Assembly: GCF_900103975.1 (NCBI RefSeq) | Contig: NZ_FNIR01000005.1 | Span: 193,934-257,933, forward strand | Length of the DNA: 64,000 nucleotides | Origin: Klenkia soli | GTDB lineage: Bacteria; Actinomycetota; Actinomycetes; Mycobacteriales; Geodermatophilaceae | Reading direction: 5' to 3' | Shown: piece after piece, positions 1 to 64,000 of the stretch | How the letters are laid out: each line of letters opens with the position of its first letter | How positions within the stretch are numbered: position 1 is the first letter of the stretch | Position numbers and translations under genes: made by a program | The notes under the pieces: generated by a model | Databases searched by the model: none | What the model saw: only the letters and a program-made list of their open reading frames with translations | What the model was told of the DNA's origin: nothing

Positions 1-374
1 AGTTCTTCGGCGTCGCGCTCAGCCTGGCCATCTCCACCACGCTGATCTCCTACCTGGGCATCTTCCCGGCGGCCTGGAAGCTGCGGCGCACCCGCCCGGA
101 CCACCCGCTCCCCTACCGGGCACCGGCACTGGGGCTGCTCACCGTCGTGTCGATGGCCTGGATCGCCTTCTGCACCGTGCAGCTGCTGTTCCCCGGGCTG
201 GGCGACGGCTGGTTCGGCGACGACTACCGGCTGGACGGCTGGGCGGCGTCGGAGAAGTGGGTCTACCTGTTCACCGAGCTGGTGCCGCTGGCGGTGTTCG
301 TCGCCATCGCCGTCGGGTTCTGGGCCGCCGGTCGCCGGCACGCGTCCCGCAGGTCGGTCGACGCGCGAGACTGA
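1..374 (+). CDS. APC-family amino-acid/polyamine permease, C-terminal part (5' end outside window)
   Basis: The reading frame is open from the left edge (codons begin at base 3) to TGA at 372-374, giving about 123 residues. Three hydrophobic segments are visible: one at the very start ending near ISYLGIFPA, one around LGLLTVVSMAWIAFCTVQLLF, and one near the end around FTELVPLAVFVAIAVGFWAAG. The basic loop KLRRTRPDHPLPYRAP between the first two is typical of APC-superfamily transporters of the PuuP/YcaM kind. It is a cytoplasmic-membrane uptake system. The next gene, an FAD amine oxidase, starts 4 bases after the stop, so they are probably co-transcribed and may handle the same amine or amino acid. 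The substrate cannot be read from the fragment. Confidence 0.85.
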   Translation, partial: FFGVALSLAISTTLISYLGIFPAAWKLRRTRPDHPLPYRAPALGLLTVVSMAWIAFCTVQLLFPGLGDGWFGDDYRLDGWAASEKWVYLFTELVPLAVFVAIAVGFWAAGRRHASRRSVDARD

Positions 375-378
375 GCCC

Positions 379-1740
379 GTGGACGTCCGCCCGCTCTCGC
401 TCTGGCACGACCAGCTCCCGGTCCGCCCCGCCCGGCCCGCGCTGCGCGGCCGGGTCGAGGCCGACGTCGCCGTGGTCGGTGCCGGGTTCACCGGACTCTG
501 GACGGCCTACCACCTGCAGCGGGCCGACCCCTCGCTGCGGATCGCGCTGGTCGAGGCCGGGGTGGCCGGCTTCGGTGCCTCGGGGCGCAACGGCGGCTGG
601 TGCTCCGCCCTCTACCCCGTGGGCATCGCGCGGCTGGCCGCCGAGGTGGGCCGCCCGGCGGCGCTGGCCCAGTACGCCGCGATGCGCGAGGCGGTGGCCG
701 GGGTCGTGTCGGTCGCCGCGACCGAGGGCATCGACGCCGACGTGGCGGTGGGCGGCACCGTCGTCGTCGCCCGCTCGGCGGCCCAGCTCGCGCGCGCCCG
801 CGCCGAGGCCACGGAGGCGGCGGAGTTCGGCCTCGACGTCGACCTGCTGGACGCCGACGCCGCCCGGGCCCGGCTGGCCGCCACCGACGTCGTCGGCGGG
901 ACGTACACGCCGCACTGCGCGGTGCTGCAGCCGGCGAAGCTGGTCCGCGGACTGGCCGACCTGGTGACCGGCCGCGGGGCGCAGCTGTTCGAGCGGAGCC
1001 GGGTCACCGGGATCGAGCCCGGCCGGCTCGCGACGGCGGACGGCGAGGTGCGTGCCGGCGTCGTCGTCCGGGCGACCGAGGGGTACACGCCGCTGCTGCC
1101 GGGCCTGCGTCGCGCGGTCGTGCCGGTGTACTCCCTCGTCGTGGCGACCGCCCCGCTGCCGCCCGCGGTGTGGGAGCGGATCGGGCTGCGCGAGCGGGAG
1201 ACCTTCAGCGACCACCGGCACCTGATCGTCTACGGCCAGCGCACCGCCGACGACCGACTGGTGTTCGGCGGCCGCGGGGCGCCGTACCACCTGGGCTCCT
1301 CGATCCGGCCCGGGTACGACCGGGAGCCCGCCGTCTTCGCGGCGCTGGAGCGCACCCTGGTCGAGCTGTTCCCGGTGCTCGCCGGGGTGCCGATCACCCA
1401 CCGCTGGGGCGGCCCGCTGGGCATCACCCGCGACTGGCACCCCTCGGTGGGCCTGGACCGGGCGACCGGCCTGGCCTGGGCCGGCGGCTACGTGGGCGAC
1501 GGCGTCTCGACCGCCGCACTGGCCGGGCAGACCCTCGCCGACCTGGTCACCGGCGCGGACTCCCCGCGGACGACGCTGCCGTGGGTGGGCCACCGCTCGC
1601 CGTCCTGGGAGCCGGAGCCGCTGCGCTGGCTGGGCGCCAACGCCGGGCTCCGCGCGATGACCTGGGCCGACGCCGCCGAGCGCCGCGGCGACCGCCCGAG
1701 CCGCCTGGCCGCACTGGTCGACCGCGCCCTCGGCCGCTGA
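379..1740 (+). CDS. FAD-dependent amine oxidoreductase (DAO family, gamma-glutamylputrescine oxidase-like)
   Basis: This 453-aa flavoprotein belongs to the D-amino-acid-oxidase fold. A dinucleotide-binding motif GAGFTG lies at residues 34-39 after a short strand. The segment GASGRNGGWCSALYP follows near residue 70, and the C-terminal FAD-contact region GGYVGDGVSTAALAGQ is present. PuuB-type enzymes share this layout and oxidise gamma-glutamylputrescine or related amines to aldehydes, releasing ammonia and H2O2. The GTG start at 379 follows the permease stop by 4 bases, so coupling of uptake and oxidation is likely. No gamma-glutamyl ligase gene is visible, so the exact substrate is open; sarcosine or glycine oxidase-like activity is the alternative. 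Confidence 0.82.
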   Translation: MDVRPLSLWHDQLPVRPARPALRGRVEADVAVVGAGFTGLWTAYHLQRADPSLRIALVEAGVAGFGASGRNGGWCSALYPVGIARLAAEVGRPAALAQYAAMREAVAGVVSVAATEGIDADVAVGGTVVVARSAAQLARARAEATEAAEFGLDVDLLDADAARARLAATDVVGGTYTPHCAVLQPAKLVRGLADLVTGRGAQLFERSRVTGIEPGRLATADGEVRAGVVVRATEGYTPLLPGLRRAVVPVYSLVVATAPLPPAVWERIGLRERETFSDHRHLIVYGQRTADDRLVFGGRGAPYHLGSSIRPGYDREPAVFAALERTLVELFPVLAGVPITHRWGGPLGITRDWHPSVGLDRATGLAWAGGYVGDGVSTAALAGQTLADLVTGADSPRTTLPWVGHRSPSWEPEPLRWLGANAGLRAMTWADAAERRGDRPSRLAALVDRALGR

Positions 1741-1770
1741 CCTGGCCTCGGCCGCCGACCTCGCAGTTCG

Positions 1771-1809
1771 GCAACGGTGGCGCGCCGTGCACACGCGTGG
1801 CGCCGTTGC
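1771..1809. terminator. Weak hairpin between convergent amine oxidase and ackA
   Basis: The 87-base gap between two convergent genes holds GCAACGG (1771-1777) and its complement CCGTTGC (1803-1809). GC-rich self-complementary sequence lies between them but with mismatches. Position suggests a bidirectional terminator; the stem is short and there is no T-run, so this is tentative. Confidence 0.3.
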
Positions 1810-1827
1810 GGTGGTGCAGGGTCGACG

Positions 1828-2984
<1,157 letters not shown>

Positions 2985-2988
<4 letters not shown>

Positions 2989-5090
2989 GCCCCGGCCGCC
3001 TGCACCGCGGTGAGGGCGATGGTGTTGACGATGTCGCGCACGGTGGCCCCCCGGGACAGGTCGTTGACCGGCTTGTTCAGGCCCTGCAGCACCGGCCCCA
3101 TGGCGACCGCGCCGGCCGATCGCTGCACCGCCTTGTAGGTGTTGTTGCCGGTGTTCAGGTCGGGGAACACGAACACGGTGGCCCGGCCGGCGACCGCCGA
3201 CCCCGGCATCTTCGACGAGCCGACGGTCGGGTCGGCCGCGGCGTCGTACTGCATCGGACCGTCCACGACCAGCTCCGGTGCCCGCTCGCGGACCAGCCGG
3301 GTCGCCTCCCGCACCTTGTCGACGTCGGCACCCGAGCCGGAGTCGCCGGTGGAGTACGAGAGCATCGCCACCCGCGGCTCGATGCCGAACTGCGCGGCGG
3401 TGGCGGCCGAGGAGATCGCGATGTCGGCCAGCTGAGCGGCGTCGGGCAGCGGGTTCACCGCGCAGTCGCCGTAGACCAGCACGCGGTCGGCCAGCGCCAT
3501 GAGGAAGACGCTGGACACCACCGAGACGTCGGGCCGGGTGCGGATGATCTCGAAGGCCGGCCGGATGGTGTGCGCCGTGGTGTGCGCGGCGCCCGAGACC
3601 ATGCCGTCGACCAGGCCCAGCTGCACCATCAGCGTGCCGAAGTACGACACGTCCGGGACGACGTCCCAGGCCAGCTCCTCGGTCATGCCCCGGTGCGCGC
3701 GCAGCGCGGCGTACTCCCGGGCGAACCGGCGGCGCAGCTCCTCGTCGAACGGGCTGACCACGTCGGCCGCGGCGATGTCCAGGCCCAGCTCCGAGGCGCG
3801 GGCGCGCACCTTGGCCTCGTCGCCCAGGATGGTCAGCCGGGCCACCCGCCGGGACAGCACGGTGGCCGCGGCGCGCAGGATCCGGTCGTCGTCCCCCTCG
3901 GGCAGGACGACGTGCTTCTCGGCGGCGCGGCTGCGCTCGGTGAGCAGGTGCTCGAACATCAGCGGGGTGACGACGGCGGAGGGGCCGACGTCCAGGCTGT
4001 CCAGCAGCTGCCGGGTGTCGACGGCCTCCTCGAACAGCGCCAGCGAGGTGTCGGTCTTGCGCGGGGAGTCCGAGGCGATCAGGCCGCGGGTGTGGATGAC
4101 CCGGGCGGTGGTGTCGAAGGTGCCCAGCGTCGTCGCGACGATCGGCAGCGACGAGCCGATGCCGGCGATCAGCTGCAGCACCGGCTCGGGCAGCGCGATG
4201 CCGCCGTTGAGCAGGATGCCGGTCGGCGAGGGGTAGGTGCCGGCGGCGTGCGCGGTCATCACCGCGAGGACGACGTCGGGCCGGTCGCCCGGGACGACGA
4301 CGACCGACCCCTCGGTGAGCCGCGGCAGCACGTTCACCATCGACATCGCCGCCACGACGACCCCCATCGCCTCGCGGTCCATGAGCTCGGGGTCGCCGGC
4401 GATCAGCTCGCCGTCGACCGCCTCGGCCACCGTGGCGAACGTGGGGGCGATGAGGAAGGGCTCCTCGGGGATGGCCCAGACCGGCCGGTCGGTCACCGCC
4501 CGGACCGCCGCGATCCCGTCGGCGAGCTGCCCGGGGTCGGCCCGGTTCAGCACCACCGCGACGACCGCGGCGTGCTCGACGGCCAGCTCGCGCAGGGCGG
4601 GCTCGGCCACCGCGGCCAGGTCGGCGGGCGTGCGGGCCGGGGCCTGGCCCAGCTGCTCGGCGCCCGCCGGGTCGCGGCCGCCGAGCACCAGCACGACCGG
4701 CGTGCCGAGGTTCGCCGCGATGCGGGCGTTGAAGGAGAGCTCCGTCGGCGAGCTGACGTCGGTGAAGTCCGACCCGACGACGACGACCGCGTCGCAGCAG
4801 GCCTCGACCGCCTTGTACCGCTCGACGATGCGGGCCAGCGCGGCGTCGCCGTCGGCGTGCACGTCGTCGTAGGTCACGCCGACGGCCTCGGCGAACCCGA
4901 CCTCGGCGGTGGCGTGCCGCAGCAGGGTGTCCAGCACCGGGTCGGTGGCGCCGCGGGCGATCGGCCGGAAGACCCCGACCCGGCCGACCTCGCGGGTCAG
5001 GGTGGCGAGCAGGCCCAGGGCCACCACCGACTTGCCGGAGTGGCCCTCGACGGAGGCGACGTACACGCTGCGGGCCACGGGGATCCTCAC
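2985..5090 (-). CDS. pta: Phosphate acetyltransferase, long (three-domain) form
   Basis: A 701-aa enzyme interconverting acetyl-CoA and acetyl phosphate. It shows the long Pta layout: an N-terminal BioD-like P-loop domain with GHSGKSVVALGLL near residue 17, a central DRTGG-type domain, and a C-terminal catalytic PTA domain (from about residue 380) with the typical segments YGDCAVNP and SKMPGSAVAGRATVFVFPDL. Length matches the E. coli-type protein (about 714 aa). The chosen start is GTG at 5090; an in-frame GTG four codons later is an alternative. It is upstream of and overlaps ackA by four bases. A TAGCCT hexamer at 5116-5121 on the same strand is a possible -10 element. Confidence 0.96.
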
Positions 5091-5115
5091 GGGCTGGGGG
5101 TCGCGGTCACCGGCA

Positions 5116-5121
5116 AGGCTA
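5116..5121 (-). promoter_or_regulatory. Possible -10 element for pta-ackA
   Basis: Read on the minus strand these bases are TAGCCT, 25 bases before the pta start codon. The same hexamer appears upstream of tRNA-Arg and sepH. No convincing -35 element is visible, so this rests on the hexamer and its position. Confidence 0.35.
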
Positions 5122-5130
5122 GGGACGACG

Positions 5131-5796
5131 TCACCGGCGGTCGGGATCGGGGCGCACCAACCGGGTCTCGTAGGCCAGCACCGCCGCCTGGGTCCGGTCG
5201 CGCAGGCCCAGCTTGCCCAGGATCCGGCCCACGTGGGTCTTCACGGTCAGCTCCGACAGCACCAGCGCGGCGGCGATCTCGGCGTTGGAGCTGCCCCCGG
5301 CGACGTGCACCAGCACCTCGCGCTCGCGGTCGGTCAGGGCATCGAGGCGGGTGTCGCGGGCGCCGGGTGCGGGCAGCTGGCCGGCGAAGGTCTCCAGCAG
5401 CCGGCGGGTGACCCGCGGGGAGACCACGGCGTCGCCGGCCGCGACGGTGCGGATGGCGGCCAGCAGGTCGGCCGGCTCGGTGTTCTTGAGCAGGAACCCG
5501 CTGGCCCCGGCGCGCAGTGCGGCGAAGGCGTGCTCGTCGAGGTCGAACGTGGTGAGCACCAGCACCCGGCTGGGCAGGCCCGCCGCCACGATCTGCGCGG
5601 TGGCCGCGACGCCGTCCAGCACGGGCATGCGCACGTCCATCACCACGACGTCGGGCCGCAGCTGCCGGGCCAGCGTCACCGCGGCGGCGCCGTCGCCGGC
5701 CTGGCCGACCACCTCGAGGTCGGGCTGGCTGTCCAGCACCATGCCGAACCCGACCCGCACCAGCGGCTCGTCGTCGACCAGCAGCACGGTGGTCAT
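5131..5796 (-). CDS. NarL/LuxR-family response regulator
   Basis: The 221-aa protein has an N-terminal receiver domain with acidic pair DD at 8-9, phospho-acceptor Asp54 in VVMDVRMPVLDG and a conserved Lys in the FLLKNTEPADLL loop. A C-terminal LuxR helix-turn-helix follows (LTDREREVLVHVAGGSSNAEIAAAL, then the recognition helix VKTHVGRILGKLGLRDR). It is a DNA-binding output regulator of a two-component system. The start codon overlaps the histidine-kinase stop (ATGA at 5793-5796), so kinase and regulator are coupled. The unit follows an ABC-2 exporter, so control of that exporter is the likely role. This arrangement is common for antimicrobial or cell-envelope stress systems. Confidence 0.93.
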   Translation of the reverse strand: MTTVLLVDDEPLVRVGFGMVLDSQPDLEVVGQAGDGAAAVTLARQLRPDVVVMDVRMPVLDGVAATAQIVAAGLPSRVLVLTTFDLDEHAFAALRAGASGFLLKNTEPADLLAAIRTVAAGDAVVSPRVTRRLLETFAGQLPAPGARDTRLDALTDREREVLVHVAGGSSNAEIAAALVLSELTVKTHVGRILGKLGLRDRTQAAVLAYETRLVRPDPDRR

Positions 5797-6947
5797 GCCG
5801 GCACCGGCGCATCCAGGGGCAGCACGGCCCGCACCCGCCAGCCCCCGCCGTCCCCCGGGCCGGTCTCGACCGTCCCGCCCCAGGCGCCGAACCGCTCGCG
5901 CATGCCGACCAGCCCGTGCCCCGGCGGCCGCTCGGGGTCGCGGCGTCCCCCGCGCCCGTCGTCGGTGACCTGCACGAGGAGGTCGTCGGGGCGCCACTGC
6001 AGCGAGACCCGCGCGGTGCGGGCACCGTCGGCGTGGGTGAGCGTGTTGGTCAGGGCCTCCTGCACCAGGCGGTGGACGGCGAGCTGCGCGGTGGCCGGCA
6101 GCGCCGCCGGGGCGCCGCGCACGGTGAGCGTGACCGCGAGCCCGGCGGCGCGGACCTGCTCGACGAGCTGGTCGAGCTGGGCCAGACCGGGTGCCGGGGC
6201 GTCCTGGTCGGTCTCGCCGTCGGCCCGCAGGACCCCGAGCAGGCGGTGCATCTCGGCGATGGCCTCGCGCCCGGTGGCCGCGACCTGGGCCATCGCCCCG
6301 CGGGCCCGCTCGGGGTCGGCGTCGAGGGCGTAGCCGGCGCCGTCGGCGAGCGCGGTCATCACCGAGATGTTGTGCGCCACGACGTCGTGCACCTCGCGGG
6401 CGATCCGGGTGCGCTCCTCGGCGACGGCGGCCCGGGCACCGGCGTCCCGTTCGCGCTCGGCGCGCACCGCCCGCTCCTCCAGCGCCACCAGCAGCGACCG
6501 CCGGGTGCGCCGGTTCCGCCCGGCCACGACGGCGACCACCGTGACCGCGGTCAGCGGCACCACCGCCTCGCCCCCGGGCCGGCCCAGCAACCCGAGGACG
6601 GCCAGGGTGACCGGCAGGGCCGCGACGAGGGCGGTGGCCACCACGACCTCCCGCACCGGGCGCCGGTCGGCTACCGACGCGAGCAGCCACAGCAGCACCG
6701 CACCCGCCGGGAGCAGCCGCTGCGGGTCGAGCCCGTGCCCGACCCACCAGACGGCGAGCAGGACGGCGGCCGCACCCAGGGCGGGCAGCGGGGCGCGGTG
6801 GCGGGCCAGCGCGGTGGCCGCGAGCAGCACCGAGACCGCGACCGCCGCCGGGGTGATGCCGCCCAGCCGGGCCAGCGGGCCCAGCGAGACCACGGCCAGC
6901 ACGACGACCGGCACGACGAGGCGGAGCCGCGGGGTCATGCCGGTCAT
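5793..6947 (-). CDS. Membrane sensor histidine kinase (DesK/NarX type, HisKA_3)
   Basis: About 384 aa. The first 140 residues are strongly hydrophobic, with four to five membrane helices and no sizeable external sensor domain, which is typical of intramembrane-sensing kinases. A dimerisation/phosphoacceptor segment follows, RIAREVHDVVAHNISVM, with the phospho-His near residue 187. The C-terminal ATPase domain has the N-box (HRLVQEALTNTLTHADGA) and G-box (VTDDGRGG, then GHGLVGMRERFGAWGG). Start is ATG 6947, nine bases after the permease stop; ATG 6938 is equally possible. It lies between the ABC permease gene and its cognate regulator in one transcription unit. Confidence 0.92.
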   Translation of the reverse strand: MTGMTPRLRLVVPVVVLAVVSLGPLARLGGITPAAVAVSVLLAATALARHRAPLPALGAAAVLLAVWWVGHGLDPQRLLPAGAVLLWLLASVADRRPVREVVVATALVAALPVTLAVLGLLGRPGGEAVVPLTAVTVVAVVAGRNRRTRRSLLVALEERAVRAERERDAGARAAVAEERTRIAREVHDVVAHNISVMTALADGAGYALDADPERARGAMAQVAATGREAIAEMHRLLGVLRADGETDQDAPAPGLAQLDQLVEQVRAAGLAVTLTVRGAPAALPATAQLAVHRLVQEALTNTLTHADGARTARVSLQWRPDDLLVQVTDDGRGGRRDPERPPGHGLVGMRERFGAWGGTVETGPGDGGGWRVRAVLPLDAPVPA

Positions 6948-6955
6948 CGTCCCGC

Positions 6956-7759
6956 TCACGCGTCGCGGGTGCCCAGCCGCCACACCGCCGCGCCGAGCCC
7001 GACGGCGACGTAGCCGACCAGGACGGCGAACCCGGTCCACGGCGCGAATTGGTCGGCGGTGGTGGTCAACCGCAGCAGGCTGCCCCCGGCCGAGCTCGGC
7101 AGCCAGCGGACGACGTCCGGGCCCCAGTCCGCGGGGAGCAGGTTGCCCAGGATCGGCAGCAGGAAGACCAGCCCGAACAGGGTGGCCACGGCGCCGGCGG
7201 TCGAGCGGAGCAGCCAGCCCAGCGCGGAGCCGAGCAGGGTGATCGCGGTCAGGTAGAGCGCCGTCCCCAGGACCACCCGCAGGACGCCGTCGTCACCCAG
7301 CCCGGGCATGCCGTCGGTGACGGCGGAGCCCACGGCGTACGAGGCCAGCGCGGCCACGGTCGAGGTGACCAGGACGACCCCGCCCAGCACGGCGGCCTTG
7401 GCCGCGACGACCGGCCAGCGCCGCGGGGTGGCCGCGAAGGTGCTGCGGATCGTGCCGGAGGTGTACTCGCCGGTGACCAGCAGGACGCCGAGCACGCCGA
7501 GGGCGAGCTGGGCCAGGTTGTAGCCGGCCAGCGCGAGGGTCAGCGGTTGGGCGAAGTCCACGCTGGGCGGGCCGCCGCCGTTGCCGCCGGGTCCGCCGTC
7601 GCCCGCCGTGCTGGTGAACAGCAGGCCGAGCAACACCATCCCGACCAGCGACCCGGCCAGGACGTACCAGGTGGAGCGCAGCGAGCGGGCCTTGATCCAC
7701 TCGCCGCGGAGCAGGCCGGCCGTGGACGGTCGGGTCGGGGTCTCGAGGGTGGTGGTCAT
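6956..7759 (-). CDS. ABC-2 type transporter permease
   Basis: This 267-aa membrane protein has about six hydrophobic helices: an N-terminal cytoplasmic stretch ending GEWIKARSLRSTW, the first helix immediately after, then helices around residues 70-95, 105-130, 150-180 and 185-205, and a final one near the C-terminus. The motif LLRGEWIKARSLRSTWY is characteristic of ABC-2 permeases of the drug/lantibiotic-export group. It overlaps the ATPase stop by four bases (ATGA 7756-7759) and is followed closely by a histidine kinase. With the ATPase it should form an efflux pump; the substrate is unknown. Confidence 0.9.
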   Translation of the reverse strand: MTTTLETPTRPSTAGLLRGEWIKARSLRSTWYVLAGSLVGMVLLGLLFTSTAGDGGPGGNGGGPPSVDFAQPLTLALAGYNLAQLALGVLGVLLVTGEYTSGTIRSTFAATPRRWPVVAAKAAVLGGVVLVTSTVAALASYAVGSAVTDGMPGLGDDGVLRVVLGTALYLTAITLLGSALGWLLRSTAGAVATLFGLVFLLPILGNLLPADWGPDVVRWLPSSAGGSLLRLTTTADQFAPWTGFAVLVGYVAVGLGAAVWRLGTRDA

Positions 7760-8670
7760 GCCGGCTGCTCCTCGGTGCGGTACTCGCGGTCGTCGGCCGT
7801 GAGGGTCATGAACGCCTCCTCGAGGGAGGCCTGGACGGCGGTCAGCTCGTGCAGGGCGATGCCGGCCGCCGCGGCCCGGTCGCCGATCACCTCGGTGGCG
7901 ACACCGCGGACCAGCAGCACGCCGGTCTCGGCGGACTCGACGGTGATGTCCGGCCCGGCCAGCAGCGCGGCGAGCTCGGCGGCACGGGGGCTGCGCACCC
8001 GGACGCCGTCCCCACCGGCCCGGCGCAGGAACTCGGCGGTGGACACGTCGGCGACCAACCGGCCGCGGCCCATGACCACCAGGTGGTCGGCGGTCACCGC
8101 CATCTCGGCCATGAGGTGGGAGGAGAAGAAGACGGTGCGGCCCTCGGCGGCCAGTCGGCGGGCCAGGGTGCGGATCCACAGGACGCCGTCGGGGTCCAGC
8201 CCGTTGACCGGTTCGTCGAGGACGACGGTCGCGGGGTCGCCGAGCAGCGCGGTGGCCACCCCGAGCCGTTGGCCCATGCCGAGGGAGAACCCGCCGACCC
8301 GCTTGCCGGCCACCCCGGTCAGGCCGGAGAGCTCCAGCACGGTGTCCACCCGGCCCTTCGGCAGACCCGCCGTGGCGGCGAGGGACTGCAGATGGGCGCG
8401 GGCGGTGCGCCCCGGGTGCAGGGCCCGGGCCTCCAGCAGCGCACCGACCTGGCGCAGCGGGTCGCGGTGCTCGGCGTAGGGCTTGCCGTTGACCAGGGCG
8501 GTGCCGGCGGTGGGCCGGTCCAGGCCCAGCACCATCCGCATGGTCGTGGACTTGCCGGCGCCGTTGGGGCCCAGGAACCCGGTGACGACGCCCGGTTGGA
8601 CGGTCACGGTCACGTCGTCGACGGCGAGCCGGTCGCCGTAGCGCTTGGTCAACCCACGCAGTTCGATCAT
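7756..8670 (-). CDS. ABC transporter ATP-binding protein (drug-exporter type)
   Basis: A 304-aa cytoplasmic ATPase. Walker A is GPNGAGKST near residue 36, the Q-loop and signature region read FSLGMGQRLGVA (a relaxed LSGGQ), and Walker B is TVVLDEP followed by VNGLDPDG; the switch His is in FFSSHLMAEM. The C-terminal 80 residues form the extra domain found in CcmA/DrrA-like exporters. It is the first gene of a four-gene unit: ATPase, permease, kinase, regulator. Together they form a self-regulated efflux module. Confidence 0.94.
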   Translation of the reverse strand: MIELRGLTKRYGDRLAVDDVTVTVQPGVVTGFLGPNGAGKSTTMRMVLGLDRPTAGTALVNGKPYAEHRDPLRQVGALLEARALHPGRTARAHLQSLAATAGLPKGRVDTVLELSGLTGVAGKRVGGFSLGMGQRLGVATALLGDPATVVLDEPVNGLDPDGVLWIRTLARRLAAEGRTVFFSSHLMAEMAVTADHLVVMGRGRLVADVSTAEFLRRAGGDGVRVRSPRAAELAALLAGPDITVESAETGVLLVRGVATEVIGDRAAAAGIALHELTAVQASLEEAFMTLTADDREYRTEEQPA

Positions 8671-8779
8671 GCCGCCCAGCCTGCTGCGCGCGGCGGCGCC
8701 CGTCGTCGTCCGCAGGACGTCACCTGCGCGGGACGGGGTACGCCGCCAGGAGTACCGCCGGGCCTCCTACGGTGCTGGC

Positions 8780-9238
8780 ATGAAGATCGCCGAGGCGCTG
8801 TCGCTGCGCACCGACGCACGCCGCCGGGTCGACCAGCTGCGGGCCCGGATCACCGCCAACGCCCGCTACCAGGAGGGCGAGGAGCCCACCGAGAGCTCGG
8901 CCGACCTGCTGGTGGAGGCCGAGCGGGCGCTCGACGAGCTCGAGACGTGGATCGCCCGCATCAACCGCACGAATGCCGTGGTCGACCTGGGTGCCGACGG
9001 CACGATGACCGCCGCCCTCGCGCGCCGCGACGTCCTGCGCCTGCGGCACGCGCTGCTGACGTCGGCGGCAGACGCGGCTGCGGGCACCGGGTTCCGGCAG
9101 CTGCGCAGCGAGCTGCGCCAGCTCACGTCGTTGCCGGTGCGCGAGCTGCGGTCGCGCGCCGACGACGTCGCCCGGGAGCTGCGGGAGCTCGACGTCCGCA
9201 TCCAGCAGGCCAACTGGATGCACGACCTGCTGGACTGA
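8780..9238 (+). CDS. DIP1984-family (septicolysin-like) small helical protein
   Basis: A 152-aa, mostly helical, charged protein beginning MKIAEALSLRTDARRRVDQL. Features are the segment RANARYQEGE-like (here TANARYQEGEEPTE) and a heptad-rich middle (LVEAERALDELETWIARINRTNAV), and a C-terminal helix ending in IQQANWMHDLLD. This pattern is that of the DIP1984/septicolysin family, whose cellular role is not established. No signal peptide or membrane helix. ATG 8780 was chosen because the family start MKIAEAL begins there; longer in-frame starts upstream would run into the divergent ABC ATPase promoter region. Confidence 0.8.
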   Translation: MKIAEALSLRTDARRRVDQLRARITANARYQEGEEPTESSADLLVEAERALDELETWIARINRTNAVVDLGADGTMTAALARRDVLRLRHALLTSAADAAAGTGFRQLRSELRQLTSLPVRELRSRADDVARELRELDVRIQQANWMHDLLD

Positions 9239-9542
9239 GCACGGCCGCCGCGGGAGTCGGTAGCCGCAGGAGGGCGGACACGAACCCGAGGGCCGGCGGG
9301 CAACCCGGTCCACCGATGGCAGGCGAGGGGCAGCCTGGGGGTTCGACTCCCTCGATCACGACGCAGCCCGGAACCGCGCACCGGTCACGGCGCAGCCAGC
9401 ACGCACCACCACCACGTGTCGACTCCTCCGGCGAGGGCGGGTCAGGGGACCTCCCGCGGCGGCCGTTCTCCACCCTGGGGTGGACAGGGGATGGGCCTCG
9501 CGGCCGATGTGCGGGGACCTCGTGATCAGCAGACTCGTCGGC
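9239..9542. other. 304-base intergenic stretch with only a tRNA-like T-arm
   Basis: No convincing coding frame is present on either strand; longer open frames here lack a plausible start and read as low-complexity translation. The only structured element I see is the T-arm-like sequence at 9338-9354, described separately. A promoter for the small downstream gene may lie near 9500-9540 but no clear boxes are visible. Confidence 0.5.
9338..9361 (+). other. tRNA 3'-end remnant (T-arm without the rest of a tRNA)
   Basis: GGGGG-TTCGACT-CCCTC (9338-9354) makes a five-pair T stem, with one G-T pair, closing a seven-base loop that fits the TTCRANY consensus exactly. It is followed by GATCACG (9355-9361), where the acceptor strand should be. 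No matching 5' acceptor strand, D-arm or anticodon arm lies in the preceding 75 bases, so a complete tRNA is not encoded. It could be the residue of an integration at a tRNA 3' end, or chance. Confidence 0.3.
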
Positions 9543-9746
9543 ATGGAGAACGTGTCGAACGGGCCGGAGATCGCCCGGGTGCTGCGGCAGCTGCGGCTGG
9601 CCGTCTTCCGCGGGGACGTCGAGGTGGACGCCGCCCGGCTGGACTCCTGGCCACCCGGCGCCCGCCTGGCGCTGGACCAGTGCGCCCGCCGCGCCCAGGC
9701 TCGCGGCCACCGCTTCGTCGTCCGCGCCACGCCCCGCGCGGCCTGA
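9543..9746 (+). CDS. Small hypothetical protein (67 aa)
   Basis: The frame MENVSNGPEIARVLRQLRL...FVVRATPRAA has strong GC bias at third positions like its neighbours. It ends three bases before a stable hairpin (9749-9771), which supports a real gene. The protein is soluble, basic at the C-terminus, has one Cys (DQCARRAQARGH), and shows no signal peptide or known motif. An in-frame GTG at 9522 would add seven residues. I do not recognise a family. Confidence 0.55.
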   Translation: MENVSNGPEIARVLRQLRLAVFRGDVEVDAARLDSWPPGARLALDQCARRAQARGHRFVVRATPRAA

Positions 9747-9748
9747 CC

Positions 9749-9771
9749 GGTACCGCTGGGTCAGCGGTGCC
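9749..9771. terminator. Hairpin terminator between convergent genes
   Basis: GGTACCGCTG (9749-9758) pairs with CAGCGGTGCC (9762-9771) over ten positions with one T-G pair and a three-base loop. It begins three bases after the stop of the 67-aa gene and lies before the end of the convergent lipoprotein gene, so it can serve both. There is no long T-run, as is usual in this GC-rich DNA. Confidence 0.6.
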
Positions 9772-9813
9772 CTACGACCTGCTCGACCCGTCTGCAGCTG
9801 CCGGCAGGGGGGA

Positions 9814-10299
9814 TCACGGCCGCTCGCCCCACCGCTCCGTCAGGCCCGAGACGTCCGCCCCGATGTCCAGGTCGTAGCTCCGCGTCTCCGAGGTCAGCGG
9901 CTCGGTGCGGGTGCTCACCACGATGACCAGCTCGTCGAGCGGATCGACCTCCGACCGCCAGCACGCCTCTTCGACCGCGTCCAGGGTGAACTGCACATCG
10001 GTACCGACCTCGACCTCGACGGCAGCGCGCAGCTGCGCCCCGACCGTCAGGTCGTCCTGGTAGCGCACCTCGGCGAGGGCAACCCCGGGCAGGTCCTCGA
10101 ACCGGTCCTGCAGTTGCGATGCCGCCTCGGTGCTGGCGTCCACGGTGTCCTGGTCGCCGACCGAGCCGAAGGTCGAGCAGCCCGAGAGGACGACGGCCGC
10201 CAGTCCAGCGGCCGACAGCAAGGCAACACGTCGGACAGCTCGGGTTCTCGCACGCCGGGGCGCGGGACGTCGCCGGAGGAGCCGGCGCAACGACGTCAC
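9814..10299 (-). CDS. Putative lipoprotein
   Basis: 161 aa with a very basic N-terminus (about ten Arg in the first 25 residues), a hydrophobic segment VALLSAAGLAAVVLSGC, and a lipobox LSGC with Cys at about residue 41. It is therefore predicted to be exported and lipid-anchored. The mature part (about 120 aa) is acidic, rich in Thr, Val and Glu, and has one more Cys; I recognise no domain. The GTG start overlaps the stop of the upstream ATPase gene (GTGA, 10296-10299), so the two are coupled, an unexpected pairing. The function is unknown. Confidence 0.75.
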   Translation of the reverse strand: MTSLRRLLRRRPAPRRARTRAVRRVALLSAAGLAAVVLSGCSTFGSVGDQDTVDASTEAASQLQDRFEDLPGVALAEVRYQDDLTVGAQLRAAVEVEVGTDVQFTLDAVEEACWRSEVDPLDELVIVVSTRTEPLTSETRSYDLDIGADVSGLTERWGERP

Positions 10300-11720
10300 G
10301 GCCGCCCGCCCCAGGCCTGGAGGAGATCAGCCGGCCCGATGGCGGTCACGCCGTCGACGGCGACACCGGATCGGGAGACGACCACGAGCGGGAGGTCGGC
10401 CACCGCGCCCGGCAACTGCCCCCGATGGGTGACCAGCACTGCGAGGTCCCGCTGGTCGAACGGGGCGTCGTCGAGCCACTTGATCGAGCCGACCGCCTCG
10501 ATCCGCCCGGCGACCGGTTCGCGGTCGGCGACGACGAGGTCGATCTCCGGGTCGTTCGACCGGGTCCAGTACCCGCCCACGACACCACGGGTTCCGGCAC
10601 GGGCCTCGGCGGGCAACCGGACCAGGCTCTCCCGGACCACGGGTTCGACGGCTCGGCCCCGCCATGCCGACCACGAGGCCTCGATCCGGGCGAGCACCCG
10701 GTCACCCCGCCCGCGCTCGACCTCGGCGAGGTGCGGTCCGAGGAAGGTCAGCCAGAACCGGAGGTAGGGGTCGGCGACGCGGTAGCGGCTCTCCCGCGAC
10801 GGCCTGGTCGACAACGGCGTGTCGACGGCGACCACCCGTTTCTCCCGCAGCACCGACAGCGACCGGTTCAGCGAGGCCTGCTGCAGTCCACCGGCCCGTT
10901 GGCCGATCGTGGTGAAGGTCCGCTCGCCGGCGCCGATCGTCCGCAGGACTCGTCGCGCCTGCGTCTCGCCGGGGAACTCGGCTGCCAGGGCACGTTCGCC
11001 GCTCACCAGCAAGGCAGACGTGGGGACGGCGAGCACCTGCGCGAGGTGCTGCATCAGCGGTGCGCCGGGCGTCCACTCCTGGCAGACCAGGGGCAGGCCA
11101 CCGGTCACCAGGTAGGCGTCGAAGGCATCGGCGGGCGGCAGGTCGAGCATGGCTGCCACCTCGGCCGGGTTCAGCGGGGGCACCACCATCTCGACGGCCC
11201 GCTGGTGGAACGGGCGACCGTAGGCGTTCAGCGCCTCCATCATCGCCAGGTCGGACCCCACCCCGATGAGCAGCACCGGGCGGCGGGACAGCACCCGGTC
11301 GAAGACCTTCTGGAGGGTGCCCTCGAGAGCGCCGTCCGTACCGGTCAGGTACGGCAGTTCGTCGATGACGACGATGCTGGGCCCGTCGTCGGGCAGCGCG
11401 GTCGCGAGAACCGTCAGCGCGGCGTCCCAGGTCGTCGGCCCGAGTTCGGCGTAGATGGCCGCGCCAGGGAGGTCGGAGGCGGCCACCTCTGCGGCGAACA
11501 GCCGCAGCTCCTCCTCGGGCGCCTGCATGGATGCGGTGAAGTAGACCGCGGGGACACCGGAACGGGCGATGAACTCCTCGACCAGCCGCGACTTGCCGAC
11601 CCGTCGCCGTCCGCGCACCAGCAACGCCCGCCCAGGTCGCTGGCCGCCTGCCCGGACCAGCTCCAGCTCCCGGTCGAGCAGCGCCAGCTGGTCATCACGA
11701 CCGACGAACGACCCGAGCAC
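10296..11720 (-). CDS. Archaeal-type AAA+ ATPase with DUF234-like C-terminal domain
   Basis: 474 aa. The N-terminal ATPase has FVGRDDQLALLDREL, Walker A RGRRRVGKSRLVEEF near residue 38, and Walker B SIVVIDELPYLTG near residue 127. A winged-helix part follows (FTTIGQRAGGLQQASLNRSLSVLREK). The C-terminal DUF234-like nuclease-fold region contains EIDLVVADREPVAGRIEAVGSIKW, in which E-D-x-x-V and E-x-x-x-x-K resemble the catalytic residues of PD-(D/E)XK enzymes. Such proteins are frequent in archaea and scattered in bacteria; their role is uncertain. GTG 11720 follows a TATGAT -10 element by 11 bases, so the transcript is nearly leaderless. An inverted repeat overlaps that promoter. Confidence 0.82.
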   Translation of the reverse strand: MLGSFVGRDDQLALLDRELELVRAGGQRPGRALLVRGRRRVGKSRLVEEFIARSGVPAVYFTASMQAPEEELRLFAAEVAASDLPGAAIYAELGPTTWDAALTVLATALPDDGPSIVVIDELPYLTGTDGALEGTLQKVFDRVLSRRPVLLIGVGSDLAMMEALNAYGRPFHQRAVEMVVPPLNPAEVAAMLDLPPADAFDAYLVTGGLPLVCQEWTPGAPLMQHLAQVLAVPTSALLVSGERALAAEFPGETQARRVLRTIGAGERTFTTIGQRAGGLQQASLNRSLSVLREKRVVAVDTPLSTRPSRESRYRVADPYLRFWLTFLGPHLAEVERGRGDRVLARIEASWSAWRGRAVEPVVRESLVRLPAEARAGTRGVVGGYWTRSNDPEIDLVVADREPVAGRIEAVGSIKWLDDAPFDQRDLAVLVTHRGQLPGAVADLPLVVVSRSGVAVDGVTAIGPADLLQAWGGRP

Positions 11721-11729
11721 GGAGTAACA

Positions 11730-11760
11730 CTATCATACGGGATACTGTCTCGCATGATAG
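11730..11760 (-). promoter_or_regulatory. Promoter with overlapping inverted repeat for the ATPase-lipoprotein pair
   Basis: CTATCAT (11730-11736) and its exact complement ATGATAG (11754-11760) flank 17 bases. On the minus strand the inner arm supplies TATGAT (11737-11732), a near-consensus -10 element 11 bases before the GTG start. The other arm lies where the -35 region would be. This AT-rich palindrome stands out from the GC-rich surroundings and could be an operator. Confidence 0.5.
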
Positions 11761-11767
11761 TTACCTG

Positions 11768-11840
11768 TGCCCCCGGCAGGATTCGAACCTGCGGCACACG
11801 GTTTAGGAAACCGATGCTCTATCCCCTGAGCTACGGGGGC
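11768..11840 (-). tRNA. tRNA-Arg (anticodon CCT)
   Basis: The minus strand folds as a full 73-base cloverleaf. The acceptor strand GCCCCCG pairs with CGGGGGC. The D-arm is GCTC-AGGGGATA-GAGC, the anticodon stem CGGTT/AACCG encloses TTCCTAA-type loop bases with anticodon CCT, and the T-arm is GCAGG-TTCGAAT-CCTGC. The discriminator base is A and CCA is not encoded. The tRNA reads AGG codons. It stands alone, with a TAGCCT box 14 bases upstream. Confidence 0.96.
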
Positions 11841-11854
11841 TCGGGACCAGCACG

Positions 11855-11860
11855 AGGCTA
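11855..11860 (-). promoter_or_regulatory. Possible -10 element of tRNA-Arg
   Basis: TAGCCT on the minus strand, 14 bases upstream of the mature tRNA 5' end, at the right distance for a short leader. No clear -35 hexamer is seen. Confidence 0.4.
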
Positions 11861-12034
11861 GCGGGCGGCCACCCCGGTCCCCGGCAGCCCCACCGCCCCG
11901 GCGCCCGGGGTGGCGGAACGAAACCGTCCGGCGACGCGCCCGGTCCGCAGATGGACGGGAACCCCCGGAGGGGGAAGATCGTGGATCAGGGCAGAGCGGA
12001 ACCGAGACGAACCGGTTACGGTGTCTGTCCGGAG

Positions 12035-12050
12035 TCGGGTGATCACCCGA
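12035..12050. promoter_or_regulatory. 16-base perfect palindrome upstream of GNAT gene
   Basis: TCGGGTGATCACCCGA reads the same on both strands. It sits 45 bases before the GNAT start codon and about 12 bases after a TACGGT sequence that could be a -10 element, which would suit an operator. No cognate regulator is adjacent. Confidence 0.35.
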
Positions 12051-12095
12051 ACCAGGTCCCGGCACCGACGCCGGGCAGGAGGTGGAACGAGCAGC

Positions 12096-12431
12096 ATGAG
12101 CAGCACGCAGCAGGTGCACGTCGAGGACGCCCCCATGCGCGGGCGGTTCGAGGTCGTGGTCGACGGCCAGGTCGTCGGCATGGCGAGCTACCACGTCGAG
12201 GGCGACGTCATGACCCTCCCGCACACCGAGGTCTCCCCCGCCGTCGCCGGCCGGGGCATCGGCACCACGCTGGTGGCCGCCGTCCTCGCCAGCGCCCGCG
12301 AACGGCACCTCGCCGTCCTCCCCTACTGCTCCTTCGTGCGGCACTACCTGCAGACGCACCCGGCCGACCAGGACCTCGTGCGCCCCGACGACCGCCCGCA
12401 CTTCGGGTTGCCGCTCACCGCGCAGCGATGA
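12096..12431 (+). CDS. Small GNAT-like N-acetyltransferase (Acetyltransf_CG/YidJ type)
   Basis: 111 aa. The core segment VVDGQVVGMASYHVEGDVMTL is followed by HTEVSPAVAGRGIGTTLVAAVL, which carries the acetyl-CoA pyrophosphate loop (GRGIGT), and then a helix plus LPYCSFVRHYLQTHP. This is the minimal GNAT fold of the PF14542-like group, about 90-110 aa, whose substrates are mostly unknown. ATG 12096 is preceded by AGGAGG at 12078-12083, with slightly long spacing. The gene ends 24 bases before the photolyase start and may be co-transcribed with it. Confidence 0.83.
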   Translation: MSSTQQVHVEDAPMRGRFEVVVDGQVVGMASYHVEGDVMTLPHTEVSPAVAGRGIGTTLVAAVLASARERHLAVLPYCSFVRHYLQTHPADQDLVRPDDRPHFGLPLTAQR

Positions 12432-12454
12432 CGCGCACTCCGTAGGTTCGGGCG

Positions 12455-13810
12455 GTGCCGACCGCGATCCACTGGTTCCGACGTGACCTCCGCCTGGCCG
12501 ACAACCCGGCCCTGCTCGCCGCGCGCGACGCCGGGGACGTGCTGCCGCTGTTCGTCCTGGACCCAGCCCTCTGGGAGAAGTCCGGCGACCCGCGCAAGCA
12601 CTTCCTGGCCGGCTGCCTCGCCGACCTGCACGAGGCCACCGACGGCCAGCTGGTCATCCGCCACGGCAAACCCGAGGACGTCGTCCCGGCCCTGGCCCGT
12701 GAGGTCGACGCGGTGAGCGTGCACGTCGCCGGCGACACCGGCCCGTACGGCCGCACGCGCGACACCGCGGTCGAGAAGGCGCTCGGGGACGTCGACCTGG
12801 TGCGCACCGGCTCGGCCTACGCGATCGCCCCCGGCACGATCCGGAAGGACGACGACACCCCGTTCAAGGTGTTCACCCCCTTCTCCCGCCGCTGGCGCGA
12901 GCACGGCTGGCCCGACCCGGCGCCCCGGCCCCGCAAGGTCAGCTGGGCCCGCGCCGACTCCGAGGACCTGCCCGAGGCGCCCGACCTGGGCGACACCGAG
13001 CTGCTCGAGCCCGGTGAGCGAGCAGCAGGCAAGCGCTGGAAGCAGTTCCTCGACGAGCGGATCGCCGACTACGACGACCAGCGCGACCGCCCCGACCTGG
13101 ACACCACCAGCCGCATGTCGGCGCACCTGCACTTCGGCACCGTCCACCCGCGCACCCTGCTGCACGACATCGCGGAGTCGGGGCAGAAGGGCCCGGGCGT
13201 CGACACCTACGTCACCGAGCTGTGCTGGCGGGAGTTCTACGCCGACGTGCTCTGGCACCGGCCCGAGACCGCCCGCGAGTACTACAACGACGAGCTCAAG
13301 GGCATGACCTACGCGTCCGGCAAGCACGCCGACGAGGACTTCGAGGCCTGGGCCACCGGTCGCACCGGCTTCCCCGCCGTCGACGCCGCGATGCGCCAGC
13401 TGCTGGCCGAGGGCTGGATGCACAACCGCATGCGCATGATCACCGCCAGCTTCCTGGTCAAGGACCTGCACCAGGAGTGGACCCGCGGCGCCCGGTACTT
13501 CATGCAGCACCTGGTCGACGGCGACCTGGCCAGCAACAACCACGGCTGGCAGTGGGTGGCCGGCACCGGCACCGACGCCGCGCCCTACTTCCGGGTCTTC
13601 AACCCGATCACCCAGGGCAAGAAGTTCGACCCGGACGGCGAGTACGTGCGCCGCTGGGTGCCCGAGCTGCGCGACCTGGACGCGAAGCTGGTGCACGAGC
13701 CGTGGAAGGCCCCGGACGGCGTCCCCGAGGGGTACCCCGAGGTGATGGTGGACCACAAGCACGAGCGCGAGGTCGCCCTCGACCGCTACGCGAAGGCCCG
13801 CGGCCGGTAG
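12455..13810 (+). CDS. phrB: Deoxyribodipyrimidine photolyase (cryptochrome/photolyase family)
   Basis: 451 aa. The N-terminal Rossmann-like antenna domain starts IHWFRRDLRLADNPAL. The C-terminal helical FAD domain contains ELCWREFYADVLWHRP, the flavin-binding motif TGFPAVDAAMRQLLAEGWMHNRMRM, and DGDLASNNHGWQWVAGTGTDAAPYFRVFNP near residue 350, all hallmarks of class I CPD photolyases. It repairs UV-induced cyclobutane pyrimidine dimers using blue light. Length matches the family (450-480 aa). The GTG start is at 12455. Confidence 0.95.
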   Translation: MPTAIHWFRRDLRLADNPALLAARDAGDVLPLFVLDPALWEKSGDPRKHFLAGCLADLHEATDGQLVIRHGKPEDVVPALAREVDAVSVHVAGDTGPYGRTRDTAVEKALGDVDLVRTGSAYAIAPGTIRKDDDTPFKVFTPFSRRWREHGWPDPAPRPRKVSWARADSEDLPEAPDLGDTELLEPGERAAGKRWKQFLDERIADYDDQRDRPDLDTTSRMSAHLHFGTVHPRTLLHDIAESGQKGPGVDTYVTELCWREFYADVLWHRPETAREYYNDELKGMTYASGKHADEDFEAWATGRTGFPAVDAAMRQLLAEGWMHNRMRMITASFLVKDLHQEWTRGARYFMQHLVDGDLASNNHGWQWVAGTGTDAAPYFRVFNPITQGKKFDPDGEYVRRWVPELRDLDAKLVHEPWKAPDGVPEGYPEVMVDHKHEREVALDRYAKARGR

Positions 13811-13842
13811 CCCCCCGACGCGCTGGCCGGGACCATGGACCG

Positions 13843-14720
13843 GTGCTGCGCGACCAGGGCCACCAGCCGACGCACGGTCTCGTCGCCGCGGGCCGCCGGC
13901 ACTCCGCCGGCGTGGCGGTGGACGGCTCCGTGCTCACCGCGGGCCGACCGGGCTCGGAGGAGCGGCGGGTCGACGGGTGGTCCGACGTCGTCGCCGTCGC
14001 CGTCGGCGGCGTGCACACCGCCGCCAACACCGGTCGGGCCCACACGGTCGGGCTGCGCGCCGACGGCACGGTGCTGGCGACCGGGTGGAACGACTCCGGG
14101 CAGTGCGACGTCGAGGGGTGGACCCAGGTCGTGGACATCGCCGCCGGCTGGCGACGCACCCTCGCCGTCCGCACCGACGGGACGGTGCTGGCGGCCGGTC
14201 GGCGGGACGAGGGGGCCACCGACGTCGAGGGGTGGCGGGAACTCGTGGCCGTCGCGGCTGGCGACTGGCACACCGTCGGCCTCCGCGCCGACGGGACCGC
14301 CGTCGCCGTCGGGAACGACCGGAAGGGCCAGTGCGCAGTGGCACGGTGCGTCGGCTGCGCTCGGTGGCTGCCGGCTACCTGCACACGGTCGGGGTGACCC
14401 GGGACGGGACGGTGCTGGCGGCCGGGGACCGCGCGGCAGGCATCGACGAGGCGCGTGCGTGGCGCCACGTCACGGCGGTGTCGGCGGGCAGCCACCACAC
14501 GGTCGCGGTCGTCGACGGAGGCCGGGTGCTCGCGGCCGGGGACGACAGCCGCGGGCAGTGCGACGTCGCAGCGTGGCGAGACGTCGTGGCGGTGGCCGCG
14601 GGGTCGACCCACACGCTCGGCCTCCGGGCGGACGGAACGGTCCTCGCCGCCGGGAACGACGACGACGGGCAGTGCGACGTCGACCACTGGCAGCTCGCCC
14701 GCGCCCGACGGGGTGGGTAG
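13843..14720 (+). pseudogene. RCC1-repeat (beta-propeller) gene interrupted by a one-base deletion
   Basis: From GTG 13843 the frame encodes tandem repeats of roughly 40 residues with the pattern W-x2-V-V-A-V-A-A-G-x2-H-T-V-G-L-R-A-D-G-T-V-L-A-A-G-x4-G-Q-C-D-V. This frame stops at 14395-14397. The repeats continue without loss in another frame to 14720. Between the Cys of GQC (14332-14334) and the next VAAG there are 29 bases instead of the usual 30. Inserting one G near 14347-14349 (TGCG to TGGCG) restores the expected Trp and an intact protein of about 292 aa with some seven repeats. The restored protein has no signal peptide. It is either a recent pseudogene or a sequencing error. Confidence 0.75.
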
Positions 14721-14824
14721 TCCCCGCTGGGACAACGACCGGGTCAGCTGAGCCAAGACCCCCGGGGCCCGGGGCGGACAGGGTGGACGACGACACCCCG
14801 GTCCGCCCACGCTCGGAGGCCCCC

Positions 14825-16972
14825 ATGACGATCGCGCCGCCGGAACCCACCACCGCCACGACGGTCGTCCGCGGAGCCTGCCCGCACGACTGCCCCGACA
14901 CCTGCGCGATGCTGGTCACCGTCGAGGACGGCCGCGCCGTCGACGTCGCGGGCGATCCCGACCACCCGTACACCGCCGGTGGCCTGTGCGTGAAGGTCAA
15001 CAACTACCTGGACCGGGTCTACGACCCCGGCCGCGTGCTGTTCCCCATGCGCCGCACCGGCCCGAAGGGCAGCGGCCGGTTCGAGCGGATCAGCTGGTCC
15101 GACGCGGTGGACGAGATCGCCACCCGGCTGCGCGGCATCGTCGACGAGCACGGGCCCGAGGCCGTCATGCCGGTCAGCTACCTGGGCACCCAGGGCATCC
15201 TCAACGGGCTGAACGTCGGCGACCCGTTCTTCGCGGAGCTGGGCGCCACCGTCGCCGAGCGCACCTACTGCGACTCCGGCTCGTGCACCGCCTACGCCAT
15301 GACCATCGGCGACACCGCCGGCGTGGACCCCGAGAGCCTGGTGCACTCGCGGTTCATCCTGATCTGGGCCTGCAACATCCAGAGCACGAACCTGCACCTG
15401 TGGCCCTACATCACCGAGGCCCGCAAGCGCGGCGCCAAGGTCGTCGTGGTCGACCCGGTGCGCACCCGGACGGCGGCCGCCGCCGACCAGCACATCGCCC
15501 TGCGCCCGGGCACCGACGGCGCGCTCGCCCTGGCCATGGCGCACGTGATCATCGCCGAGGGCCTGACCGACACCGACTACGTCGAGCACTTCACCGTCGG
15601 CTACCCCGAGTTCGCCGAGCGGGTCGAGCAGTACACCCCCGAGTGGGCCGAGACCGAGACCGGCGTCCCGGCCGAGACCATCCGCACCCTGGCGCGGGAG
15701 TACGCCGGCGCCCAGCCCTCGGTCATCCGGATCGGCGTCGCCGTCGAGCGGCACGCCGGTGGCGGCCAGGCCGTGCGCGCGCTGTCCTGCCTGCCCGGGC
15801 TGGTCGGTGCGTGGCGGAAGCCCGGCGGCGGCATCCTGCAGCTCCCGCTGTGGGCCTTCCCGGTCAACTGGGGTGCCTTCATGCACCCCGAGATGCTCAC
15901 CCCCGGCACCCGGGTCATCAACCAGTACCGGCTGGGTTCGGCGCTGGCCGGGGAGATGGACGGCCCGCCGCTCAAGGCCCTGTTCGTCTACAACTCCAAC
16001 CCGGTGGTGGTCTGCCCCGACCAGGACAAGCTGGTCGCCGGCCTGCAGCGCGAGGACCTGTTCACCGTGGTCAGCGAGCAGTGCATGACCGACACCGCCG
16101 ACTACGCCGACATCGTGCTGCCGGCCACCACCCAGCTCGAGCAGGACGACATCATGTTCAGCTGGGGCCACCTGTTCGTGACCTACAACCACCGGTCGAT
16201 CGCACCGCTGGGCGAGGCGGTGCCCAACACCGAGATGTTCCGCCGGCTGGCCGCCGCGATGGGCTTCGACGACCCGGTGTTCCGGCGCACCGACGCCGAG
16301 ATGATCGCCGAGGCGTTCGACTGGTCGCACCCGCACATGCAGGGCATCACCGTCGAGTCGCTGCAGGAGCAGGGGTGGCAGCGGCTGAACGTGCCCTCGC
16401 CCGACGAGTACGCCCCGCACGCCGAGGGCGGCTTCCCGACCGGGTCGGGGAAGGTCGAGTTCGTCGCCTCCGCGGCGGCCGGCGGCAACTTCGTCGTCCC
16501 GCTGTTCCGGCAGGGCTCGAACGACCACCAGCCCGGGCAGCCGGTCGACCCGTTGCCGCACTACATCCCGCCGCGCGAGAACGCCGCCGGCGACCCCTCG
16601 CTGTCCAACCGGTACCCGCTCAACCTGCTCACGCCCAAGTCGCACGCCTACCTGAACTCCAGCTTCGGCAACCACGAGTTCCACCAGAAGGTGCAGAAGG
16701 AGGCCACGCTGGTCATCCACCCCGACGACGCGGCCGCGCGCGGCATCACCGAGGGCGCGCAGGTGCAGGTGTTCAACGACCGCGGCCGGTTCACCCTGGT
16801 GGCCAAGCTCGACCGCACCCTGCTGCCCGGCGTCGTGGTCAGCGCGATGGGCGCGTGGCGCAAGCACTCCCGGGCCGGTGCCACGCTCGCCGCGGTCAAC
16901 CCGACCGCGTTCGCCGACCTGGGCAACGCGCCCACCTTCTCCGACACCCTGGTGGAGGTCGAGATCGCATGA
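14825..16972 (+). CDS. Molybdopterin-dependent oxidoreductase (formate dehydrogenase/DMSO-reductase superfamily)
   Basis: 715 aa. An N-terminal [4Fe-4S] motif CPHDCPDTC with a fourth Cys in [10 protein letters not shown] precedes the Mo-bis-MGD binding domains. Family segments include [58 protein letters not shown] and a C-terminal molydopterin-dinucleotide domain ([26 protein letters not shown]). The region around [12 protein letters not shown] may supply the metal ligand, but I cannot assign it. ATG 14825 has GGAGG five bases upstream. The stop overlaps the ferredoxin start, so electrons probably pass to or from that protein. The substrate is unknown. Confidence 0.88.
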
Positions 16973-17280
16973 GCTACGTGATCACCGACGCCTGCATCGA
17001 CGTCCTGGACCGCTCGTGCGTGGAGGAGTGCCCGGTCGACTGCATCTACCCGGGTGCCCGGATGGCCTACATCCACCCCGACGAGTGCGTGGACTGCGGC
17101 AAGTGCATGCCCGCCTGCCCCAGCGACGCGATCCACTGGGAGTACAAGATGCCCCCGGAGCTCGAGCCGTTCGTGGCCGCCAACGCGGAGTTCGTCGCCG
17201 AGCACGGCCTCTCCGGCGGCGCCGGGGACGACGTGACCGACGCCGACCACCCGATCGTCGCCGAGCGGCAGCCCGGGTGA
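16969..17280 (+). CDS. 7Fe ferredoxin (3Fe-4S plus 4Fe-4S)
   Basis: 103 aa. The first cluster motif, C9-x7-C17-x3-C21 with C25 beyond ([18 protein letters not shown]), and the second [16 protein letters not shown] are those of actinobacterial FdxA-type seven-iron ferredoxins. The C-terminal extension of about 45 residues is acidic. ATG 16969 overlaps the oxidoreductase stop; the 3' end overlaps the reductase start by four bases. It should shuttle electrons between the flavin reductase and the molybdoenzyme in the cytoplasm. Confidence 0.93.
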
Positions 17281-18251
17281 GCGAGCAGCTCGACGTCGAC
17301 CTGGTGGTCGTGGGGGCCGGCCCGGCCGGTCTCTACGCCACCTACTACGCCGGCTTCCGCGGCATGTCGGTCGTGGTGGTCGACGCGCTGCCGGCGCCGG
17401 GCGGGCAGATGACTGCCCTGTACCCCGAGAAGCCGGTGTTCGACGTGGCCGGCTTCCCGCGGGTGCGTGCCCAGGACCTCGTCGACGACCTGGTCGCGCA
17501 GGCATCCCTGGCCGACCCGACGTACCTGCTGGGCCACCGGGCCGTCGAGCTCGACGAGGACGACGACGGGGTCACCCTGCGCACCGACCTCGGGGCCGTC
17601 GTCCGGGCCCGGGCCCTGCTGATCACCGGGGGCATGGGCGGGTTCACCCCGCGCCCGCTGCCCGCCGGTGGCGAGTTCGCCGGCCGGGGTCTGCGGTACA
17701 CCGTGCCCCGGCCGGCCGACCTGGCGGGCAAGCACGTGCTGGTCGTCGGCGGCGGCGACTCGGCCGTCGACTGGGCGCTGGTGCTGGAGCCGCTGGCGGC
17801 CAGCGTCACCCTCGCCCACCGGCGGGACGCCTTCCGGGCCCACGAGCGCAGCGTCGAGCAGCTGCGCGCGTCGTCGGTGCGGCTGCTGACGCCCTACGAG
17901 GTGTCCGCCGTCCGCGGCGAGCACACCGTCGCCGAGGTCGACCTGCTGGGCCCCGACGGCGGGACCACCCTGGCCGTCGACGAGGTGGTCGCCGCGCTGG
18001 GGTTCCAGGCCGACCTGAAGGCGTTGGCCGGCTGGGGCATCGAGCTCACCCGCCGGCACATCCCGGTCGACCGGTCGATGCGCACCAACCGGGCCCGGGT
18101 CTTCGCCGCCGGGGACATCACCGACTTCCCCGGCAAGGTGCGGTTGATCTCGGTCGGCTTCGGCGAGGCCGCGCTGGCGGTGAACAACCTGGCCCCGCTG
18201 GTGCGCCCGGAGCTCGCCGTCGTCCCGGGGCACTCCAGCGACTCCGCCTGA
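17277..18251 (+). CDS. Ferredoxin--NAD(P) reductase, thioredoxin-reductase-like fold
   Basis: 324 aa with two dinucleotide-binding motifs: [18 protein letters not shown] near residue 13 for FAD and [13 protein letters not shown] near residue 155 for NAD(P)H. The closing motif [29 protein letters not shown] is present. There is no CxxC redox pair, as expected for TrxR-like ferredoxin reductases (YumC type) rather than thioredoxin reductases. GTG 17277 overlaps the ferredoxin stop (GTGA). It completes a three-gene electron-transfer unit linking NAD(P)H, ferredoxin and the molybdoenzyme. Confidence 0.9.
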
Positions 18252-18302
18252 GCCGGTGCACGATGGCCCCCTGACCCACGCACCTCATCGAGGAGGAGCT
18301 GC

Positions 18303-19994
18303 ATGACGACCACGGCCACCGAGATCTACCGGGCTGCCCGGGACCAGCTGCTCGGCCTGCGGGGTGAGCACGCGCGCGCGGTCGCCGAGTTCACCTGGCC
18401 CGACCTGGGTGACCGCTTCAACTGGGCGCACGACTGGTTCGACGCCTACGCCCGCGACGACCAGGGCACCGCCCTGTGGATCGCCGAGGCCGACGGCCGC
18501 GAGGCGCGGTACTCCTTCGCCGAGATGGTCCGCCGGTCGGACCAGGTGGCCCGCTGGTTCGCCTCGAGGGGCATCGGCCGGGGTGACCGGGTGGTGCTGA
18601 TGATGGGCAACCAGGTCGAGCTGTGGGAGTCGATGCTCGCGGTGATGAAGCTCGGCGCGGTGATCATGCCGACCACGACCGCGCTGGGCCCGACGGACCT
18701 CGTCGACCGGATCGAGCGCGGCGGCGCGGCCCACGTGGTCGCGAACACGGCGGACACGGCCAAGTTCGACGCCGTCCCGGGCGACTACACGCGCATCGCG
18801 GTCGGCGGCCCGGTCGAGGGCTGGCTGGCCTACGCGGACGCCGCGGACGTCGACGACGCGCCGGTCGAGCACCCGGGGACCGCCCCCGGGGACCCGCTGC
18901 TGCTGTACTTCACCTCGGGGACCACGTCGCGGCCCAAGCTGGTCGAGCACACGCAGGTCTCCTACCCCCTGGGGCACCTGTCGACGATGTACTGGCTGGG
19001 CCTGCAGCCCGGCGACGTGCACCTGAACATCAGCTCCCCGGGCTGGGCCAAGCACGCCTGGTCCTGCTTCTTCGCCCCGTGGATCACCGGCGCCACGATC
19101 TACCTCTACAACTACGCCCGCTTCGACGCCCCGGCCCTGCTGGAGCGGATCCGGTCGGCCGGCATCACCACGTTCTGCGCCCCGCCGACGGTGTGGCGGA
19201 TGCTCATCCAGGCCGACCTGTCCGGCGGTCCGGGGTCGCTGCGCGAGGTCATCGCGGCCGGTGAACCGCTCAACCCCGAGGTGATCTCGCAGGTCGAGAA
19301 GGCGTGGGGGCTCACCCTGCGCGACGGGTTCGGGCAGACCGAGATGACCGCCGTCGTCGGCAACACCCCGGGTTCGCCGGTCAAGCCGGGCTCGATGGGC
19401 CGGCCGCTGCCGGGGTGCCCGGTGGTGCTGGTCGACCCGGTCACCGGCCAGGTCGGGGACGACGGCGAGATCTGCCTGGACCTGTCCGCGCACCCCCTCC
19501 CGCTGATGACCGGGTACGCCGGCGACCCGGTGCGCAACGCCGACGCGATGGCCGGCGGGTACTACCACACCGGGGACGTCGCGACCCGGGACGCCCAGGG
19601 CTACATCACCTACGTCGGGCGCACCGACGACGTCTTCAAGGCCAGCGACTACAAGATCAGCCCGTTCGAGCTGGAGAGCGTGCTGATCGAGCACCCCGCC
19701 GTCGCCGAGGCTGCCGTCGTCCCCGCCCCGGACCCGGTGCGGGCCGCCGTCCCCAAGGCCTACGTCGCCCTCGCGGCCGGGCACGAGCCCACCGCCGAGA
19801 CCGCCCGGTCGATCCTGGCGCACGCCCGGGCCCACCTCGCGCCGTTCCTGCGGGTGCGCAAGGTCGAGTTCTACGAGCTGCCCAAGACCATCAGCGGCAA
19901 GATCCGCCGGGTCGAGCTGCGGCAGCGCGAGGAGGCCGGCGACGGCGGGTCGACCGAGTACAGCGACACCGACTTCCCCGACCTGCGCGGCTGA
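18303..19994 (+). CDS. Acyl-CoA synthetase (AMP-forming, medium-chain/MbcS-like)
   Basis: 563 aa. The ATP-binding P-loop motif LYFTSGTTSRPKLV lies near residue 200, followed by INISSPGWAKH-type segment (here LNISSPGWAKHAW), RDGFGQTEMT near residue 345, the hinge GRTDDVFKASDYKISPFELE, and the C-terminal catalytic Lys region LPKTISGKIRRVELR. It activates a carboxylic acid to its acyl-CoA via an acyl-adenylate. The SSPGWAKH and DYKI features place it with medium-chain/branched acyl-CoA synthetases (ACSM, MbcS), but the substrate is not certain. A strong GGAGGAG site precedes ATG 18303. A convergent AraC gene ends 15 bases downstream. Confidence 0.88.
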   Translation: MTTTATEIYRAARDQLLGLRGEHARAVAEFTWPDLGDRFNWAHDWFDAYARDDQGTALWIAEADGREARYSFAEMVRRSDQVARWFASRGIGRGDRVVLMMGNQVELWESMLAVMKLGAVIMPTTTALGPTDLVDRIERGGAAHVVANTADTAKFDAVPGDYTRIAVGGPVEGWLAYADAADVDDAPVEHPGTAPGDPLLLYFTSGTTSRPKLVEHTQVSYPLGHLSTMYWLGLQPGDVHLNISSPGWAKHAWSCFFAPWITGATIYLYNYARFDAPALLERIRSAGITTFCAPPTVWRMLIQADLSGGPGSLREVIAAGEPLNPEVISQVEKAWGLTLRDGFGQTEMTAVVGNTPGSPVKPGSMGRPLPGCPVVLVDPVTGQVGDDGEICLDLSAHPLPLMTGYAGDPVRNADAMAGGYYHTGDVATRDAQGYITYVGRTDDVFKASDYKISPFELESVLIEHPAVAEAAVVPAPDPVRAAVPKAYVALAAGHEPTAETARSILAHARAHLAPFLRVRKVEFYELPKTISGKIRRVELRQREEAGDGGSTEYSDTDFPDLRG

Positions 19995-20009
19995 GCGACC
20001 CGCCCGGGC

Positions 20010-20954
20010 TCAGCCGCCGCGCTGGGCCCGGCGGGCGCTGGGCGTCATGCCGAACCGGGCGCGGAACACCCGGCAGAAGTGCGCGTGGTCGGGCAACCCG
20101 TACCGGGCCGCCACCGCACCGATCGGCACGGCCGCCGTCCCCGGGTCGCCGAGGGCCTGCCAGCAGCGCTGCAGGCGCTGCTCGCGCAGGTGCTCGACCA
20201 CGGTCGTGCCCGATGCCCGGAAGATGCGGTTGAGGTAGCTCAGCGAGATGGCGCAGGCGTCGGCGACCTGCTGCGGGGTCAGGTCGGCGTCGCCGAGGTG
20301 GGCCGCGACGAAGGTGTGCGCGCGCTGCAGGTGCAGGTTGGTGCTGCGGGCCGAGGGGGCCTCGCTGCGCACCAGGGCCACGATCAGGTAACCGACCGTC
20401 TGGGTCATCGCGGCGGCGACCGGACCGGCGAGCTCGTCGCCGTCGAGGCGGTGCAGCGCCGACAGGAACGGCGGCACGGTGGCGGCGATGCCGTAGCGGC
20501 CGTCGAACCGGATCGCGGTGGCCTGCTCCATCTCGGCCGACGACAGCGGCAGCAGCCGCTTGGGGTGCAGGCACACCGAGTAGGCGAAGGAGCCCGAGGT
20601 CTCGAACACGAAGGGCCGGCTGCTGTCGTAGAGCACGAAGTCGCCGGGCCCGATGACCGCCTCGCGGCCGTCCTGCACGACCAGCGTGCTGCCCTGCCGG
20701 GCCAGCGCGATCTGCAGGTAGTCCTCGTCGGCCCGGCGGACCAGCGACGCGGTGCGGGCGAACCGGTGCGGGCCGGCCTCGATCCGGCGGACCAGCGTGT
20801 CGCCCACCTCGGCCGCGGTCACCCGCCCCCGGCTCGGGACGTCCTCCAGCGGCCGGACGTCCAGGGTCACGAACTGGTCGCAGACCGCCTCGCGCCAGAA
20901 GTCCAGCCGGTCGGGTGCAGCCACCGTCGCCGTGTCGATGCTGCTGATGGTCAT
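20010..20954 (-). CDS. AraC-family transcriptional regulator
   Basis: 314 aa. The N-terminal two-thirds is an AraC-binding-like cupin domain (segments DRLDFWREAVCDQFVTLDVRP and VIGPGDFVLYDSSRPFVFE). The C-terminal 100 residues hold two helix-turn-helix units (LTPQQVADACAISLSYLNRIFRASG and AVAARYGLPDHAHFCRVFRARFGMTPS). This layout is that of the ChnR/NahR-like (PF14525) activators. It is convergent with the acyl-CoA synthetase and may act on it, but no operator is evident. Confidence 0.9.
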   Translation of the reverse strand: MTISSIDTATVAAPDRLDFWREAVCDQFVTLDVRPLEDVPSRGRVTAAEVGDTLVRRIEAGPHRFARTASLVRRADEDYLQIALARQGSTLVVQDGREAVIGPGDFVLYDSSRPFVFETSGSFAYSVCLHPKRLLPLSSAEMEQATAIRFDGRYGIAATVPPFLSALHRLDGDELAGPVAAAMTQTVGYLIVALVRSEAPSARSTNLHLQRAHTFVAAHLGDADLTPQQVADACAISLSYLNRIFRASGTTVVEHLREQRLQRCWQALGDPGTAAVPIGAVAARYGLPDHAHFCRVFRARFGMTPSARRAQRGG

Positions 20955-21009
20955 GCCCGATCGTCGCGCATCCGTGTGACGTTGTCATCACGCAGATGTG
21001 ACGCGGCGC

Positions 21010-21447
21010 TCACCCCGCCAGCGCCAACCGCTCCGCCGCCCGGGCGCGCACGTCGGCGTCGGAGCAGAAGCCCCGACCGCTCCGCTTGAGGCACAGCAGA
21101 CCGAGCAGGACGCCGTCCCCGTCGACCACGGCCAGCCGGCGACGCCCCTCGGCCAGCAGCCGGTCGTGGGTGCGGCCCAGGTCGGCGGCCGGGTCGACGG
21201 TGCGGTCCCCGAGCCGGCCCAGCAGCTCCACGGGGGCCGTGGGCGCCGCCCCGACCAGGTCGTCCCGCTCCACGACGGCCAGCAGCCGGTCCCCGTCGAC
21301 GACGAGGAGGGCGTGCACGTGGTCGTCGGCGAAGAACGCCCACGCCTGCGCCACGGAGGTGCCGGGCGGGCTGGTGCGCGGGTGGGCCAGCAGGGCGCGG
21401 CGCACCGTCGTCCCGCGGGTCGTCGTCCCGCGACAGGGTCCCTCCAC
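21010..21447 (-). CDS. CBS-domain pair protein
   Basis: 145 aa with two CBS repeats: the first around SVAQAWAFFADDHVHALLVVDGDRLLAVVERDDL, the second around RTHDRLLAEGRRRLAVVDGDGVLLGLLCLKRSG. CBS pairs bind adenosyl ligands or nucleotides and act as sensors. The protein is stand-alone with no attached enzyme. Start is GTG 21447, preceded by GGAGGGGG; a longer in-frame ORF upstream overlaps the next gene and lacks such a site. The C-terminus (FCSDADVRARAAERLALAG) is short and Cys-containing. Confidence 0.8.
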   Translation of the reverse strand: MEGPCRGTTTRGTTVRRALLAHPRTSPPGTSVAQAWAFFADDHVHALLVVDGDRLLAVVERDDLVGAAPTAPVELLGRLGDRTVDPAADLGRTHDRLLAEGRRRLAVVDGDGVLLGLLCLKRSGRGFCSDADVRARAAERLALAG

Positions 21448-21452
21448 CGTGC

Positions 21453-21459
21453 CCCCTCC
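21453..21459 (-). promoter_or_regulatory. Ribosome binding site deciding the CBS-protein start
   Basis: The minus strand reads GGAGGGG here, about five bases before GTG 21447. No comparable site precedes the earlier in-frame starts. Confidence 0.6.
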
Positions 21460-21556
21460 GTCGTCCGTGCCCCCAGGGTGCCTGGTCGCAGCGGTTCGCA
21501 CTTGGCGCAGCGGTGCCACGTCTTGTGCAACCCGGCACACCACCCCCGTGTGGCGG

Positions 21557-22393
21557 TCAGCCGCGGCTGCGGATCCAGTCGGGGAGCGTGCCCGAGTCCA
21601 GCATCCGCTCGCGCAGCGGGGTGACCAGCTCGACCAGTCGACCGATCCGCTCCTCGCCCAGGTGCACCCAGCCCTCCATCGCGAGGAGGTCGGTGACGGT
21701 CTCGACGTCGTCCCGCAGGTTCGCACCGGCCTCGGTCAGCCCGTCGTCGTCGACCAACCCGCGGGCGCGCAGCCGATCGACCCCGGCGGTCCACTCGTCG
21801 TCGGACCAGCCGCGGGTGGTGCGCACGAAGTCGGTGGAGCCCGACGCCAACCCACCGGTGACCAGGGCCTCGACCGGGTCCAGCCCCGAGGACAGCAGGG
21901 CGGTGACGTGCCCGTCGCCGCGGTGCTCGCGCAGCAGCAAGCCGGCGTGCCACAGCTGCAGCAGAGGGTCCTCGGGCCAGGGCTGCGCCGACCACGCCGC
22001 GAAGATCGGCCGGCCGGCCGGGGTCAGGCCGGCGCACGCCTCGCGGGCCAGCTCGACGGCCTCGGCGACGTCGGGCTCGCCCAGCACGTCGTGCAGCCGG
22101 GTGGCGACGCCCTCGCGGCGGGCCGCCGCCCAGTCGGCCGGCGGCGCGGCGTCCCAGACGGCCGGGACGGCGGCCCGCACCAGCTGCGGGGCGAAGACGT
22201 AGAACGTCGACACGACCAGCTCGGGGGCGCACGGGCCGAACGCCGAGGCGCGGGCGGCGAAGTACCCGGCGCGGGTGGCCGGCACGCCGAACCGGTCGTA
22301 GGCGGCGTTCACCTCGGGGGCGAAGAAGCCGGTCACGTGCAGGGTCTCCAGCGTGCCCCAGGCGCGGCGGGCCAGGGCAGGGGTGACGGTCAT
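21557..22393 (-). CDS. SCO6745-family (SalK-like) protein
   Basis: 278 aa, starting MTVTPALARRAWGTLETLHVTGFFAPEVNAAY. Typical family elements are the opening helix, the segment RAGYFAARASAFGPCAPELVVSTFYVF, and a C-terminal winged-helix-like part (GWSDDEWTAGVDRLRARGLVDDDGLTEAG). The family is common in actinobacteria, about 280 aa, of unknown function; the middle contains no catalytic signature I recognise. It is divergent from the nei gene across 160 bases. Confidence 0.82.
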   Translation of the reverse strand: MTVTPALARRAWGTLETLHVTGFFAPEVNAAYDRFGVPATRAGYFAARASAFGPCAPELVVSTFYVFAPQLVRAAVPAVWDAAPPADWAAARREGVATRLHDVLGEPDVAEAVELAREACAGLTPAGRPIFAAWSAQPWPEDPLLQLWHAGLLLREHRGDGHVTALLSSGLDPVEALVTGGLASGSTDFVRTTRGWSDDEWTAGVDRLRARGLVDDDGLTEAGANLRDDVETVTDLLAMEGWVHLGEERIGRLVELVTPLRERMLDSGTLPDWIRSRG

Positions 22394-22553
22394 GCCCCGA
22401 TCCTGCCCCGCCGTCCGACCGCGGGCAGCACGGTCGTGCACCACCGGTCAGACTGGGAACCGATGAACACGTCTTCCTCCCGATGGTGGTCGGCCCCCGT
22501 CCAGGGGCCCGGGGCGAGCCTGCGAGGCCCGGGGGGGACGGGGGTCCTTTCGC

Positions 22554-23360
22554 GTGCCTGAGGGCCACACCCTGTTCCGGCTGGCCCGCCAGCAGCACGC
22601 CGCGTTCGCCGGCCGCGAGGTGCACGTGACCAGCCCGCAGGGCCGGTTCGCCGCCGAGGCCGAGCTGGTCGACGGCCGCGTGCTCGACGAGGTCACCAGC
22701 TGGGGCAAGCACCTGTTCGCCGTCTTCGGCCCGGACGTCGTCCACGTCCACCTGGGCCTCTACGGCAAGTACACGTCGGGCACCGGCCTGCCCCCGGAGC
22801 CCCGGGGCGCGCTGCGCATGCGGTGGGAGGGCCCCGGCGAGGACGGCGAAGGCGTGTGGACCGACCTGCGCGGCGCCACGGCCTGCGAACTGCTCACCGA
22901 CGGCGAGATGGGGCTGATCCTGGACCGGCTGGGCCCCGACCCGCTGCGGCGCTCGGACCCGGCGAAGGCGTTCGCCCGGATCAGCCGCTCGCGGGTGACC
23001 ATCGGTGCACTGCTGATGGACCAGGCCGTGCTCGCCGGCGTGGGCAACGTCTACCGGGCCGAGATCCTCTTCCGGCACCGCATCTCGCCCTTCCGCCCGG
23101 GCAAGGCGGTCACCGAGGCCGAGTGGACGGCGATGTGGGCGGACCTCGTGACGCTCATGAAGGCCGGCGTCCGGTCCGGGCGGATCATCACCACCCGGCC
23201 CGAGGACCGGGACCGCAAGCGCGGGGCGGCCAGCCGCACCGACGCCAGCTACGTCTACCGCCGCACCGGCCTGCCGTGCCGGATCTGCGGCACCCCGGTC
23301 CGCACCGAGGTGATGGTCGGCCGCAACCTGTTCTGGTGCCCCACGTGCCAGGCGGTCTGA
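22554..23360 (+). CDS. nei: Fpg/Nei-family DNA glycosylase (endonuclease VIII, Nei2-like)
   Basis: 268 aa bifunctional DNA glycosylase/AP lyase. The N-terminus MPEGHTLFRLAR gives catalytic Pro2 and Glu3; the following residues GHT mark the Nei rather than Fpg (PELPEV) branch. The H2TH region includes ALLMDQAVLAGVGNVYRAEILFRHRISP, and the C-terminal zinc finger is C-x2-C-x16-C-x2-C (CRICGTPVRTEVMVGRNLFWCPTC). It removes oxidised bases, chiefly pyrimidines. The start is GTG 22554 after a G-rich stretch. A GNAT gene overlaps its 3' end. Confidence 0.93.
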   Translation: MPEGHTLFRLARQQHAAFAGREVHVTSPQGRFAAEAELVDGRVLDEVTSWGKHLFAVFGPDVVHVHLGLYGKYTSGTGLPPEPRGALRMRWEGPGEDGEGVWTDLRGATACELLTDGEMGLILDRLGPDPLRRSDPAKAFARISRSRVTIGALLMDQAVLAGVGNVYRAEILFRHRISPFRPGKAVTEAEWTAMWADLVTLMKAGVRSGRIITTRPEDRDRKRGAASRTDASYVYRRTGLPCRICGTPVRTEVMVGRNLFWCPTCQAV

Positions 23361-23803
23361 GCATCCGGGTCGACGACCTCGCCGATCCCCGCGTGCGCGA
23401 GCTGGTCGCCCTTCACGTGGGGTCGATGCTGGCGGACTCCCCGCCCGGGACGTCGTACGCCCTCGACCTGACGGGGCTGACCGGCCCGGGGATGACGGTC
23501 TGGACGGCGTGGGCGGACCACGACCTGGCCGGCATGGTCGCCCTCTCGGCCACCGGCGAGCTGAAGTCGATGCGCACCCACCCCGACCACCTGCGCCGGG
23601 GCGTGGCCGCCGCGCTGCTCGTGCACGTCCTGGACCGGGCTCGCGCCCGGGGCCTGGACCAGGTGGTGCTGGAGACCGGCACGGGGCCGGCGTTCGCCCC
23701 CGCGGTGGCGCTGTACCGCCGGCACGGGTTCGTCGACCGGGGCCCGTTCGGCACCTACGTCGGTGGACCGGACAACCAGTTCCTGGAGCTGCGGCTCAGC
23801 TGA
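23345..23803 (+). CDS. GNAT-family N-acetyltransferase
   Basis: About 152 aa. It begins SIRVDDLADPRVRELVALHVGSM, then has the core LKSMRTHPDHLRRGVAAALLVHVLDRARARGL with the acetyl-CoA loop (RRGVAA), and ends VALYRRHGFVDRGPFGTY...FLELRLS. This is the YsnE-like group of small GNATs. There is no ATG at the expected start. GTG 23345 gives a 16-base overlap with nei, while CTG 23357 would give the more usual N-terminus. The stop overlaps the convergent ABM gene by eight bases. Confidence 0.83.
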   Translation: MPGGLSIRVDDLADPRVRELVALHVGSMLADSPPGTSYALDLTGLTGPGMTVWTAWADHDLAGMVALSATGELKSMRTHPDHLRRGVAAALLVHVLDRARARGLDQVVLETGTGPAFAPAVALYRRHGFVDRGPFGTYVGGPDNQFLELRLS

Positions 23804-24107
23804 GCGTGCCCTTGGCGGCGTCCCCGGCCGGCAGCGGCTCCAGGATGTGCACGACCAGCGGCTCGGCCAGGTCCTCCTTGACGCTCTCGCTGAGCTGGTT
23901 GAACGTCGTGCCGGCGCCGTGCGCCTTCAGCGCGGCGCCGTCGCGCCAGCGCTCGACCATCACCAGCACCCCCTTGCCGGTGTGCAGCGCGTAGAGCTCG
24001 CAGCCGTCCTCCTCGTGGACCTTCGGGACGGCCTCGGCGAACGCGTCGCGGACGACGTCGTAGCGGTCGGGCTTCGGGGTGATGGTGGCGACGACGGTGA
24101 TGGACAT
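23796..24107 (-). CDS. Antibiotic-biosynthesis-monooxygenase (ABM) domain protein
   Basis: 103 aa single-domain dimeric alpha-beta barrel of the YgiN type: MSITVVATITPKPDRYDVVRDAFAEAVP, then EEDGCELYALHTGKGVLVMVERWRDGAALKAH. Such proteins act as cofactor-free monooxygenases, quinone oxidases or heme-binding factors. The specific role is not deducible. The start is ATG 24107, matching the family N-terminus. It is divergent from the FprA-like gene and convergent with the GNAT gene, overlapping it by eight bases. Confidence 0.85.
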   Translation of the reverse strand: MSITVVATITPKPDRYDVVRDAFAEAVPKVHEEDGCELYALHTGKGVLVMVERWRDGAALKAHGAGTTFNQLSESVKEDLAEPLVVHILEPLPAGDAAKGTLS

Positions 24108-24195
24108 GGTGCCTGCGTGCCCGCTGCCGACGGGTCTCACGCCTGGGGCGGTCCCGGCCCTGGTGCGCCGGCGTGCGGTCGGGCAGTGTGCGGGC

Positions 24196-25524
24196 ATGGA
24201 CCGACCGTTGCGGGTGGCCGTCGTCGGTGCGGGCCCCGCCGGCATCTACGCCGCCGAGGCGCTGGCGAACCAGGACGACGTCCCCGTGCTGGTCGACCTG
24301 CTGGACCGGCTGCCGACCCCGTTCGGGCTGGTGCGGCACGGGATCGCCCCCGACCACCTCAAGATGCGGGCGCTGGCCGAGACGCTGCGGCACACCCTGG
24401 ACCACCCGGGGGTGCGGTTCGTCGGCGACGTCGAGGTGGGTCGGGACCTGTCGGTGGCCGACCTGCGCGCGCACGCGGACGCCGTCGTGTTCACCCACGG
24501 CTCCTCCGGCGCCCGCCGGCTCGGCATCGAGGGCGAGGACCTGCCCGGCAGCCTCGCCGCCACCGACCTGGTGGCGTGGTACACCGGCCACCCCGACGCC
24601 GACCGACCGCGGGTCGAGGCGGCGCTGGCGCGGGCCCGCGACGTCGTCCTGGTCGGGGTCGGCAACGTGGCGCTGGACGTCGCCCGGGTGCTGGCCCGCT
24701 CCCCCGCCGAGCTCGAGCACACCGACATGCCCCAGCACGTGCTCGACGTCCTGGCCGCCGCCCCGGTCGAGCGGATCACGCTGCTGGGCCGCCGCGGCCC
24801 GGCGCAGGCCACGTTCACCACCCAGGAGCTGCGCGAGCTCGGTCACCTCGAGGCCGCCGTCGCGCTGGTCGACCCCGACGGGCTGGACGAGGAGTCGGAG
24901 GTCCGCGCGGTGGCCCGCAACCTGGCCGCGCTGCGGGACTGGGCCGACCACGTCCCGGAGGCCGGCAAGGCCAGCGTGCGGCTGCGCTTCTTCGCCCGGC
25001 CGGTGCGCGTCCTCGGGGACGACGCGGTCACCGGTGTGGTGGTCGAGCGGACCGCCGTCGACACCGCGGACCGGCTCAGCGGCACCCGGGAGACCGACGT
25101 CCTGCCCGCCGACCTGGTGGTCGCCGCGATCGGGTACGTCGGCCACGACCTGCCGGGCCTGGCGGTGGACGGCGGGACCGTGCCGAACGCCGGCGGCCGG
25201 GTGCTCCGCGACGGCGCCATCAGCCCCGGCGAGTACGTGGCCGGCTGGATCAAGCGCGGGCCCACGGGCGTGGTCGGCACCAACAAGCACGACGCCCGCG
25301 AGACCGTGGCCGCCCTCCTCGAGGACGCCGCCGGGCTTCCCCGGGTCGAGGGCCCGGACCTGGTGGAGACCCTGCGCTCCCGCGGGTGCCACCCGGTCCT
25401 GCTGGAGAACTGGCGCACGATCGACGAGGCCGAGCACGCCCTGGGCGCCACGAAGGGCCGCGCGAGGACGACGATCCACGACCGCGACACCCTCCGCGCC
25501 CACGCCCACGGGATGCAGCGTTGA
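24196..25524 (+). CDS. fprA: Ferredoxin/adrenodoxin-type NADP reductase
   Basis: 442 aa. N-terminal FAD motif [15 protein letters not shown] near residue 9, the adrenodoxin-reductase signature RLPTPFGLVRHGIAPDHLKM, an NADP-binding motif VLVGVGNVALDVARVL near residue 155, and the C-terminal flavin segment GWIKRGPTGVVGTNKHDA. This is the mycobacterial FprA group (about 456 aa), which transfers electrons between NADPH and ferredoxins, often for cytochromes P450. It is the second ferredoxin reductase in the window and of a different fold from the one at 17277. Confidence 0.92.
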   Translation: MDRPLRVAVVGAGPAGIYAAEALANQDDVPVLVDLLDRLPTPFGLVRHGIAPDHLKMRALAETLRHTLDHPGVRFVGDVEVGRDLSVADLRAHADAVVFTHGSSGARRLGIEGEDLPGSLAATDLVAWYTGHPDADRPRVEAALARARDVVLVGVGNVALDVARVLARSPAELEHTDMPQHVLDVLAAAPVERITLLGRRGPAQATFTTQELRELGHLEAAVALVDPDGLDEESEVRAVARNLAALRDWADHVPEAGKASVRLRFFARPVRVLGDDAVTGVVVERTAVDTADRLSGTRETDVLPADLVVAAIGYVGHDLPGLAVDGGTVPNAGGRVLRDGAISPGEYVAGWIKRGPTGVVGTNKHDARETVAALLEDAAGLPRVEGPDLVETLRSRGCHPVLLENWRTIDEAEHALGATKGRARTTIHDRDTLRAHAHGMQR

Positions 25525-25586
25525 TCAGGGGGGTGCACGGAACTCCCTCCTCCTCCACGAGATCTGGTGGCGGAGGACGGACGTCG

Positions 25587-26135
25587 GTGGAGGAGGTCGC
25601 ACCTGCTGCCGAGCCCGAGCCCATGCCGGTGACCGGGGTGGCTCTCATCGCCGCGGCCGTGCTGCACGCGGTGGTGTCCGTCCTCGTGTCCATCCCGCTG
25701 CCGAGCTACGTGCCGATCGCGTTCGACCTCGCCCGCGAGCCGGTGGCCGCGGTGTCGCCGGGCGTCCTGCTGCTGCTCCTGCTCGTCGTCCCCCTGGTCG
25801 TGGCCGGCGGCGCGGCGGTGGTGGCCGTCGTCCTCACGCGGGCCGGGCACCCGGTGCGCGGGGACCGGCTGCGCCACCTGGCTGCGGTGACCCTGCTGAT
25901 GCTCACCTTCGAGGTCGCCGCGGTCTACGGCGCGCTCGGCGGGATCGCGGTCGCGTCGTGGACGGGCGGGGGCGACACGTACCCGACGGGCAGCGTCGCC
26001 GTGCAGGGGTTCCAGGACGCCGGCGGCCGGTTGCCCACCGTGGCGCTGGTCGTCGCCGCGGTCTACCTGGCCTACCTGGTCACCTGGGCCGTCGCCGTCC
26101 GCCGCACCCGCGCCGGCGTGGATGAGCTCAGCTGA
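25587..26135 (+). CDS. Hypothetical integral membrane protein
   Basis: 182 aa with four hydrophobic segments: VTGVALIAAAVLHAVVSVLVSI, SPGVLLLLLLVVPLVVAGGAAVVAVVL, HLAAVTLLMLTFEVAAVYGALGG, and PTVALVVAAVYLAYLVTWAVAV. The loop between the third and fourth (about 30 residues) is polar. No domain is recognised. GTG 25587 was preferred because GGAGG lies upstream; ATG 25623 is the alternative and removes a short acidic N-terminus. A strong hairpin follows the stop. Confidence 0.65.
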   Translation: MEEVAPAAEPEPMPVTGVALIAAAVLHAVVSVLVSIPLPSYVPIAFDLAREPVAAVSPGVLLLLLLVVPLVVAGGAAVVAVVLTRAGHPVRGDRLRHLAAVTLLMLTFEVAAVYGALGGIAVASWTGGGDTYPTGSVAVQGFQDAGGRLPTVALVVAAVYLAYLVTWAVAVRRTRAGVDELS

Positions 26136-26142
26136 TCACCGG

Positions 26143-26178
26143 CCGTCCTGGCTCACCGGCGTCGGCGAGCCAGGACGG
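26143..26178. terminator. Bidirectional terminator hairpin between membrane protein and ppc
   Basis: CCGTCCTGGCTC (26143-26154) is exactly complementary to GAGCCAGGACGG (26167-26178), with a 12-base loop. It sits between the stops of two convergent genes. Confidence 0.75.
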
Positions 26179-26219
26179 ATCCCGCTGCACCCGGCTGATC
26201 CACGCCGGGAGCGCAGTGG

Positions 26220-29012
<2,793 letters not shown>

Positions 29013-29059
29013 TGTGCCGACCGGGTGTGACGGCCTCGTGTCCCGGGGAGGATCGGGCG

Positions 29060-29983
29060 GTGCTCACCCTCACCGCCACCCCCGTCCTGGACGTCGAACC
29101 CGCGATCCACGGCGAGGGCCCGACGTGGGACGCCGCCCGCCGGGAGCTGGTCTGGGTGGACATCGACGCCGGCCAGGTCCGCCGCGCGACCGTCTCCCCG
29201 GCCGGCGTGGTGGCCGAGGTCGGCATCCACCCCGGAGGCGGCACCGTCGGCTTCGTCGTCCCCTCGTCGGACGGCGGGTGGCTCCTGGGCGCCGACGGCG
29301 GGTTCACCCACCTGTCGGCCGACGGGGCGGCCACCGTGCTGCTGGCGCTGGAGGGCGAGGGACCGGCCGCCGGCACGCGGATGAACGACGGCGCGGTCGA
29401 CCCGGCGGGTCGCGTGCTCGGCGGCACGATGGCCCTCGACGAGACCCCGGGCGCCGGTTCCCTGTACCGGGTCGACCTGGACGGCTCGGTGCACGTCGTC
29501 CTGCGTGACCTGACCATCAGCAACGGGATCGAGTGGACCGCCGACGGCCGCACCGTGTACCTGGCCGACTCGGGGGCGGCGGAGATCCGGGCCCACGACT
29601 ACGACATCGCGACCGGGGAGTTCGGCGGGAGCCGGGTGTTCCTGGACCTGTCGTCGGACGACGGCCCGCCCGACGGCCTGACCATGGACGACGAGGACCA
29701 CGTGTGGGTGGCCCTCTGGGGCGCCGGCCAGGTGCGCCGCTACTCCCCCGCCGGCGAGCTGGTGGCCGTCGTCCGGGTGGGGGCGGCCAACACCTCCAGC
29801 TGCGCCTTCGCCGGGCCGGGGCTGGACCACCTGGTGATCAGCACGTCCACCCAGGGCCTGGACGAGGCGGCGCGGGCAGCCCAACCCGACGCGGGGCGCC
29901 TGTTCGTCGTCCGCCCGGGGGTGACCGGCCGCCCGGCCGGCGTCTACCGCGGCCCGGTCGACGCCCTCCACCGGGCCGAGTGA
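29060..29983 (+). CDS. SMP-30/gluconolactonase family protein
   Basis: 307 aa six-bladed beta-propeller lactonase. Motifs include [19 protein letters not shown] (metal-binding Glu), [22 protein letters not shown] (Asn/Asp ligands), [20 protein letters not shown] and [21 protein letters not shown] (Asp ligand). Enzymes of this group hydrolyse sugar lactones such as gluconolactone or arabinonolactone with a divalent metal. GTG 29060 follows a GGGGAGG site; an upstream ATG at 29012 is in frame but lies inside the ppc start region and gives a non-family extension. Confidence 0.88.
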
Positions 29984-29984
29984 T

Positions 29985-30051
29985 CCCGGCATGGGAGCCC
30001 ATGCACCCAGGTAGCAGCCCCGTGGATGGGTGCATGGGCTCCCATGCCGGG
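29985..30051. terminator. 25-bp perfect inverted repeat between convergent genes
   Basis: Bases 29985-30009 are the exact reverse complement of 30027-30051, with a 17-base loop. Each arm itself contains the palindrome CATGGGAGCCCATG. It begins after the SMP-30 stop and ends six bases before the SDR stop, so a bidirectional terminator role fits, but the arms are longer and more perfect than needed. Confidence 0.75.
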
Positions 30052-30056
30052 GTTCT

Positions 30057-30935
30057 TCAGTTGATCGGCGAGCCGCCCGTGACGCCGATGACCTCGCCGC
30101 TGGTGAAGCTGGCGTCCTCGCTGGCCAGGTAGACGAAGGCGCCGGCCAGCTCGGCGGGCTGGGCGGCCCGCTGCAGCTTCGACTGCTCGCCGAACCCCTC
30201 GACCATGTCGGGGGGCATCGTCGCCGGGATGAGCGGGGTCCACACCGGTCCGGGGGCGACGCAGTTGACCCGCACCCCGACCTGCGCGAACTCCTCGGCC
30301 ATCGACGCGGTGAGGTTGACCAGCGCGGCCTTGGTGGCGGCGTAGGCGGCCAGGTTCGGCGAGGGCGTGAAGCCCTGCACCGAGCTGGTCACGATGACCG
30401 ACGACCCGGGTGCCAGCTCGGGCTTCGCCGCCTGCAGCAGCCAGAGGAACGCGTAGACGTTGGTGCGGAACGTGCGGTCGATCTCCGCGGTGGTGAACTC
30501 CCGGACGTCGGTGACCACGTTCTGGAAGGCCGCGTTGTGCACCAGCAGGTCCAGCCCGCCCAGGCCCTCCACGGTCTGCGCGACCAGACCCTTGGCGACG
30601 GCCTCGTCGGAGATGTCGCCCGGGAGCAGCAGCGCGGTGCGGCCGGCGTCGCGGACCAGCCGGGCGGTCTCCTCGGCGTCGGCGTCCTCCGAGAGGTAGG
30701 AGATCGCGACGTCGGCACCCTCCCGGGCGTAGGCCAGCGCCACGGCGCGGCCGATCCCGGAGTCGGCGCCGGTGATCAGCGCCCGCCGTCCCTCGAGCCG
30801 GCCCGAGCCCCGGTAGGACTCCTCGCCGTGGTCGGGGGCGGGGGTGAGCTCCGCCGTCGTCCCGGGGTGCGCGATCTGCAGACCGGGCACGTCGGAGGAG
30901 GTGGGGTGCTTCGTGCGGGGGTCGACGAGCGTCAT
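30057..30935 (-). CDS. Short-chain dehydrogenase/reductase (YhxC/YghA-like)
   Basis: 292 aa. A 40-residue N-terminal tail precedes the Rossmann fold. The cofactor motif is TGADSGIG at 55-62, followed by HNAA in the NAG-type position. The catalytic Ser is in VIVTSSVQGFTPSPNL, and Tyr and Lys are in AAYAATKAALVN. The extended N-terminus and the PGPVWTPLIPA segment match the stress-associated SDR group (YhxC, GsiB-neighbour). NADP(H) is likely; the substrate is unknown. Its ATG overlaps the LLM gene stop (TGATG), so the two are coupled. Confidence 0.88.
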   Translation of the reverse strand: MTLVDPRTKHPTSSDVPGLQIAHPGTTAELTPAPDHGEESYRGSGRLEGRRALITGADSGIGRAVALAYAREGADVAISYLSEDADAEETARLVRDAGRTALLLPGDISDEAVAKGLVAQTVEGLGGLDLLVHNAAFQNVVTDVREFTTAEIDRTFRTNVYAFLWLLQAAKPELAPGSSVIVTSSVQGFTPSPNLAAYAATKAALVNLTASMAEEFAQVGVRVNCVAPGPVWTPLIPATMPPDMVEGFGEQSKLQRAAQPAELAGAFVYLASEDASFTSGEVIGVTGGSPIN

Positions 30936-31912
30936 CAGGAGAACGCCTTCCGCCAGGCCGGCATGAGCTCGCGCTGCGTCCACTCCAGGTAGGGCTGCTG
31001 CTGGTCGCCGCCGATCTGCACGAGGGCCAGGTGCGTGTAGCCGGCGTCGGCGTACTCCGTCGCGGCCTCGATCACGGCGTCGACGTCGTCCCCGCACGGG
31101 ATGGAGCTCTCGACGTCGTCCTCGCGGACGAACTGGCTGGCCGCCTCGAAGCCCGCGGTGCCGGGCAGATCGGCGTTGACCTTCCAGCCCAGGCCGAACC
31201 AGCGGAACAGCTCGTGCGCGCGGGTGACCGCCGCGGCCTTGTCGGTGCCGAAGCTGATCGGCATCTGGCCGACCCGGTTCTTGCCGGCCCCGCCGGCCGC
31301 GTCGAACATCTCGCCCAGCTCGGGCTTCGGCTCGGTGCCGATCATGACGTCGGCGTACTCACCGGCCAGCTCGCACGACTTCTTCCCCGACACGGCGATG
31401 CCGATGGGCACCCCGCCGTCGGGCAGGTCCCAGATCTTCACGCCGTCGGCGTGGAAGTGGTCGCCGTGGAAGGTCGTGTAGCCGTCGCCGGCGAGCAGCT
31501 CCTTGATTAGCTGCACGGCCTCGGTGAACATCTCCTGCCGGACCGAGACCGCGGGCCAGCCCTCGCCGGCGACGTGCTCGTTGAGGTTCTCCCCCGAACC
31601 GAGCCCGAGGGTGAACCGCCCGTCGGCCAGGATCTGCAGCGTGGCCGCCTGCTGGGCCACCACGGCCGGCCGGTAGCGGAAGGTCGGGCAGGTCACGTAG
31701 GTCATCAGGTCGATCCGGCTGGTCGCCTGCGCGGCCGCGCCGAGGGTGACCCAGGCGTTGGGCGCGTGGCCCATCGAGTCCAGCCACGGGAAGTAGTGGT
31801 CGCTGCTGACCGCGAAGTCGAAGCCGACCTCCTCGGCCCCGACCACGTGCGCGACGAGGTCCTTGGGGCCCGCCTGCTCGGTCATCATCGTGTAGCCCAG
31901 CTGCATGCTCAT
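30935..31912 (-). CDS. LLM-class F420-dependent oxidoreductase (TIGR03557-like)
   Basis: 325 aa luciferase-like TIM barrel. It begins MQLGYTMMTEQAGPKDLVAHVVGAEEVGFDFAVSSDHYFPW and contains LGSGENLNEHVAGEGWP, which is characteristic of the F420-dependent glucose-6-phosphate dehydrogenase-like subfamily. The bound cofactor is F420 rather than FMN by family membership. The substrate is unknown. It is upstream of, and coupled to, the SDR gene, so the pair may perform successive redox steps. Confidence 0.9.
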   Translation of the reverse strand: MSMQLGYTMMTEQAGPKDLVAHVVGAEEVGFDFAVSSDHYFPWLDSMGHAPNAWVTLGAAAQATSRIDLMTYVTCPTFRYRPAVVAQQAATLQILADGRFTLGLGSGENLNEHVAGEGWPAVSVRQEMFTEAVQLIKELLAGDGYTTFHGDHFHADGVKIWDLPDGGVPIGIAVSGKKSCELAGEYADVMIGTEPKPELGEMFDAAGGAGKNRVGQMPISFGTDKAAAVTRAHELFRWFGLGWKVNADLPGTAGFEAASQFVREDDVESSIPCGDDVDAVIEAATEYADAGYTHLALVQIGGDQQQPYLEWTQRELMPAWRKAFS

Positions 31913-31951
31913 GCGCAGCCCGCTACCCCCGGGCCGGGGACCCCCAACCGC

Positions 31952-33136
31952 TCACACGCGCTCGGCGCGCAGGGCCTCCCGGAGCTTGACCTTGCTGCCG
32001 GTGCGCAGCAGGGCGCCGGCGTACACCCGGCCGCCGATGCGGACCACCAGGGCGATGGCCAGCAGCATGATGACCACCGAGACGGCGATCTCCCAGCCCG
32101 CGGCCTCGCCGGCGGCGATCCGCACCGGCATCACCAGCGGCGACATGCCCGGGACGAAGGAGGTGACCGTGGCCAGCGTCGACCCCGGGTCCTGGGCGGC
32201 CTGGATGGAGACGATGAACCCGACGACGAGCAGCAGCGTGGTCGGGGTGAGCACGCTGGGGAGGTCCTCCTGGCGGCTGACCAACGAGGCGGCCGTCGCG
32301 AAGACCGAGGCGTAGAGGGCGTAGCCGAGCAGGAACCAGCCGATGACGACCAGCACGGTGCCGATCAGCTGGCCGGGCAGGTCGACGACGTCCAGGGCCA
32401 GGGCGCCGGTCACCCCGACCACCGCGATGAGCACGATCTGGACCAGGCCGAGCAGCCCCAGCCCGAGGATCTTGCCGGCCAGCAGCTGCCAGGGCTTCAT
32501 GGTGGACAGCAGCAGCTCGACGACCCGGGACGACTTCTCCTCGACCACGCCCTGGGCGACGAACTGGCCGAAGAGGATGTAGAGGGCGTAGAGCACGACC
32601 ACGCCGAGCAGCGCGACGACGACCGCCTGGCCGCGGTCCTCGGTGCTGGGGTCGAGGACGTCGTAGGAGATGGCCGGCGGCGGGGTCAGGCTCACGCCCT
32701 GCTCGCCGAGCTGCCGGGCCACCGAGAGCGCGCCGACCGCCGTCTCGGCGATCGCCGACGCAGCGCCGTCCCGGCTTGACTCGACCACGACCTGGGGGTC
32801 CTCGCCGGCGGCCCCGACCAGGACGGCGTCGACGTCCCCGTCGGTGACCGCCTGCCGCGCGGCGGCGGTGTCGGCGTACTCGGTGACGGTCACCTCGGTG
32901 CCGACCTGCTCACCGGACCGGACCAGGGCCTGCTCGACCTGGGCACCGCCGTCGACGGTGCCGATCGCGGTCGAGGACCCCGACCCGCCGGAGAGCAGCT
33001 GGAACACCATGACCCCGAGCACCAGCAGCACGATCACCGCTGAGCTGATCAGGAAGCCCTTGTCCCGGGCCCGGGTGGTGATCTCCCGGCCGGCGACCAG
33101 CCGGATGCGCGCCGCCGTGCTCGGGGCGGCGGTCAC
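31952..33136 (-). CDS. ABC-2 family permease (NatB/YhaP-like)
   Basis: 394 aa. An N-terminal helix (GFLISSAVIVLLVLGVMVFQLL) anchors a large extracytoplasmic domain of about 140 residues, followed by five or six helices from about residue 190 to the C-terminus. The opening RLVAGREITTRARDKGFL is typical of NatB/YhaP sodium- or drug-extrusion permeases. GTG 33136 overlaps the ATPase stop (GTGA). It forms an exporter with the preceding gene; the substrate is unknown. Confidence 0.9.
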   Translation of the reverse strand: MTAAPSTAARIRLVAGREITTRARDKGFLISSAVIVLLVLGVMVFQLLSGGSGSSTAIGTVDGGAQVEQALVRSGEQVGTEVTVTEYADTAAARQAVTDGDVDAVLVGAAGEDPQVVVESSRDGAASAIAETAVGALSVARQLGEQGVSLTPPPAISYDVLDPSTEDRGQAVVVALLGVVVLYALYILFGQFVAQGVVEEKSSRVVELLLSTMKPWQLLAGKILGLGLLGLVQIVLIAVVGVTGALALDVVDLPGQLIGTVLVVIGWFLLGYALYASVFATAASLVSRQEDLPSVLTPTTLLLVVGFIVSIQAAQDPGSTLATVTSFVPGMSPLVMPVRIAAGEAAGWEIAVSVVIMLLAIALVVRIGGRVYAGALLRTGSKVKLREALRAERV

Positions 33137-34041
33137 GCGGCCACCGCCGGGGGCACCGCGACGGCCTCGCGGAAGAGCTCGACCAGCGTGGGTTCCCGCC
33201 AACCGAAGTGGGTCACCCGGCCGGTGCGCAGCGCTGCGGCGAGCACCGCCTGGTCGTCGGTGCCCGCGTCGAGCTCCAGGAGGGTGTCACCGCGCTGCTC
33301 GCTCACCACCCGCACACCGGGGACGGCGCCGGCCCAGCCGGTCGGCGCGTCGGGGACGACCACGCGCAGCTGCCGGCCGCCCTCGGCCGCGCGCAGCTCG
33401 GGCACGGTGCCGCTGGCGACGATCGTGCCGCGGGCGAGGATGCCGACGGCGTCGCAGAGCCGCTCGACAAGGTCGAGCTGGTGGCTGGAGAACACCACCG
33501 GGACGCCGGCGCGGCACTGCTCGAGCAGCGCCTCGGCCAACGAGTCGACGCCGACCGGGTCCAGGCCGGAGAACGGCTCGTCGAGGATCAGCACCTCGGG
33601 GCGGCCGACCAGCGCTGCGGCCAGCTGGACCCGCTGCTGGTTGCCCAGCGACAGCTTCTGCACCTGCTCGTCGCGGCGGTCGGCGAGGCCCAGCCGCCCG
33701 GTCCAGTGCTGCGCGGCGACGGCGGCGTCCGCGCTGCTCAGGCCGTGCAACCGGGCGAAGTAGGCGAGCTGCTGCGCCACCTTCATCTTCGGGTAGAGAC
33801 CGCGCTCCTCGGGCATGTAGCCGATCCGCTGGCGGCTGGCCTCGTCCAGGGCCTGCCCGCGCCAGCGCACCTCGCCGGCGTCGGCCCGGGCCAGGCCCAT
33901 CGCGATCCGCATCGTGGTGGTCTTGCCGGCGCCGTTGGAGCCGCAGAACCCGAACATCTGCCCGGGTGCGACGGTGAAGCCGACCCCCTGCAGCACCCGG
34001 TTGTCGCCGTAGCTCTTGACCAAGCCGTCGAACTCGAGCAC
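33133..34041 (-). CDS. ABC transporter ATP-binding protein (NatA/YhaQ-like)
   Basis: 302 aa. Walker A GSNGAGKTT near residue 35, signature LSLGNQQRVQLAAAL, Walker B EVLILDEPFSGLDPVG, and switch His in VVFSSHQLDLVERL. The C-terminal domain of about 80 residues fits the NatA/YhaQ exporters. It is the first gene of the pair and overlaps the permease by four bases. Physiologically it powers the ABC-2 permease at 31952. Confidence 0.93.
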   Translation of the reverse strand: MLEFDGLVKSYGDNRVLQGVGFTVAPGQMFGFCGSNGAGKTTTMRIAMGLARADAGEVRWRGQALDEASRQRIGYMPEERGLYPKMKVAQQLAYFARLHGLSSADAAVAAQHWTGRLGLADRRDEQVQKLSLGNQQRVQLAAALVGRPEVLILDEPFSGLDPVGVDSLAEALLEQCRAGVPVVFSSHQLDLVERLCDAVGILARGTIVASGTVPELRAAEGGRQLRVVVPDAPTGWAGAVPGVRVVSEQRGDTLLELDAGTDDQAVLAAALRTGRVTHFGWREPTLVELFREAVAVPPAVAA

Positions 34042-34111
34042 GCATCCTCCGCACGGTCGGGAGTACCGACCCGGACCGTATCCCGGGCCGGCACCGGGGA
34101 CCGGTCGAGGG

Positions 34112-34564
34112 TCAGCGCTCGCCGGCGGTGGGGAACAGGTGGGTCACCGCACGCAGCGCGTCCACGGCGGTGGCGCCCGGTCCGCCGACCGGCGCGCCGA
34201 CGGCTGCCCGGACGACGACGTCGGGCACCCCCCGGGCGACCACCGCGGGGTCCGTGGTGCCCCGGTCCCGAGCGGCGGCGCAGACGGCGACCAGCTGGAC
34301 CGCCCGGCCGACGGCGACGACGTCGACCTCCGGGTCCGCCAGGACCAGCACCCCGCCGACGGCCGAGACGTGGTCGTGCCACCACCGGTCCCGGCGCCCC
34401 CGCGGTGCACCGGGACCGGGGGGTTCGTGGGGGCCGGGCAGCGTCGGGACGACCCAGCGCCCGGGCTCTCCCAGCAGCGGGAGGACGGCGGCCACCAACG
34501 CCGCAGCAGCGGGGTCGGGAGGCCCCTCGTCCCCCCGACCCCGCAGCACCCGCGCTCCGTCCAC
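34112..34564 (-). CDS. Hypothetical protein (150 aa)
   Basis: The minus-strand frame from GTG 34564 has consistently G/C-ending codons and a Val/Ala/Asp-rich composition (VGRAVQLVAVCAAARDRGTT), unlike the overlapping plus-strand frame, so I take it as real. It has no signal peptide or clear membrane helix, and a Trp-His rich spot (RDRWWHDHVSA) in the middle. No family is recognised. It is divergent from the first of the two tandem HTH-TM genes across 171 bases in which I see no clear promoter. Confidence 0.55.
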   Translation of the reverse strand: MDGARVLRGRGDEGPPDPAAAALVAAVLPLLGEPGRWVVPTLPGPHEPPGPGAPRGRRDRWWHDHVSAVGGVLVLADPEVDVVAVGRAVQLVAVCAAARDRGTTDPAVVARGVPDVVVRAAVGAPVGGPGATAVDALRAVTHLFPTAGER

Positions 34565-34735
34565 CGCACACCCCCGTGTGACCGGCCGGGCGGTGAGCCC
34601 GGCACGTGCTCCCCATGCAGCCACACCGCACACCCCGCACGGCTCGCCGACCGCGCGCAGGTCCGCGCACGCCGACGCCGGACCGCGCAGAAGACCTGCT
34701 CAGCGCCGCGCAGTGGCGTAGGTCACCATGTCCCC

Positions 34736-35545
34736 GTGGCCGAGGACGGGGACGGGGACGGGGACCCCTTCGTGCGGCAGCTCGCCTGGTTGGTCGACCG
34801 GGCGGGAGGCAAGGAGGCCCTGGTCCGGGCCAGCGGGAACCGGGTCGGGCTGCGCACGCTGGACACCTGGAGCCGGGGCGGCTACCCGCGGACCTCGGTG
34901 TCGGGAGCCGTCCGCGACCTGGACGCGTGGGCCCTGGCCCAGGACTTCGGCTACCCCGACGCCGCCGGGGCACCGCGGTTGGTCAGCAGCTGCGGCACGG
35001 CGCGCGTCGTCCCCCCGCCCGTCGTCGCGGGCGGACAGCCGACCGGGGTCCCGACGGTGCACCGGGCGCGACGGTGGTGGGCGCTCGCCGCCGCGCAGGT
35101 GGCGGTGGTCGCCGGCACCGTGGCGGTCACCCTCGCGGTGGTCGACGGCGGGACCGGGGCACCGGCCGCGGCTGGTGCCTCCGCCGCCCCGACCGTCGCC
35201 GTGCCCGGGCTGCTGCCCAGCCAGGGGGACGGCGAGCCGCGGCCGCAGACGGTGGGGGCCGACGGGGTGAACACCTTCGCCGACCCACGCGGGTTGACCG
35301 TCGGGGGCGGGGCGGTCCCGGCCGGCACCGTCGTCGACGTCCGCTGCCGCATCGCCGCCGCCCCCATGCCGTCGGCCGGGCTCGACGGCTGGTGGTACCT
35401 CGTCGACTCCGGCCCCTGGGCCGGGCTCTGGGCCGCGGCGGACGGTTTCGTCGGCGGGCGCTCGCCCGGGGACGACGGCGGGTACCCGACCGACCTCGAC
35501 GTCCCGGTGTGCACGGCGGCCTTCACCTGGTCCCCCGGCCGCTGA
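34736..35545 (+). CDS. HTH-like/TM/extracytoplasmic protein, paralogue 1
   Basis: 269 aa. Residues 10-85 form a helical cytoplasmic domain (PFVRQLAWLVDRAGGKEALV, then RTLDTWSRGGYPR) with a helix-turn-helix-like layout. A linker with a basic cluster (HRARRWW) precedes a single membrane helix (LAAAQVAVVAGTVAVTLAVV) near residue 125. A roughly 100-residue outer domain follows, with NTFADPRGLTVG, VDVRCRIAA, GWWYLVDSGPWAGLWAAA and a final Cys, resembling a bacterial SH3 fold. The order of domains recalls RodZ, though sequence similarity is not evident. It is the upstream member of a tandem pair. Function is unknown. Confidence 0.75.
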   Translation: MAEDGDGDGDPFVRQLAWLVDRAGGKEALVRASGNRVGLRTLDTWSRGGYPRTSVSGAVRDLDAWALAQDFGYPDAAGAPRLVSSCGTARVVPPPVVAGGQPTGVPTVHRARRWWALAAAQVAVVAGTVAVTLAVVDGGTGAPAAAGASAAPTVAVPGLLPSQGDGEPRPQTVGADGVNTFADPRGLTVGGGAVPAGTVVDVRCRIAAAPMPSAGLDGWWYLVDSGPWAGLWAAADGFVGGRSPGDDGGYPTDLDVPVCTAAFTWSPGR

Positions 35546-35645
35546 ACCGGGTCAGCCACGCCGGATGTCCACCCATCGGGCCCTCGACTGCACTACCTTC
35601 CCGGGCGACGTCACCGGCCCCGGTGACCCACGGGGGACCCACCGC

Positions 35646-36464
35646 ATGACCGACACCCAGAAGCCCGGCACCCAGCAGCCCGGCACCCAGCAGCCCGGCA
35701 CCGCGCAGGACTCCGCGCCGTTCGTCCGGCAGATCACCTGGCTCGTCGACCACGCCGGCGGGAAGGACGCGCTGGTCCGGGCCACCGGGAAGAAGGTGAG
35801 CGCCCGCACCCTGGACAACTGGGTGCGCGGCGACTACCCGCGGGCCGCCGTCACCGGTGCGGTGCGCGAGCTCGACCGCTGGGCGCTGGCCCAGGGCTTC
35901 GGCTACCCGGAGGCGGCCGGGGCACCCCGGTTGATCGACGCCTGCGGTCCGGCAGCCGGTGCGCAGCCGGTGGACGAACCGCGCGTCGCGGAGACCGGGC
36001 CGACCCGGCGGCGGGCCCTGCTCGCGGCGAGCGCGGCCGCCCTGGTGCTGGCCACCGCGGTCGTCTCGGTGCTGGTGACCCTGGCCGTCGTGGGCCGGAC
36101 CCCCGGACCCGCCGCCACGGTGACCGTGGCCGCCCCCACCACGGGCCTCCCCCCGCTGCCGACCACCGGCGACGGGACGCTGTACACCGAGCAGACCGGG
36201 TCGCAGGGCTCCAACACCTTCGCCGATCCCCGCACCCTGGCCGACGGGAACGTCCCCGTCCCGGCCGCCACCGACGTCCAGGTGGTCTGCCGCTACTACG
36301 CGCCGTCGATCCCCAGCGTCGCCCCCGACGGCTTCTGGTACCTCCTCGACACCGAGGGCTGGGCGGGCCGCTGGGCGCCGGCCAACACCTTCTGGAACGG
36401 CGACGTGCCCGGGGTCTACCCCTACACGCACAACACCGACTTCGCGGTCCCCCTCTGCTCCTGA
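35646..36464 (+). CDS. HTH-like/TM/extracytoplasmic protein, paralogue 2
   Basis: 272 aa, clearly duplicated with the gene before it: the N-terminal blocks PFVRQITWLVDHAGGKDALV and LDRWALAQGFGYPEAAGAPR align almost residue for residue, as do NTFADPRTL and GWAGRWAPA in the outer domain. It adds an N-terminal tail built from the repeat PGTQQ. The membrane helix is near residue 130 (LLAASAAALVLATAVVSVLVTLAVV). Two Cys in the outer domain (VVCRYY and the C-terminal LCS) could form a disulphide; the first paralogue has equivalent Cys. The gap to paralogue 1 is 100 bases. Confidence 0.78.
   Translation: MTDTQKPGTQQPGTQQPGTAQDSAPFVRQITWLVDHAGGKDALVRATGKKVSARTLDNWVRGDYPRAAVTGAVRELDRWALAQGFGYPEAAGAPRLIDACGPAAGAQPVDEPRVAETGPTRRRALLAASAAALVLATAVVSVLVTLAVVGRTPGPAATVTVAAPTTGLPPLPTTGDGTLYTEQTGSQGSNTFADPRTLADGNVPVPAATDVQVVCRYYAPSIPSVAPDGFWYLLDTEGWAGRWAPANTFWNGDVPGVYPYTHNTDFAVPLCS
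35664..35708 (+). repeat. 15-bp tandem repeat inside paralogue 2
   Basis: The unit CCCGGCACCCAGCAG occurs exactly at 35664-35678 and 35679-35693, with a partial copy after that. It encodes PGTQQ and lies in the N-terminal tail, so copy number can change without shifting the frame. Confidence 0.8.
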
Positions 36465-36482
36465 AGGCGGCCGGGACCATCG

Positions 36483-36497
36483 GTGGAACGGTTCCAC
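36483..36497. promoter_or_regulatory. 15-bp palindrome, candidate PaaX-type operator
   Basis: GTGGAAC-G-GTTCCAC is a perfect inverted repeat located just upstream of the TAGCAT -10 element, over the expected -35 and spacer. Its place suggests autoregulation by the following PaaX-family gene. Confidence 0.55.
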
Positions 36498-36503
36498 GGC
36501 CAC

Positions 36504-36509
36504 TAGCAT
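36504..36509 (+). promoter_or_regulatory. -10 element of the PaaX-family gene
   Basis: TAGCAT lies seven bases before GTG 36517, so transcription should begin at or near the start codon and the message would be leaderless. Confidence 0.5.
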
Positions 36510-36516
36510 CGCGGGC

Positions 36517-37437
36517 GTGGAGCCCATGGTCCCGACGGTGGAAGGTCTCGTCCTCCGCCGGGCCGCGGCCGGCAACCTGCTCCCCCGCCCCGGGGCGGGG
36601 CACTCCCCGCAGCGCCTGCTCAGCACCCTGCTGGGCGAGTACTGGTCCGACACCGACGACGCGCTGCCGCTGGGCGCGCTGGTCGACCTGCTGCAGGAGT
36701 TCGGCATCTCCGAGACCAGCGCCCGGGCGACGGTCACCCGGCTGGCCAAGCGCGGGATGCTCGAGATGGAGCGGGTGGGCCGGCTGACCCGCTACCGGAT
36801 GACCGCCGACGGCCGTCAGGACGTCGGCGAGCAGGGCGGGGCCATCCGCGACTTCGCCGCCGTCCCCCGCGACTGGGACGGCCGGTGGACGGTGGCGGCG
36901 TTCAGCGTGCCCGAGGACCAACGGCAGCTGCGGCACCACCTCCGCAGCTACCTGCGCTGGCTGGGCTTCGCCAGCCTGTTCGACGGCCTCTGGGTGGCCC
37001 CGCGCGGCAGCACGGCCACCCTCGAGCAGGTCTTCCGCACCGTCGGGGTCGACCAGTTCGCGGTGTTCCGCACCTCCGACGACCCCTGCGGACGCGAACC
37101 GCTGACCGCCTGGGACCTCACCGGTGTCGAGACCGCCTACCGCACGTTCGTCACCGAGCACCGCCCCCTGCTGCACGGGGTGGCCGACAGCACCCCCGCG
37201 AGCGCGCTGGTCACCCGCACCCGGGTGTTCGAGGCCTGGCGCACCTTCCCCGCCCTGGATCCCGACCTGCCCCAGGCCTGGCTGCCGGAGGGATGGCCCC
37301 GCGCGGAGGCCCGGGAGGTGTTCGTCGGCCTGTACAACGGCCTGGCCACCCCGGCGACCGCGCGGTTCCGGCAGCTGGTCGCAGCGCACGACCCGGTGGC
37401 CGCCGGGCGGGCCAGCGAGCGGCGACTACCGGCCTGA
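36517..37437 (+). CDS. PaaX-family transcriptional repressor
   Basis: 306 aa. An N-terminal winged helix (PQRLLSTLLGEYWSDTDDALPLGALVDLL, then GISETSARATVTRLAKRGML and the wing MERVGRLTRYRMTADG) is followed by the PaaX-type central and C-terminal domains (DWDGRWTVAAFSVPEDQR, LRWLGFASLFDGLWVAP, and VTRTRVFEAWRTFPALDPDLP). Family members are repressors that sense an aryl- or acyl-CoA. It is convergent with the ten-gene CoA-related operon and its 3' end overlaps that operon by 12 bases, so control of that operon is plausible but unproven. Confidence 0.9.
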   Translation: MEPMVPTVEGLVLRRAAAGNLLPRPGAGHSPQRLLSTLLGEYWSDTDDALPLGALVDLLQEFGISETSARATVTRLAKRGMLEMERVGRLTRYRMTADGRQDVGEQGGAIRDFAAVPRDWDGRWTVAAFSVPEDQRQLRHHLRSYLRWLGFASLFDGLWVAPRGSTATLEQVFRTVGVDQFAVFRTSDDPCGREPLTAWDLTGVETAYRTFVTEHRPLLHGVADSTPASALVTRTRVFEAWRTFPALDPDLPQAWLPEGWPRAEAREVFVGLYNGLATPATARFRQLVAAHDPVAAGRASERRLPA

Positions 37438-38676
37438 TCCCGGCCGCACGCGGGTGTCCAGGAAACCGGTGATCGCCTCGGTCAGCGCCTCGGGGTCCTG
37501 CGCACGGGGGTCGGCGTTGTTGGCCCGCACCTCCAGCACCGGGATGCCGGCGGCCTCCAGCCCCCGGGTGGTGAACGAGCTGGCCGGGACGTCGTCGGCG
37601 ACCAGGTGCACGACGCCGTCGACCCCGTGCAGCCGGGCCTCCTTGACGTACCAGTCGGTCGACCACGGCGGGGTGTAGAGCTGGTCGGTGAACCCGGCGA
37701 ACCGGGCGGCCAGCCGCCGCACCGGGTCACCCCCGGCGCGCACGTACCCGTCGGCGGCGATGGCCAGGTACATGGACCAGACGAACACCGCACCGTGGCT
37801 GTCCTGGAACCGCCGGTAGAGGTCCATGTCGAACCACATGCCCCGGCCGATCCACATGAGCCGCACGCGCTCGTCGGGGCAGACCGCGACGCCGGAGTCG
37901 ACCAGCCCGGCGACCTCCTCGTACAGCCGGCGGGCGGCGTCGCGGCCCCACTCGGTTCCCCGGTGCCACTGCGGCACCATCACGGCGGGGATCGAGTCGG
38001 CCACCGCCACCGGGGTGGGCCGCGCGGCGGCGACCAGGTCGCGGGTGCGCCGGTTCCAGCCGGCCTGCTCGTCGACGAGGTCGAGCACGTGGGCCAGCCG
38101 GTCGCGGTCGAGCACCCGGCCGGTGCGCTGGGCGAGGAACTGCACGAGCTCCTCGATCTCGGCCACCATCAGGTCCAGCCGGGCCGGGCCGAACGCCTCC
38201 TCCCAGCGGTGCGGCACCAGCTCCCACCACCGGTCGGGCACCCGGGTGGCCGACGAGCGCTCGAAGGCGAAGAACTCGGTGTCCGGGTGCTCGCCCCACA
38301 GGTCGAACACCTTGCGCTGGGCGTCGCCGCTGGTCTCGGCCAGCACCACCGACGGGCGCGGCAGCCCACCCCACGGGGCGCCGTCGGCGGGCAGCTCCAT
38401 CGCGCCCAGGGCGATGGCGTCGTACTGCCGGCTGTCGTCGGGGTAGCCCTGCACCCGCAGCACGTCCAGGCTCTCGTCGGCCCGGCGCTTGGCCGACACG
38501 ATGCTGGCCCACCACTGGTTGACCACGTAGGGCAGGTCCAGGGCACGCAGCACCTCCTGGGGGGCGTCGGCGTTGACCAGCACCAGGGGTTCGCCGGCGG
38601 CCGCCCGGGCGCGCACCTGCTGGAACCACTCCTTCTGGTGCGCCGTGGCCGCGGTCGCGGAGGCCAGCCGGGTCAC
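37426..38676 (-). CDS. 2-hydroxyacyl-CoA dehydratase subunit-like protein lacking cluster cysteines (416 aa)
   Basis: The N-terminal part (EWFQQVRARAAAGEPLVLVNADAPQEVLRAL, then PYVVNQWWASIVSA) and the C-terminal part (GVVHLVADDVPASSFTTRGLEAAGIPVLEVRANNADPR) match the HgdB/BcrC-like fold of 2-hydroxyacyl-CoA dehydratases and benzoyl-CoA reductases. Those enzymes hold a [4Fe-4S] cluster with three Cys. Here only one Cys is present in the whole protein (VAVCPDERVRL), and the motif before the C-terminal strand has no Cys. GTG 38676 overlaps the preceding gene's stop. It is the last gene of the operon. A dehydratase role is therefore doubtful; acyl-CoA binding is possible. Confidence 0.72.
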   Translation of the reverse strand: MTRLASATAATAHQKEWFQQVRARAAAGEPLVLVNADAPQEVLRALDLPYVVNQWWASIVSAKRRADESLDVLRVQGYPDDSRQYDAIALGAMELPADGAPWGGLPRPSVVLAETSGDAQRKVFDLWGEHPDTEFFAFERSSATRVPDRWWELVPHRWEEAFGPARLDLMVAEIEELVQFLAQRTGRVLDRDRLAHVLDLVDEQAGWNRRTRDLVAAARPTPVAVADSIPAVMVPQWHRGTEWGRDAARRLYEEVAGLVDSGVAVCPDERVRLMWIGRGMWFDMDLYRRFQDSHGAVFVWSMYLAIAADGYVRAGGDPVRRLAARFAGFTDQLYTPPWSTDWYVKEARLHGVDGVVHLVADDVPASSFTTRGLEAAGIPVLEVRANNADPRAQDPEALTEAITGFLDTRVRPGSGR

Positions 38677-39809
38677 GCGGCGACCGCCGGGGCGGCCAGC
38701 GCGGCGAGCAGGTCGGCGGGCGCGGTGCGGTGCGGCTGACCGACCAGGGTCACCAGGGGCACCCCGCAGGCGGCCAGGGCCCGGCGCTGGGCGGGTACGT
38801 CCCAGCCGGGCGCCTCGTCGTGCGCGCGCACCAGGGACAGCACGACGTGGGCGCCGCAGCGCGCCGCCTCGGCCGTCGTCCAGGCCGCCCGGTCGGGCAC
38901 CGACGCGGTCGGGGACGCCGGGCCCCGCCGCTGCCGGGCCAGCGCGAGCGCGCCGGCCGTGGGCTCGGCGGGCACCTGCACGGTCAGCGCGAGGTCGCCC
39001 CGGTCGTGGTCCTCCCCCGCGACGTGCCAGCCGGCGTCCTCCAGCGCCGCGTAGTGCGCGTCGTGGTCCTGCACGCTGCCGGTGAGGAACACCCGCCGAC
39101 CGGCGGACAGGGCGGGCAGGTCGGCGGCCAGCAGGGCGTCGAGCAGCTCGACGGCCTCGGCCGCCGGCACCGTCGACACGACGCCGTGCACGTGCAGGGC
39201 CAGGCTGCCGGTCACCGTCGGCTCGGCGGCCCGGCGTCGCTGCTGCACCAGCAGCAGCCGCTCGCGCAGCGCGCGGGCCGGGCGCAGGGCGTCGGCGAGG
39301 GCGCCGGCGGGGGCGTCGGGGCCCAGCGGTGCGCGCCCGGTCCACCCGGTGAGGACGTCGGCCAGCCGCAGCACCTCGGCGGTGTCGTAGGCCGTGGTGG
39401 ACGCCCGGGGCAGGTGCAGCAGGTCCAGCAGGTGCACCGGCGGCAGGCCTCGCCAGGGGTCGAGCCGGCGCAGCTCGCGGAGGGCGTAGAACATCGCCAG
39501 CGACGACTGGCAGTCCCGCGACACCACCAGGCCGGCCAGCCCGGCCGCGGAACCGCCCAGCAGCCGGGTGAGCAGGGTCAGCGTCGGTGCGTCGACGGCC
39601 GCACCGAGCACGTGCCGTGCCTCGGCCGACGGCGGGCCGGGGTCGCCGGTCAGCCGCACCGGCACCGCCCCGGCGGCCTCGACCAGCTCGACCGGGACGT
39701 CGGCGCCCACCACGCCGACCACCGGGGTGCCGGCGGCCACGCGGTCACCGACGTCGTCCCCGCGGGTGCGGTAGCGCTGCGCCCACCAGGCCGGGTCGGC
39801 CGGGCCCAC
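38673..39809 (-). CDS. 2-hydroxyacyl-CoA dehydratase subunit-like protein (378 aa)
   Basis: Family elements: VVGVVGADVPVELVEAAGAVPVRLTG near residue 30, LAGLVVSRDCQSSLAMFYALREL, PPVHLLDLLHLPRAS, and a C-terminal segment VVLSLVRAHDEAPGWDVPAQRRALAACGVPLVTLVG. In active members the C-terminal segment has a Cys where HDEA stands here, so one cluster ligand seems lost. The protein has three Cys overall: SRDC, ARCG, AACG. GTG 39809 abuts the CoA-transferase stop. With the 416-aa partner it likely makes a heterodimer. No activator ATPase (HgdC/BadF type) is visible in the window. Confidence 0.75.
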   Translation of the reverse strand: MGPADPAWWAQRYRTRGDDVGDRVAAGTPVVGVVGADVPVELVEAAGAVPVRLTGDPGPPSAEARHVLGAAVDAPTLTLLTRLLGGSAAGLAGLVVSRDCQSSLAMFYALRELRRLDPWRGLPPVHLLDLLHLPRASTTAYDTAEVLRLADVLTGWTGRAPLGPDAPAGALADALRPARALRERLLLVQQRRRAAEPTVTGSLALHVHGVVSTVPAAEAVELLDALLAADLPALSAGRRVFLTGSVQDHDAHYAALEDAGWHVAGEDHDRGDLALTVQVPAEPTAGALALARQRRGPASPTASVPDRAAWTTAEAARCGAHVVLSLVRAHDEAPGWDVPAQRRALAACGVPLVTLVGQPHRTAPADLLAALAAPAVAA

Positions 39810-41048
39810 CTAGACCACCCCGGCGGCGAGCAGCTCGTCGATCCGGTCGGCCGGGTAGTGCAGCAGGTCGGCCAGCACCGGTCGCACGTGCTCGCCCAGC
39901 TGGGGGGCGGGCCGGTCGAGGGTGGTCGCCGCGCCGGACATGCGGATGGGCACCCCGGTGGCGCGCAGCTCGGGGAACAGCCCGTGCCGGGGGTCGACGA
40001 CCGGCACGACCTCGCCGCGGTCGGCGACGATGGCGTCGCGCACGGCCGCCGCCGGGTCGCGCACCTCGGCGGCCGGTGCGCCGTGCGCGGTCAGCGCCGG
40101 GAGCGCCTCGGCCAGGGTGCGCCGCTTGGCCCAGTCGGCGATGAGGGCGTGCAGCTCGGTGGCGTTGGCCACGCGGCCGTCGCGCTCGGCGAAGCGGGGG
40201 TCCTCGACCAGGTCCGGTCGCTCGATGGCGCGCAGCACGCCAGCGGCGAAGGCGTTCGTCGGCGCGCAGAGGGCGAACCAGCCGTCCTCGACCTCGAACA
40301 CCCCGAAGGGGGCCAGCCGGGGCACCGTGGCGCCGGTGCGCACCGGCAGGCCGATCTCCTCCAGCGCGTCGAAGGGTTCGCAGGCCACCAGCGACGTGAG
40401 CGCGCCGAGCATCGAGACGTCGACGTGCTGGCCGGGGCCGTCGCTGCCGCGCTGCAGCAGCGCGGACACCGTGCCGATCACCGCGTAGAGCGGGGCCACC
40501 AGGTCGCCGACCGGCAGGCCGAAGCGCACCGGCGGCTCCCCCGGCGTCCCGGCGGTCATCATCAGCCCGCTGAGCGCCTGCACGATGGTGTCCATCGCCT
40601 TGCCCGAACCGGGCCCGCCCTGGGCGCCGAATCCGCTGATCGAGGTGTAGACGATGCGCGGGTTGATGGCCCTCGCCCAGGCGTGGTCGATGCCCAGCCG
40701 GGTGGTCACCCCGGCGCTGAAGTTCTCCACGACGACGTCCGCGGCGCGCACCAGGTCGCCGAGCACCTCGCGGCCGCGCGGGTCCTTGAGGTCGAGGGTG
40801 ACGCTCTCCTTGCCCCGCCCGCGCACGAGCATCGACAGCGAGAGGTCCTCGGGGTCCTGCCGGCCGATGGTCAGGCCCTCGGCGCTCAGGTAGGGCGAGT
40901 TGTTGCGGGAGGAGTCCCCTCCGGTGGCCGGGTTCTCCACCTTGATCACGCGGGCGCCGAGGCCGGCCAGGAGCAGGGTGGCGTACGGGCCGGCCAGCGC
41001 GGTGGTCAGGTCGACCACCACGACGCCGTCCAGGGGGCGGGCGGTCAT
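39810..41048 (-). CDS. CaiB/BaiF-family CoA-transferase
   Basis: 412 aa class III CoA-transferase. The start GVVVVDLTTALAGPYATLLLAGLGARVIKVENP, the middle ESVTLDLKDPRGREVL, and the catalytic Asp153 in GSGKAMDTIVQALSGLM are characteristic. These enzymes move CoA between carboxylic acids through an aspartyl-CoA anhydride. ATG 41048 overlaps the CapA-like stop by four bases. It sits upstream of two dehydratase-like genes, so it probably makes the acyl-CoA they act on. Confidence 0.92.
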   Translation of the reverse strand: MTARPLDGVVVVDLTTALAGPYATLLLAGLGARVIKVENPATGGDSSRNNSPYLSAEGLTIGRQDPEDLSLSMLVRGRGKESVTLDLKDPRGREVLGDLVRAADVVVENFSAGVTTRLGIDHAWARAINPRIVYTSISGFGAQGGPGSGKAMDTIVQALSGLMMTAGTPGEPPVRFGLPVGDLVAPLYAVIGTVSALLQRGSDGPGQHVDVSMLGALTSLVACEPFDALEEIGLPVRTGATVPRLAPFGVFEVEDGWFALCAPTNAFAAGVLRAIERPDLVEDPRFAERDGRVANATELHALIADWAKRRTLAEALPALTAHGAPAAEVRDPAAAVRDAIVADRGEVVPVVDPRHGLFPELRATGVPIRMSGAATTLDRPAPQLGEHVRPVLADLLHYPADRIDELLAAGVV

Positions 41049-42190
41049 GCGGGGGTCCTCTCGTCGGCGGCGGTCACGAGGACGTCGTCCCCGGACCAGG
41101 TGAAACGGGTGTCGAAGCCGGCGCGGCGGCTGATGTCCTCGACGTAGGCGGCCACCTGCTCGGCACGCGCGCCGCGGGTCAGCGGCACCGGGCGGGCGTC
41201 GTCGTCGATCCAGGTGGGTCGGAACCCGGCGGTGACGGTCCCGTCGTCGGCGAACCGGCACACCGCGACGGCGGTGTTGCGGCTCTCGGGGTGGAAGGCG
41301 TAGGTGGGCATGGCCGGGTCGGGGCTGAACCCGAACATCTCCTTGCGCCGACGGCCCCAGGCCTCGACCTCGGCGGAGTTCTGCCCCGACGGCGTGAGGG
41401 CGTGGGTGACGGTGACGAAGTTGCCCAGGCCGTGGAACACCGGCCTGCCGCGGTGCACCTCGATGCCGCGCATGATGTGCGCGTGGTGGCCGAAGACGGC
41501 CGAGGCGCCGGCGTCGATCGCCGCGTGCGACACCTGCCGCTCGTAGTCGGCCACCAGCGCCGGGGTGTGCCCGATGCCCTTGTGCAGCGAGACCAGCACC
41601 AGGTCGGCGGTCCCCGCGGCGGCGGCGACGTCGTCCTGCATGCGGCGCAGGGTCTCGGGGGCGGCGAACGTGTAGACCGTCGGCGGGCCACCGGGGTTGG
41701 CGAACTCGAGGTCGTAGTGGGTGAGCACCTTGACGTAGGCGCAGCCGGCCTTGCCGCTGGTCGCCCACGACTCCTTGGGTCCCACGCAGTTGTAGCTGAG
41801 CACCGCGATCCGGCGCCCGGCCCGCTCGACCACCGCGGGCACCCGGGCCTCGGCCAGGGAGGCCCCGGTGCCGGTGACCACGAGGCCGGCGGCCCGGGCG
41901 TGCGCGATGGTGTCCAGCACGCCCTCGGTGCCCAGGTCGTACGCGTGGTTGCCGGCCGTCGTGGCCACCGCGAACCCGGCCCGGGCCACCGCGGCCAGCG
42001 CCGCGGGGTCGGCCGGGGGCGCCGGCACGTCGACGACGGCGGGCACCGTGGCCGTCGTGTGCGGCACCTCGACGTGGCCGATGGCCAGGTCGGCCGAGTG
42101 CAGGTACTCGCGGGCGGGGTCGAAGAACGAGTCGGGGTCGGGCTCGTCGAGCACCAGGTCGCCGACGGCCAGCACGGTCAGCTCGCTCAC
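41045..42190 (-). CDS. CapA-family (PgsA-like) metallophosphatase-fold protein
   Basis: 381 aa. Motifs are LTVLAVGDLVLDEPD at the N-terminus (in place of GD-x-M), FAVATTAGNHAYDLGTEGVLDTI with the conserved N-H-x-D, and AVFGHHAHIMRGIEV with paired His. This is the calcineurin-like fold of CapA/PgsA, usually tied to poly-gamma-glutamate capsule synthesis. Here there is no signal peptide or membrane anchor and no capB/capC nearby, so a cytoplasmic hydrolase role is more likely. GTG 42190 overlaps the hydrolase stop. Confidence 0.85.
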   Translation of the reverse strand: MSELTVLAVGDLVLDEPDPDSFFDPAREYLHSADLAIGHVEVPHTTATVPAVVDVPAPPADPAALAAVARAGFAVATTAGNHAYDLGTEGVLDTIAHARAAGLVVTGTGASLAEARVPAVVERAGRRIAVLSYNCVGPKESWATSGKAGCAYVKVLTHYDLEFANPGGPPTVYTFAAPETLRRMQDDVAAAAGTADLVLVSLHKGIGHTPALVADYERQVSHAAIDAGASAVFGHHAHIMRGIEVHRGRPVFHGLGNFVTVTHALTPSGQNSAEVEAWGRRRKEMFGFSPDPAMPTYAFHPESRNTAVAVCRFADDGTVTAGFRPTWIDDDARPVPLTRGARAEQVAAYVEDISRRAGFDTRFTWSGDDVLVTAADERTPA

Positions 42191-43026
42191 CGGGCGACCT
42201 CCAGCACCGGCAGCCCGGCCAGGAACTCGGTGATCGGGCCGACCAGCCGCTCGGGCCGCTCGTCGGCGACGAAGTGGCCCTCGTCCTCGAACAGCACGCC
42301 GACCGAGCCGCGCACGCTGGTCAGCGCCCGCAGGGTCGACTGCGGGGAGATGACGCCGTCGCGCATGCCGCCGATCACCAGCACCGGCAGGTCGATCCCG
42401 GCCAGCACGGCGCGCAGCGCGGTCTCGTCGGTGGCGTCGGGGTAGGGCATGCCCTGGTTGATCCGGGCCTCCTCGTCGTCCATGGCCAGGAACGCGGCGA
42501 CCTTCTCCGCCACGAACGCGTCACGCAGCGCGACCCGCTCGGTGCCCTCGACGGGGCCGCCGATGGTGCGCATGGCCTTCTCGATCACCGCCGGGTCGCG
42601 GCGGTTGGCCACGATCTCCCGGCGCCCGGCCGAGGAGGAGGTGTCGCCGTCGCGGTCGTGCGGGGTGCCGACGACGGAGACCAGCGCGCGCAGCCGGTCG
42701 GGGTGCCGGCGGGCCAGGTGCCAGCCGATGCCCGCGCCGTGCGAGACGCCGGTGTAGACGAACCGGTCGACGCCCAGGGCGTCGGCGACCGCGACGACGT
42801 CGTCGGCCCACTGGTCCAGCCAGCCCGGGGCCGGGGGCTCCGGCGACCGCGACGAGCGACCGAACCCGCGGGCCTGCACGGTCACGACGTGGGCGCCGGT
42901 GGGGTGCTGCGCCAGGATCGCCGGGTAGCGCGAGAAGCCCATGGCGGAGGACAGCACGTGCAGGTCGCCGGTGCCGTGCTCCTCGACCCACACGTGCGCG
43001 TCACCCGCGAGCGGGATGGTGGTCAT
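42187..43026 (-). CDS. Alpha/beta hydrolase
   Basis: 279 aa. Nucleophile elbow GVSHGAG near residue 95, oxyanion region after VLSSAMGFSRYPAIL, acid residue in VIGGMRDGVISP and His in DEGHFVADERPERL. The family covers esterases, lactonases and C-C hydrolases. ATG 43026 overlaps the preceding stop by four bases. No signal peptide, so it acts in the cytoplasm after import. The substrate is presumably the imported compound. Confidence 0.9.
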   Translation of the reverse strand: MTTIPLAGDAHVWVEEHGTGDLHVLSSAMGFSRYPAILAQHPTGAHVVTVQARGFGRSSRSPEPPAPGWLDQWADDVVAVADALGVDRFVYTGVSHGAGIGWHLARRHPDRLRALVSVVGTPHDRDGDTSSSAGRREIVANRRDPAVIEKAMRTIGGPVEGTERVALRDAFVAEKVAAFLAMDDEEARINQGMPYPDATDETALRAVLAGIDLPVLVIGGMRDGVISPQSTLRALTSVRGSVGVLFEDEGHFVADERPERLVGPITEFLAGLPVLEVAR

Positions 43027-44366
43027 GGTCGTCCTCCGGGGTTCTCGGGGTCGGGGAGCTCGGGCACGTCCTCGGGCAGCAGCAGGCGCTGCTCCACGAG
43101 GGCCCGGGTGGCGTCGGTGAACCGCTGCACCCGGTCGGGCGCGGGGTCCAGGGGGGTCTGCACGCCGACGAGGTCGGCCACGACCTGGGCGTCGAGGTGC
43201 GGGGGCGCGAACGGCGAGGGCACGCAGCCGCCGGGTGCCGGGGTGGCGTAGGGCCAGTAGGACGCCAGCGGCGCCTCCACCCAGGGGGTGCGCACACCGC
43301 CGAGCACGTTGCCGACGGCGTCGCGGGCCAGTGCCCGGGCGCCGTCCGGGACCCGCCGGTCGCTCCCCTCGGCGAAGGCGAACCGGTCGGCCCGCGGCAT
43401 GGGGACGCCGTCGGCGACCCAGGCGTCGAGCGCGGCGACCACCGCGCGGGCGACCAGGTCCAGCCGGGTGCGCGAGCGCTGCTCGAGCACCTCGTTGCTC
43501 CCGGTCGGCAGCCCCTTCGCCCGGTACTGCGCGGCGTTGACCAGCACCTCCGAGGGGCCGGTGCCGTCGTGCGCGGTGCCGGCGACCTGGTAGAGCCGGT
43601 AGCGGTCCCCGGGGGCGTCGGAGTCCGGGCGCAGCACCGGGGCGTGGGTGGCCGACTCGGTCTCGCTGAGCACCTCGACGACCGGCACGTCGTGCCCGCC
43701 CACGGTGCGCCGCGGGTCGTCGGGGGCCGGCACCGGCTGCCCCGGCGGGGGTGGGTAGCCGGCCGGCCCCGCGCCGCCGGAGGAGATGCCGAGGACGTAG
43801 CCGTCCAGCACCGGGGCGCCGTCGGGCAGCCGCACGGCCTCGTGGAACCCCTCGCCGAGCAGCACCCGCACGAACGACCCGGTCATCGACCAGCCCGACA
43901 GGTGCGCCCGCGCCACCGGCTGGCCGGCGAGCAGGTCCAGCTCGCCGGTCCGCACCGCCCGCACGACGGCGGTGAGCACCTCCTGGCCGGCGACGTCGGC
44001 GGGCAGGTCGAGGTCGCCGTAGCGCGCGGGGTCGAACTGCTCGCGCATCGAGGCCGCGGTGACCCGCGCAGTGGTGACGCCCAGCCACGCACCGCCGGTG
44101 CGCAGCATCCACGGGTGCAGCACGCGCCAGGTGGCCGCGGTGTCGAACTCGGGGTGCAGCGCCTCGACCTGCAGCACCCCGCTGGCCCGGGCCGGGTCGG
44201 CCGGTCGGCGGACCAGCACCCGGGTGGTCCACCGGTCGCCGGTCACGAGGAACTCCTGCTCGACGTAGCCGTGCGCAGCCAGGTCGACGCCGCCGGGCAG
44301 CCCGGGGACCGCGGCGGCCCCCAGCGGCCGGGACACCTCGGTGACCGGCAGCTCGCGGGCGATCAC
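43023..44366 (-). CDS. Alpha/beta hydrolase-domain protein (PF20091-like)
   Basis: 447 aa of the large Abhydrolase_10-type family common in actinobacteria and proteobacteria. Segments are YVEQEFLVTGDRWTTRVLVRRP, VLQVEALHPEFDTAATWRVL, the nucleophile elbow HLSGWSMTGSFV near residue 150, and a His-containing YQVAGTAHDGTG. The family is of largely unknown substrate, often found with esterase or xenobiotic catabolism genes. GTG 44366 overlaps the ATPase stop by four bases. Confidence 0.83.
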   Translation of the reverse strand: MIARELPVTEVSRPLGAAAVPGLPGGVDLAAHGYVEQEFLVTGDRWTTRVLVRRPADPARASGVLQVEALHPEFDTAATWRVLHPWMLRTGGAWLGVTTARVTAASMREQFDPARYGDLDLPADVAGQEVLTAVVRAVRTGELDLLAGQPVARAHLSGWSMTGSFVRVLLGEGFHEAVRLPDGAPVLDGYVLGISSGGAGPAGYPPPPGQPVPAPDDPRRTVGGHDVPVVEVLSETESATHAPVLRPDSDAPGDRYRLYQVAGTAHDGTGPSEVLVNAAQYRAKGLPTGSNEVLEQRSRTRLDLVARAVVAALDAWVADGVPMPRADRFAFAEGSDRRVPDGARALARDAVGNVLGGVRTPWVEAPLASYWPYATPAPGGCVPSPFAPPHLDAQVVADLVGVQTPLDPAPDRVQRFTDATRALVEQRLLLPEDVPELPDPENPGGRP

Positions 44367-45388
44367 GCGACCACCGCCGGCGGCAGCGTGGCCACGGCGT
44401 CCTCGGTGCGGTGGCAGGTGACCTGCGTCCCGGACGGCGAGGTGCGCAGGGCCGGCCGCTGCTCGTGGCACACGTCGGTGGCCAGCAGGCAGCGGTGGGT
44501 GAAGGGGCAGGACTCCCCCAGCGGAGCCGGGGCGCTGCGCACCGCGGCGGCGCGGGCGGCCCGGGCCTCGCGGCGGGCCCGCTGCCGGTCGGGGTCGGCG
44601 ACCGGGGCGGCGGCCAGCAGGGCCTGGGTGTACGGGTGCGCCGGGGCGCCCTGCACGGCCACCGCTGCGCCGGACTCCATGACCCGGCCGCGGTAGAGCA
44701 CCAGCACCTGGGAGGCCATGTGCTCGACCACGCCGAGGTCGTGGGAGATGAACAGGTAGGCCAGCCCCAGGTCACGCTGCAGCTCGGTGAGCAGGTTGAG
44801 CACCTGCGCCTGCACCGAGAGGTCCAGCGCGCTGACCACCTCGTCGCAGACCACCAGCCGCGGCGCCACGACCAGGGCGCGGGCGATGGCGATGCGCTGG
44901 CGCTGCCCGCCGGAGAACTGCGCGGGGTAGCGGGTCGCGGCGTCGGCGGGCAGCCCGACCCGGGCCAGGATGTCGGCCACCCGGGCCCGCACGCCGTCGG
45001 CGCCGGGGCGCCGGCCGTCGCGGTCGCCGAGGGCCAGCAGCGGCTCGGCCACCGACCAACCCACCGTCCGGGTCGGGTTCAGCGAGCTGTTCGGGTCCTG
45101 GAACACGTACTGCACGTCGCGCAGGAACCCGCGGTCGCGGCGGCCGGCCGGGTCCTGCACGACGCCGTCCAGCCGCACCTCGCCGGCGGCGACGGGCGCC
45201 AGCCCCACCAGCGCCTTGGCCAGGGTGCTCTTGCCCGAGCCCGACTCGCCGACCAGGCCGAGGGTGGCGCCGGCCTCGACGCGGAAGCCGACGTCGTCGA
45301 CCGCCCGGCGGGTGCCGCGCCGGCCCCACCGGTAGTCCACCGACACCCCGTCGAGCTCGACCAACGGCGCGGCCCCGGTCGCCCTCAT
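44363..45388 (-). CDS. Oligopeptide/dipeptide-type ABC transporter ATP-binding protein (DppF-like)
   Basis: 341 aa. Walker A GESGSGKST, Q-loop QYVFQDPNSSLNP, signature QFSGGQRQRIAIARAL, Walker B LVVCDEVVSALD, switch His ISHDLGVVEH. The C-terminal oligopeptide-type extension has HPYTQALLAAAPV and a Cys cluster (CPFTHRC, VCHEQRP, VTCHR) typical of DppD/DppF. It pairs with the ATPase half of the next upstream gene. ATG 45388 overlaps that gene's stop. Confidence 0.95.
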   Translation of the reverse strand: MRATGAAPLVELDGVSVDYRWGRRGTRRAVDDVGFRVEAGATLGLVGESGSGKSTLAKALVGLAPVAAGEVRLDGVVQDPAGRRDRGFLRDVQYVFQDPNSSLNPTRTVGWSVAEPLLALGDRDGRRPGADGVRARVADILARVGLPADAATRYPAQFSGGQRQRIAIARALVVAPRLVVCDEVVSALDLSVQAQVLNLLTELQRDLGLAYLFISHDLGVVEHMASQVLVLYRGRVMESGAAVAVQGAPAHPYTQALLAAAPVADPDRQRARREARAARAAAVRSAPAPLGESCPFTHRCLLATDVCHEQRPALRTSPSGTQVTCHRTEDAVATLPPAVVA

Positions 45389-47328
45389 CGCGACCGCTCC
45401 AGGGTCAGCCCGACCGGCTGCCCGGCGGGGACCAGCGGGTGGATGCAGCGGGCCACGCGGCTGCCGGCCAGCTCGACCATCGGGATGCCCTCCTGGGTGC
45501 AGTCGTCCTGGGCCCGCGGGCAGCGGGCGGCGAAGTGGCAGCCGGTGGGCCAGGCATCCGGCGGCGGCACCGTGCCGGGCACGGTGCGCAGGGTGCCGTC
45601 GGGGGCGGGCTGGTCGGGGCTGCAGTCGAGCAGGGCCCGGGTGTAGGGGTGACCCGGCCCGGCGAAGACGTCGGCGGCGTCGGCGCGCTCGACCACCTCG
45701 CCGGCGTAGAGCACCACCACCCGCTCGCAGGCGTCGGCCACCACGCCCCAGTCGTGGGTGACCAGCAGGATCGCCATGCCGGTCTCGGCCTGCAGCGCAC
45801 GCAGCAGGTCGAGCACCTCGGCCTGCACGGTCACGTCCAGGGCCGTGGTGGGCTCGTCGGCCACCAGCAGCCGGGGCCGGCCGGCCAGGGCCATCGCGAT
45901 CGCGACGCGCTGGGCCATGCCGCCGGAGATCTCGTGCGGGTACCGCCTGGCCACCTCGGCCGGGTCGATCACCTGCACCTGCTCGAGCAGCTCGACCACC
46001 CGGACCCGCGCGGCGCGGCGGCCGACCCGGTCGTGCACCCGGACCAGCTCGCCGAGCTGGGCCCCGATCCGCGAGGTCGGGTCCAGGGCGCGCAGCGGGT
46101 CCTGCGCGACGAGGGCGATCTGGCTGCCCCGCACACCTCGCCAGCCCCGGCCGCGCAGGCCGGTCAGGTCGGTGCCCCGCCACCAGGCCGAGCCGGCCAC
46201 GACGGCGCCGTTGCGGGGCAGCAGGCCGAGCACGGCCTTGGCCACGACGCTCTTGCCGCTGCCGGACTCCCCCACCAGGCCGACGGTCTCGCCGGCCCGG
46301 ACGTCGAGGTCGACGTCGCGGACCACGGTGACCTCGCCGGCCGCGGTGGCGAAGGCGACCTCCAGCCCGCGCACGGCGAGCAGGACGTCGGGGTCGCCGG
46401 GGTCGGCGGCGGGCACCCGTCCGCGGCGCCGCACGCTGCGCCCGCCGGAGGCCGACGACCGGTCGGCGGTGGTGTCGCGGACGACGTCGCCGAGCACGCC
46501 AAGGGCCAGCACGGTGATCGCGATGACCCCGCCGGTGGGCACCATCAGCCAGGGGTAGCTCTGCACGACCGAGGCGGCCTCGCCGACCATGCCGCCCCAG
46601 GTGGGTTCCGGCGGCGGGGCGCCCAGCCCGAGGAACGACAGGCCGGTCTGGACGCCGAGGGCGATGGTCGCGAACAGCGTCGTCTGCACGATGACGACCC
46701 CGCGCACCCGCGAGAGCACGTGCCGCACGGCGACCTGCCGGCGGGACAGGCCCATCAGCCGGCCGGCGGTGACGTGCAGCTCCTGGCTCGCCGCCAGCGC
46801 CGCGCCGCGCACGATGCGCACCAGCCCGGCCGAGCCGAGCAGGCCGAACACGGCCATGCCGATGAGCAGGTCGTTGCCGAACAGGGTCAGGACGCTGAGC
46901 AGGATGACGATGGTCGGCACGGCCATGACCAGGTCGACGACCCGGGTGATGACCTGGTCGACCCGGCCGCCCAGATGGCCGGCGGCGAGGCCGAGAGGCA
47001 ACGCGACCACGGTGCGCACGAGCACGGCGACCAGCACCGCGACCAGCGAGGACGCCCCGCCCTGCAGCAGCCGGCTGAGGACGTCGCGCCCGAGCAGGTC
47101 GGTGCCCAGCCAGTGCGCACCCGACGGCGTCTGCCGGGCCGCGGCGAGGTCCTGCGCCAGCGGGTCGTACGGGGTGACGAACGCGCCGACGAGGCAGGCC
47201 AGCACGACGACGAGCAGGACGGCGCCGGCGGTGCGGCCGCGCCAGGTGGCCAGCACCCCGCGCAGCAGCGACCCGCGGGCCGCGGTGGCCGGTGCGGTGG
47301 CGGCGGTGGCCGCGACGGTGGCGCTCAC
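45385..47328 (-). CDS. Fused permease-ATPase of peptide-type ABC transporter (DppC-DppD)
   Basis: 647 aa with two parts. Residues 1-300 are a DppC-type permease: first helix AGAVLLVVVLACLVGAFV, external HWLGTDLLGRDVLSRLLQG, then five further helices and the EAA-type loop. Residues 310-647 are a DppD-type ATPase: Walker A GESGSGKSV, signature EISGGMAQRVAIAMAL, Walker B LLVADEPTTALD, and Cys-containing C-terminus (GCHFAARCPRAQDDC). There is no stop or frameshift between them. The combination is a true single reading frame from GTG 47328. Confidence 0.93.
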   Translation of the reverse strand: MSATVAATAATAPATAARGSLLRGVLATWRGRTAGAVLLVVVLACLVGAFVTPYDPLAQDLAAARQTPSGAHWLGTDLLGRDVLSRLLQGGASSLVAVLVAVLVRTVVALPLGLAAGHLGGRVDQVITRVVDLVMAVPTIVILLSVLTLFGNDLLIGMAVFGLLGSAGLVRIVRGAALAASQELHVTAGRLMGLSRRQVAVRHVLSRVRGVVIVQTTLFATIALGVQTGLSFLGLGAPPPEPTWGGMVGEAASVVQSYPWLMVPTGGVIAITVLALGVLGDVVRDTTADRSSASGGRSVRRRGRVPAADPGDPDVLLAVRGLEVAFATAAGEVTVVRDVDLDVRAGETVGLVGESGSGKSVVAKAVLGLLPRNGAVVAGSAWWRGTDLTGLRGRGWRGVRGSQIALVAQDPLRALDPTSRIGAQLGELVRVHDRVGRRAARVRVVELLEQVQVIDPAEVARRYPHEISGGMAQRVAIAMALAGRPRLLVADEPTTALDVTVQAEVLDLLRALQAETGMAILLVTHDWGVVADACERVVVLYAGEVVERADAADVFAGPGHPYTRALLDCSPDQPAPDGTLRTVPGTVPPPDAWPTGCHFAARCPRAQDDCTQEGIPMVELAGSRVARCIHPLVPAGQPVGLTLERSR

Positions 47329-48266
47329 GCCGTGCGCACCTTCGGGTCGAGCAGCCCGTAGGCCACGTCCACGAGCAGGTTGACCAGGACGACGACGAGG
47401 GTGAAGTAGACCCCGATGCCGAGGATCACCGACACGTCGTGGTCGACGGTGGCCTGGGTGGCCCGGCTGCCCAGGCCCGGGAGCACGAACACGTTCTCCA
47501 CGAACACCGTGGCGTCCAGGCTGCCGACGAACACCACCCCGATGGCCGAGACCACCGGGATCGAGGCGTTGCGCAGCACGTGGCCGAGCACGAGCCGGGT
47601 CTCGGGCAGGCCGTTGGCCCGCAGCACCGCGACGTGGTCGCTCTCCAGCACGGTGAGCGCGGCGTCGCGGGTCTGCTTGGCGATGACCGCCACCCCGAGC
47701 AGGCCGAGGGAGACCACCGGCAGCACCAGGGAGGAGGCCCAGCCGCCCAGCGACTGGTCGGGCGAGACGTAGCCGGTGGCCGGGAACCACCGCAGCTTGA
47801 CCGCGAACACCGACACCAGCACCAGCGCGACCCAGAAGCTGGGCAGCGCGATGCCGGCCAGGGACACCACGTCGAGCACCCGGGCGGTGATGCCGCCGCG
47901 CAGCGCGCCGACCACGCCGACCGCCACCCCGACCACCGAGCAGACCACCACCGTGGTCAGCACCAGGGCGAGGGTGACGGCCAGCCGGCTGTTCAGCGCG
48001 GTGGTCACCGGCTCCCCGGTGAACACCGAGGTGCCCAGGTCGCCGTGCGCCAGCCCGCCCAGCCAGCTCAGGTACTGCTCGTACCAGGGCCGGTCCAGGC
48101 CGAGCTCGGTGCGCAGGGCGGCGACGGCGTCGGGGGTGGCCGACTCGCCCAGGATGGTGCGGGCCGGGTCACCGGGCACCAGCGAGGCGAGCAGGAAGAC
48201 CACCAGCGAGACGCCCAGCACCAGCGGCACCGCCCACAGCAGGCGCCGCAGCACGATCCTCAGCAC
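47325..48266 (-). CDS. Peptide-type ABC transporter permease (DppB-like)
   Basis: 313 aa. N-terminus MLRIVLRRLLWAVPLVLGVSLVVFLLASLVPGDPAR is diagnostic of the DppB/OppB family, followed by a periplasmic loop (GLDRPWYEQYLSWLGGLAHGDLGTS) and five more helices, with the EAA loop RDAALTVLESDHVAVLRANGL. It is the first membrane component after the solute-binding lipoprotein, 31 bases downstream of it. GTG 48266. Confidence 0.95.
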   Translation of the reverse strand: MLRIVLRRLLWAVPLVLGVSLVVFLLASLVPGDPARTILGESATPDAVAALRTELGLDRPWYEQYLSWLGGLAHGDLGTSVFTGEPVTTALNSRLAVTLALVLTTVVVCSVVGVAVGVVGALRGGITARVLDVVSLAGIALPSFWVALVLVSVFAVKLRWFPATGYVSPDQSLGGWASSLVLPVVSLGLLGVAVIAKQTRDAALTVLESDHVAVLRANGLPETRLVLGHVLRNASIPVVSAIGVVFVGSLDATVFVENVFVLPGLGSRATQATVDHDVSVILGIGVYFTLVVVLVNLLVDVAYGLLDPKVRTA

Positions 48267-48297
48267 GGCGTCCTCCCGCGCTGCGGTGCCGCCGGGC

Positions 48298-49890
48298 TCA
48301 CGAGGCCGGCCGCCAGGCCAGGTCGGCCTCGGGGGCGACCGGCATCGGGTTGGGGTTCTGCACCGACGCGGTGACCCCGGTGATGTCCTCGGCGACGTAG
48401 TAGATGTTCTGCGTCGAGATCACCGGCACGACCCAGGCCAGCTGCTCCAGCCGTTCGTTGGCCTGCTCGTAGAGGTCGGTGCGCTGCTGACCGGTGGCGG
48501 CGAAGGCCTGGCCGAGCAGGTCCTGCACCTGCGGGTCGGTGCTGTCGAAGGGGTTGAAGACCGTCCCCGGCGCCAGGATCTGGTTGGTCACCTGCGCCAT
48601 GTCCGCCCCGGCGGAGGGCCACATGAGCGCCTCGTACCGGTCGGAGGTGCCGGCCTGGATGAACGCCGGGACGCCGGTGGACTCCACCTGGAGGTCGACG
48701 GTGATGCCGATCTCGCCGAGCGCGCTGGCCACCGCCTGCGAGATGGCGGTGTTGGGGTCGAGGACGGGCTGGGTCAGCAGGGTCATCGAGAACCCGTCGG
48801 CGTAGCCGGCCTCGGCCATCAGCTGCTTGGCCTCGTCCAGGTCGAAGTCGTAGCCGGCCGCGTCGTCGTCCACGTAGCCGTCGAGGTCCGGGAGGATCAC
48901 CTGCGTGCTGGGCGCGAAGGTGTCCGGCCCGAGGGCGCCGGCGATCGAGTCGCGGTCCAGCGCGTAGCCCATGGCCCGCCGCACGCGCTCGTCGGCGAGG
49001 GCCGGGTTGATCGTGCCGGCGCGGTCGGCCAGCACGAGCGACCAGTTGAAGAACGGCGCGGTGACCACGCCGAGGCCGGCGTCCTGGGCCAGCGACAGCG
49101 TGCTCGTGTCGCCCTCGGCGACGTCGAGCTGGCCGGTCTGCGCGGCCGACAGCACCGCGTTCGGGTCACCGATGACCCGGACGACGACGGTGTCGTACTG
49201 CTGGGCGTCGGGGTTCCAGTAGCCGTCGTTGCGCTGGTAGGTGTACCGGTCGCCGGTCACCGAGGAGCCGGCGTCGTAGGTGTACTGCCCGGTGCCCTGC
49301 GAGGCGTTCAGCAGCGAGTCGGGGTCGGCCAGGCCGGCCGGGCCGATGACCACGCCGAGCCCGAAGTACTGGGTCATCGTCGAGGCGGCGTCGGGGTTGG
49401 GCCGCCCGTAGGTGACGCGCACGGTCGACTCGTCGGTCGCCTCGACCGACTGGACGTCGCCCACCTGGCCGGCCAGCGAGCCACCGGCCTGGAGGAAGTA
49501 CTCCATCGAGGCGACGACGGCGTCGGCGTCCATGGGGCTGCCGTCGGAGAAGGTGACGTCGTCGCGCAGCTGCAGCTCGAAGACGGTGTTGCCCTCGCCC
49601 ACGTAGTCCCACGAGGTGGCCAGGTCGGGCACCAGGTCGCCGTCGCCGGAGAGGTAGATGAGCGGGTCGTAGGCCAGCATCGTGAAGACCGAGGACCCGC
49701 CGTTGCCGCCCAGGGCGGGGTTCAGGCTGATCGGGGCGCCCGGGAACTGCAGCTGCAGGGTGCTCGCGTCGCCCCCTGCGCCACCTCCCCCGGAGGACTG
49801 CGACGTGCAGGCGGTGAGCGTGGCCACGAGCGCCAGGGCGGCGACGGCCACCCAGCGGCGTCGCGAGGGACGGAGGGTGGGGCGGGGCAT
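48298..49890 (-). CDS. Solute-binding lipoprotein of peptide-type ABC transporter (SBP_bac_5)
   Basis: 530 aa. Signal MPRPTLRPSRRRWVAVAALALVATLTAC ends in lipobox LTAC with Cys28. The mature protein has the SBP family 5 layout (PAISLNPALGG-like start, DVTFSDGSPMDADAVVASMEYF, and VRRAMGYALDRDSIAG). Start ATG 49890 was preferred over ATG 49905 because AGGAG lies seven bases before it. Although the family is named for peptides, many members bind sugars, opines or other small molecules. It is the first gene of the ten-gene operon. Confidence 0.94.
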   Translation of the reverse strand: MPRPTLRPSRRRWVAVAALALVATLTACTSQSSGGGGAGGDASTLQLQFPGAPISLNPALGGNGGSSVFTMLAYDPLIYLSGDGDLVPDLATSWDYVGEGNTVFELQLRDDVTFSDGSPMDADAVVASMEYFLQAGGSLAGQVGDVQSVEATDESTVRVTYGRPNPDAASTMTQYFGLGVVIGPAGLADPDSLLNASQGTGQYTYDAGSSVTGDRYTYQRNDGYWNPDAQQYDTVVVRVIGDPNAVLSAAQTGQLDVAEGDTSTLSLAQDAGLGVVTAPFFNWSLVLADRAGTINPALADERVRRAMGYALDRDSIAGALGPDTFAPSTQVILPDLDGYVDDDAAGYDFDLDEAKQLMAEAGYADGFSMTLLTQPVLDPNTAISQAVASALGEIGITVDLQVESTGVPAFIQAGTSDRYEALMWPSAGADMAQVTNQILAPGTVFNPFDSTDPQVQDLLGQAFAATGQQRTDLYEQANERLEQLAWVVPVISTQNIYYVAEDITGVTASVQNPNPMPVAPEADLAWRPAS

Positions 49891-49897
49891 GGGGTTG

Positions 49898-49902
49898 CTC
49901 CT
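49898..49902 (-). promoter_or_regulatory. Ribosome binding site deciding the binding-protein start
   Basis: AGGAG on the minus strand, seven bases before ATG 49890 and inside the reading frame of the alternative ATG 49905. Confidence 0.65.
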
Positions 49903-49984
49903 CATCGAGCGGTCCGACAGCGGGGCTGCGCGCGCTGGGCCGGGACCGGAGGATCATCCGGGGAGCAGGGTCCGGGAACCTTCC

Positions 49985-50024
49985 CATGACACTTGGCTCA
50001 GCGATCGACAGGCAGAGTGTCATG
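49985..50024. promoter_or_regulatory. Nine-base inverted repeat upstream of the ten-gene operon
   Basis: CATGACACT (49985-49993) and AGTGTCATG (50016-50024) are exact complements separated by 22 bases. Their centres are 31 bases apart, about three turns of DNA, so they lie on the same face. The region is the only sizeable gap before the operon and is less GC-rich than its surroundings. It is a good operator candidate. Confidence 0.5.
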
Positions 50025-50065
50025 CATTGGTGTGAGCCACGTCAAGGAGGTGGCCCGCGCCACGC

Positions 50066-51238
50066 TCAGTCCTGCTCGGGGTACCGCCCTCCAGCTGCCA
50101 CCCGGCTGCCGTCGGCCAGCCGCGCCGCCAGCCCGACCAGCGCGACGTCCCCGTCCCCGCCCACCTCGGCCCCGCGACCGACGTCCACGCCGTCGTCGAG
50201 CACCGCCCTGTGCACCCGGGCTCCCGACCGCACCCGCACCCCGGGGAGCAGCACCGAGTCGGTCACCGTCGCCCCCTCCTCCACGACCACGCCGGGCGAC
50301 AGCACCGAGCCGCGCACCGCGCCGGCGACCCGGGTGCCGCCCGAGACGAGCGAGGACTCCACCGCCGCTCCGGGCAGCAACCGGGCCGCCGAGTGCCGGC
50401 CGCCGCGGGTGTGCAGCGGCCAGGCGGGGTCGTCCAGGTCGATCGGCGGCTCGGGGGCCACGAAGTCCATGTGCGCCTGCCAGTAGGCGGCCACGGTGCC
50501 GACGTCGCGCCAGTAGCCCGCGAGCCGGTGCGCCCGCGCCAGGCCGTCGGCCGTCTGGGCCGGGAGCAGCCCGTCGCCGAGGTCGCCCACGCCGTCCTCC
50601 CCCGCGTCGGCGGCCAGCGCCTCCAACCGGTCCAACGTGGCGCCGGGGGTGAACACGAAGACCTCGTTGGTGGCCGTCGTCGTCGCCGGGTGGTCGGGCT
50701 TGTAGGCGTAGTCGGTGACCCGGTCGCCGTCGACCTGCACGATGCCGTAGCGGGCGGCGTCGTCCGCGGCCACCTCGGTGGTCACCATCGTGACCTCGGC
50801 GGACGACGCCAGGTGCTCCTCGACGACCTCGCGGTAGTCCAGCTCGTAGACGGCGTCCGCGCTGACCACGACCAGTGCGTCCGGGGCCGCCTCGCGGACC
50901 AGGTCGGCCTGCCGCCAGAGCACGTCGGCGGTGCCGGTGGCCCAGCCGCCGCGGTCGGTCCCGCGGAACGGGGGCAGGGTCATCAGCCCACCCGTGGTGC
51001 GGTCGAGGTCCCACGGTCGACCGTTGGCCAGGTGGTCGGCCAGCGAGGTGGGGTGGAACTGCACGGCGACCCGGACGTCGGCGATGCCGGAGTGCTGGCA
51101 GTTGGACAGCGGGAAGTCGATCAGCCGGTAGACCCCGGCGAACGGGACCGCCGGCTTGGCCCGCTGCTCGGTGAGCAGTTCGAGGCGCCCGCCGGCGCCG
51201 CCGGCCAGCACGAGCACGAGGATCTTGGTGAGGGCCAT
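50066..51238 (-). CDS. glgC: Glucose-1-phosphate adenylyltransferase (GlgC-type)
   Basis: 390 aa. N-terminal nucleotidyltransferase domain with LVLAGGAGGRLELLTEQRAKPAVPF and RLIDFPLSNCQHSGI, then ATGTADVLWRQ and VVVSADAVYELD. C-terminal left-handed beta-helix repeats (AVESSLVSGGTRVAGAVRGSVLSPGVVVEEGATV). It makes ADP-glucose from ATP and glucose 1-phosphate for glycogen or related glucans. The length is slightly short (GlgC usually 400-430 aa) and the last helix turns diverge. No other glycogen gene is adjacent; the gene lies 22 bases beyond an MFS gene. Confidence 0.88.
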   Translation of the reverse strand: MALTKILVLVLAGGAGGRLELLTEQRAKPAVPFAGVYRLIDFPLSNCQHSGIADVRVAVQFHPTSLADHLANGRPWDLDRTTGGLMTLPPFRGTDRGGWATGTADVLWRQADLVREAAPDALVVVSADAVYELDYREVVEEHLASSAEVTMVTTEVAADDAARYGIVQVDGDRVTDYAYKPDHPATTTATNEVFVFTPGATLDRLEALAADAGEDGVGDLGDGLLPAQTADGLARAHRLAGYWRDVGTVAAYWQAHMDFVAPEPPIDLDDPAWPLHTRGGRHSAARLLPGAAVESSLVSGGTRVAGAVRGSVLSPGVVVEEGATVTDSVLLPGVRVRSGARVHRAVLDDGVDVGRGAEVGGDGDVALVGLAARLADGSRVAAGGRYPEQD

Positions 51239-51260
51239 CCACCTCCAGTGCCCGCGGCGG

Positions 51261-52562
51261 TCAGGTCGTACGCGCCGCCCGCGAGGCCCGGAACAGCCAG
51301 AACGACGGGACGGCGACCGCGACGACCGCCATCGCCACCACGATGACCACCCCGCCGGTCCACATCGCCACCGAGACGCCGAACGCGCTGGCCAGCGCCC
51401 CGGCCCGCAGGTCGCCCAGCCGCGGCCCGCCGGCCACGACCACGATGAACACGCCCTGCATGCGCCCGCGCATGTCGTCGGGGGCCGCCAGCTGCAGCAT
51501 CGACGAGCGCAGGACGGCGCTGACCATGTCCCCGGCGCCGGCCACGGCCAGGCACAGGACGGCGAACCACAGCGACCCGGCGAAGCCGAACCCGATGATC
51601 GCGACGCCCCACACCGCGATCGCGCCGAGCACCACCGCGCCCTGCCGGTCCACCCGCGAGACCCATCCGCTGGTCAGACCCATGACCAGCGAGCCGAGCG
51701 AGATGCCGGCGTAGAGCCAGCCCAGGCTGTTGGCGTCGCCGCTGAACTCGGTGGCGGCCAGCTGCGGGAAGACCGCCTGCGGCCACGCGAAGAGCATCGC
51801 GATGATGTCGACGACGAAGGTCATCAGCAGCACCGGCTGGGTGCGCAGGAAGGTGAAGCCCTCCCCCACGCCCCGCACGGCCGCACCGAGCCGGAGCTTC
51901 GCGGCCGCGCCGGCCACCGGCAGCGGGGGCAGCCCGCGCACCAGCAGGACGGCGACGGCGAAGCCGACCGCGTCGACCACGTAGGTCAGGAACAGCTCGC
52001 CCTGCCCGATCAGCACGCCGGCCAGCAGCGGCCCGGCGATGACCCCGATCTGCCGCACGGTCATGGCCAGCGCGTTGGCCGCCGGCACCAGCTCGGCCCC
52101 GACGATGGCCGGGATGGCGGCGCTGCGGGTGGGCTGGTTGACCGCCGAGAACGCCGAGACCAGCGCGGTCAGCACCCACAGGACGGCGAGGGAGCGCATG
52201 CCCAGGCCGGCCTGCACGGCCAGCAGCGCGCTGGTGACCGCGGCCCCGATCGAGGTGATCAGCATCAGCCGGCGGCGGTCCATCGCGTCGGCGATCGCCC
52301 CGCCGAGCAGGCCGAACACGACCAGCGGCACGAGCGCGACCACGGACGTGACGCCGACCAGCAGCGACGAGCCGGTGATCGCGTAGACCTGGTACGGGAC
52401 GGCGACCAGCGTCATCTGCTGGCCCAGCATCGTGACGGTGATGCCGCCGAACAGCCGCCGGTAGGCCGGGACGCGCAGCGGCGTGGTGTCGATGGCGAAC
52501 CCGCGCCGCTTCGTGCGGGTCGGGGTCTCCTCGGGTGCGGGGCCGTCGATCGGGGACGTCAT
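51261..52562 (-). CDS. MFS transporter (MFS_3/EntS-like)
   Basis: 433 aa with twelve hydrophobic helices after a 25-residue charged N-terminus. The loop after helix 2 reads GGAIADAMDRRRLMLIT, the MFS signature, and the second half has GWVSRVDRQGAVVLG in the equivalent place. The arrangement resembles EntS-type exporters, so efflux of a small compound is likely. ATG 52562 overlaps the pdxH stop by four bases. The substrate is unknown. Confidence 0.9.
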   Translation of the reverse strand: MTSPIDGPAPEETPTRTKRRGFAIDTTPLRVPAYRRLFGGITVTMLGQQMTLVAVPYQVYAITGSSLLVGVTSVVALVPLVVFGLLGGAIADAMDRRRLMLITSIGAAVTSALLAVQAGLGMRSLAVLWVLTALVSAFSAVNQPTRSAAIPAIVGAELVPAANALAMTVRQIGVIAGPLLAGVLIGQGELFLTYVVDAVGFAVAVLLVRGLPPLPVAGAAAKLRLGAAVRGVGEGFTFLRTQPVLLMTFVVDIIAMLFAWPQAVFPQLAATEFSGDANSLGWLYAGISLGSLVMGLTSGWVSRVDRQGAVVLGAIAVWGVAIIGFGFAGSLWFAVLCLAVAGAGDMVSAVLRSSMLQLAAPDDMRGRMQGVFIVVVAGGPRLGDLRAGALASAFGVSVAMWTGGVVIVVAMAVVAVAVPSFWLFRASRAARTT

Positions 52563-53194
52563 GGAGCGAGTCGGTCGACGGACCAGCCCGCGTCGGTGCG
52601 GGTGAACCGCAGCCGGTCGTGCAGCCGGTCGTGGCCGCCCTGCCAGAACTCCACCGTCCGCGGGCGCACCCGGTAGCCGCCCCAGCCCGCCGGCCGCGGC
52701 AGCTTCCCCTCGGTGCGCTCCTCCAGCTCGCGGAACGCGGTCACCAGCTCGTCGCGGGAGCCCACGGTCGAGGACTGCACCGTGGCGGCGGCAGCCAGCT
52801 GGGCGCCCCGGGGACGGGGGTCCCACAGCGCGTCGGAGCCGGCGTCGTCCAGCGGGGTCGCCGTGCCGGTCACCCGGACCTGGCGCTGCAGGGCGTGCCA
52901 CGGGAAGACCAGGGCGACCCGGTCGTCGTCCGTCAGCTGACGACCCTTGGCCGAGCCCGCGTTGGTCACGAAGACGAAGCCGTCGTCCGACAGGCCCTTG
53001 AGCAGCACCACCCGGGCGTCCGGGGCGCCGTCCGGGTCGGCGGTGGCCAGCACCATCGCGTTGGGCTCGGGCAGGTCGGCGGCCACGGCGTCGTCGAACC
53101 AGCGCTGGAACTGCGCCAGCCAGGTGTCGGCGAGGGTGTCCTCGGAGAAGCTGCCCTCGTCGTAGTCGCGGCGCATCGTCGTCAGGTCGGGCAC
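52559..53194 (-). CDS. pdxH: Pyridoxamine 5'-phosphate oxidase
   Basis: 211 aa FMN enzyme oxidising pyridoxine/pyridoxamine 5'-phosphate to pyridoxal 5'-phosphate. Motifs: MVLATADPDGAPDARVVLLKGLSDDGFVFVTN near residue 40, AKGRQLTDDDRVALVFPWHALQRQVRVTG, and the C-terminal signature GGYRVRPRTVEFWQGGHDRLHDRLRF. The start is GTG 53194; an in-frame ATG six codons later is the alternative. The gene is divergent from citrate synthase and coupled to an MFS gene downstream. Confidence 0.95.
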   Translation of the reverse strand: MPDLTTMRRDYDEGSFSEDTLADTWLAQFQRWFDDAVAADLPEPNAMVLATADPDGAPDARVVLLKGLSDDGFVFVTNAGSAKGRQLTDDDRVALVFPWHALQRQVRVTGTATPLDDAGSDALWDPRPRGAQLAAAATVQSSTVGSRDELVTAFRELEERTEGKLPRPAGWGGYRVRPRTVEFWQGGHDRLHDRLRFTRTDAGWSVDRLAP

Positions 53195-53361
53195 CCGCTC
53201 ATGCTCCCACCCTGCAACCACCGCACGACCAGCTGTGACACCCGTCGCACCTCCCGCTGGGCGGGACCGTCCGGGTGCGCCCGCCGCCGGGCGTTGACCT
53301 AGGTTGTCGGCAGTCGTGCGTCCAGTGGCGCACGGGTCCCGCGCGCAGAGGAGCATGCAGG

Positions 53362-55604
<2,243 letters not shown>

Positions 55605-55608
55605 CCCT

Positions 55609-55643
55609 CGGATCCCGGAAACCGCGGCGGTTTCCGGGATCCG
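55609..55643. terminator. Bidirectional terminator: 17-bp arm near-perfect palindrome
   Basis: Bases 55609-55625 are the exact complement of 55627-55643 with one central base. As RNA the centre would open to a small loop. It lies five bases after the serC stop and six bases before the convergent ATP-grasp stop. Confidence 0.8.
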
Positions 55644-55648
55644 GTGGG

Positions 55649-57136
55649 TCAGGGCAGGAGCCAGGTGTCCTTGCTGCCGCCGCCGCGGCTGGAGTTGACC
55701 AGCAGCGAGCCCTCCTCGAGGGCCACCCGGGTCAGCGGCGCCGGCACCACCCGGGTGGCCGAGCCGGCGACGGCGAAGACCCGCAGGTCGGCCCGCCGCG
55801 GCTGCACCACGCCGTCGACCAGCGTGGGCACCGTGGAGAAGTCGACCGGCTCCTGGGCGACGAACCGGTGCGGGGTGGCCGCGACCTCGGCCTGCAGCTC
55901 GGCCAGCTCGGCAGCCGAGCAGGTCGGCCCGAAGACCACGCCCTGGCCGCCGTAGCCGTCCACCGGCTTCACCACCAGCTCGCCCAGCCGGTCCCGCACC
56001 GCGGCGTAGTCGCCGGCGTCGGCCAGCACCCAGGTCGGCACGGTGTCCAGCACCGGCTCCTCCCCCAGGTAGAACCGGATCATCGCCGGCACGTGGCAGT
56101 AGGTGGCCTTGTCGTCGGCGACGCCGTTGCCCGGCACGTTGGCCAGCGCCAGCCGCCCGGCCCGCACGGCCTCGCCGAGCAGCACGTCCAGCGGGGTGCC
56201 GACCGGGTTCAGGTGCGCGGCCAGGTCGTCCTCGTCGAAGCGCCGGTAGAGGACGTCGACCGGCACCCGCTCGCCGTCCACCGCGACCTCGACCCCGCCG
56301 TCGGCCCGGGCCCACAGCGTGTCCGGGGTGGCGACCGGGATGCCCATGGCCTCGGCCAGCAGCCGGTGCTCGAACCAGGCGGTGTTCACCGGCCCGTCGG
56401 TGAGCAGGGCCAGCTGCGGGGTCCCGGTGCAGGCCGGCGGCGCCGCGTCGGCCAGCGCGGCGCGCAGCACCACCACCGCCTCGTGCGGCTCGGCGAGCCC
56501 GGGCACCCCGTCGAACAGGGCCGGCAGCGCGGCCCGGGCGCTGTCCCGGTTGACGATCGCGTAGCCCAGGCCCGACGGCACCCGGAGGTTGTCCTCCAGC
56601 ACCACCCACCCGTCGGCGGCCCGCAGCAGGTCCAGCCCGGCCACGGTCACCCGGGCCTGGCCGGGGCCGGCGAGGGAGACGGCGCCGGGCCGGTAGCCCG
56701 GGCTGCGGGTGACCAGCCACTCCGGCAGCACCCCGGCCTGCACCGCCTCCGGGCGGGCGTCCCGGCCGTCGCCGCGGCGGCGACCGGCCGGCCGGTAGGC
56801 GTCGGCGAGGAACGCGTTCAGCGCGCGGGTGCGCTGCTCGACCCCGCGGGCCAGGTGCGCCCACTCACCCGCCGGCACCAGGCGGGGCAGCGGGTCCAGC
56901 GGGAAGGGCTGCTCGACCAGCTCGCCGTCGACGAAGGTGCCGAAGACGACCCCGCGGGCCCGGCGCTCCCGACCCATCTCGCCCACCGCGGCGGCCAGGC
57001 CGACCCCGCCGAGCTCCTCCAGAGCGGGCACCACCGGGCCGTAGCCGGGCCGCAGGGCGCCCTCGTCGTCGACCGCCTCGTCGACGGTCGTCGACCGGTA
57101 GTGCTCGAACAGTCCCGTCGTGCCGGTCACGCGCAC
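55649..57136 (-). CDS. Circularly permuted ATP-grasp protein (type 2, DUF404/DUF407-like)
   Basis: 495 aa. Segments include EQRTRALNAFLADAYRP, VVLEDNLRVPSGLGYAI, LLYRRFDEDDL-type (here VLYRRFDEDDL), KATYCHVPAMIRFYLGEE, ELVVKPVDGYGGQGVVFGP and the C-terminal SSRGGGSKDTWLLP. They fit ATP-grasp ligases with rearranged domain order, presumed to form carbon-nitrogen bonds with peptides. In most genomes this gene is followed by an alpha-E protein and a transglutaminase. Here it is the last gene after an S9 peptidase, whose stop is one base upstream. GTG 57136. Confidence 0.88.
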   Translation of the reverse strand: MRVTGTTGLFEHYRSTTVDEAVDDEGALRPGYGPVVPALEELGGVGLAAAVGEMGRERRARGVVFGTFVDGELVEQPFPLDPLPRLVPAGEWAHLARGVEQRTRALNAFLADAYRPAGRRRGDGRDARPEAVQAGVLPEWLVTRSPGYRPGAVSLAGPGQARVTVAGLDLLRAADGWVVLEDNLRVPSGLGYAIVNRDSARAALPALFDGVPGLAEPHEAVVVLRAALADAAPPACTGTPQLALLTDGPVNTAWFEHRLLAEAMGIPVATPDTLWARADGGVEVAVDGERVPVDVLYRRFDEDDLAAHLNPVGTPLDVLLGEAVRAGRLALANVPGNGVADDKATYCHVPAMIRFYLGEEPVLDTVPTWVLADAGDYAAVRDRLGELVVKPVDGYGGQGVVFGPTCSAAELAELQAEVAATPHRFVAQEPVDFSTVPTLVDGVVQPRRADLRVFAVAGSATRVVPAPLTRVALEEGSLLVNSSRGGGSKDTWLLP

Positions 57137-57137
57137 C

Positions 57138-58991
57138 TCACAGCCAGCGGTCGAACCACTCCGCTATCGCCTCGGTCAACGTCACCAGGTTCTCCCGGCC
57201 CACGACGGTGTGGCCCTCCCCGGGGAGCAGGAGCAGCTCCGCCGACTTGCCGAGGGCCGTGCACGCCTGGTGGGCCTGCACGGACTCCGCGACGGGCACG
57301 TTGGTGTCGCGATCACCGTGCGCCAGCAGGACCGGCGAGCGCAAGGCCTCCAGCGCGGTGATCGGACTGATCGTGGCCAACATCTCGCGGTCGGTGACCG
57401 GATCGCCGTACTCGGTGACCGATGCCGCAGCCATCCACGGCTCGGTCCCGGCGAAGAAGCTGCGCAGGTCGCTCATCCCGGCCAGCGACACCCCGGCGGC
57501 GAACAGGTCGGGCCACCGGGTCAGCGCCACCAGGGTCAGGTAGCCCCCGTAGGACCAGCCGTGCGCGCCCACCCGACCCGGCACCGCGATGCCGGCGTCG
57601 ACCAGGTGCGCGACGGTGTCGGCCACGTCGGTGAACGAGGCCTCGCGGGCGCCGACGTCGTCCAGGCCCATGAAGGCCGTGCCCCGACCGCCGGACCCGC
57701 GCACGTTCGGGGCGAACACGGTGAACCCGGCGGCGACCAGCGCCTGGGCGACCGGTGACCAGGCCGGTCGCTCCTGCCCCTCGGGGCCGCCGTGGAAGCT
57801 GACCACGGTGCGGTTCGGGCCGACCGTGCCGGGCGGGGTGTAGAGCCAGCCCTCGAGCTCCAGGCCGTCGGCGGCGCGGTAGTGGTGCCGCACCGGGGCG
57901 ACCAGCAGGTCGTGGTCGGGCAGCCGCGGTGAGCTGGGCAGCCGGGTGACCGACCCCGAGGCGAGGTCCACGACGTGCAGGCTGCGCGGGGCCCCCGGGC
58001 CGGTGAGCTCGGCGACCAGCGACGACCCGTCGGCGGCCAGCGACCAGCCGGGCATCACCGGCAGCGGCAGCGCGACGCGGGCGACCACCTCGCCGTCGGC
58101 GACCCGTCGCACGTCGACCTCGGTGCTGCCGTCGGCGTTCCAGACGCACAGCACCGTCCCGTCGGCGCGCACCGCGTAGCCGTCGAGGTCGGCGTCCCGC
58201 CGGCGCACGATCACCTGCGCGACCCCCGGCTCGCCGTCGGCCGACAACGGGACGACGACCAGCGCGGTGCGGTCCTCCCCCAGCTCCCCCGGCTGGGCGG
58301 CCCGCAGGTAGACCGACCGGCCGTCGGGGGCGAACCGGCCGTCCTCGCTCTGCCGGCCACCGGCGGCGTCCGCCGGGACGACCCGCCGCTGCTCACCGGT
58401 CGCGACGTCGATCAGCACCACGTGCCGCCAGCCGCGCGGACCCCGCCGGGCCAGCAGCCGGGACTCGTCGGCGGCCACGGCGGTGACGGCCAGGAACCCG
58501 CCGGTGGCCAGCGTGCGGCGGGCACCCGAGACCACGTCGACCAGGACGACGTCGGCGCCCGGCCCGTCGGCGATCGTGCAGGCGTAGTGGCCCGGCCGGG
58601 CGGTCCAGCCGCCGGCGAACACCGTGCAGCGGGGGTCCTCACCCGCGACCAGCCGACGGTCGGAGCCGTCGGGCCGCACCACCCACAGCTCGGCGCAGAT
58701 CGACCCACCCGGGCTGACCAGGTAGGCCAACCACTCGCCGTCGGGCGACCACGCGACCGACACGACCTCCTGGTCGGGACCCGACAGCACCGCCGGCGGC
58801 GTGCGCTGGTCCAGCGTCGCGACCTCCAGCCGAGGGCGGCCGCTGCGGTCGGCCACGTAGGCCACCCGCTCGCCGTCCGCGGCCAGGGCCGGGCACCAGG
58901 TGCCGGGCGCGGCGGCGATCTGGGTCAGCGCCAGCCGCACCTCGGTGGGCAGACCGGATGAGGTCTGCAGGGCGGTCTCGGGCCGGGTCAT
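57138..58991 (-). CDS. S9-family (prolyl oligopeptidase-like) serine peptidase
   Basis: 617 aa. The first 340 residues are a beta-propeller (repeats such as VVSVAWSPDGEWLAYLV and GRFAPDGRSVYLRAAQ). The last 250 form the alpha/beta hydrolase: catalytic Ser in GAHGWSYGGYLTL, Asp in LAHGDRDTNVPVAE, and His in LPGEGHTVVGREN. It should cleave short peptides or act as an acylaminoacyl-peptidase. There is no signal peptide. It lies 76 bases beyond the amidotransferase and one base before the ATP-grasp gene. Confidence 0.92.
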   Translation of the reverse strand: MTRPETALQTSSGLPTEVRLALTQIAAAPGTWCPALAADGERVAYVADRSGRPRLEVATLDQRTPPAVLSGPDQEVVSVAWSPDGEWLAYLVSPGGSICAELWVVRPDGSDRRLVAGEDPRCTVFAGGWTARPGHYACTIADGPGADVVLVDVVSGARRTLATGGFLAVTAVAADESRLLARRGPRGWRHVVLIDVATGEQRRVVPADAAGGRQSEDGRFAPDGRSVYLRAAQPGELGEDRTALVVVPLSADGEPGVAQVIVRRRDADLDGYAVRADGTVLCVWNADGSTEVDVRRVADGEVVARVALPLPVMPGWSLAADGSSLVAELTGPGAPRSLHVVDLASGSVTRLPSSPRLPDHDLLVAPVRHHYRAADGLELEGWLYTPPGTVGPNRTVVSFHGGPEGQERPAWSPVAQALVAAGFTVFAPNVRGSGGRGTAFMGLDDVGAREASFTDVADTVAHLVDAGIAVPGRVGAHGWSYGGYLTLVALTRWPDLFAAGVSLAGMSDLRSFFAGTEPWMAAASVTEYGDPVTDREMLATISPITALEALRSPVLLAHGDRDTNVPVAESVQAHQACTALGKSAELLLLPGEGHTVVGRENLVTLTEAIAEWFDRWL

Positions 58992-59067
58992 GCCACCTCC
59001 AGGTGTCGTGTGCTTCTCGCCGGGGCAGCCACCGCGGGCCGGCAGATGTTCCTATCGGCGCTGCGGT

Positions 59068-60852
59068 TCAGCGGATGCCGTGCCGCTGCAGCCACAGCTC
59101 CAGCAGCCCCACCTGCCACAGCTGGTTGCTGCCCAGCGTCGTCCGGTGGGTGTTGGGGTCGGCCAGCAGGCGGTCGGCGTAGTCGGTGCGGAACAGCCCG
59201 CGCTCCCGGGCCTCGGGGGCGTGCAGGGCCGCGCGGACGCTGGCCAGGTACTCGCCCTCCAGGTGGATGATCGCCGGCACCGGGAAGTAGCCCTTGGGCC
59301 GGTCGATGACGTGCGCCGGGATGACCGCGCGGGCGGCCTCCTTGAGCACGCCTTTGCCGCCCTGGGCCAGCTTGAGCTCGGGCGGGACGGCGGCCACCAG
59401 CTCGACGAACTCGTGGTCCAGGAACGGCACCCGGGCCTCCAGGCCCCAGGCCATGGTCATGTTGTCCACCCGCTTGACCGGGTCGTCGACCAGCATGATC
59501 GTCGAGTCCAGCCGCAGCGCCCGGTCCAGCGTGGTGTCCGCGCCGGGCCGGGCGAAGTGGTCGGCCACGAACGCCCGGCTGACGTCCTCGGTCAGCAGCC
59601 AGCGGTCGGTGAGGATGCCGGCCAGCTCGGCGTGCGGACGGTCGACGAACACGCCCGCGTAGGCCTCGACGGCCCGGTCGACCGGGACGCCGTCCAACGG
59701 CGGGTACCAGTCGTAGCCGGCGAGCACCTCGTCGGCGCCCTGCCCGCTCTGCACCACCTTGACGTGCTGGCTGACCTGCTGGGAGAGGAGGTAGAACGCC
59801 ACGCAGTCGTGGCTGACCATGGGCTCGCTCATCGCGCCGATCGCGCCGTCCAGCCCGGCGTGCACGTCGGCGGTGGGCACCAGCAGCCGGTGGTGGTCGG
59901 TGCCGAAGTGCTCGGCGATCACGTCGGAGTAGGCGAACTCGTCGCCCTCGCGGCCACCGACCGCCTCGAAGCCGATGGAGAAGGTGGCCAGGTCGCGCTG
60001 CCCCTCCTCGGCCAGCAGCCCGACGATCAGCGAGGAGTCCAGCCCCCCGGACAGCAGGACGCCGACCGGGACGTCGGCGACCATCCGGCGGCGCACCGCC
60101 GTCCGGAGGCTGTCCAGCACCCGGTCCTGCCACTCGACGGCCGACAGGCCGGCGAGCTCGGCACGGCGCTCGTGCACCGGCGTCCAGTAGACGTGGTCGG
60201 ACTCGCGTCCGTCGGCCTCGTAGGTGCGCACCGTGGCCGGCGGCAGCTTGCCCACCCCGGCCAGGATCGTGCGCGGCGCGGGGACGACGGAGTGGAAGCT
60301 CAGGTAGTGGTGCAGGGCGACCGGGTCGATGCTCGTGTCCACCCCGCCGGCCCGGACCAGCGCGGGCAGGCTCGAGGCGATCCGCACCCTGCCCGGCCCG
60401 CGGCTGAGGTAGACCGGCTTGATGCCCAGCCGGTCCCGGGCGACGACGACCCGGCCGGTACCGCGCTCGACCACCACGACGGCGAACATGCCGAGGAACT
60501 TCTCCACGAACGCGGTGCCCCAGCGGTGGTAGGCCTTGAGCACCACCTCGGTGTCGCTGGTGGAGGCGAACCGGTACCCCTCGGCACGCAGCTCCTCGCG
60601 CAGCTCGCGGTAGTTGTAGATGATCCCGTTGAAGACGCAGGTCAGGCCCAGCTCGAGGTCGACCATCGGCTGGGCGCCGGCATCGGTCAGGTCGATGATC
60701 TTCAGCCGGCGGTGGCCCAGCGCCACCGGGCCGGACTGCCAGACCCCCGAGCCGTCGGGGCCGCGGGGGGCCAGCTGGTCGCACATCGCGGCCACGGCGC
60801 CGACGTCGGCCACCCCGCCGTCGAACCTGATCTCGGCCGATATGCCGCACAC
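59068..60852 (-). CDS. Asparagine-synthetase-like amidotransferase (N-acetylglutaminylglutamine amidotransferase type)
   Basis: 594 aa. Start is GTG 60852 so that Cys2 becomes the N-terminal glutaminase nucleophile (CGISAEIRFDG), with a GGGGAG site upstream. Residues 2-210 are the class II glutaminase (RRLKIIDLTDAGAQPM, GIIYNYRELREEL, ARDRLGIKPVYLS). The synthetase part has the PP-loop LLSGGLDSSLIVGLL and the segments KVVQSGQGADEVLAGYDWYPPL, DPVKRVDNMTMAWGLEARVPFLDHE and KGYFPVPAI. These match the NAGGN-type amidotransferases rather than ordinary AsnB. It would amidate a glutamine-containing dipeptide osmolyte. No GNAT/ATP-grasp NAGGN synthetase is nearby. Confidence 0.88.
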   Translation of the reverse strand: MCGISAEIRFDGGVADVGAVAAMCDQLAPRGPDGSGVWQSGPVALGHRRLKIIDLTDAGAQPMVDLELGLTCVFNGIIYNYRELREELRAEGYRFASTSDTEVVLKAYHRWGTAFVEKFLGMFAVVVVERGTGRVVVARDRLGIKPVYLSRGPGRVRIASSLPALVRAGGVDTSIDPVALHHYLSFHSVVPAPRTILAGVGKLPPATVRTYEADGRESDHVYWTPVHERRAELAGLSAVEWQDRVLDSLRTAVRRRMVADVPVGVLLSGGLDSSLIVGLLAEEGQRDLATFSIGFEAVGGREGDEFAYSDVIAEHFGTDHHRLLVPTADVHAGLDGAIGAMSEPMVSHDCVAFYLLSQQVSQHVKVVQSGQGADEVLAGYDWYPPLDGVPVDRAVEAYAGVFVDRPHAELAGILTDRWLLTEDVSRAFVADHFARPGADTTLDRALRLDSTIMLVDDPVKRVDNMTMAWGLEARVPFLDHEFVELVAAVPPELKLAQGGKGVLKEAARAVIPAHVIDRPKGYFPVPAIIHLEGEYLASVRAALHAPEARERGLFRTDYADRLLADPNTHRTTLGSNQLWQVGLLELWLQRHGIR

Positions 60853-60973
60853 GAGCGACTCCCCTCGCCCCGGCGCACCGGGGGTCGTCGAAGCACCCAC
60901 CCTGCCCGCTCCGTGTTGCCGCGGCATGTCGCGGATCTGGCGTGTCCGGCGGCGGTGGCCCGGGCGGCGCCGT

Positions 60974-60979
60974 TAGCCT
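60974..60979 (+). promoter_or_regulatory. Possible -10 element of sepH
   Basis: TAGCCT in the context CGTTAGCCTCG, 48 bases before the sepH ATG. It lies in the 175-base divergent gap with the amidotransferase. No -35 element is obvious. Confidence 0.4.
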
Positions 60980-61027
60980 CGTTCCTGGTCCCTGTCCGCC
61001 GTCGAAGATCCGAGAGGTCGTCTACCC

Positions 61028-61921
61028 ATGCGCACCCTGCGCCTCGTGGCGCTCTCCGACGACGGCCGCAGCCTGGTCCTCGCCGCGGACGTGCCCGACT
61101 CGATCGACAACGGCGAGCGCTTCTACCTGCCGATCGACGACCGCCTGAAGGCCGCGTCCCGCGGGGACGCGCAGCGCATGGGCCAGATCGAGCTCGACGC
61201 CGCCAACGCGCTGTCGCCGCGGGTGATCCAGTCCCGCATCCGGGCCGGCGAGACCCCCGAGCAGGTCGCGCACGCCTCGGGCACCTCCGTCGAGCGGATC
61301 ATGCGGTTCGCCCACCCGGTGCTGCAGGAGCGCGCCCGGGTCGCCGAGCAGGCCCAGGGGGCCCGCGTGCGGCTGTCCGAGGGCACGCCGGCCGTCGCCC
61401 TCGAGCAGTTCATGTCCGACCGGCTCCGGCTGCTGGGCGCCGACCTGGACGCCGTCCGCTGGGACTCCCACCGCACCGACGACGGCACCTGGCAGGTCCG
61501 CGCAGCCTGGAAGGCCGGCCACAAGTCGGGCACCACCAAGTGGAGCTACGACACCGCCACCCGCACCGTCACCCCGGTCGACGCCACCACGATGGACTTC
61601 GCCGAGGGCACCCGCCTGGTGCGCGTCGTCCCCGACGTCCCGGCCGGCCTGCCGGCGGCACCGGGCCCCCGCCGCACCATCGCCGCCGTCCCCGTCGAGG
61701 ACGCCTGGGACGCCGCCGAGGAGCCGGAGGCGGCCGAGGACGACGAGGTGCGCAACGTGGTGCCCGTCGACGGCAGCCCGGTCGACGTCCTGCTGTCCGG
61801 CGACGGCGGCCCCGAGCACGACACCGTCGTCCTCGACCGGGTCGACCCCGAGGCCGAGGACCCCCGCGCGGCGATCCCGGCCTGGGAGGACATCGTCTTC
61901 GGCGTCCGCCGCCACCGCTGA
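61028..61921 (+). CDS. sepH: Septation protein SepH
   Basis: 297 aa. The N-terminal 170 residues form the DUF3071 domain: MRTLRLVALSDDGRSLVLA, a helix-turn-helix-like part TPEQVAHASGTSVERIMRFAHPV near residue 80, then the WQVRAAWKAGHKSGTTKWSYD strand pair. The C-terminal half is acidic and low in complexity, ending with basic VRRHR. SepH stimulates FtsZ assembly in actinobacteria. Length is a little shorter than the Streptomyces protein, mainly in the linker. Confidence 0.94.
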   Translation: MRTLRLVALSDDGRSLVLAADVPDSIDNGERFYLPIDDRLKAASRGDAQRMGQIELDAANALSPRVIQSRIRAGETPEQVAHASGTSVERIMRFAHPVLQERARVAEQAQGARVRLSEGTPAVALEQFMSDRLRLLGADLDAVRWDSHRTDDGTWQVRAAWKAGHKSGTTKWSYDTATRTVTPVDATTMDFAEGTRLVRVVPDVPAGLPAAPGPRRTIAAVPVEDAWDAAEEPEAAEDDEVRNVVPVDGSPVDVLLSGDGGPEHDTVVLDRVDPEAEDPRAAIPAWEDIVFGVRRHR

Positions 61922-61925
61922 AGGA

Positions 61926-61978
61926 CCCCCTCGCCCCCCCGAACCACGCTCCGCGCGGCCCGGGACCCTGCGAGGGGG
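61926..61978. terminator. Possible terminator downstream of sepH
   Basis: CCCCCTCGC (61926-61934) pairs exactly with GCGAGGGGG (61970-61978) across a 35-base GC-rich spacer that can fold further. It begins four bases after the sepH stop. Confidence 0.45.
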
Positions 61979-62083
61979 CCGTTCCAGCACGTCACCTGTG
62001 ATCGGGCACTCCGTGTCCGAGCTGCGCGTTCCGGGTAGTGCTGGTCTCGGCAACAACGCCGCAGCACGAGGAGGACGACGACC

Positions 62084-62560
62084 ATGACCGCTTCGGTTTC
62101 CATGCCCGCCGGGGGTGTCCAGGTGGGGACCTACGCCGACTACGCCCAGGCGCAGCGCGCGGTCGACTACCTCAGCGACGAGCAGTTCCCCGTCGAGAAC
62201 GTGCAGATCGTCGGCACCGACCTCCGCTCCGTCGAGCAGGTCGTGGGTCGGCTCACCTACGGCCGCGCCGCCGGCGCCGGTGCTGCCTCCGGCGCCTGGT
62301 TCGGTCTGTTCGTCGGGTTGCTGCTGGGCATCTTCGCCCCCGACGGCTCCAGCTGGATCAGCTCGGTGCTCACCGGCCTGGTCATCGGGCTGGTCTTCGG
62401 CGCGCTGTTCGGCGTGGCCGGCTACGCCGCCACCCGGGGGCGCCGCGACTTCGCCACCACGGGCCAGAAGATCGTCGCCGGCCGCTACGACGTGCTCTGC
62501 AACCCGCAGTTCGCCGAGCAGGCCCGCGCCCACCTGGCTCGCCTCAGCCTCAAGGGCTGA
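62084..62560 (+). CDS. General stress protein 17M-like membrane protein
   Basis: 158 aa. The N-terminal 60 residues are the 17M/YflT-like domain (VGTYADYAQAQRAVDYLSDEQFPVENVQIVGTDL). Two membrane helices follow (GAWFGLFVGLLLGIFAP and LTGLVIGLVFGALFGVAGYAA), then a short cytoplasmic tail. A membrane protein gene adjoins sepH in mycobacteria too. It abuts the convergent methyltransferase stop without a gap. Confidence 0.88.
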   Translation: MTASVSMPAGGVQVGTYADYAQAQRAVDYLSDEQFPVENVQIVGTDLRSVEQVVGRLTYGRAAGAGAASGAWFGLFVGLLLGIFAPDGSSWISSVLTGLVIGLVFGALFGVAGYAATRGRRDFATTGQKIVAGRYDVLCNPQFAEQARAHLARLSLKG

Positions 62561-63343
62561 TCACCTGAGCTGGGCGAAGGCGACGGCGGCGGCCGCCGCG
62601 ACGCCGAGGGAGTCCACGCCCGAGCGCATCGGGATGCGCGCCCGCACGTCGACCGCCGCCATCGCCCCGGCCGACAACCCGGGACCCTCGGCGCCGAGCA
62701 GCAGCGCCGTCCGCGGGTGCTCGGCCGGGTCCAGCGAGCTCAGGTCGACCTCGGCGCCCGGGGTCAGCGCGACGGTGGTGAAGCCGGCCGCCCGCACCCG
62801 CTCCAGGTCGCCGGGCCAGTCGGTGAGCACCCGCACCGGCAGGGTCAGCAGGTGGCCCATCGAGACCCGCACCGACCGCCGGTAGTACGGGTCGGCGCAG
62901 GTCGGGTCCAGCAGCAGCGCGTCGATGCCCAGGGCGACGGCCGACCGGCCGATCGACCCGATGTTCTCGTGGTCGTTGAGCCCCTCGAGCACCGCGATCC
63001 GCCGGGAGCCGGCCAGGACGTCGGCCAGCTCGGGCTGGGCGGGCCGCTCGGCCGACGCCAGCACGCCCCGGGTCAGCCGGAAGCCGATGGTCTCCGACAC
63101 CACCCACTTGTCCGCCTCGTAGGCCGGCACGCCCGCGGGGAGGTCCAGCGCCGCCAGCCGCCCGGCGACGCCGTAGACCGCCCGCAGCGCGAGCCCGGTG
63201 GTCAGCAGCCGCTCGACCGCGGTGACGCCCTCGACCACCACCGGGCCGGTGCCGCGCGCCGTACCGGGACGACGGTCCCCCGCGTGCAGGTCGTGGAAGT
63301 CGGCCACCCGGGGATCGCGCGGGTCGGTGATCAGCTCGGGCAC
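62561..63343 (-). CDS. TrmH/SpoU-family RNA 2'-O-methyltransferase
   Basis: 260 aa SPOUT enzyme. Motif 1 NDHENIGSIGRSA, motif 2 LLLGAEGPGLSAGAM, motif 3 IPMRSGVDSLGVAAAAAVAF form the knotted AdoMet site. An N-terminal substrate-binding extension of about 110 residues is present. It methylates ribose in rRNA or tRNA; the exact site is unknown. The GTG start is at 63343. Confidence 0.92.
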   Translation of the reverse strand: MPELITDPRDPRVADFHDLHAGDRRPGTARGTGPVVVEGVTAVERLLTTGLALRAVYGVAGRLAALDLPAGVPAYEADKWVVSETIGFRLTRGVLASAERPAQPELADVLAGSRRIAVLEGLNDHENIGSIGRSAVALGIDALLLDPTCADPYYRRSVRVSMGHLLTLPVRVLTDWPGDLERVRAAGFTTVALTPGAEVDLSSLDPAEHPRTALLLGAEGPGLSAGAMAAVDVRARIPMRSGVDSLGVAAAAAVAFAQLR

Positions 63344-63423
63344 GGCTGCCGATCATGCCCGCCGCGCCCGGCGGACCCGCGTTCGGACTGCAGGTCGGCC
63401 ACCCGGCGCGCACTGTGGGACGT

Positions 63424-64000
63424 GTGACCACCACCGTGATCGGCGCCGGCATCGCCGGCATCGCCGCCGCCAGCGCCCTGCGCGACGCCGACCGGCCGGT
63501 CCGGGTCCTGGACCGGGGACGCCGCCCCGGGGGGCGGATGGCCGGCCGCGAGCTGCACGGCCGGGTGGTCGACCTCGGCGCCTCCTACCTCACCGCCACC
63601 GCGGGCACCGCGTTCGCCGACGTCGTCGCCGACTGGGTGGACCGCGGGGTGGCCCGGGAGTGGACCGACACCTTCGCCGTCGCCGGACCCGACGGGCTGA
63701 CCGACCGGAAGACCGGCCCGATGCGCTACGGGGCCGCCGGCGGGCTGCGTTCGCTCGTGGTCGACCTGGCGCGCGACCTCGACCTCACCAGCGGGCGCAC
63801 GGTGCAGCAGGTCGGCGCCGGCCCGGTCGTCGACGGCGAGGCGACCGACGCCGTCGTCCTCGCGCTGCCCGACCCGCAGGCCCGCCGGCTGCTCGACCCG
63901 GGGTCGCCGACCGAGCGGGTGCTCGACGCCCGCGGGTGGCAGGCCACCCTCGCGGTCGTGCTGGGGTGGGCCGACCGCCGCTGGGCCGCCGACCTGCACG
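63424..64000 (+). CDS. Renalase-like NAD(P)/FAD-dependent oxidoreductase (3' end outside window)
   Basis: From GTG 63424 the frame stays open to the right edge (about 192 residues). It starts TTTVIGAGIAGIAAASALRD with the FAD motif GAGIAG, followed by VLDRGRRPGGRMAGRE, LGASYLTATAGTAFADVV, and GPMRYGAAGGLRSLV. This layout matches the renalase/amine-oxidase-like flavoproteins of actinobacteria, which are around 310-330 aa. The C-terminal FAD motif lies beyond the window. The gene is divergent from the methyltransferase across 80 bases. Confidence 0.87.
   Translation, partial: MTTTVIGAGIAGIAAASALRDADRPVRVLDRGRRPGGRMAGRELHGRVVDLGASYLTATAGTAFADVVADWVDRGVAREWTDTFAVAGPDGLTDRKTGPMRYGAAGGLRSLVVDLARDLDLTSGRTVQQVGAGPVVDGEATDAVVLALPDPQARRLLDPGSPTERVLDARGWQATLAVVLGWADRRWAADLH

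Follow-up and report, generated by a model that had tools for sequence, protein, structure and literature searches.

Ten genes of Klenkia soli form a minus-strand run at 37426-49890 of the window, the 64,000-nucleotide stretch of DNA that we analysed, and the last two encode a protein pair, HgdA and HgdB. According to their predicted models, both have the fold of 2-hydroxyacyl-CoA dehydratases and benzoyl-CoA reductases. The full set of cluster-ligand cysteines is lost from the pair. The operon seems to take up and degrade a compound that could be an aromatic plant acid in conjugated form. Our best reading, which we hold tentatively at just under an even chance, is that the unit joins two modules: one comprises a Dpp-type importer and two alpha/beta hydrolases, the other is a CapA-CaiB-HgdA-HgdB core that occurs widely. 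Together they would break down a hydroxycinnamate-type conjugate aerobically, with HgdAB working cluster-free; both substrate and reaction are putative.

All ten reading frames are open in the window, and a Pfam profile search of the ten operon proteins backs each family call. Seven junctions are 4-base overlaps, one has no gap and one spans 31 bases. The original prediction of ten reverse-strand genes with these junctions and families is confirmed by frames, coordinates and Pfam. A sister species (G229) has all ten genes in the same order at 79-96% identity, split over two contigs (loci L170 and L172) whose ends would fit a break within HgdA; the contig with HgdB also appears as locus L021, a Klenkia. 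Because the sister species keeps the ten genes in order, the operon is more than chance. Two more distant genomes (L107 and L108) have nine of the ten genes in order; CapA is missing, and the fetched stretch starts inside the SBP gene. The ten genes probably form one regulated transcription unit, read as a single putative transcript.

HgdA (38673-39809, minus strand, zero gap to CaiB) and HgdB (37426-38676, minus strand, 4-base overlap with HgdA) match PF06050 with 67.5 and 115.8 bits (cut-off 28.4) and fall on the BzdN/HadC and the BzdO/HadB side, respectively. The AlphaFold2 models have a pLDDT of 94.5 for HgdA and 87.9 for HgdB. Their top Foldseek matches are BzdN (8s02_B, TM 0.85) and BzdO (8s02_C, TM 0.83), and the TM by query is 0.83-0.85 for the best-matching chains in 8s02 and 3o3m. 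We mapped what we take to be the three ligand cysteines of each PF06050 subunit via two canonical rows (L111 and L112). At these positions HgdA has D73, C100 and D331, and HgdB has R83, D118 and V363. Not one of 83 HgdB rows retains any ligand cysteine, and HgdA rows retain at most one of three. Among unfused HgdA rows D73 and D331 are invariant (78/78 each), and position 100 is C in 56, S in 21 and R in 1. Among unfused HgdB rows position 83 is E in 53, R in 16, L in 8, V in 2, D in 2, Q in 1 and Y in 1; D118 is invariant (83/83), and position 363 is never C, next to an invariant D362 (83/83). Five fetched genomes have HgdA and HgdB fused in one frame, with both PF06050 matches reported in-frame for four.

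The ASKHA-type activator family (PF01869, BcrAD_BadFG) reaches at best 22.1 bits in the Klenkia soli genome, below the cut-off of 31.5, and phmmer with one activator query found no activator in the called proteins, either of the window or of the 80 loci described below. A PF01869 protein over the cut-off occurs somewhere in 7 of 13 other core-bearing genomes. Since the ligand cysteines are gone and no activator exceeds the cut-off in the genome, HgdA and HgdB are very probably not ordinary radical dehydratases. Hence the predicted late CoA-thioester step, in the form known for the HgdB family, is not supported; the import, hydrolysis and CoA loading predicted with it fit the families, and the sister species keeps the gene order.

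The remaining genes, all on the minus strand, start with SBP (48298-49890; PF00496, 209.5 bits), a family 5 solute-binding lipoprotein of the DppA/OppA type. By eye it carries a lipobox-like LTAC close to its N-terminus. After the 31-base gap follow a DppB-type permease (47325-48266; PF00528, PF19300), a DppC-DppD fusion of permease and ATPase (45385-47328) and a DppF-type ATPase (44363-45388; PF00005, PF08352), each of the last two overlapping the preceding gene by 4 bases. The fusion is a single 647-aa protein with PF00528 at 109-283, PF00005 at 337-495 and PF08352 at 546-610. No listed NCBIfam equivalog exceeded its cut-off for the importer. Abh10 (43023-44366; PF20091, Abhydrolase_10, 271.8 bits, cut-off 23), an alpha/beta hydrolase, overlaps DppF by 4 bases, and its relatives hold the same position in L170, L107 and L108 as well as in a separate Dpp block (L171). 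AbhB (42187-43026; Abhydrolase_1, PF00561, 66.7 bits), the other alpha/beta hydrolase, overlaps Abh10 by 4 bases and carries, by eye, a nucleophile-like G-V-S-H-G motif. Its relatives lie immediately upstream of CapA in L058, L073 and L076.

CapA (41045-42190; PF09587, 185.8 bits; 4-base overlap with AbhB) is a PGA_cap metallophosphatase-type protein. In 77 rows D11, E41, N81, H82, D85, H203, H236 and H238 are invariant, presumably as metal-site ligands. Identity as an MslH lasso-peptide epimerase was rejected (NF038314, 123.9 bits against an equivalog cut-off of 700). CaiB (39810-41048; PF02515, 362.3 bits; 4-base overlap with CapA) is a family III CoA-transferase with an invariant D182 (81/81 rows), which we take to be the catalytic aspartate. 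It reached no NCBIfam equivalog.

A PaaX-family transcription regulator gene, missing from the original account, lies on the plus strand at 36517-37437. It is convergent with the operon and overlaps HgdB, the last gene, by 12 bases. The PaaX N, middle and C domains (PF07848, PF20803, PF08223) are all over the Pfam cut-offs. Its relatives are found in the sister species (L172, 86%) and directly 3' of HgdB in L107 and L108 (44-45%). The PaaX-type protein probably regulates the ten-gene operon. Upstream of the operon, at 49985-50024, lies a candidate operator, CATGACACT-N22-AGTGTCATG, with perfect 9-bp inverted-repeat arms that are identical in the sister species alignment. It is the sole match to ATGACAC-N20-28-GTGTCAT in the 4.76-Mb genome. 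A candidate -35 element, TTGACG (50040-50045, minus strand, by eye), falls inside a conserved block of the sister alignment, 17 bases before the TGACAC of the first operator arm, a weak -10 match, also by eye. The SBP start ATG at 49890 and the preceding GGAG are conserved in the sister species.

How the modules behave was followed in the fetched neighbourhoods of the 80 best relatives. Scattered homologues would have counted against the original prediction, and here the result is mixed: in 79/80 loci CaiB, HgdA and HgdB stay together on the same strand, but the block of Dpp and hydrolase genes can be exchanged. CapA stands immediately before these three in 68/80 loci. The importer beside the core varies, being of the polar-amino-acid type (PAAT) in most loci. 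In one genome (G125) the Dpp-Abh10-AbhB block and a PaaX gene are on one contig (C62) and HgdB on another (C45). Three changes of the Dpp label are needed on a tree of HgdB; thus the block was probably recruited to the core some three times, an argument for a single shared pathway. Novosphingobium and Croceicoccus plasmids carry relatives of CapA, CaiB, HgdA and HgdB, accompanied by a TRAP importer and by hydrolases of CocE- and PETase-like type; one of these three plasmid loci also has a u453-like hydrolase.

The link to hydroxycinnamates comes from the surroundings of the core. A p-hydroxycinnamoyl-CoA hydratase/lyase (Ech) exceeds the NCBIfam cut-off in 4/80 loci, and one is annotated beside the Croceicoccus core genes. 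In L076 pobA-pca genes lie downstream of the core and its MarR gene; this MarR gene directly follows HgdB, has HcaR as its best solved relative and has relatives in L058 and L073. CouO is an amidohydrolase-superfamily member, and the MarR-type CouR binds p-coumaroyl-CoA, as described in PMC4737184. A CouO-like amidohydrolase family occurs in the fetched flanks of 22/80 loci. All 14 core-bearing genomes have a close CouO-like protein; among the others 56 of 235 do (Fisher p 7e-9, shared ancestry ignored), so that such a protein is frequent in genomes lacking the core as well; within the family the figures are 8/8 against 14/31 (Fisher p 0.005, again ignoring shared ancestry). The gene is on the same contig as HgdB, 7-20 kb away, in 6 of the 14. 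Klenkia soli itself has a cou-like MarR-SDR-amidohydrolase-ligase-MaoC cluster on contig C15, apart from the operon's contig. The operon and the fourteen surrounding genes scanned hold no recognisable hydroxycinnamate genes, and the ligase, hydratase, dehydrogenase and amidohydrolase genes of a cou-type unit are absent from the operon. A close Ech turned up in just 1 of the 14 genomes with the core that were searched.

We propose that the Dpp-type importer brings in an ester or amide conjugate containing a hydroxycinnamate-type or other aryl-C3 acid, which the hydrolases would cleave inside the cell. CaiB would then put CoA on the freed acid through CoA transfer, and a putative HgdAB heterodimer, with neither a [4Fe-4S] cluster nor an ATP-driven activator, would convert the thioester. 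Lacking both, HgdAB would therefore use polar, non-radical chemistry, with aspartates in place of cysteines. The product may pass into a hydroxycinnamoyl-CoA side-chain pathway, for which the cou-like genes lie on another contig. The substrate class and the order of steps are inferred, and one point against this reading is that removing the alpha-hydroxyl of aryl-lactyl-CoA by a polar route is chemically hard. A bolder version strikes us as unlikely: that HgdAB is oxygen-tolerant, its [4Fe-4S] site having become a carboxylate site, possibly one with a mononuclear metal, and that it converts aryl-lactyl-CoA or a similar aryl-C3 thioester to hydroxycinnamoyl-CoA and needs no radicals, ATP or activator to do so. 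The two halves of conjugates such as rosmarinate-type esters would then feed the same pathway, with CapA preparing the alpha-carbon of an acyl-oxy or acyl-amino acid.

The most serious alternative, rather less probable than our own reading, is a non-aromatic, amino-acid- or peptide-like substrate (such as an N-acyl amino acid or a lactam), with hydroxycinnamate genes nearby only through the clustering of catabolic genes in soil actinobacteria. Dpp- and PAAT-type importers suggest such substrates. CaiB scores best against dicarboxylate CoA-transferases (succinate-glutarate, succinyl-CoA:mesaconate), all far under the cut-offs, and in 54/80 loci the flanks lack both CouO-like and Ech genes. However, Ech, Cou-like, Pob/Pca and HcaR-like links recur across separate lineages and also outside the phylum, and the genome-level CouO-like association also speaks for an aromatic substrate. 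Detoxification or export of a toxic natural product, without feeding on it, has a small chance; MFS efflux-type genes lie downstream of HgdB in many relatives (two MFS families, 17 loci each), yet the operon carries import and no export genes, and the pca and cou-like links point to carbon use.

HgdAB itself could be non-catalytic, binding or channelling acyl-CoA or acting as sensor or scaffold for CaiB. The lost cofactor ligands and the conservation of HgdA, far below that of HgdB, would fit. We think this quite improbable, if slightly less so than detoxification, as HgdB is strongly conserved, with many polar and aromatic residues identical in Alphaproteobacteria, and CaiB-HgdA-HgdB is nearly always unbroken. 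Least probable is that HgdAB acts as a radical 2-hydroxyacyl-CoA dehydratase of the classical kind or as a benzoyl-CoA reductase, which is what the originally predicted late step would imply. The PF06050 matches, the shared fold and the CoA-transferase gene adjoining both subunit genes agree with it, but the ligand cysteines are lost, no activator exceeds the cut-off in the Klenkia soli genome, and canonical PF06050 pairs in two genomes (G075 and G087) keep their cysteines and have an activator gene alongside.

Oxygen sensitivity and iron-sulphur clusters are textbook features of benzoyl-CoA reductases and 2-hydroxyacyl-CoA dehydratases. Many actinobacteria and some alphaproteobacteria appear to hold a branch that kept the fold, the protein pair and the CoA-transferase partner and dropped the cluster ligands. 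Such a branch would show how an enzyme of this kind gets re-used. It also cautions that the annotation '2-hydroxyacyl-CoA dehydratase family' need not mean that chemistry. The operon is a concrete candidate pathway for plant aromatic conjugates.

Several known systems resemble parts of the operon. HadBC and FldBC resemble HgdAB in having two subunits with the PF06050 fold, for which 3o3m is a structural match, and an adjoining CoA-transferase gene, family III in the operon and HadA/FldA in had and fld clusters. The class I benzoyl-CoA reductases BzdNO and MbdNO supply the top structural matches and, as BzdN and MbdO, the top sequence matches; one profile used for the sequence matches included two canonical rows, which raise its scores. 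HgdAB differs from both groups by its lost ligand-cysteine set and by having no activator over the cut-off in the Klenkia soli genome, and the operon differs from had and fld by also holding an importer, hydrolases and CapA. The MslH-type epimerase 8gq9 and its relatives are CapA's nearest solved structures by sequence, and CapA keeps metal-ligand-like residues. Like Dpp/Opp peptide ABC importers the operon has a complete set of SBP_bac_5, two permeases and two ATPases, but C and D are fused. To our knowledge, the cou pathway of Rhodococcus jostii RHA1 includes neither CapA, CaiB nor HgdAB, and the Klenkia soli cou-like cluster is on a contig other than the operon's. What resembles it are the SDR, amidohydrolase, ligase, MaoC and MarR families that flank the core in relatives.

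The original prediction of one ten-gene operon on the minus strand (37426-49890) is borne out: the genes are joined by seven 4-base overlaps and a zero gap between CaiB and HgdA, and 31 bases separate SBP from DppB. According to Pfam, the transporter part consists of an SBP_bac_5 protein (SBP), a BPD_transp_1 protein with its N-terminal domain (DppB), a permease-ATPase fusion (DppC-D) and an ABC ATPase with oligo_HPY (DppF). The enzyme part consists of an Abhydrolase_10 protein (Abh10), an Abhydrolase_1 protein (AbhB), a PGA_cap protein (CapA), a CoA_transf_3 protein (CaiB) and two HGD-D proteins (HgdA and HgdB). Judged by their sequences, the operon genes can be shown to encode a complete importer, two hydrolases, a predicted metal-type CapA, a CoA-transferase in which an Asp is conserved, and an HgdAB pair that lacks the cluster ligands. 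No NCBIfam model among those listed for the ten proteins (the best 25 models for two of them) reaches its cut-off. The ligand or substrate can therefore not be read from the protein names. We also rejected CapA as an MslH-like epimerase because it falls outside the NCBIfam equivalog. Among the papers listed by searches of open-licence PubMed Central we recognised no description of the ten-gene set, and no paper there mentions both "2-hydroxyacyl-CoA dehydratase" and "CapA family protein".

The HgdB family is patchily distributed. An HgdB profile matches 8 of 394 genomes drawn from the class, six of them strongly and the own genome included. In a draw of 249 genomes from the order, 14 match strongly and three weakly; within the genus the family occurs in five of nine. 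A sister species (G229, HgdB 94% identical) keeps the complete operon and the PaaX gene in unchanged order, with 79-96% identity for the ten operon genes. Its unit is split over two contigs (L170 and L172), and judging by the contig ends the break may lie within HgdA. Four others of the 249 genomes (G229, G125, G026 and G012) encode a close Abh10 (at least 56% identity over the matched span).

To the original prediction the ten genes were one unit. The neighbourhood search for CapA, CaiB and HgdB-like proteins upholds this for the core (CapA, CaiB, HgdA and HgdB), but importer and hydrolases are exchangeable among loci, and hence we rejected the idea that the ten genes are always together. The contig scan found 247 stretches encoding relatives; we studied the best 80 of these, so that the counts lean to close relatives. 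Genes were called with an unvalidated codon-score caller, and family labels are single-linkage BLAST clusters, some members of which were scanned with Pfam. CaiB, HgdA and HgdB are same-strand neighbours in 79 of the 80 loci; only L021, a sister-species contig of 3.7 kb, departs from this. CapA directly precedes CaiB in 68. The importer is of the polar-amino-acid type (PAAT) in 69 loci (family checked with Pfam and NCBIfam in L046 only). A PhnU2/SBP_bac_6-like set occurs somewhere in the locus in six, and a Dpp-type importer in three (L058, L073 and L076, assigned by hand); none was seen in L084, and the short contig L021 shows none. In another genome of the order (G125), the Dpp-Abh10-AbhB block and the core lie on different contigs. 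Mapped onto an HgdB tree, the Dpp label requires three changes. This tree is a quick search with 56 rows, PAAT rows being thinned to every second; since fusion rows and TRAP rows come together as long branches, we use only the Dpp change count. The flanks of 38 loci carry another family, u453 (L030:13109-14485 and relatives), a secreted-looking hydrolase with weak Pfam matches.

Relatives also occur in another phylum, on alphaproteobacterial plasmids. A tblastn search of the plasmid collection yields eight records with HgdB relatives, from Novosphingobium, Croceicoccus and Rhizobium; seven span most of the query at 35-39% identity. We read the gene surroundings from three annotated records. 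In all three, one strand carries a CocE hydrolase, CapA, TRAP permeases, an HgdA-like protein, a long CoA-transferase and HgdB, and also a TRAP binding protein, a u308/PETase-like protein and an additional CoA-transferase (Pfam, blastp). In two of the three, a TonB receptor follows the CocE gene. The long CoA-transferase of a Novosphingobium megaplasmid (L173:11884-13968) is a 694-aa protein with two CoA_transf_3 stretches, encoded between the HgdA-like and HgdB genes; similarly long genes are present in L174 and L176. Three hydrolase families from the flanks of the actinobacterial core are found again on the plasmids, CocE and u308 in three of three records and u453 in one.

What can HgdA and HgdB do? 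AlphaFold2 models (pLDDT 94.5 for HgdA and 87.9 for HgdB) resemble subunits of benzoyl-CoA reductase and 2-hydroxyisocaproyl-CoA dehydratase. The best structural match of the HgdA model is BzdN (8s02_B, TM 0.85), then 3o3m_D/B; that of the HgdB model is BzdO (8s02_C, TM 0.83), with 3o3m_C/A close behind. Such a likeness would suit a classical radical dehydratase. We rejected this reading because the ligand cysteines are lost and no activator exceeds its cut-off in this genome.

Ligand-cysteine positions were mapped with the canonical pairs of two loci from the window's order (L111 and L112) as reference, in which we presume the identity of the cluster-binding cysteines. The unfused rows include the window and L106-L108; the short HgdA rows L029 and L088 were left out. 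In the 78 HgdA rows, the first position is always Asp (D73), position 100 is C in 56, S in 21 and R in one, and the third is always Asp (D331). In the 83 HgdB rows, the first position is E in 53, R in 16, L in eight, V and D in two each, and Q and Y in one each. The second is always Asp (D118), and the third is never C, the adjoining D362 being present in all 83. No cysteine is invariant across fourteen HgdB orthologues; cysteines do occur at other sites of HgdA and HgdB. The HgdB of three Alphaproteobacteria carries cysteines at or adjoining two ligand positions, depending on the alignment; their HgdA lacks cysteine at all three of its positions. In the alignment that takes in the three alphaproteobacterial sequences, residues E41, Q54, W55, W56, Y85, D118, Q236-R239, S301 and Y303 of HgdB are invariant across all 83 rows. 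A single protein of 766-847 aa combines HgdA and HgdB in five of the genomes fetched (L101-L105), three of which belong to the window's genus. These proteins keep D331 and lack D73, C100 and D118, a greater loss of ligand-position aspartates than in the unfused proteins.

As for the activator, the only two PF06050 proteins of this genome are HgdA and HgdB themselves, and no protein exceeds the PF01869 cut-off of 31.5 bits (best score 22.1). With the L112 activator as query, phmmer finds nothing at E 1e-3 among the proteins called in the window and in the 80 loci. Among the 13 other core-bearing genomes, PF01869 exceeds its cut-off in seven (G078, G120, G118, G125, G026, G138 and G012) and in none of the remaining six; this family takes in other kinases too. 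L112 encodes a BcrAD_BadFG protein (202.1 bits) next to its canonical pair, and the same holds in G087. The Cys-bearing pairs of L111 and L112 (genomes G087 and G075) both adjoin a BcrAD_BadFG gene, near SDR and FadD relatives.

A PaaX-family regulator gene (36517-37437, plus strand) is convergent with the operon, whose last 12 bases it shares. Two plus-strand genes before it (34139-35545 and 35565-36464) have no Pfam match at E 1e-5; their sister-species relatives are 61% and 76% identical. The next gene upstream, on the same strand as the operon, encodes a nucleotidyltransferase with a GlmU-like tail (50066-51238), 175 bases from the SBP start. Elsewhere in the window, the minus strand has a row of genes (55649-60927) of the circularly permuted ATP-grasp, S9 peptidase and asparagine-synthase types, which may form a small-molecule amide unit.

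Upstream of the SBP gene lies a perfect 9-bp inverted repeat, CATGACACT-N22-AGTGTCATG, in a block conserved between the window and the sister species. ATGACAC-N20-28-GTGTCAT occurs in one place of the 4,758,105-base genome, and the backward control in none. Exact TGACAC-N18-30-GTGTCA is absent from the other 188 fetched sequences, the sister species excepted. A conserved, genome-unique inverted repeat is consistent with a single regulated promoter. Across loci, an 8-bp inverted repeat with a spacing of 14-30 is present in 14 of 72 upstream stretches; mononucleotide shuffling would give 6.8. Six Streptomyces and Prauserella loci (L033, L034, L046, L050, L065 and L068) share a long-spaced palindrome that differs in sequence from the window's repeat. 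Its arms, like TCGCACGA and about 20 apart, lie in the PaaX-SBP intergenic region upstream of SBP. This TCGCACGA-type palindrome is a candidate PaaX-type operator.

Sequence comparison shows that the operon genes are in part conserved as a group and that hydroxycinnamate genes are associated with them. PMC4737184 describes CouO of Rhodococcus jostii RHA1 as an amidohydrolase-superfamily member, last in the side-chain pathway, and CouR as binding p-coumaroyl-CoA; for piperic acid, PMC12753220 gives a four-enzyme route similar to this pathway. The flanks of the 80 loci contain a CouO-like amidohydrolase family in 22, SDR in 32, FadD in 17 and MaoC in 13. CouO-like or p-hydroxycinnamoyl-CoA hydratase/lyase (Ech) genes flank 26 loci, and neither flanks the other 54. 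The CouO-like proteins of two of the 22 loci (L022 and L054) were scanned with Pfam, and both are Amidohydro_2. Ech exceeds the NCBIfam equivalog cut-off in L040, L044, L051 and L053; across the 14 core-bearing genomes a close copy exists only in G138 (85%), other listed matches being at most 39%. In Croceicoccus, an annotated p-hydroxycinnamoyl-CoA hydratase/lyase, a CoA ligase and an aldehyde dehydrogenase adjoin core relatives. A 4-hydroxybenzoate 3-monooxygenase in L053, L076 and L102 lies over the subfamily cut-off and below the equivalog cut-off. In L076 it is the first in a row of pca-type genes that follows the core and a MarR gene; pca relatives are also present in L102. This MarR gene overlaps the HgdB end by 4 bases, and its best solved relative is HcaR (6.6e-17). 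For the L046 MarR, a PDB search at E 1e-10 gives Rv2887 as the sole match and does not recover CouR.

All 14 core-bearing genomes encode a close CouO-like protein (E below 1e-100), as do 56 of the 235 others of the order (p 7e-9, shared descent ignored); the genomes were tallied by hand, three weak HgdB matches being counted as core-lacking. Inside the family the numbers are 8/8 and 14/31 (p 0.005, shared descent again ignored). In six of the 14 (G113, G078, G186, G176, G071 and G120) the CouO-like gene lies on the HgdB contig, 7-20 kb off. G078, of the window's genus, has a cou-like cluster a few kb from the core. The cou-like cluster of this genome is on contig C15, not C20, and comprises MarR, SDR, Amidohydro_2, an AMP-binding ligase, one unscanned gene and MaoC.

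We propose that the importer would bring in an ester or amide conjugate, which Abh10 and AbhB would cleave, and that CapA may prepare or hydrolyse one part of it. CaiB would form a CoA thioester, on which HgdAB would carry out a polar reaction. The side chain would be finished by a cou-like route, and PaaX or a similar regulator may sense an aryl-CoA. The relatives FldA and FldBC convert aryl-lactates to cinnamoyl-CoA. To our knowledge this reaction occurs only with a radical cofactor, and for this reason we treat an Fld-like aryl-lactate reading as a separate, more novel case and not as part of our main proposal. An Fld-like conversion of aryl-lactate to cinnamoyl-CoA would fit the neighbouring hydroxycinnamate genes.
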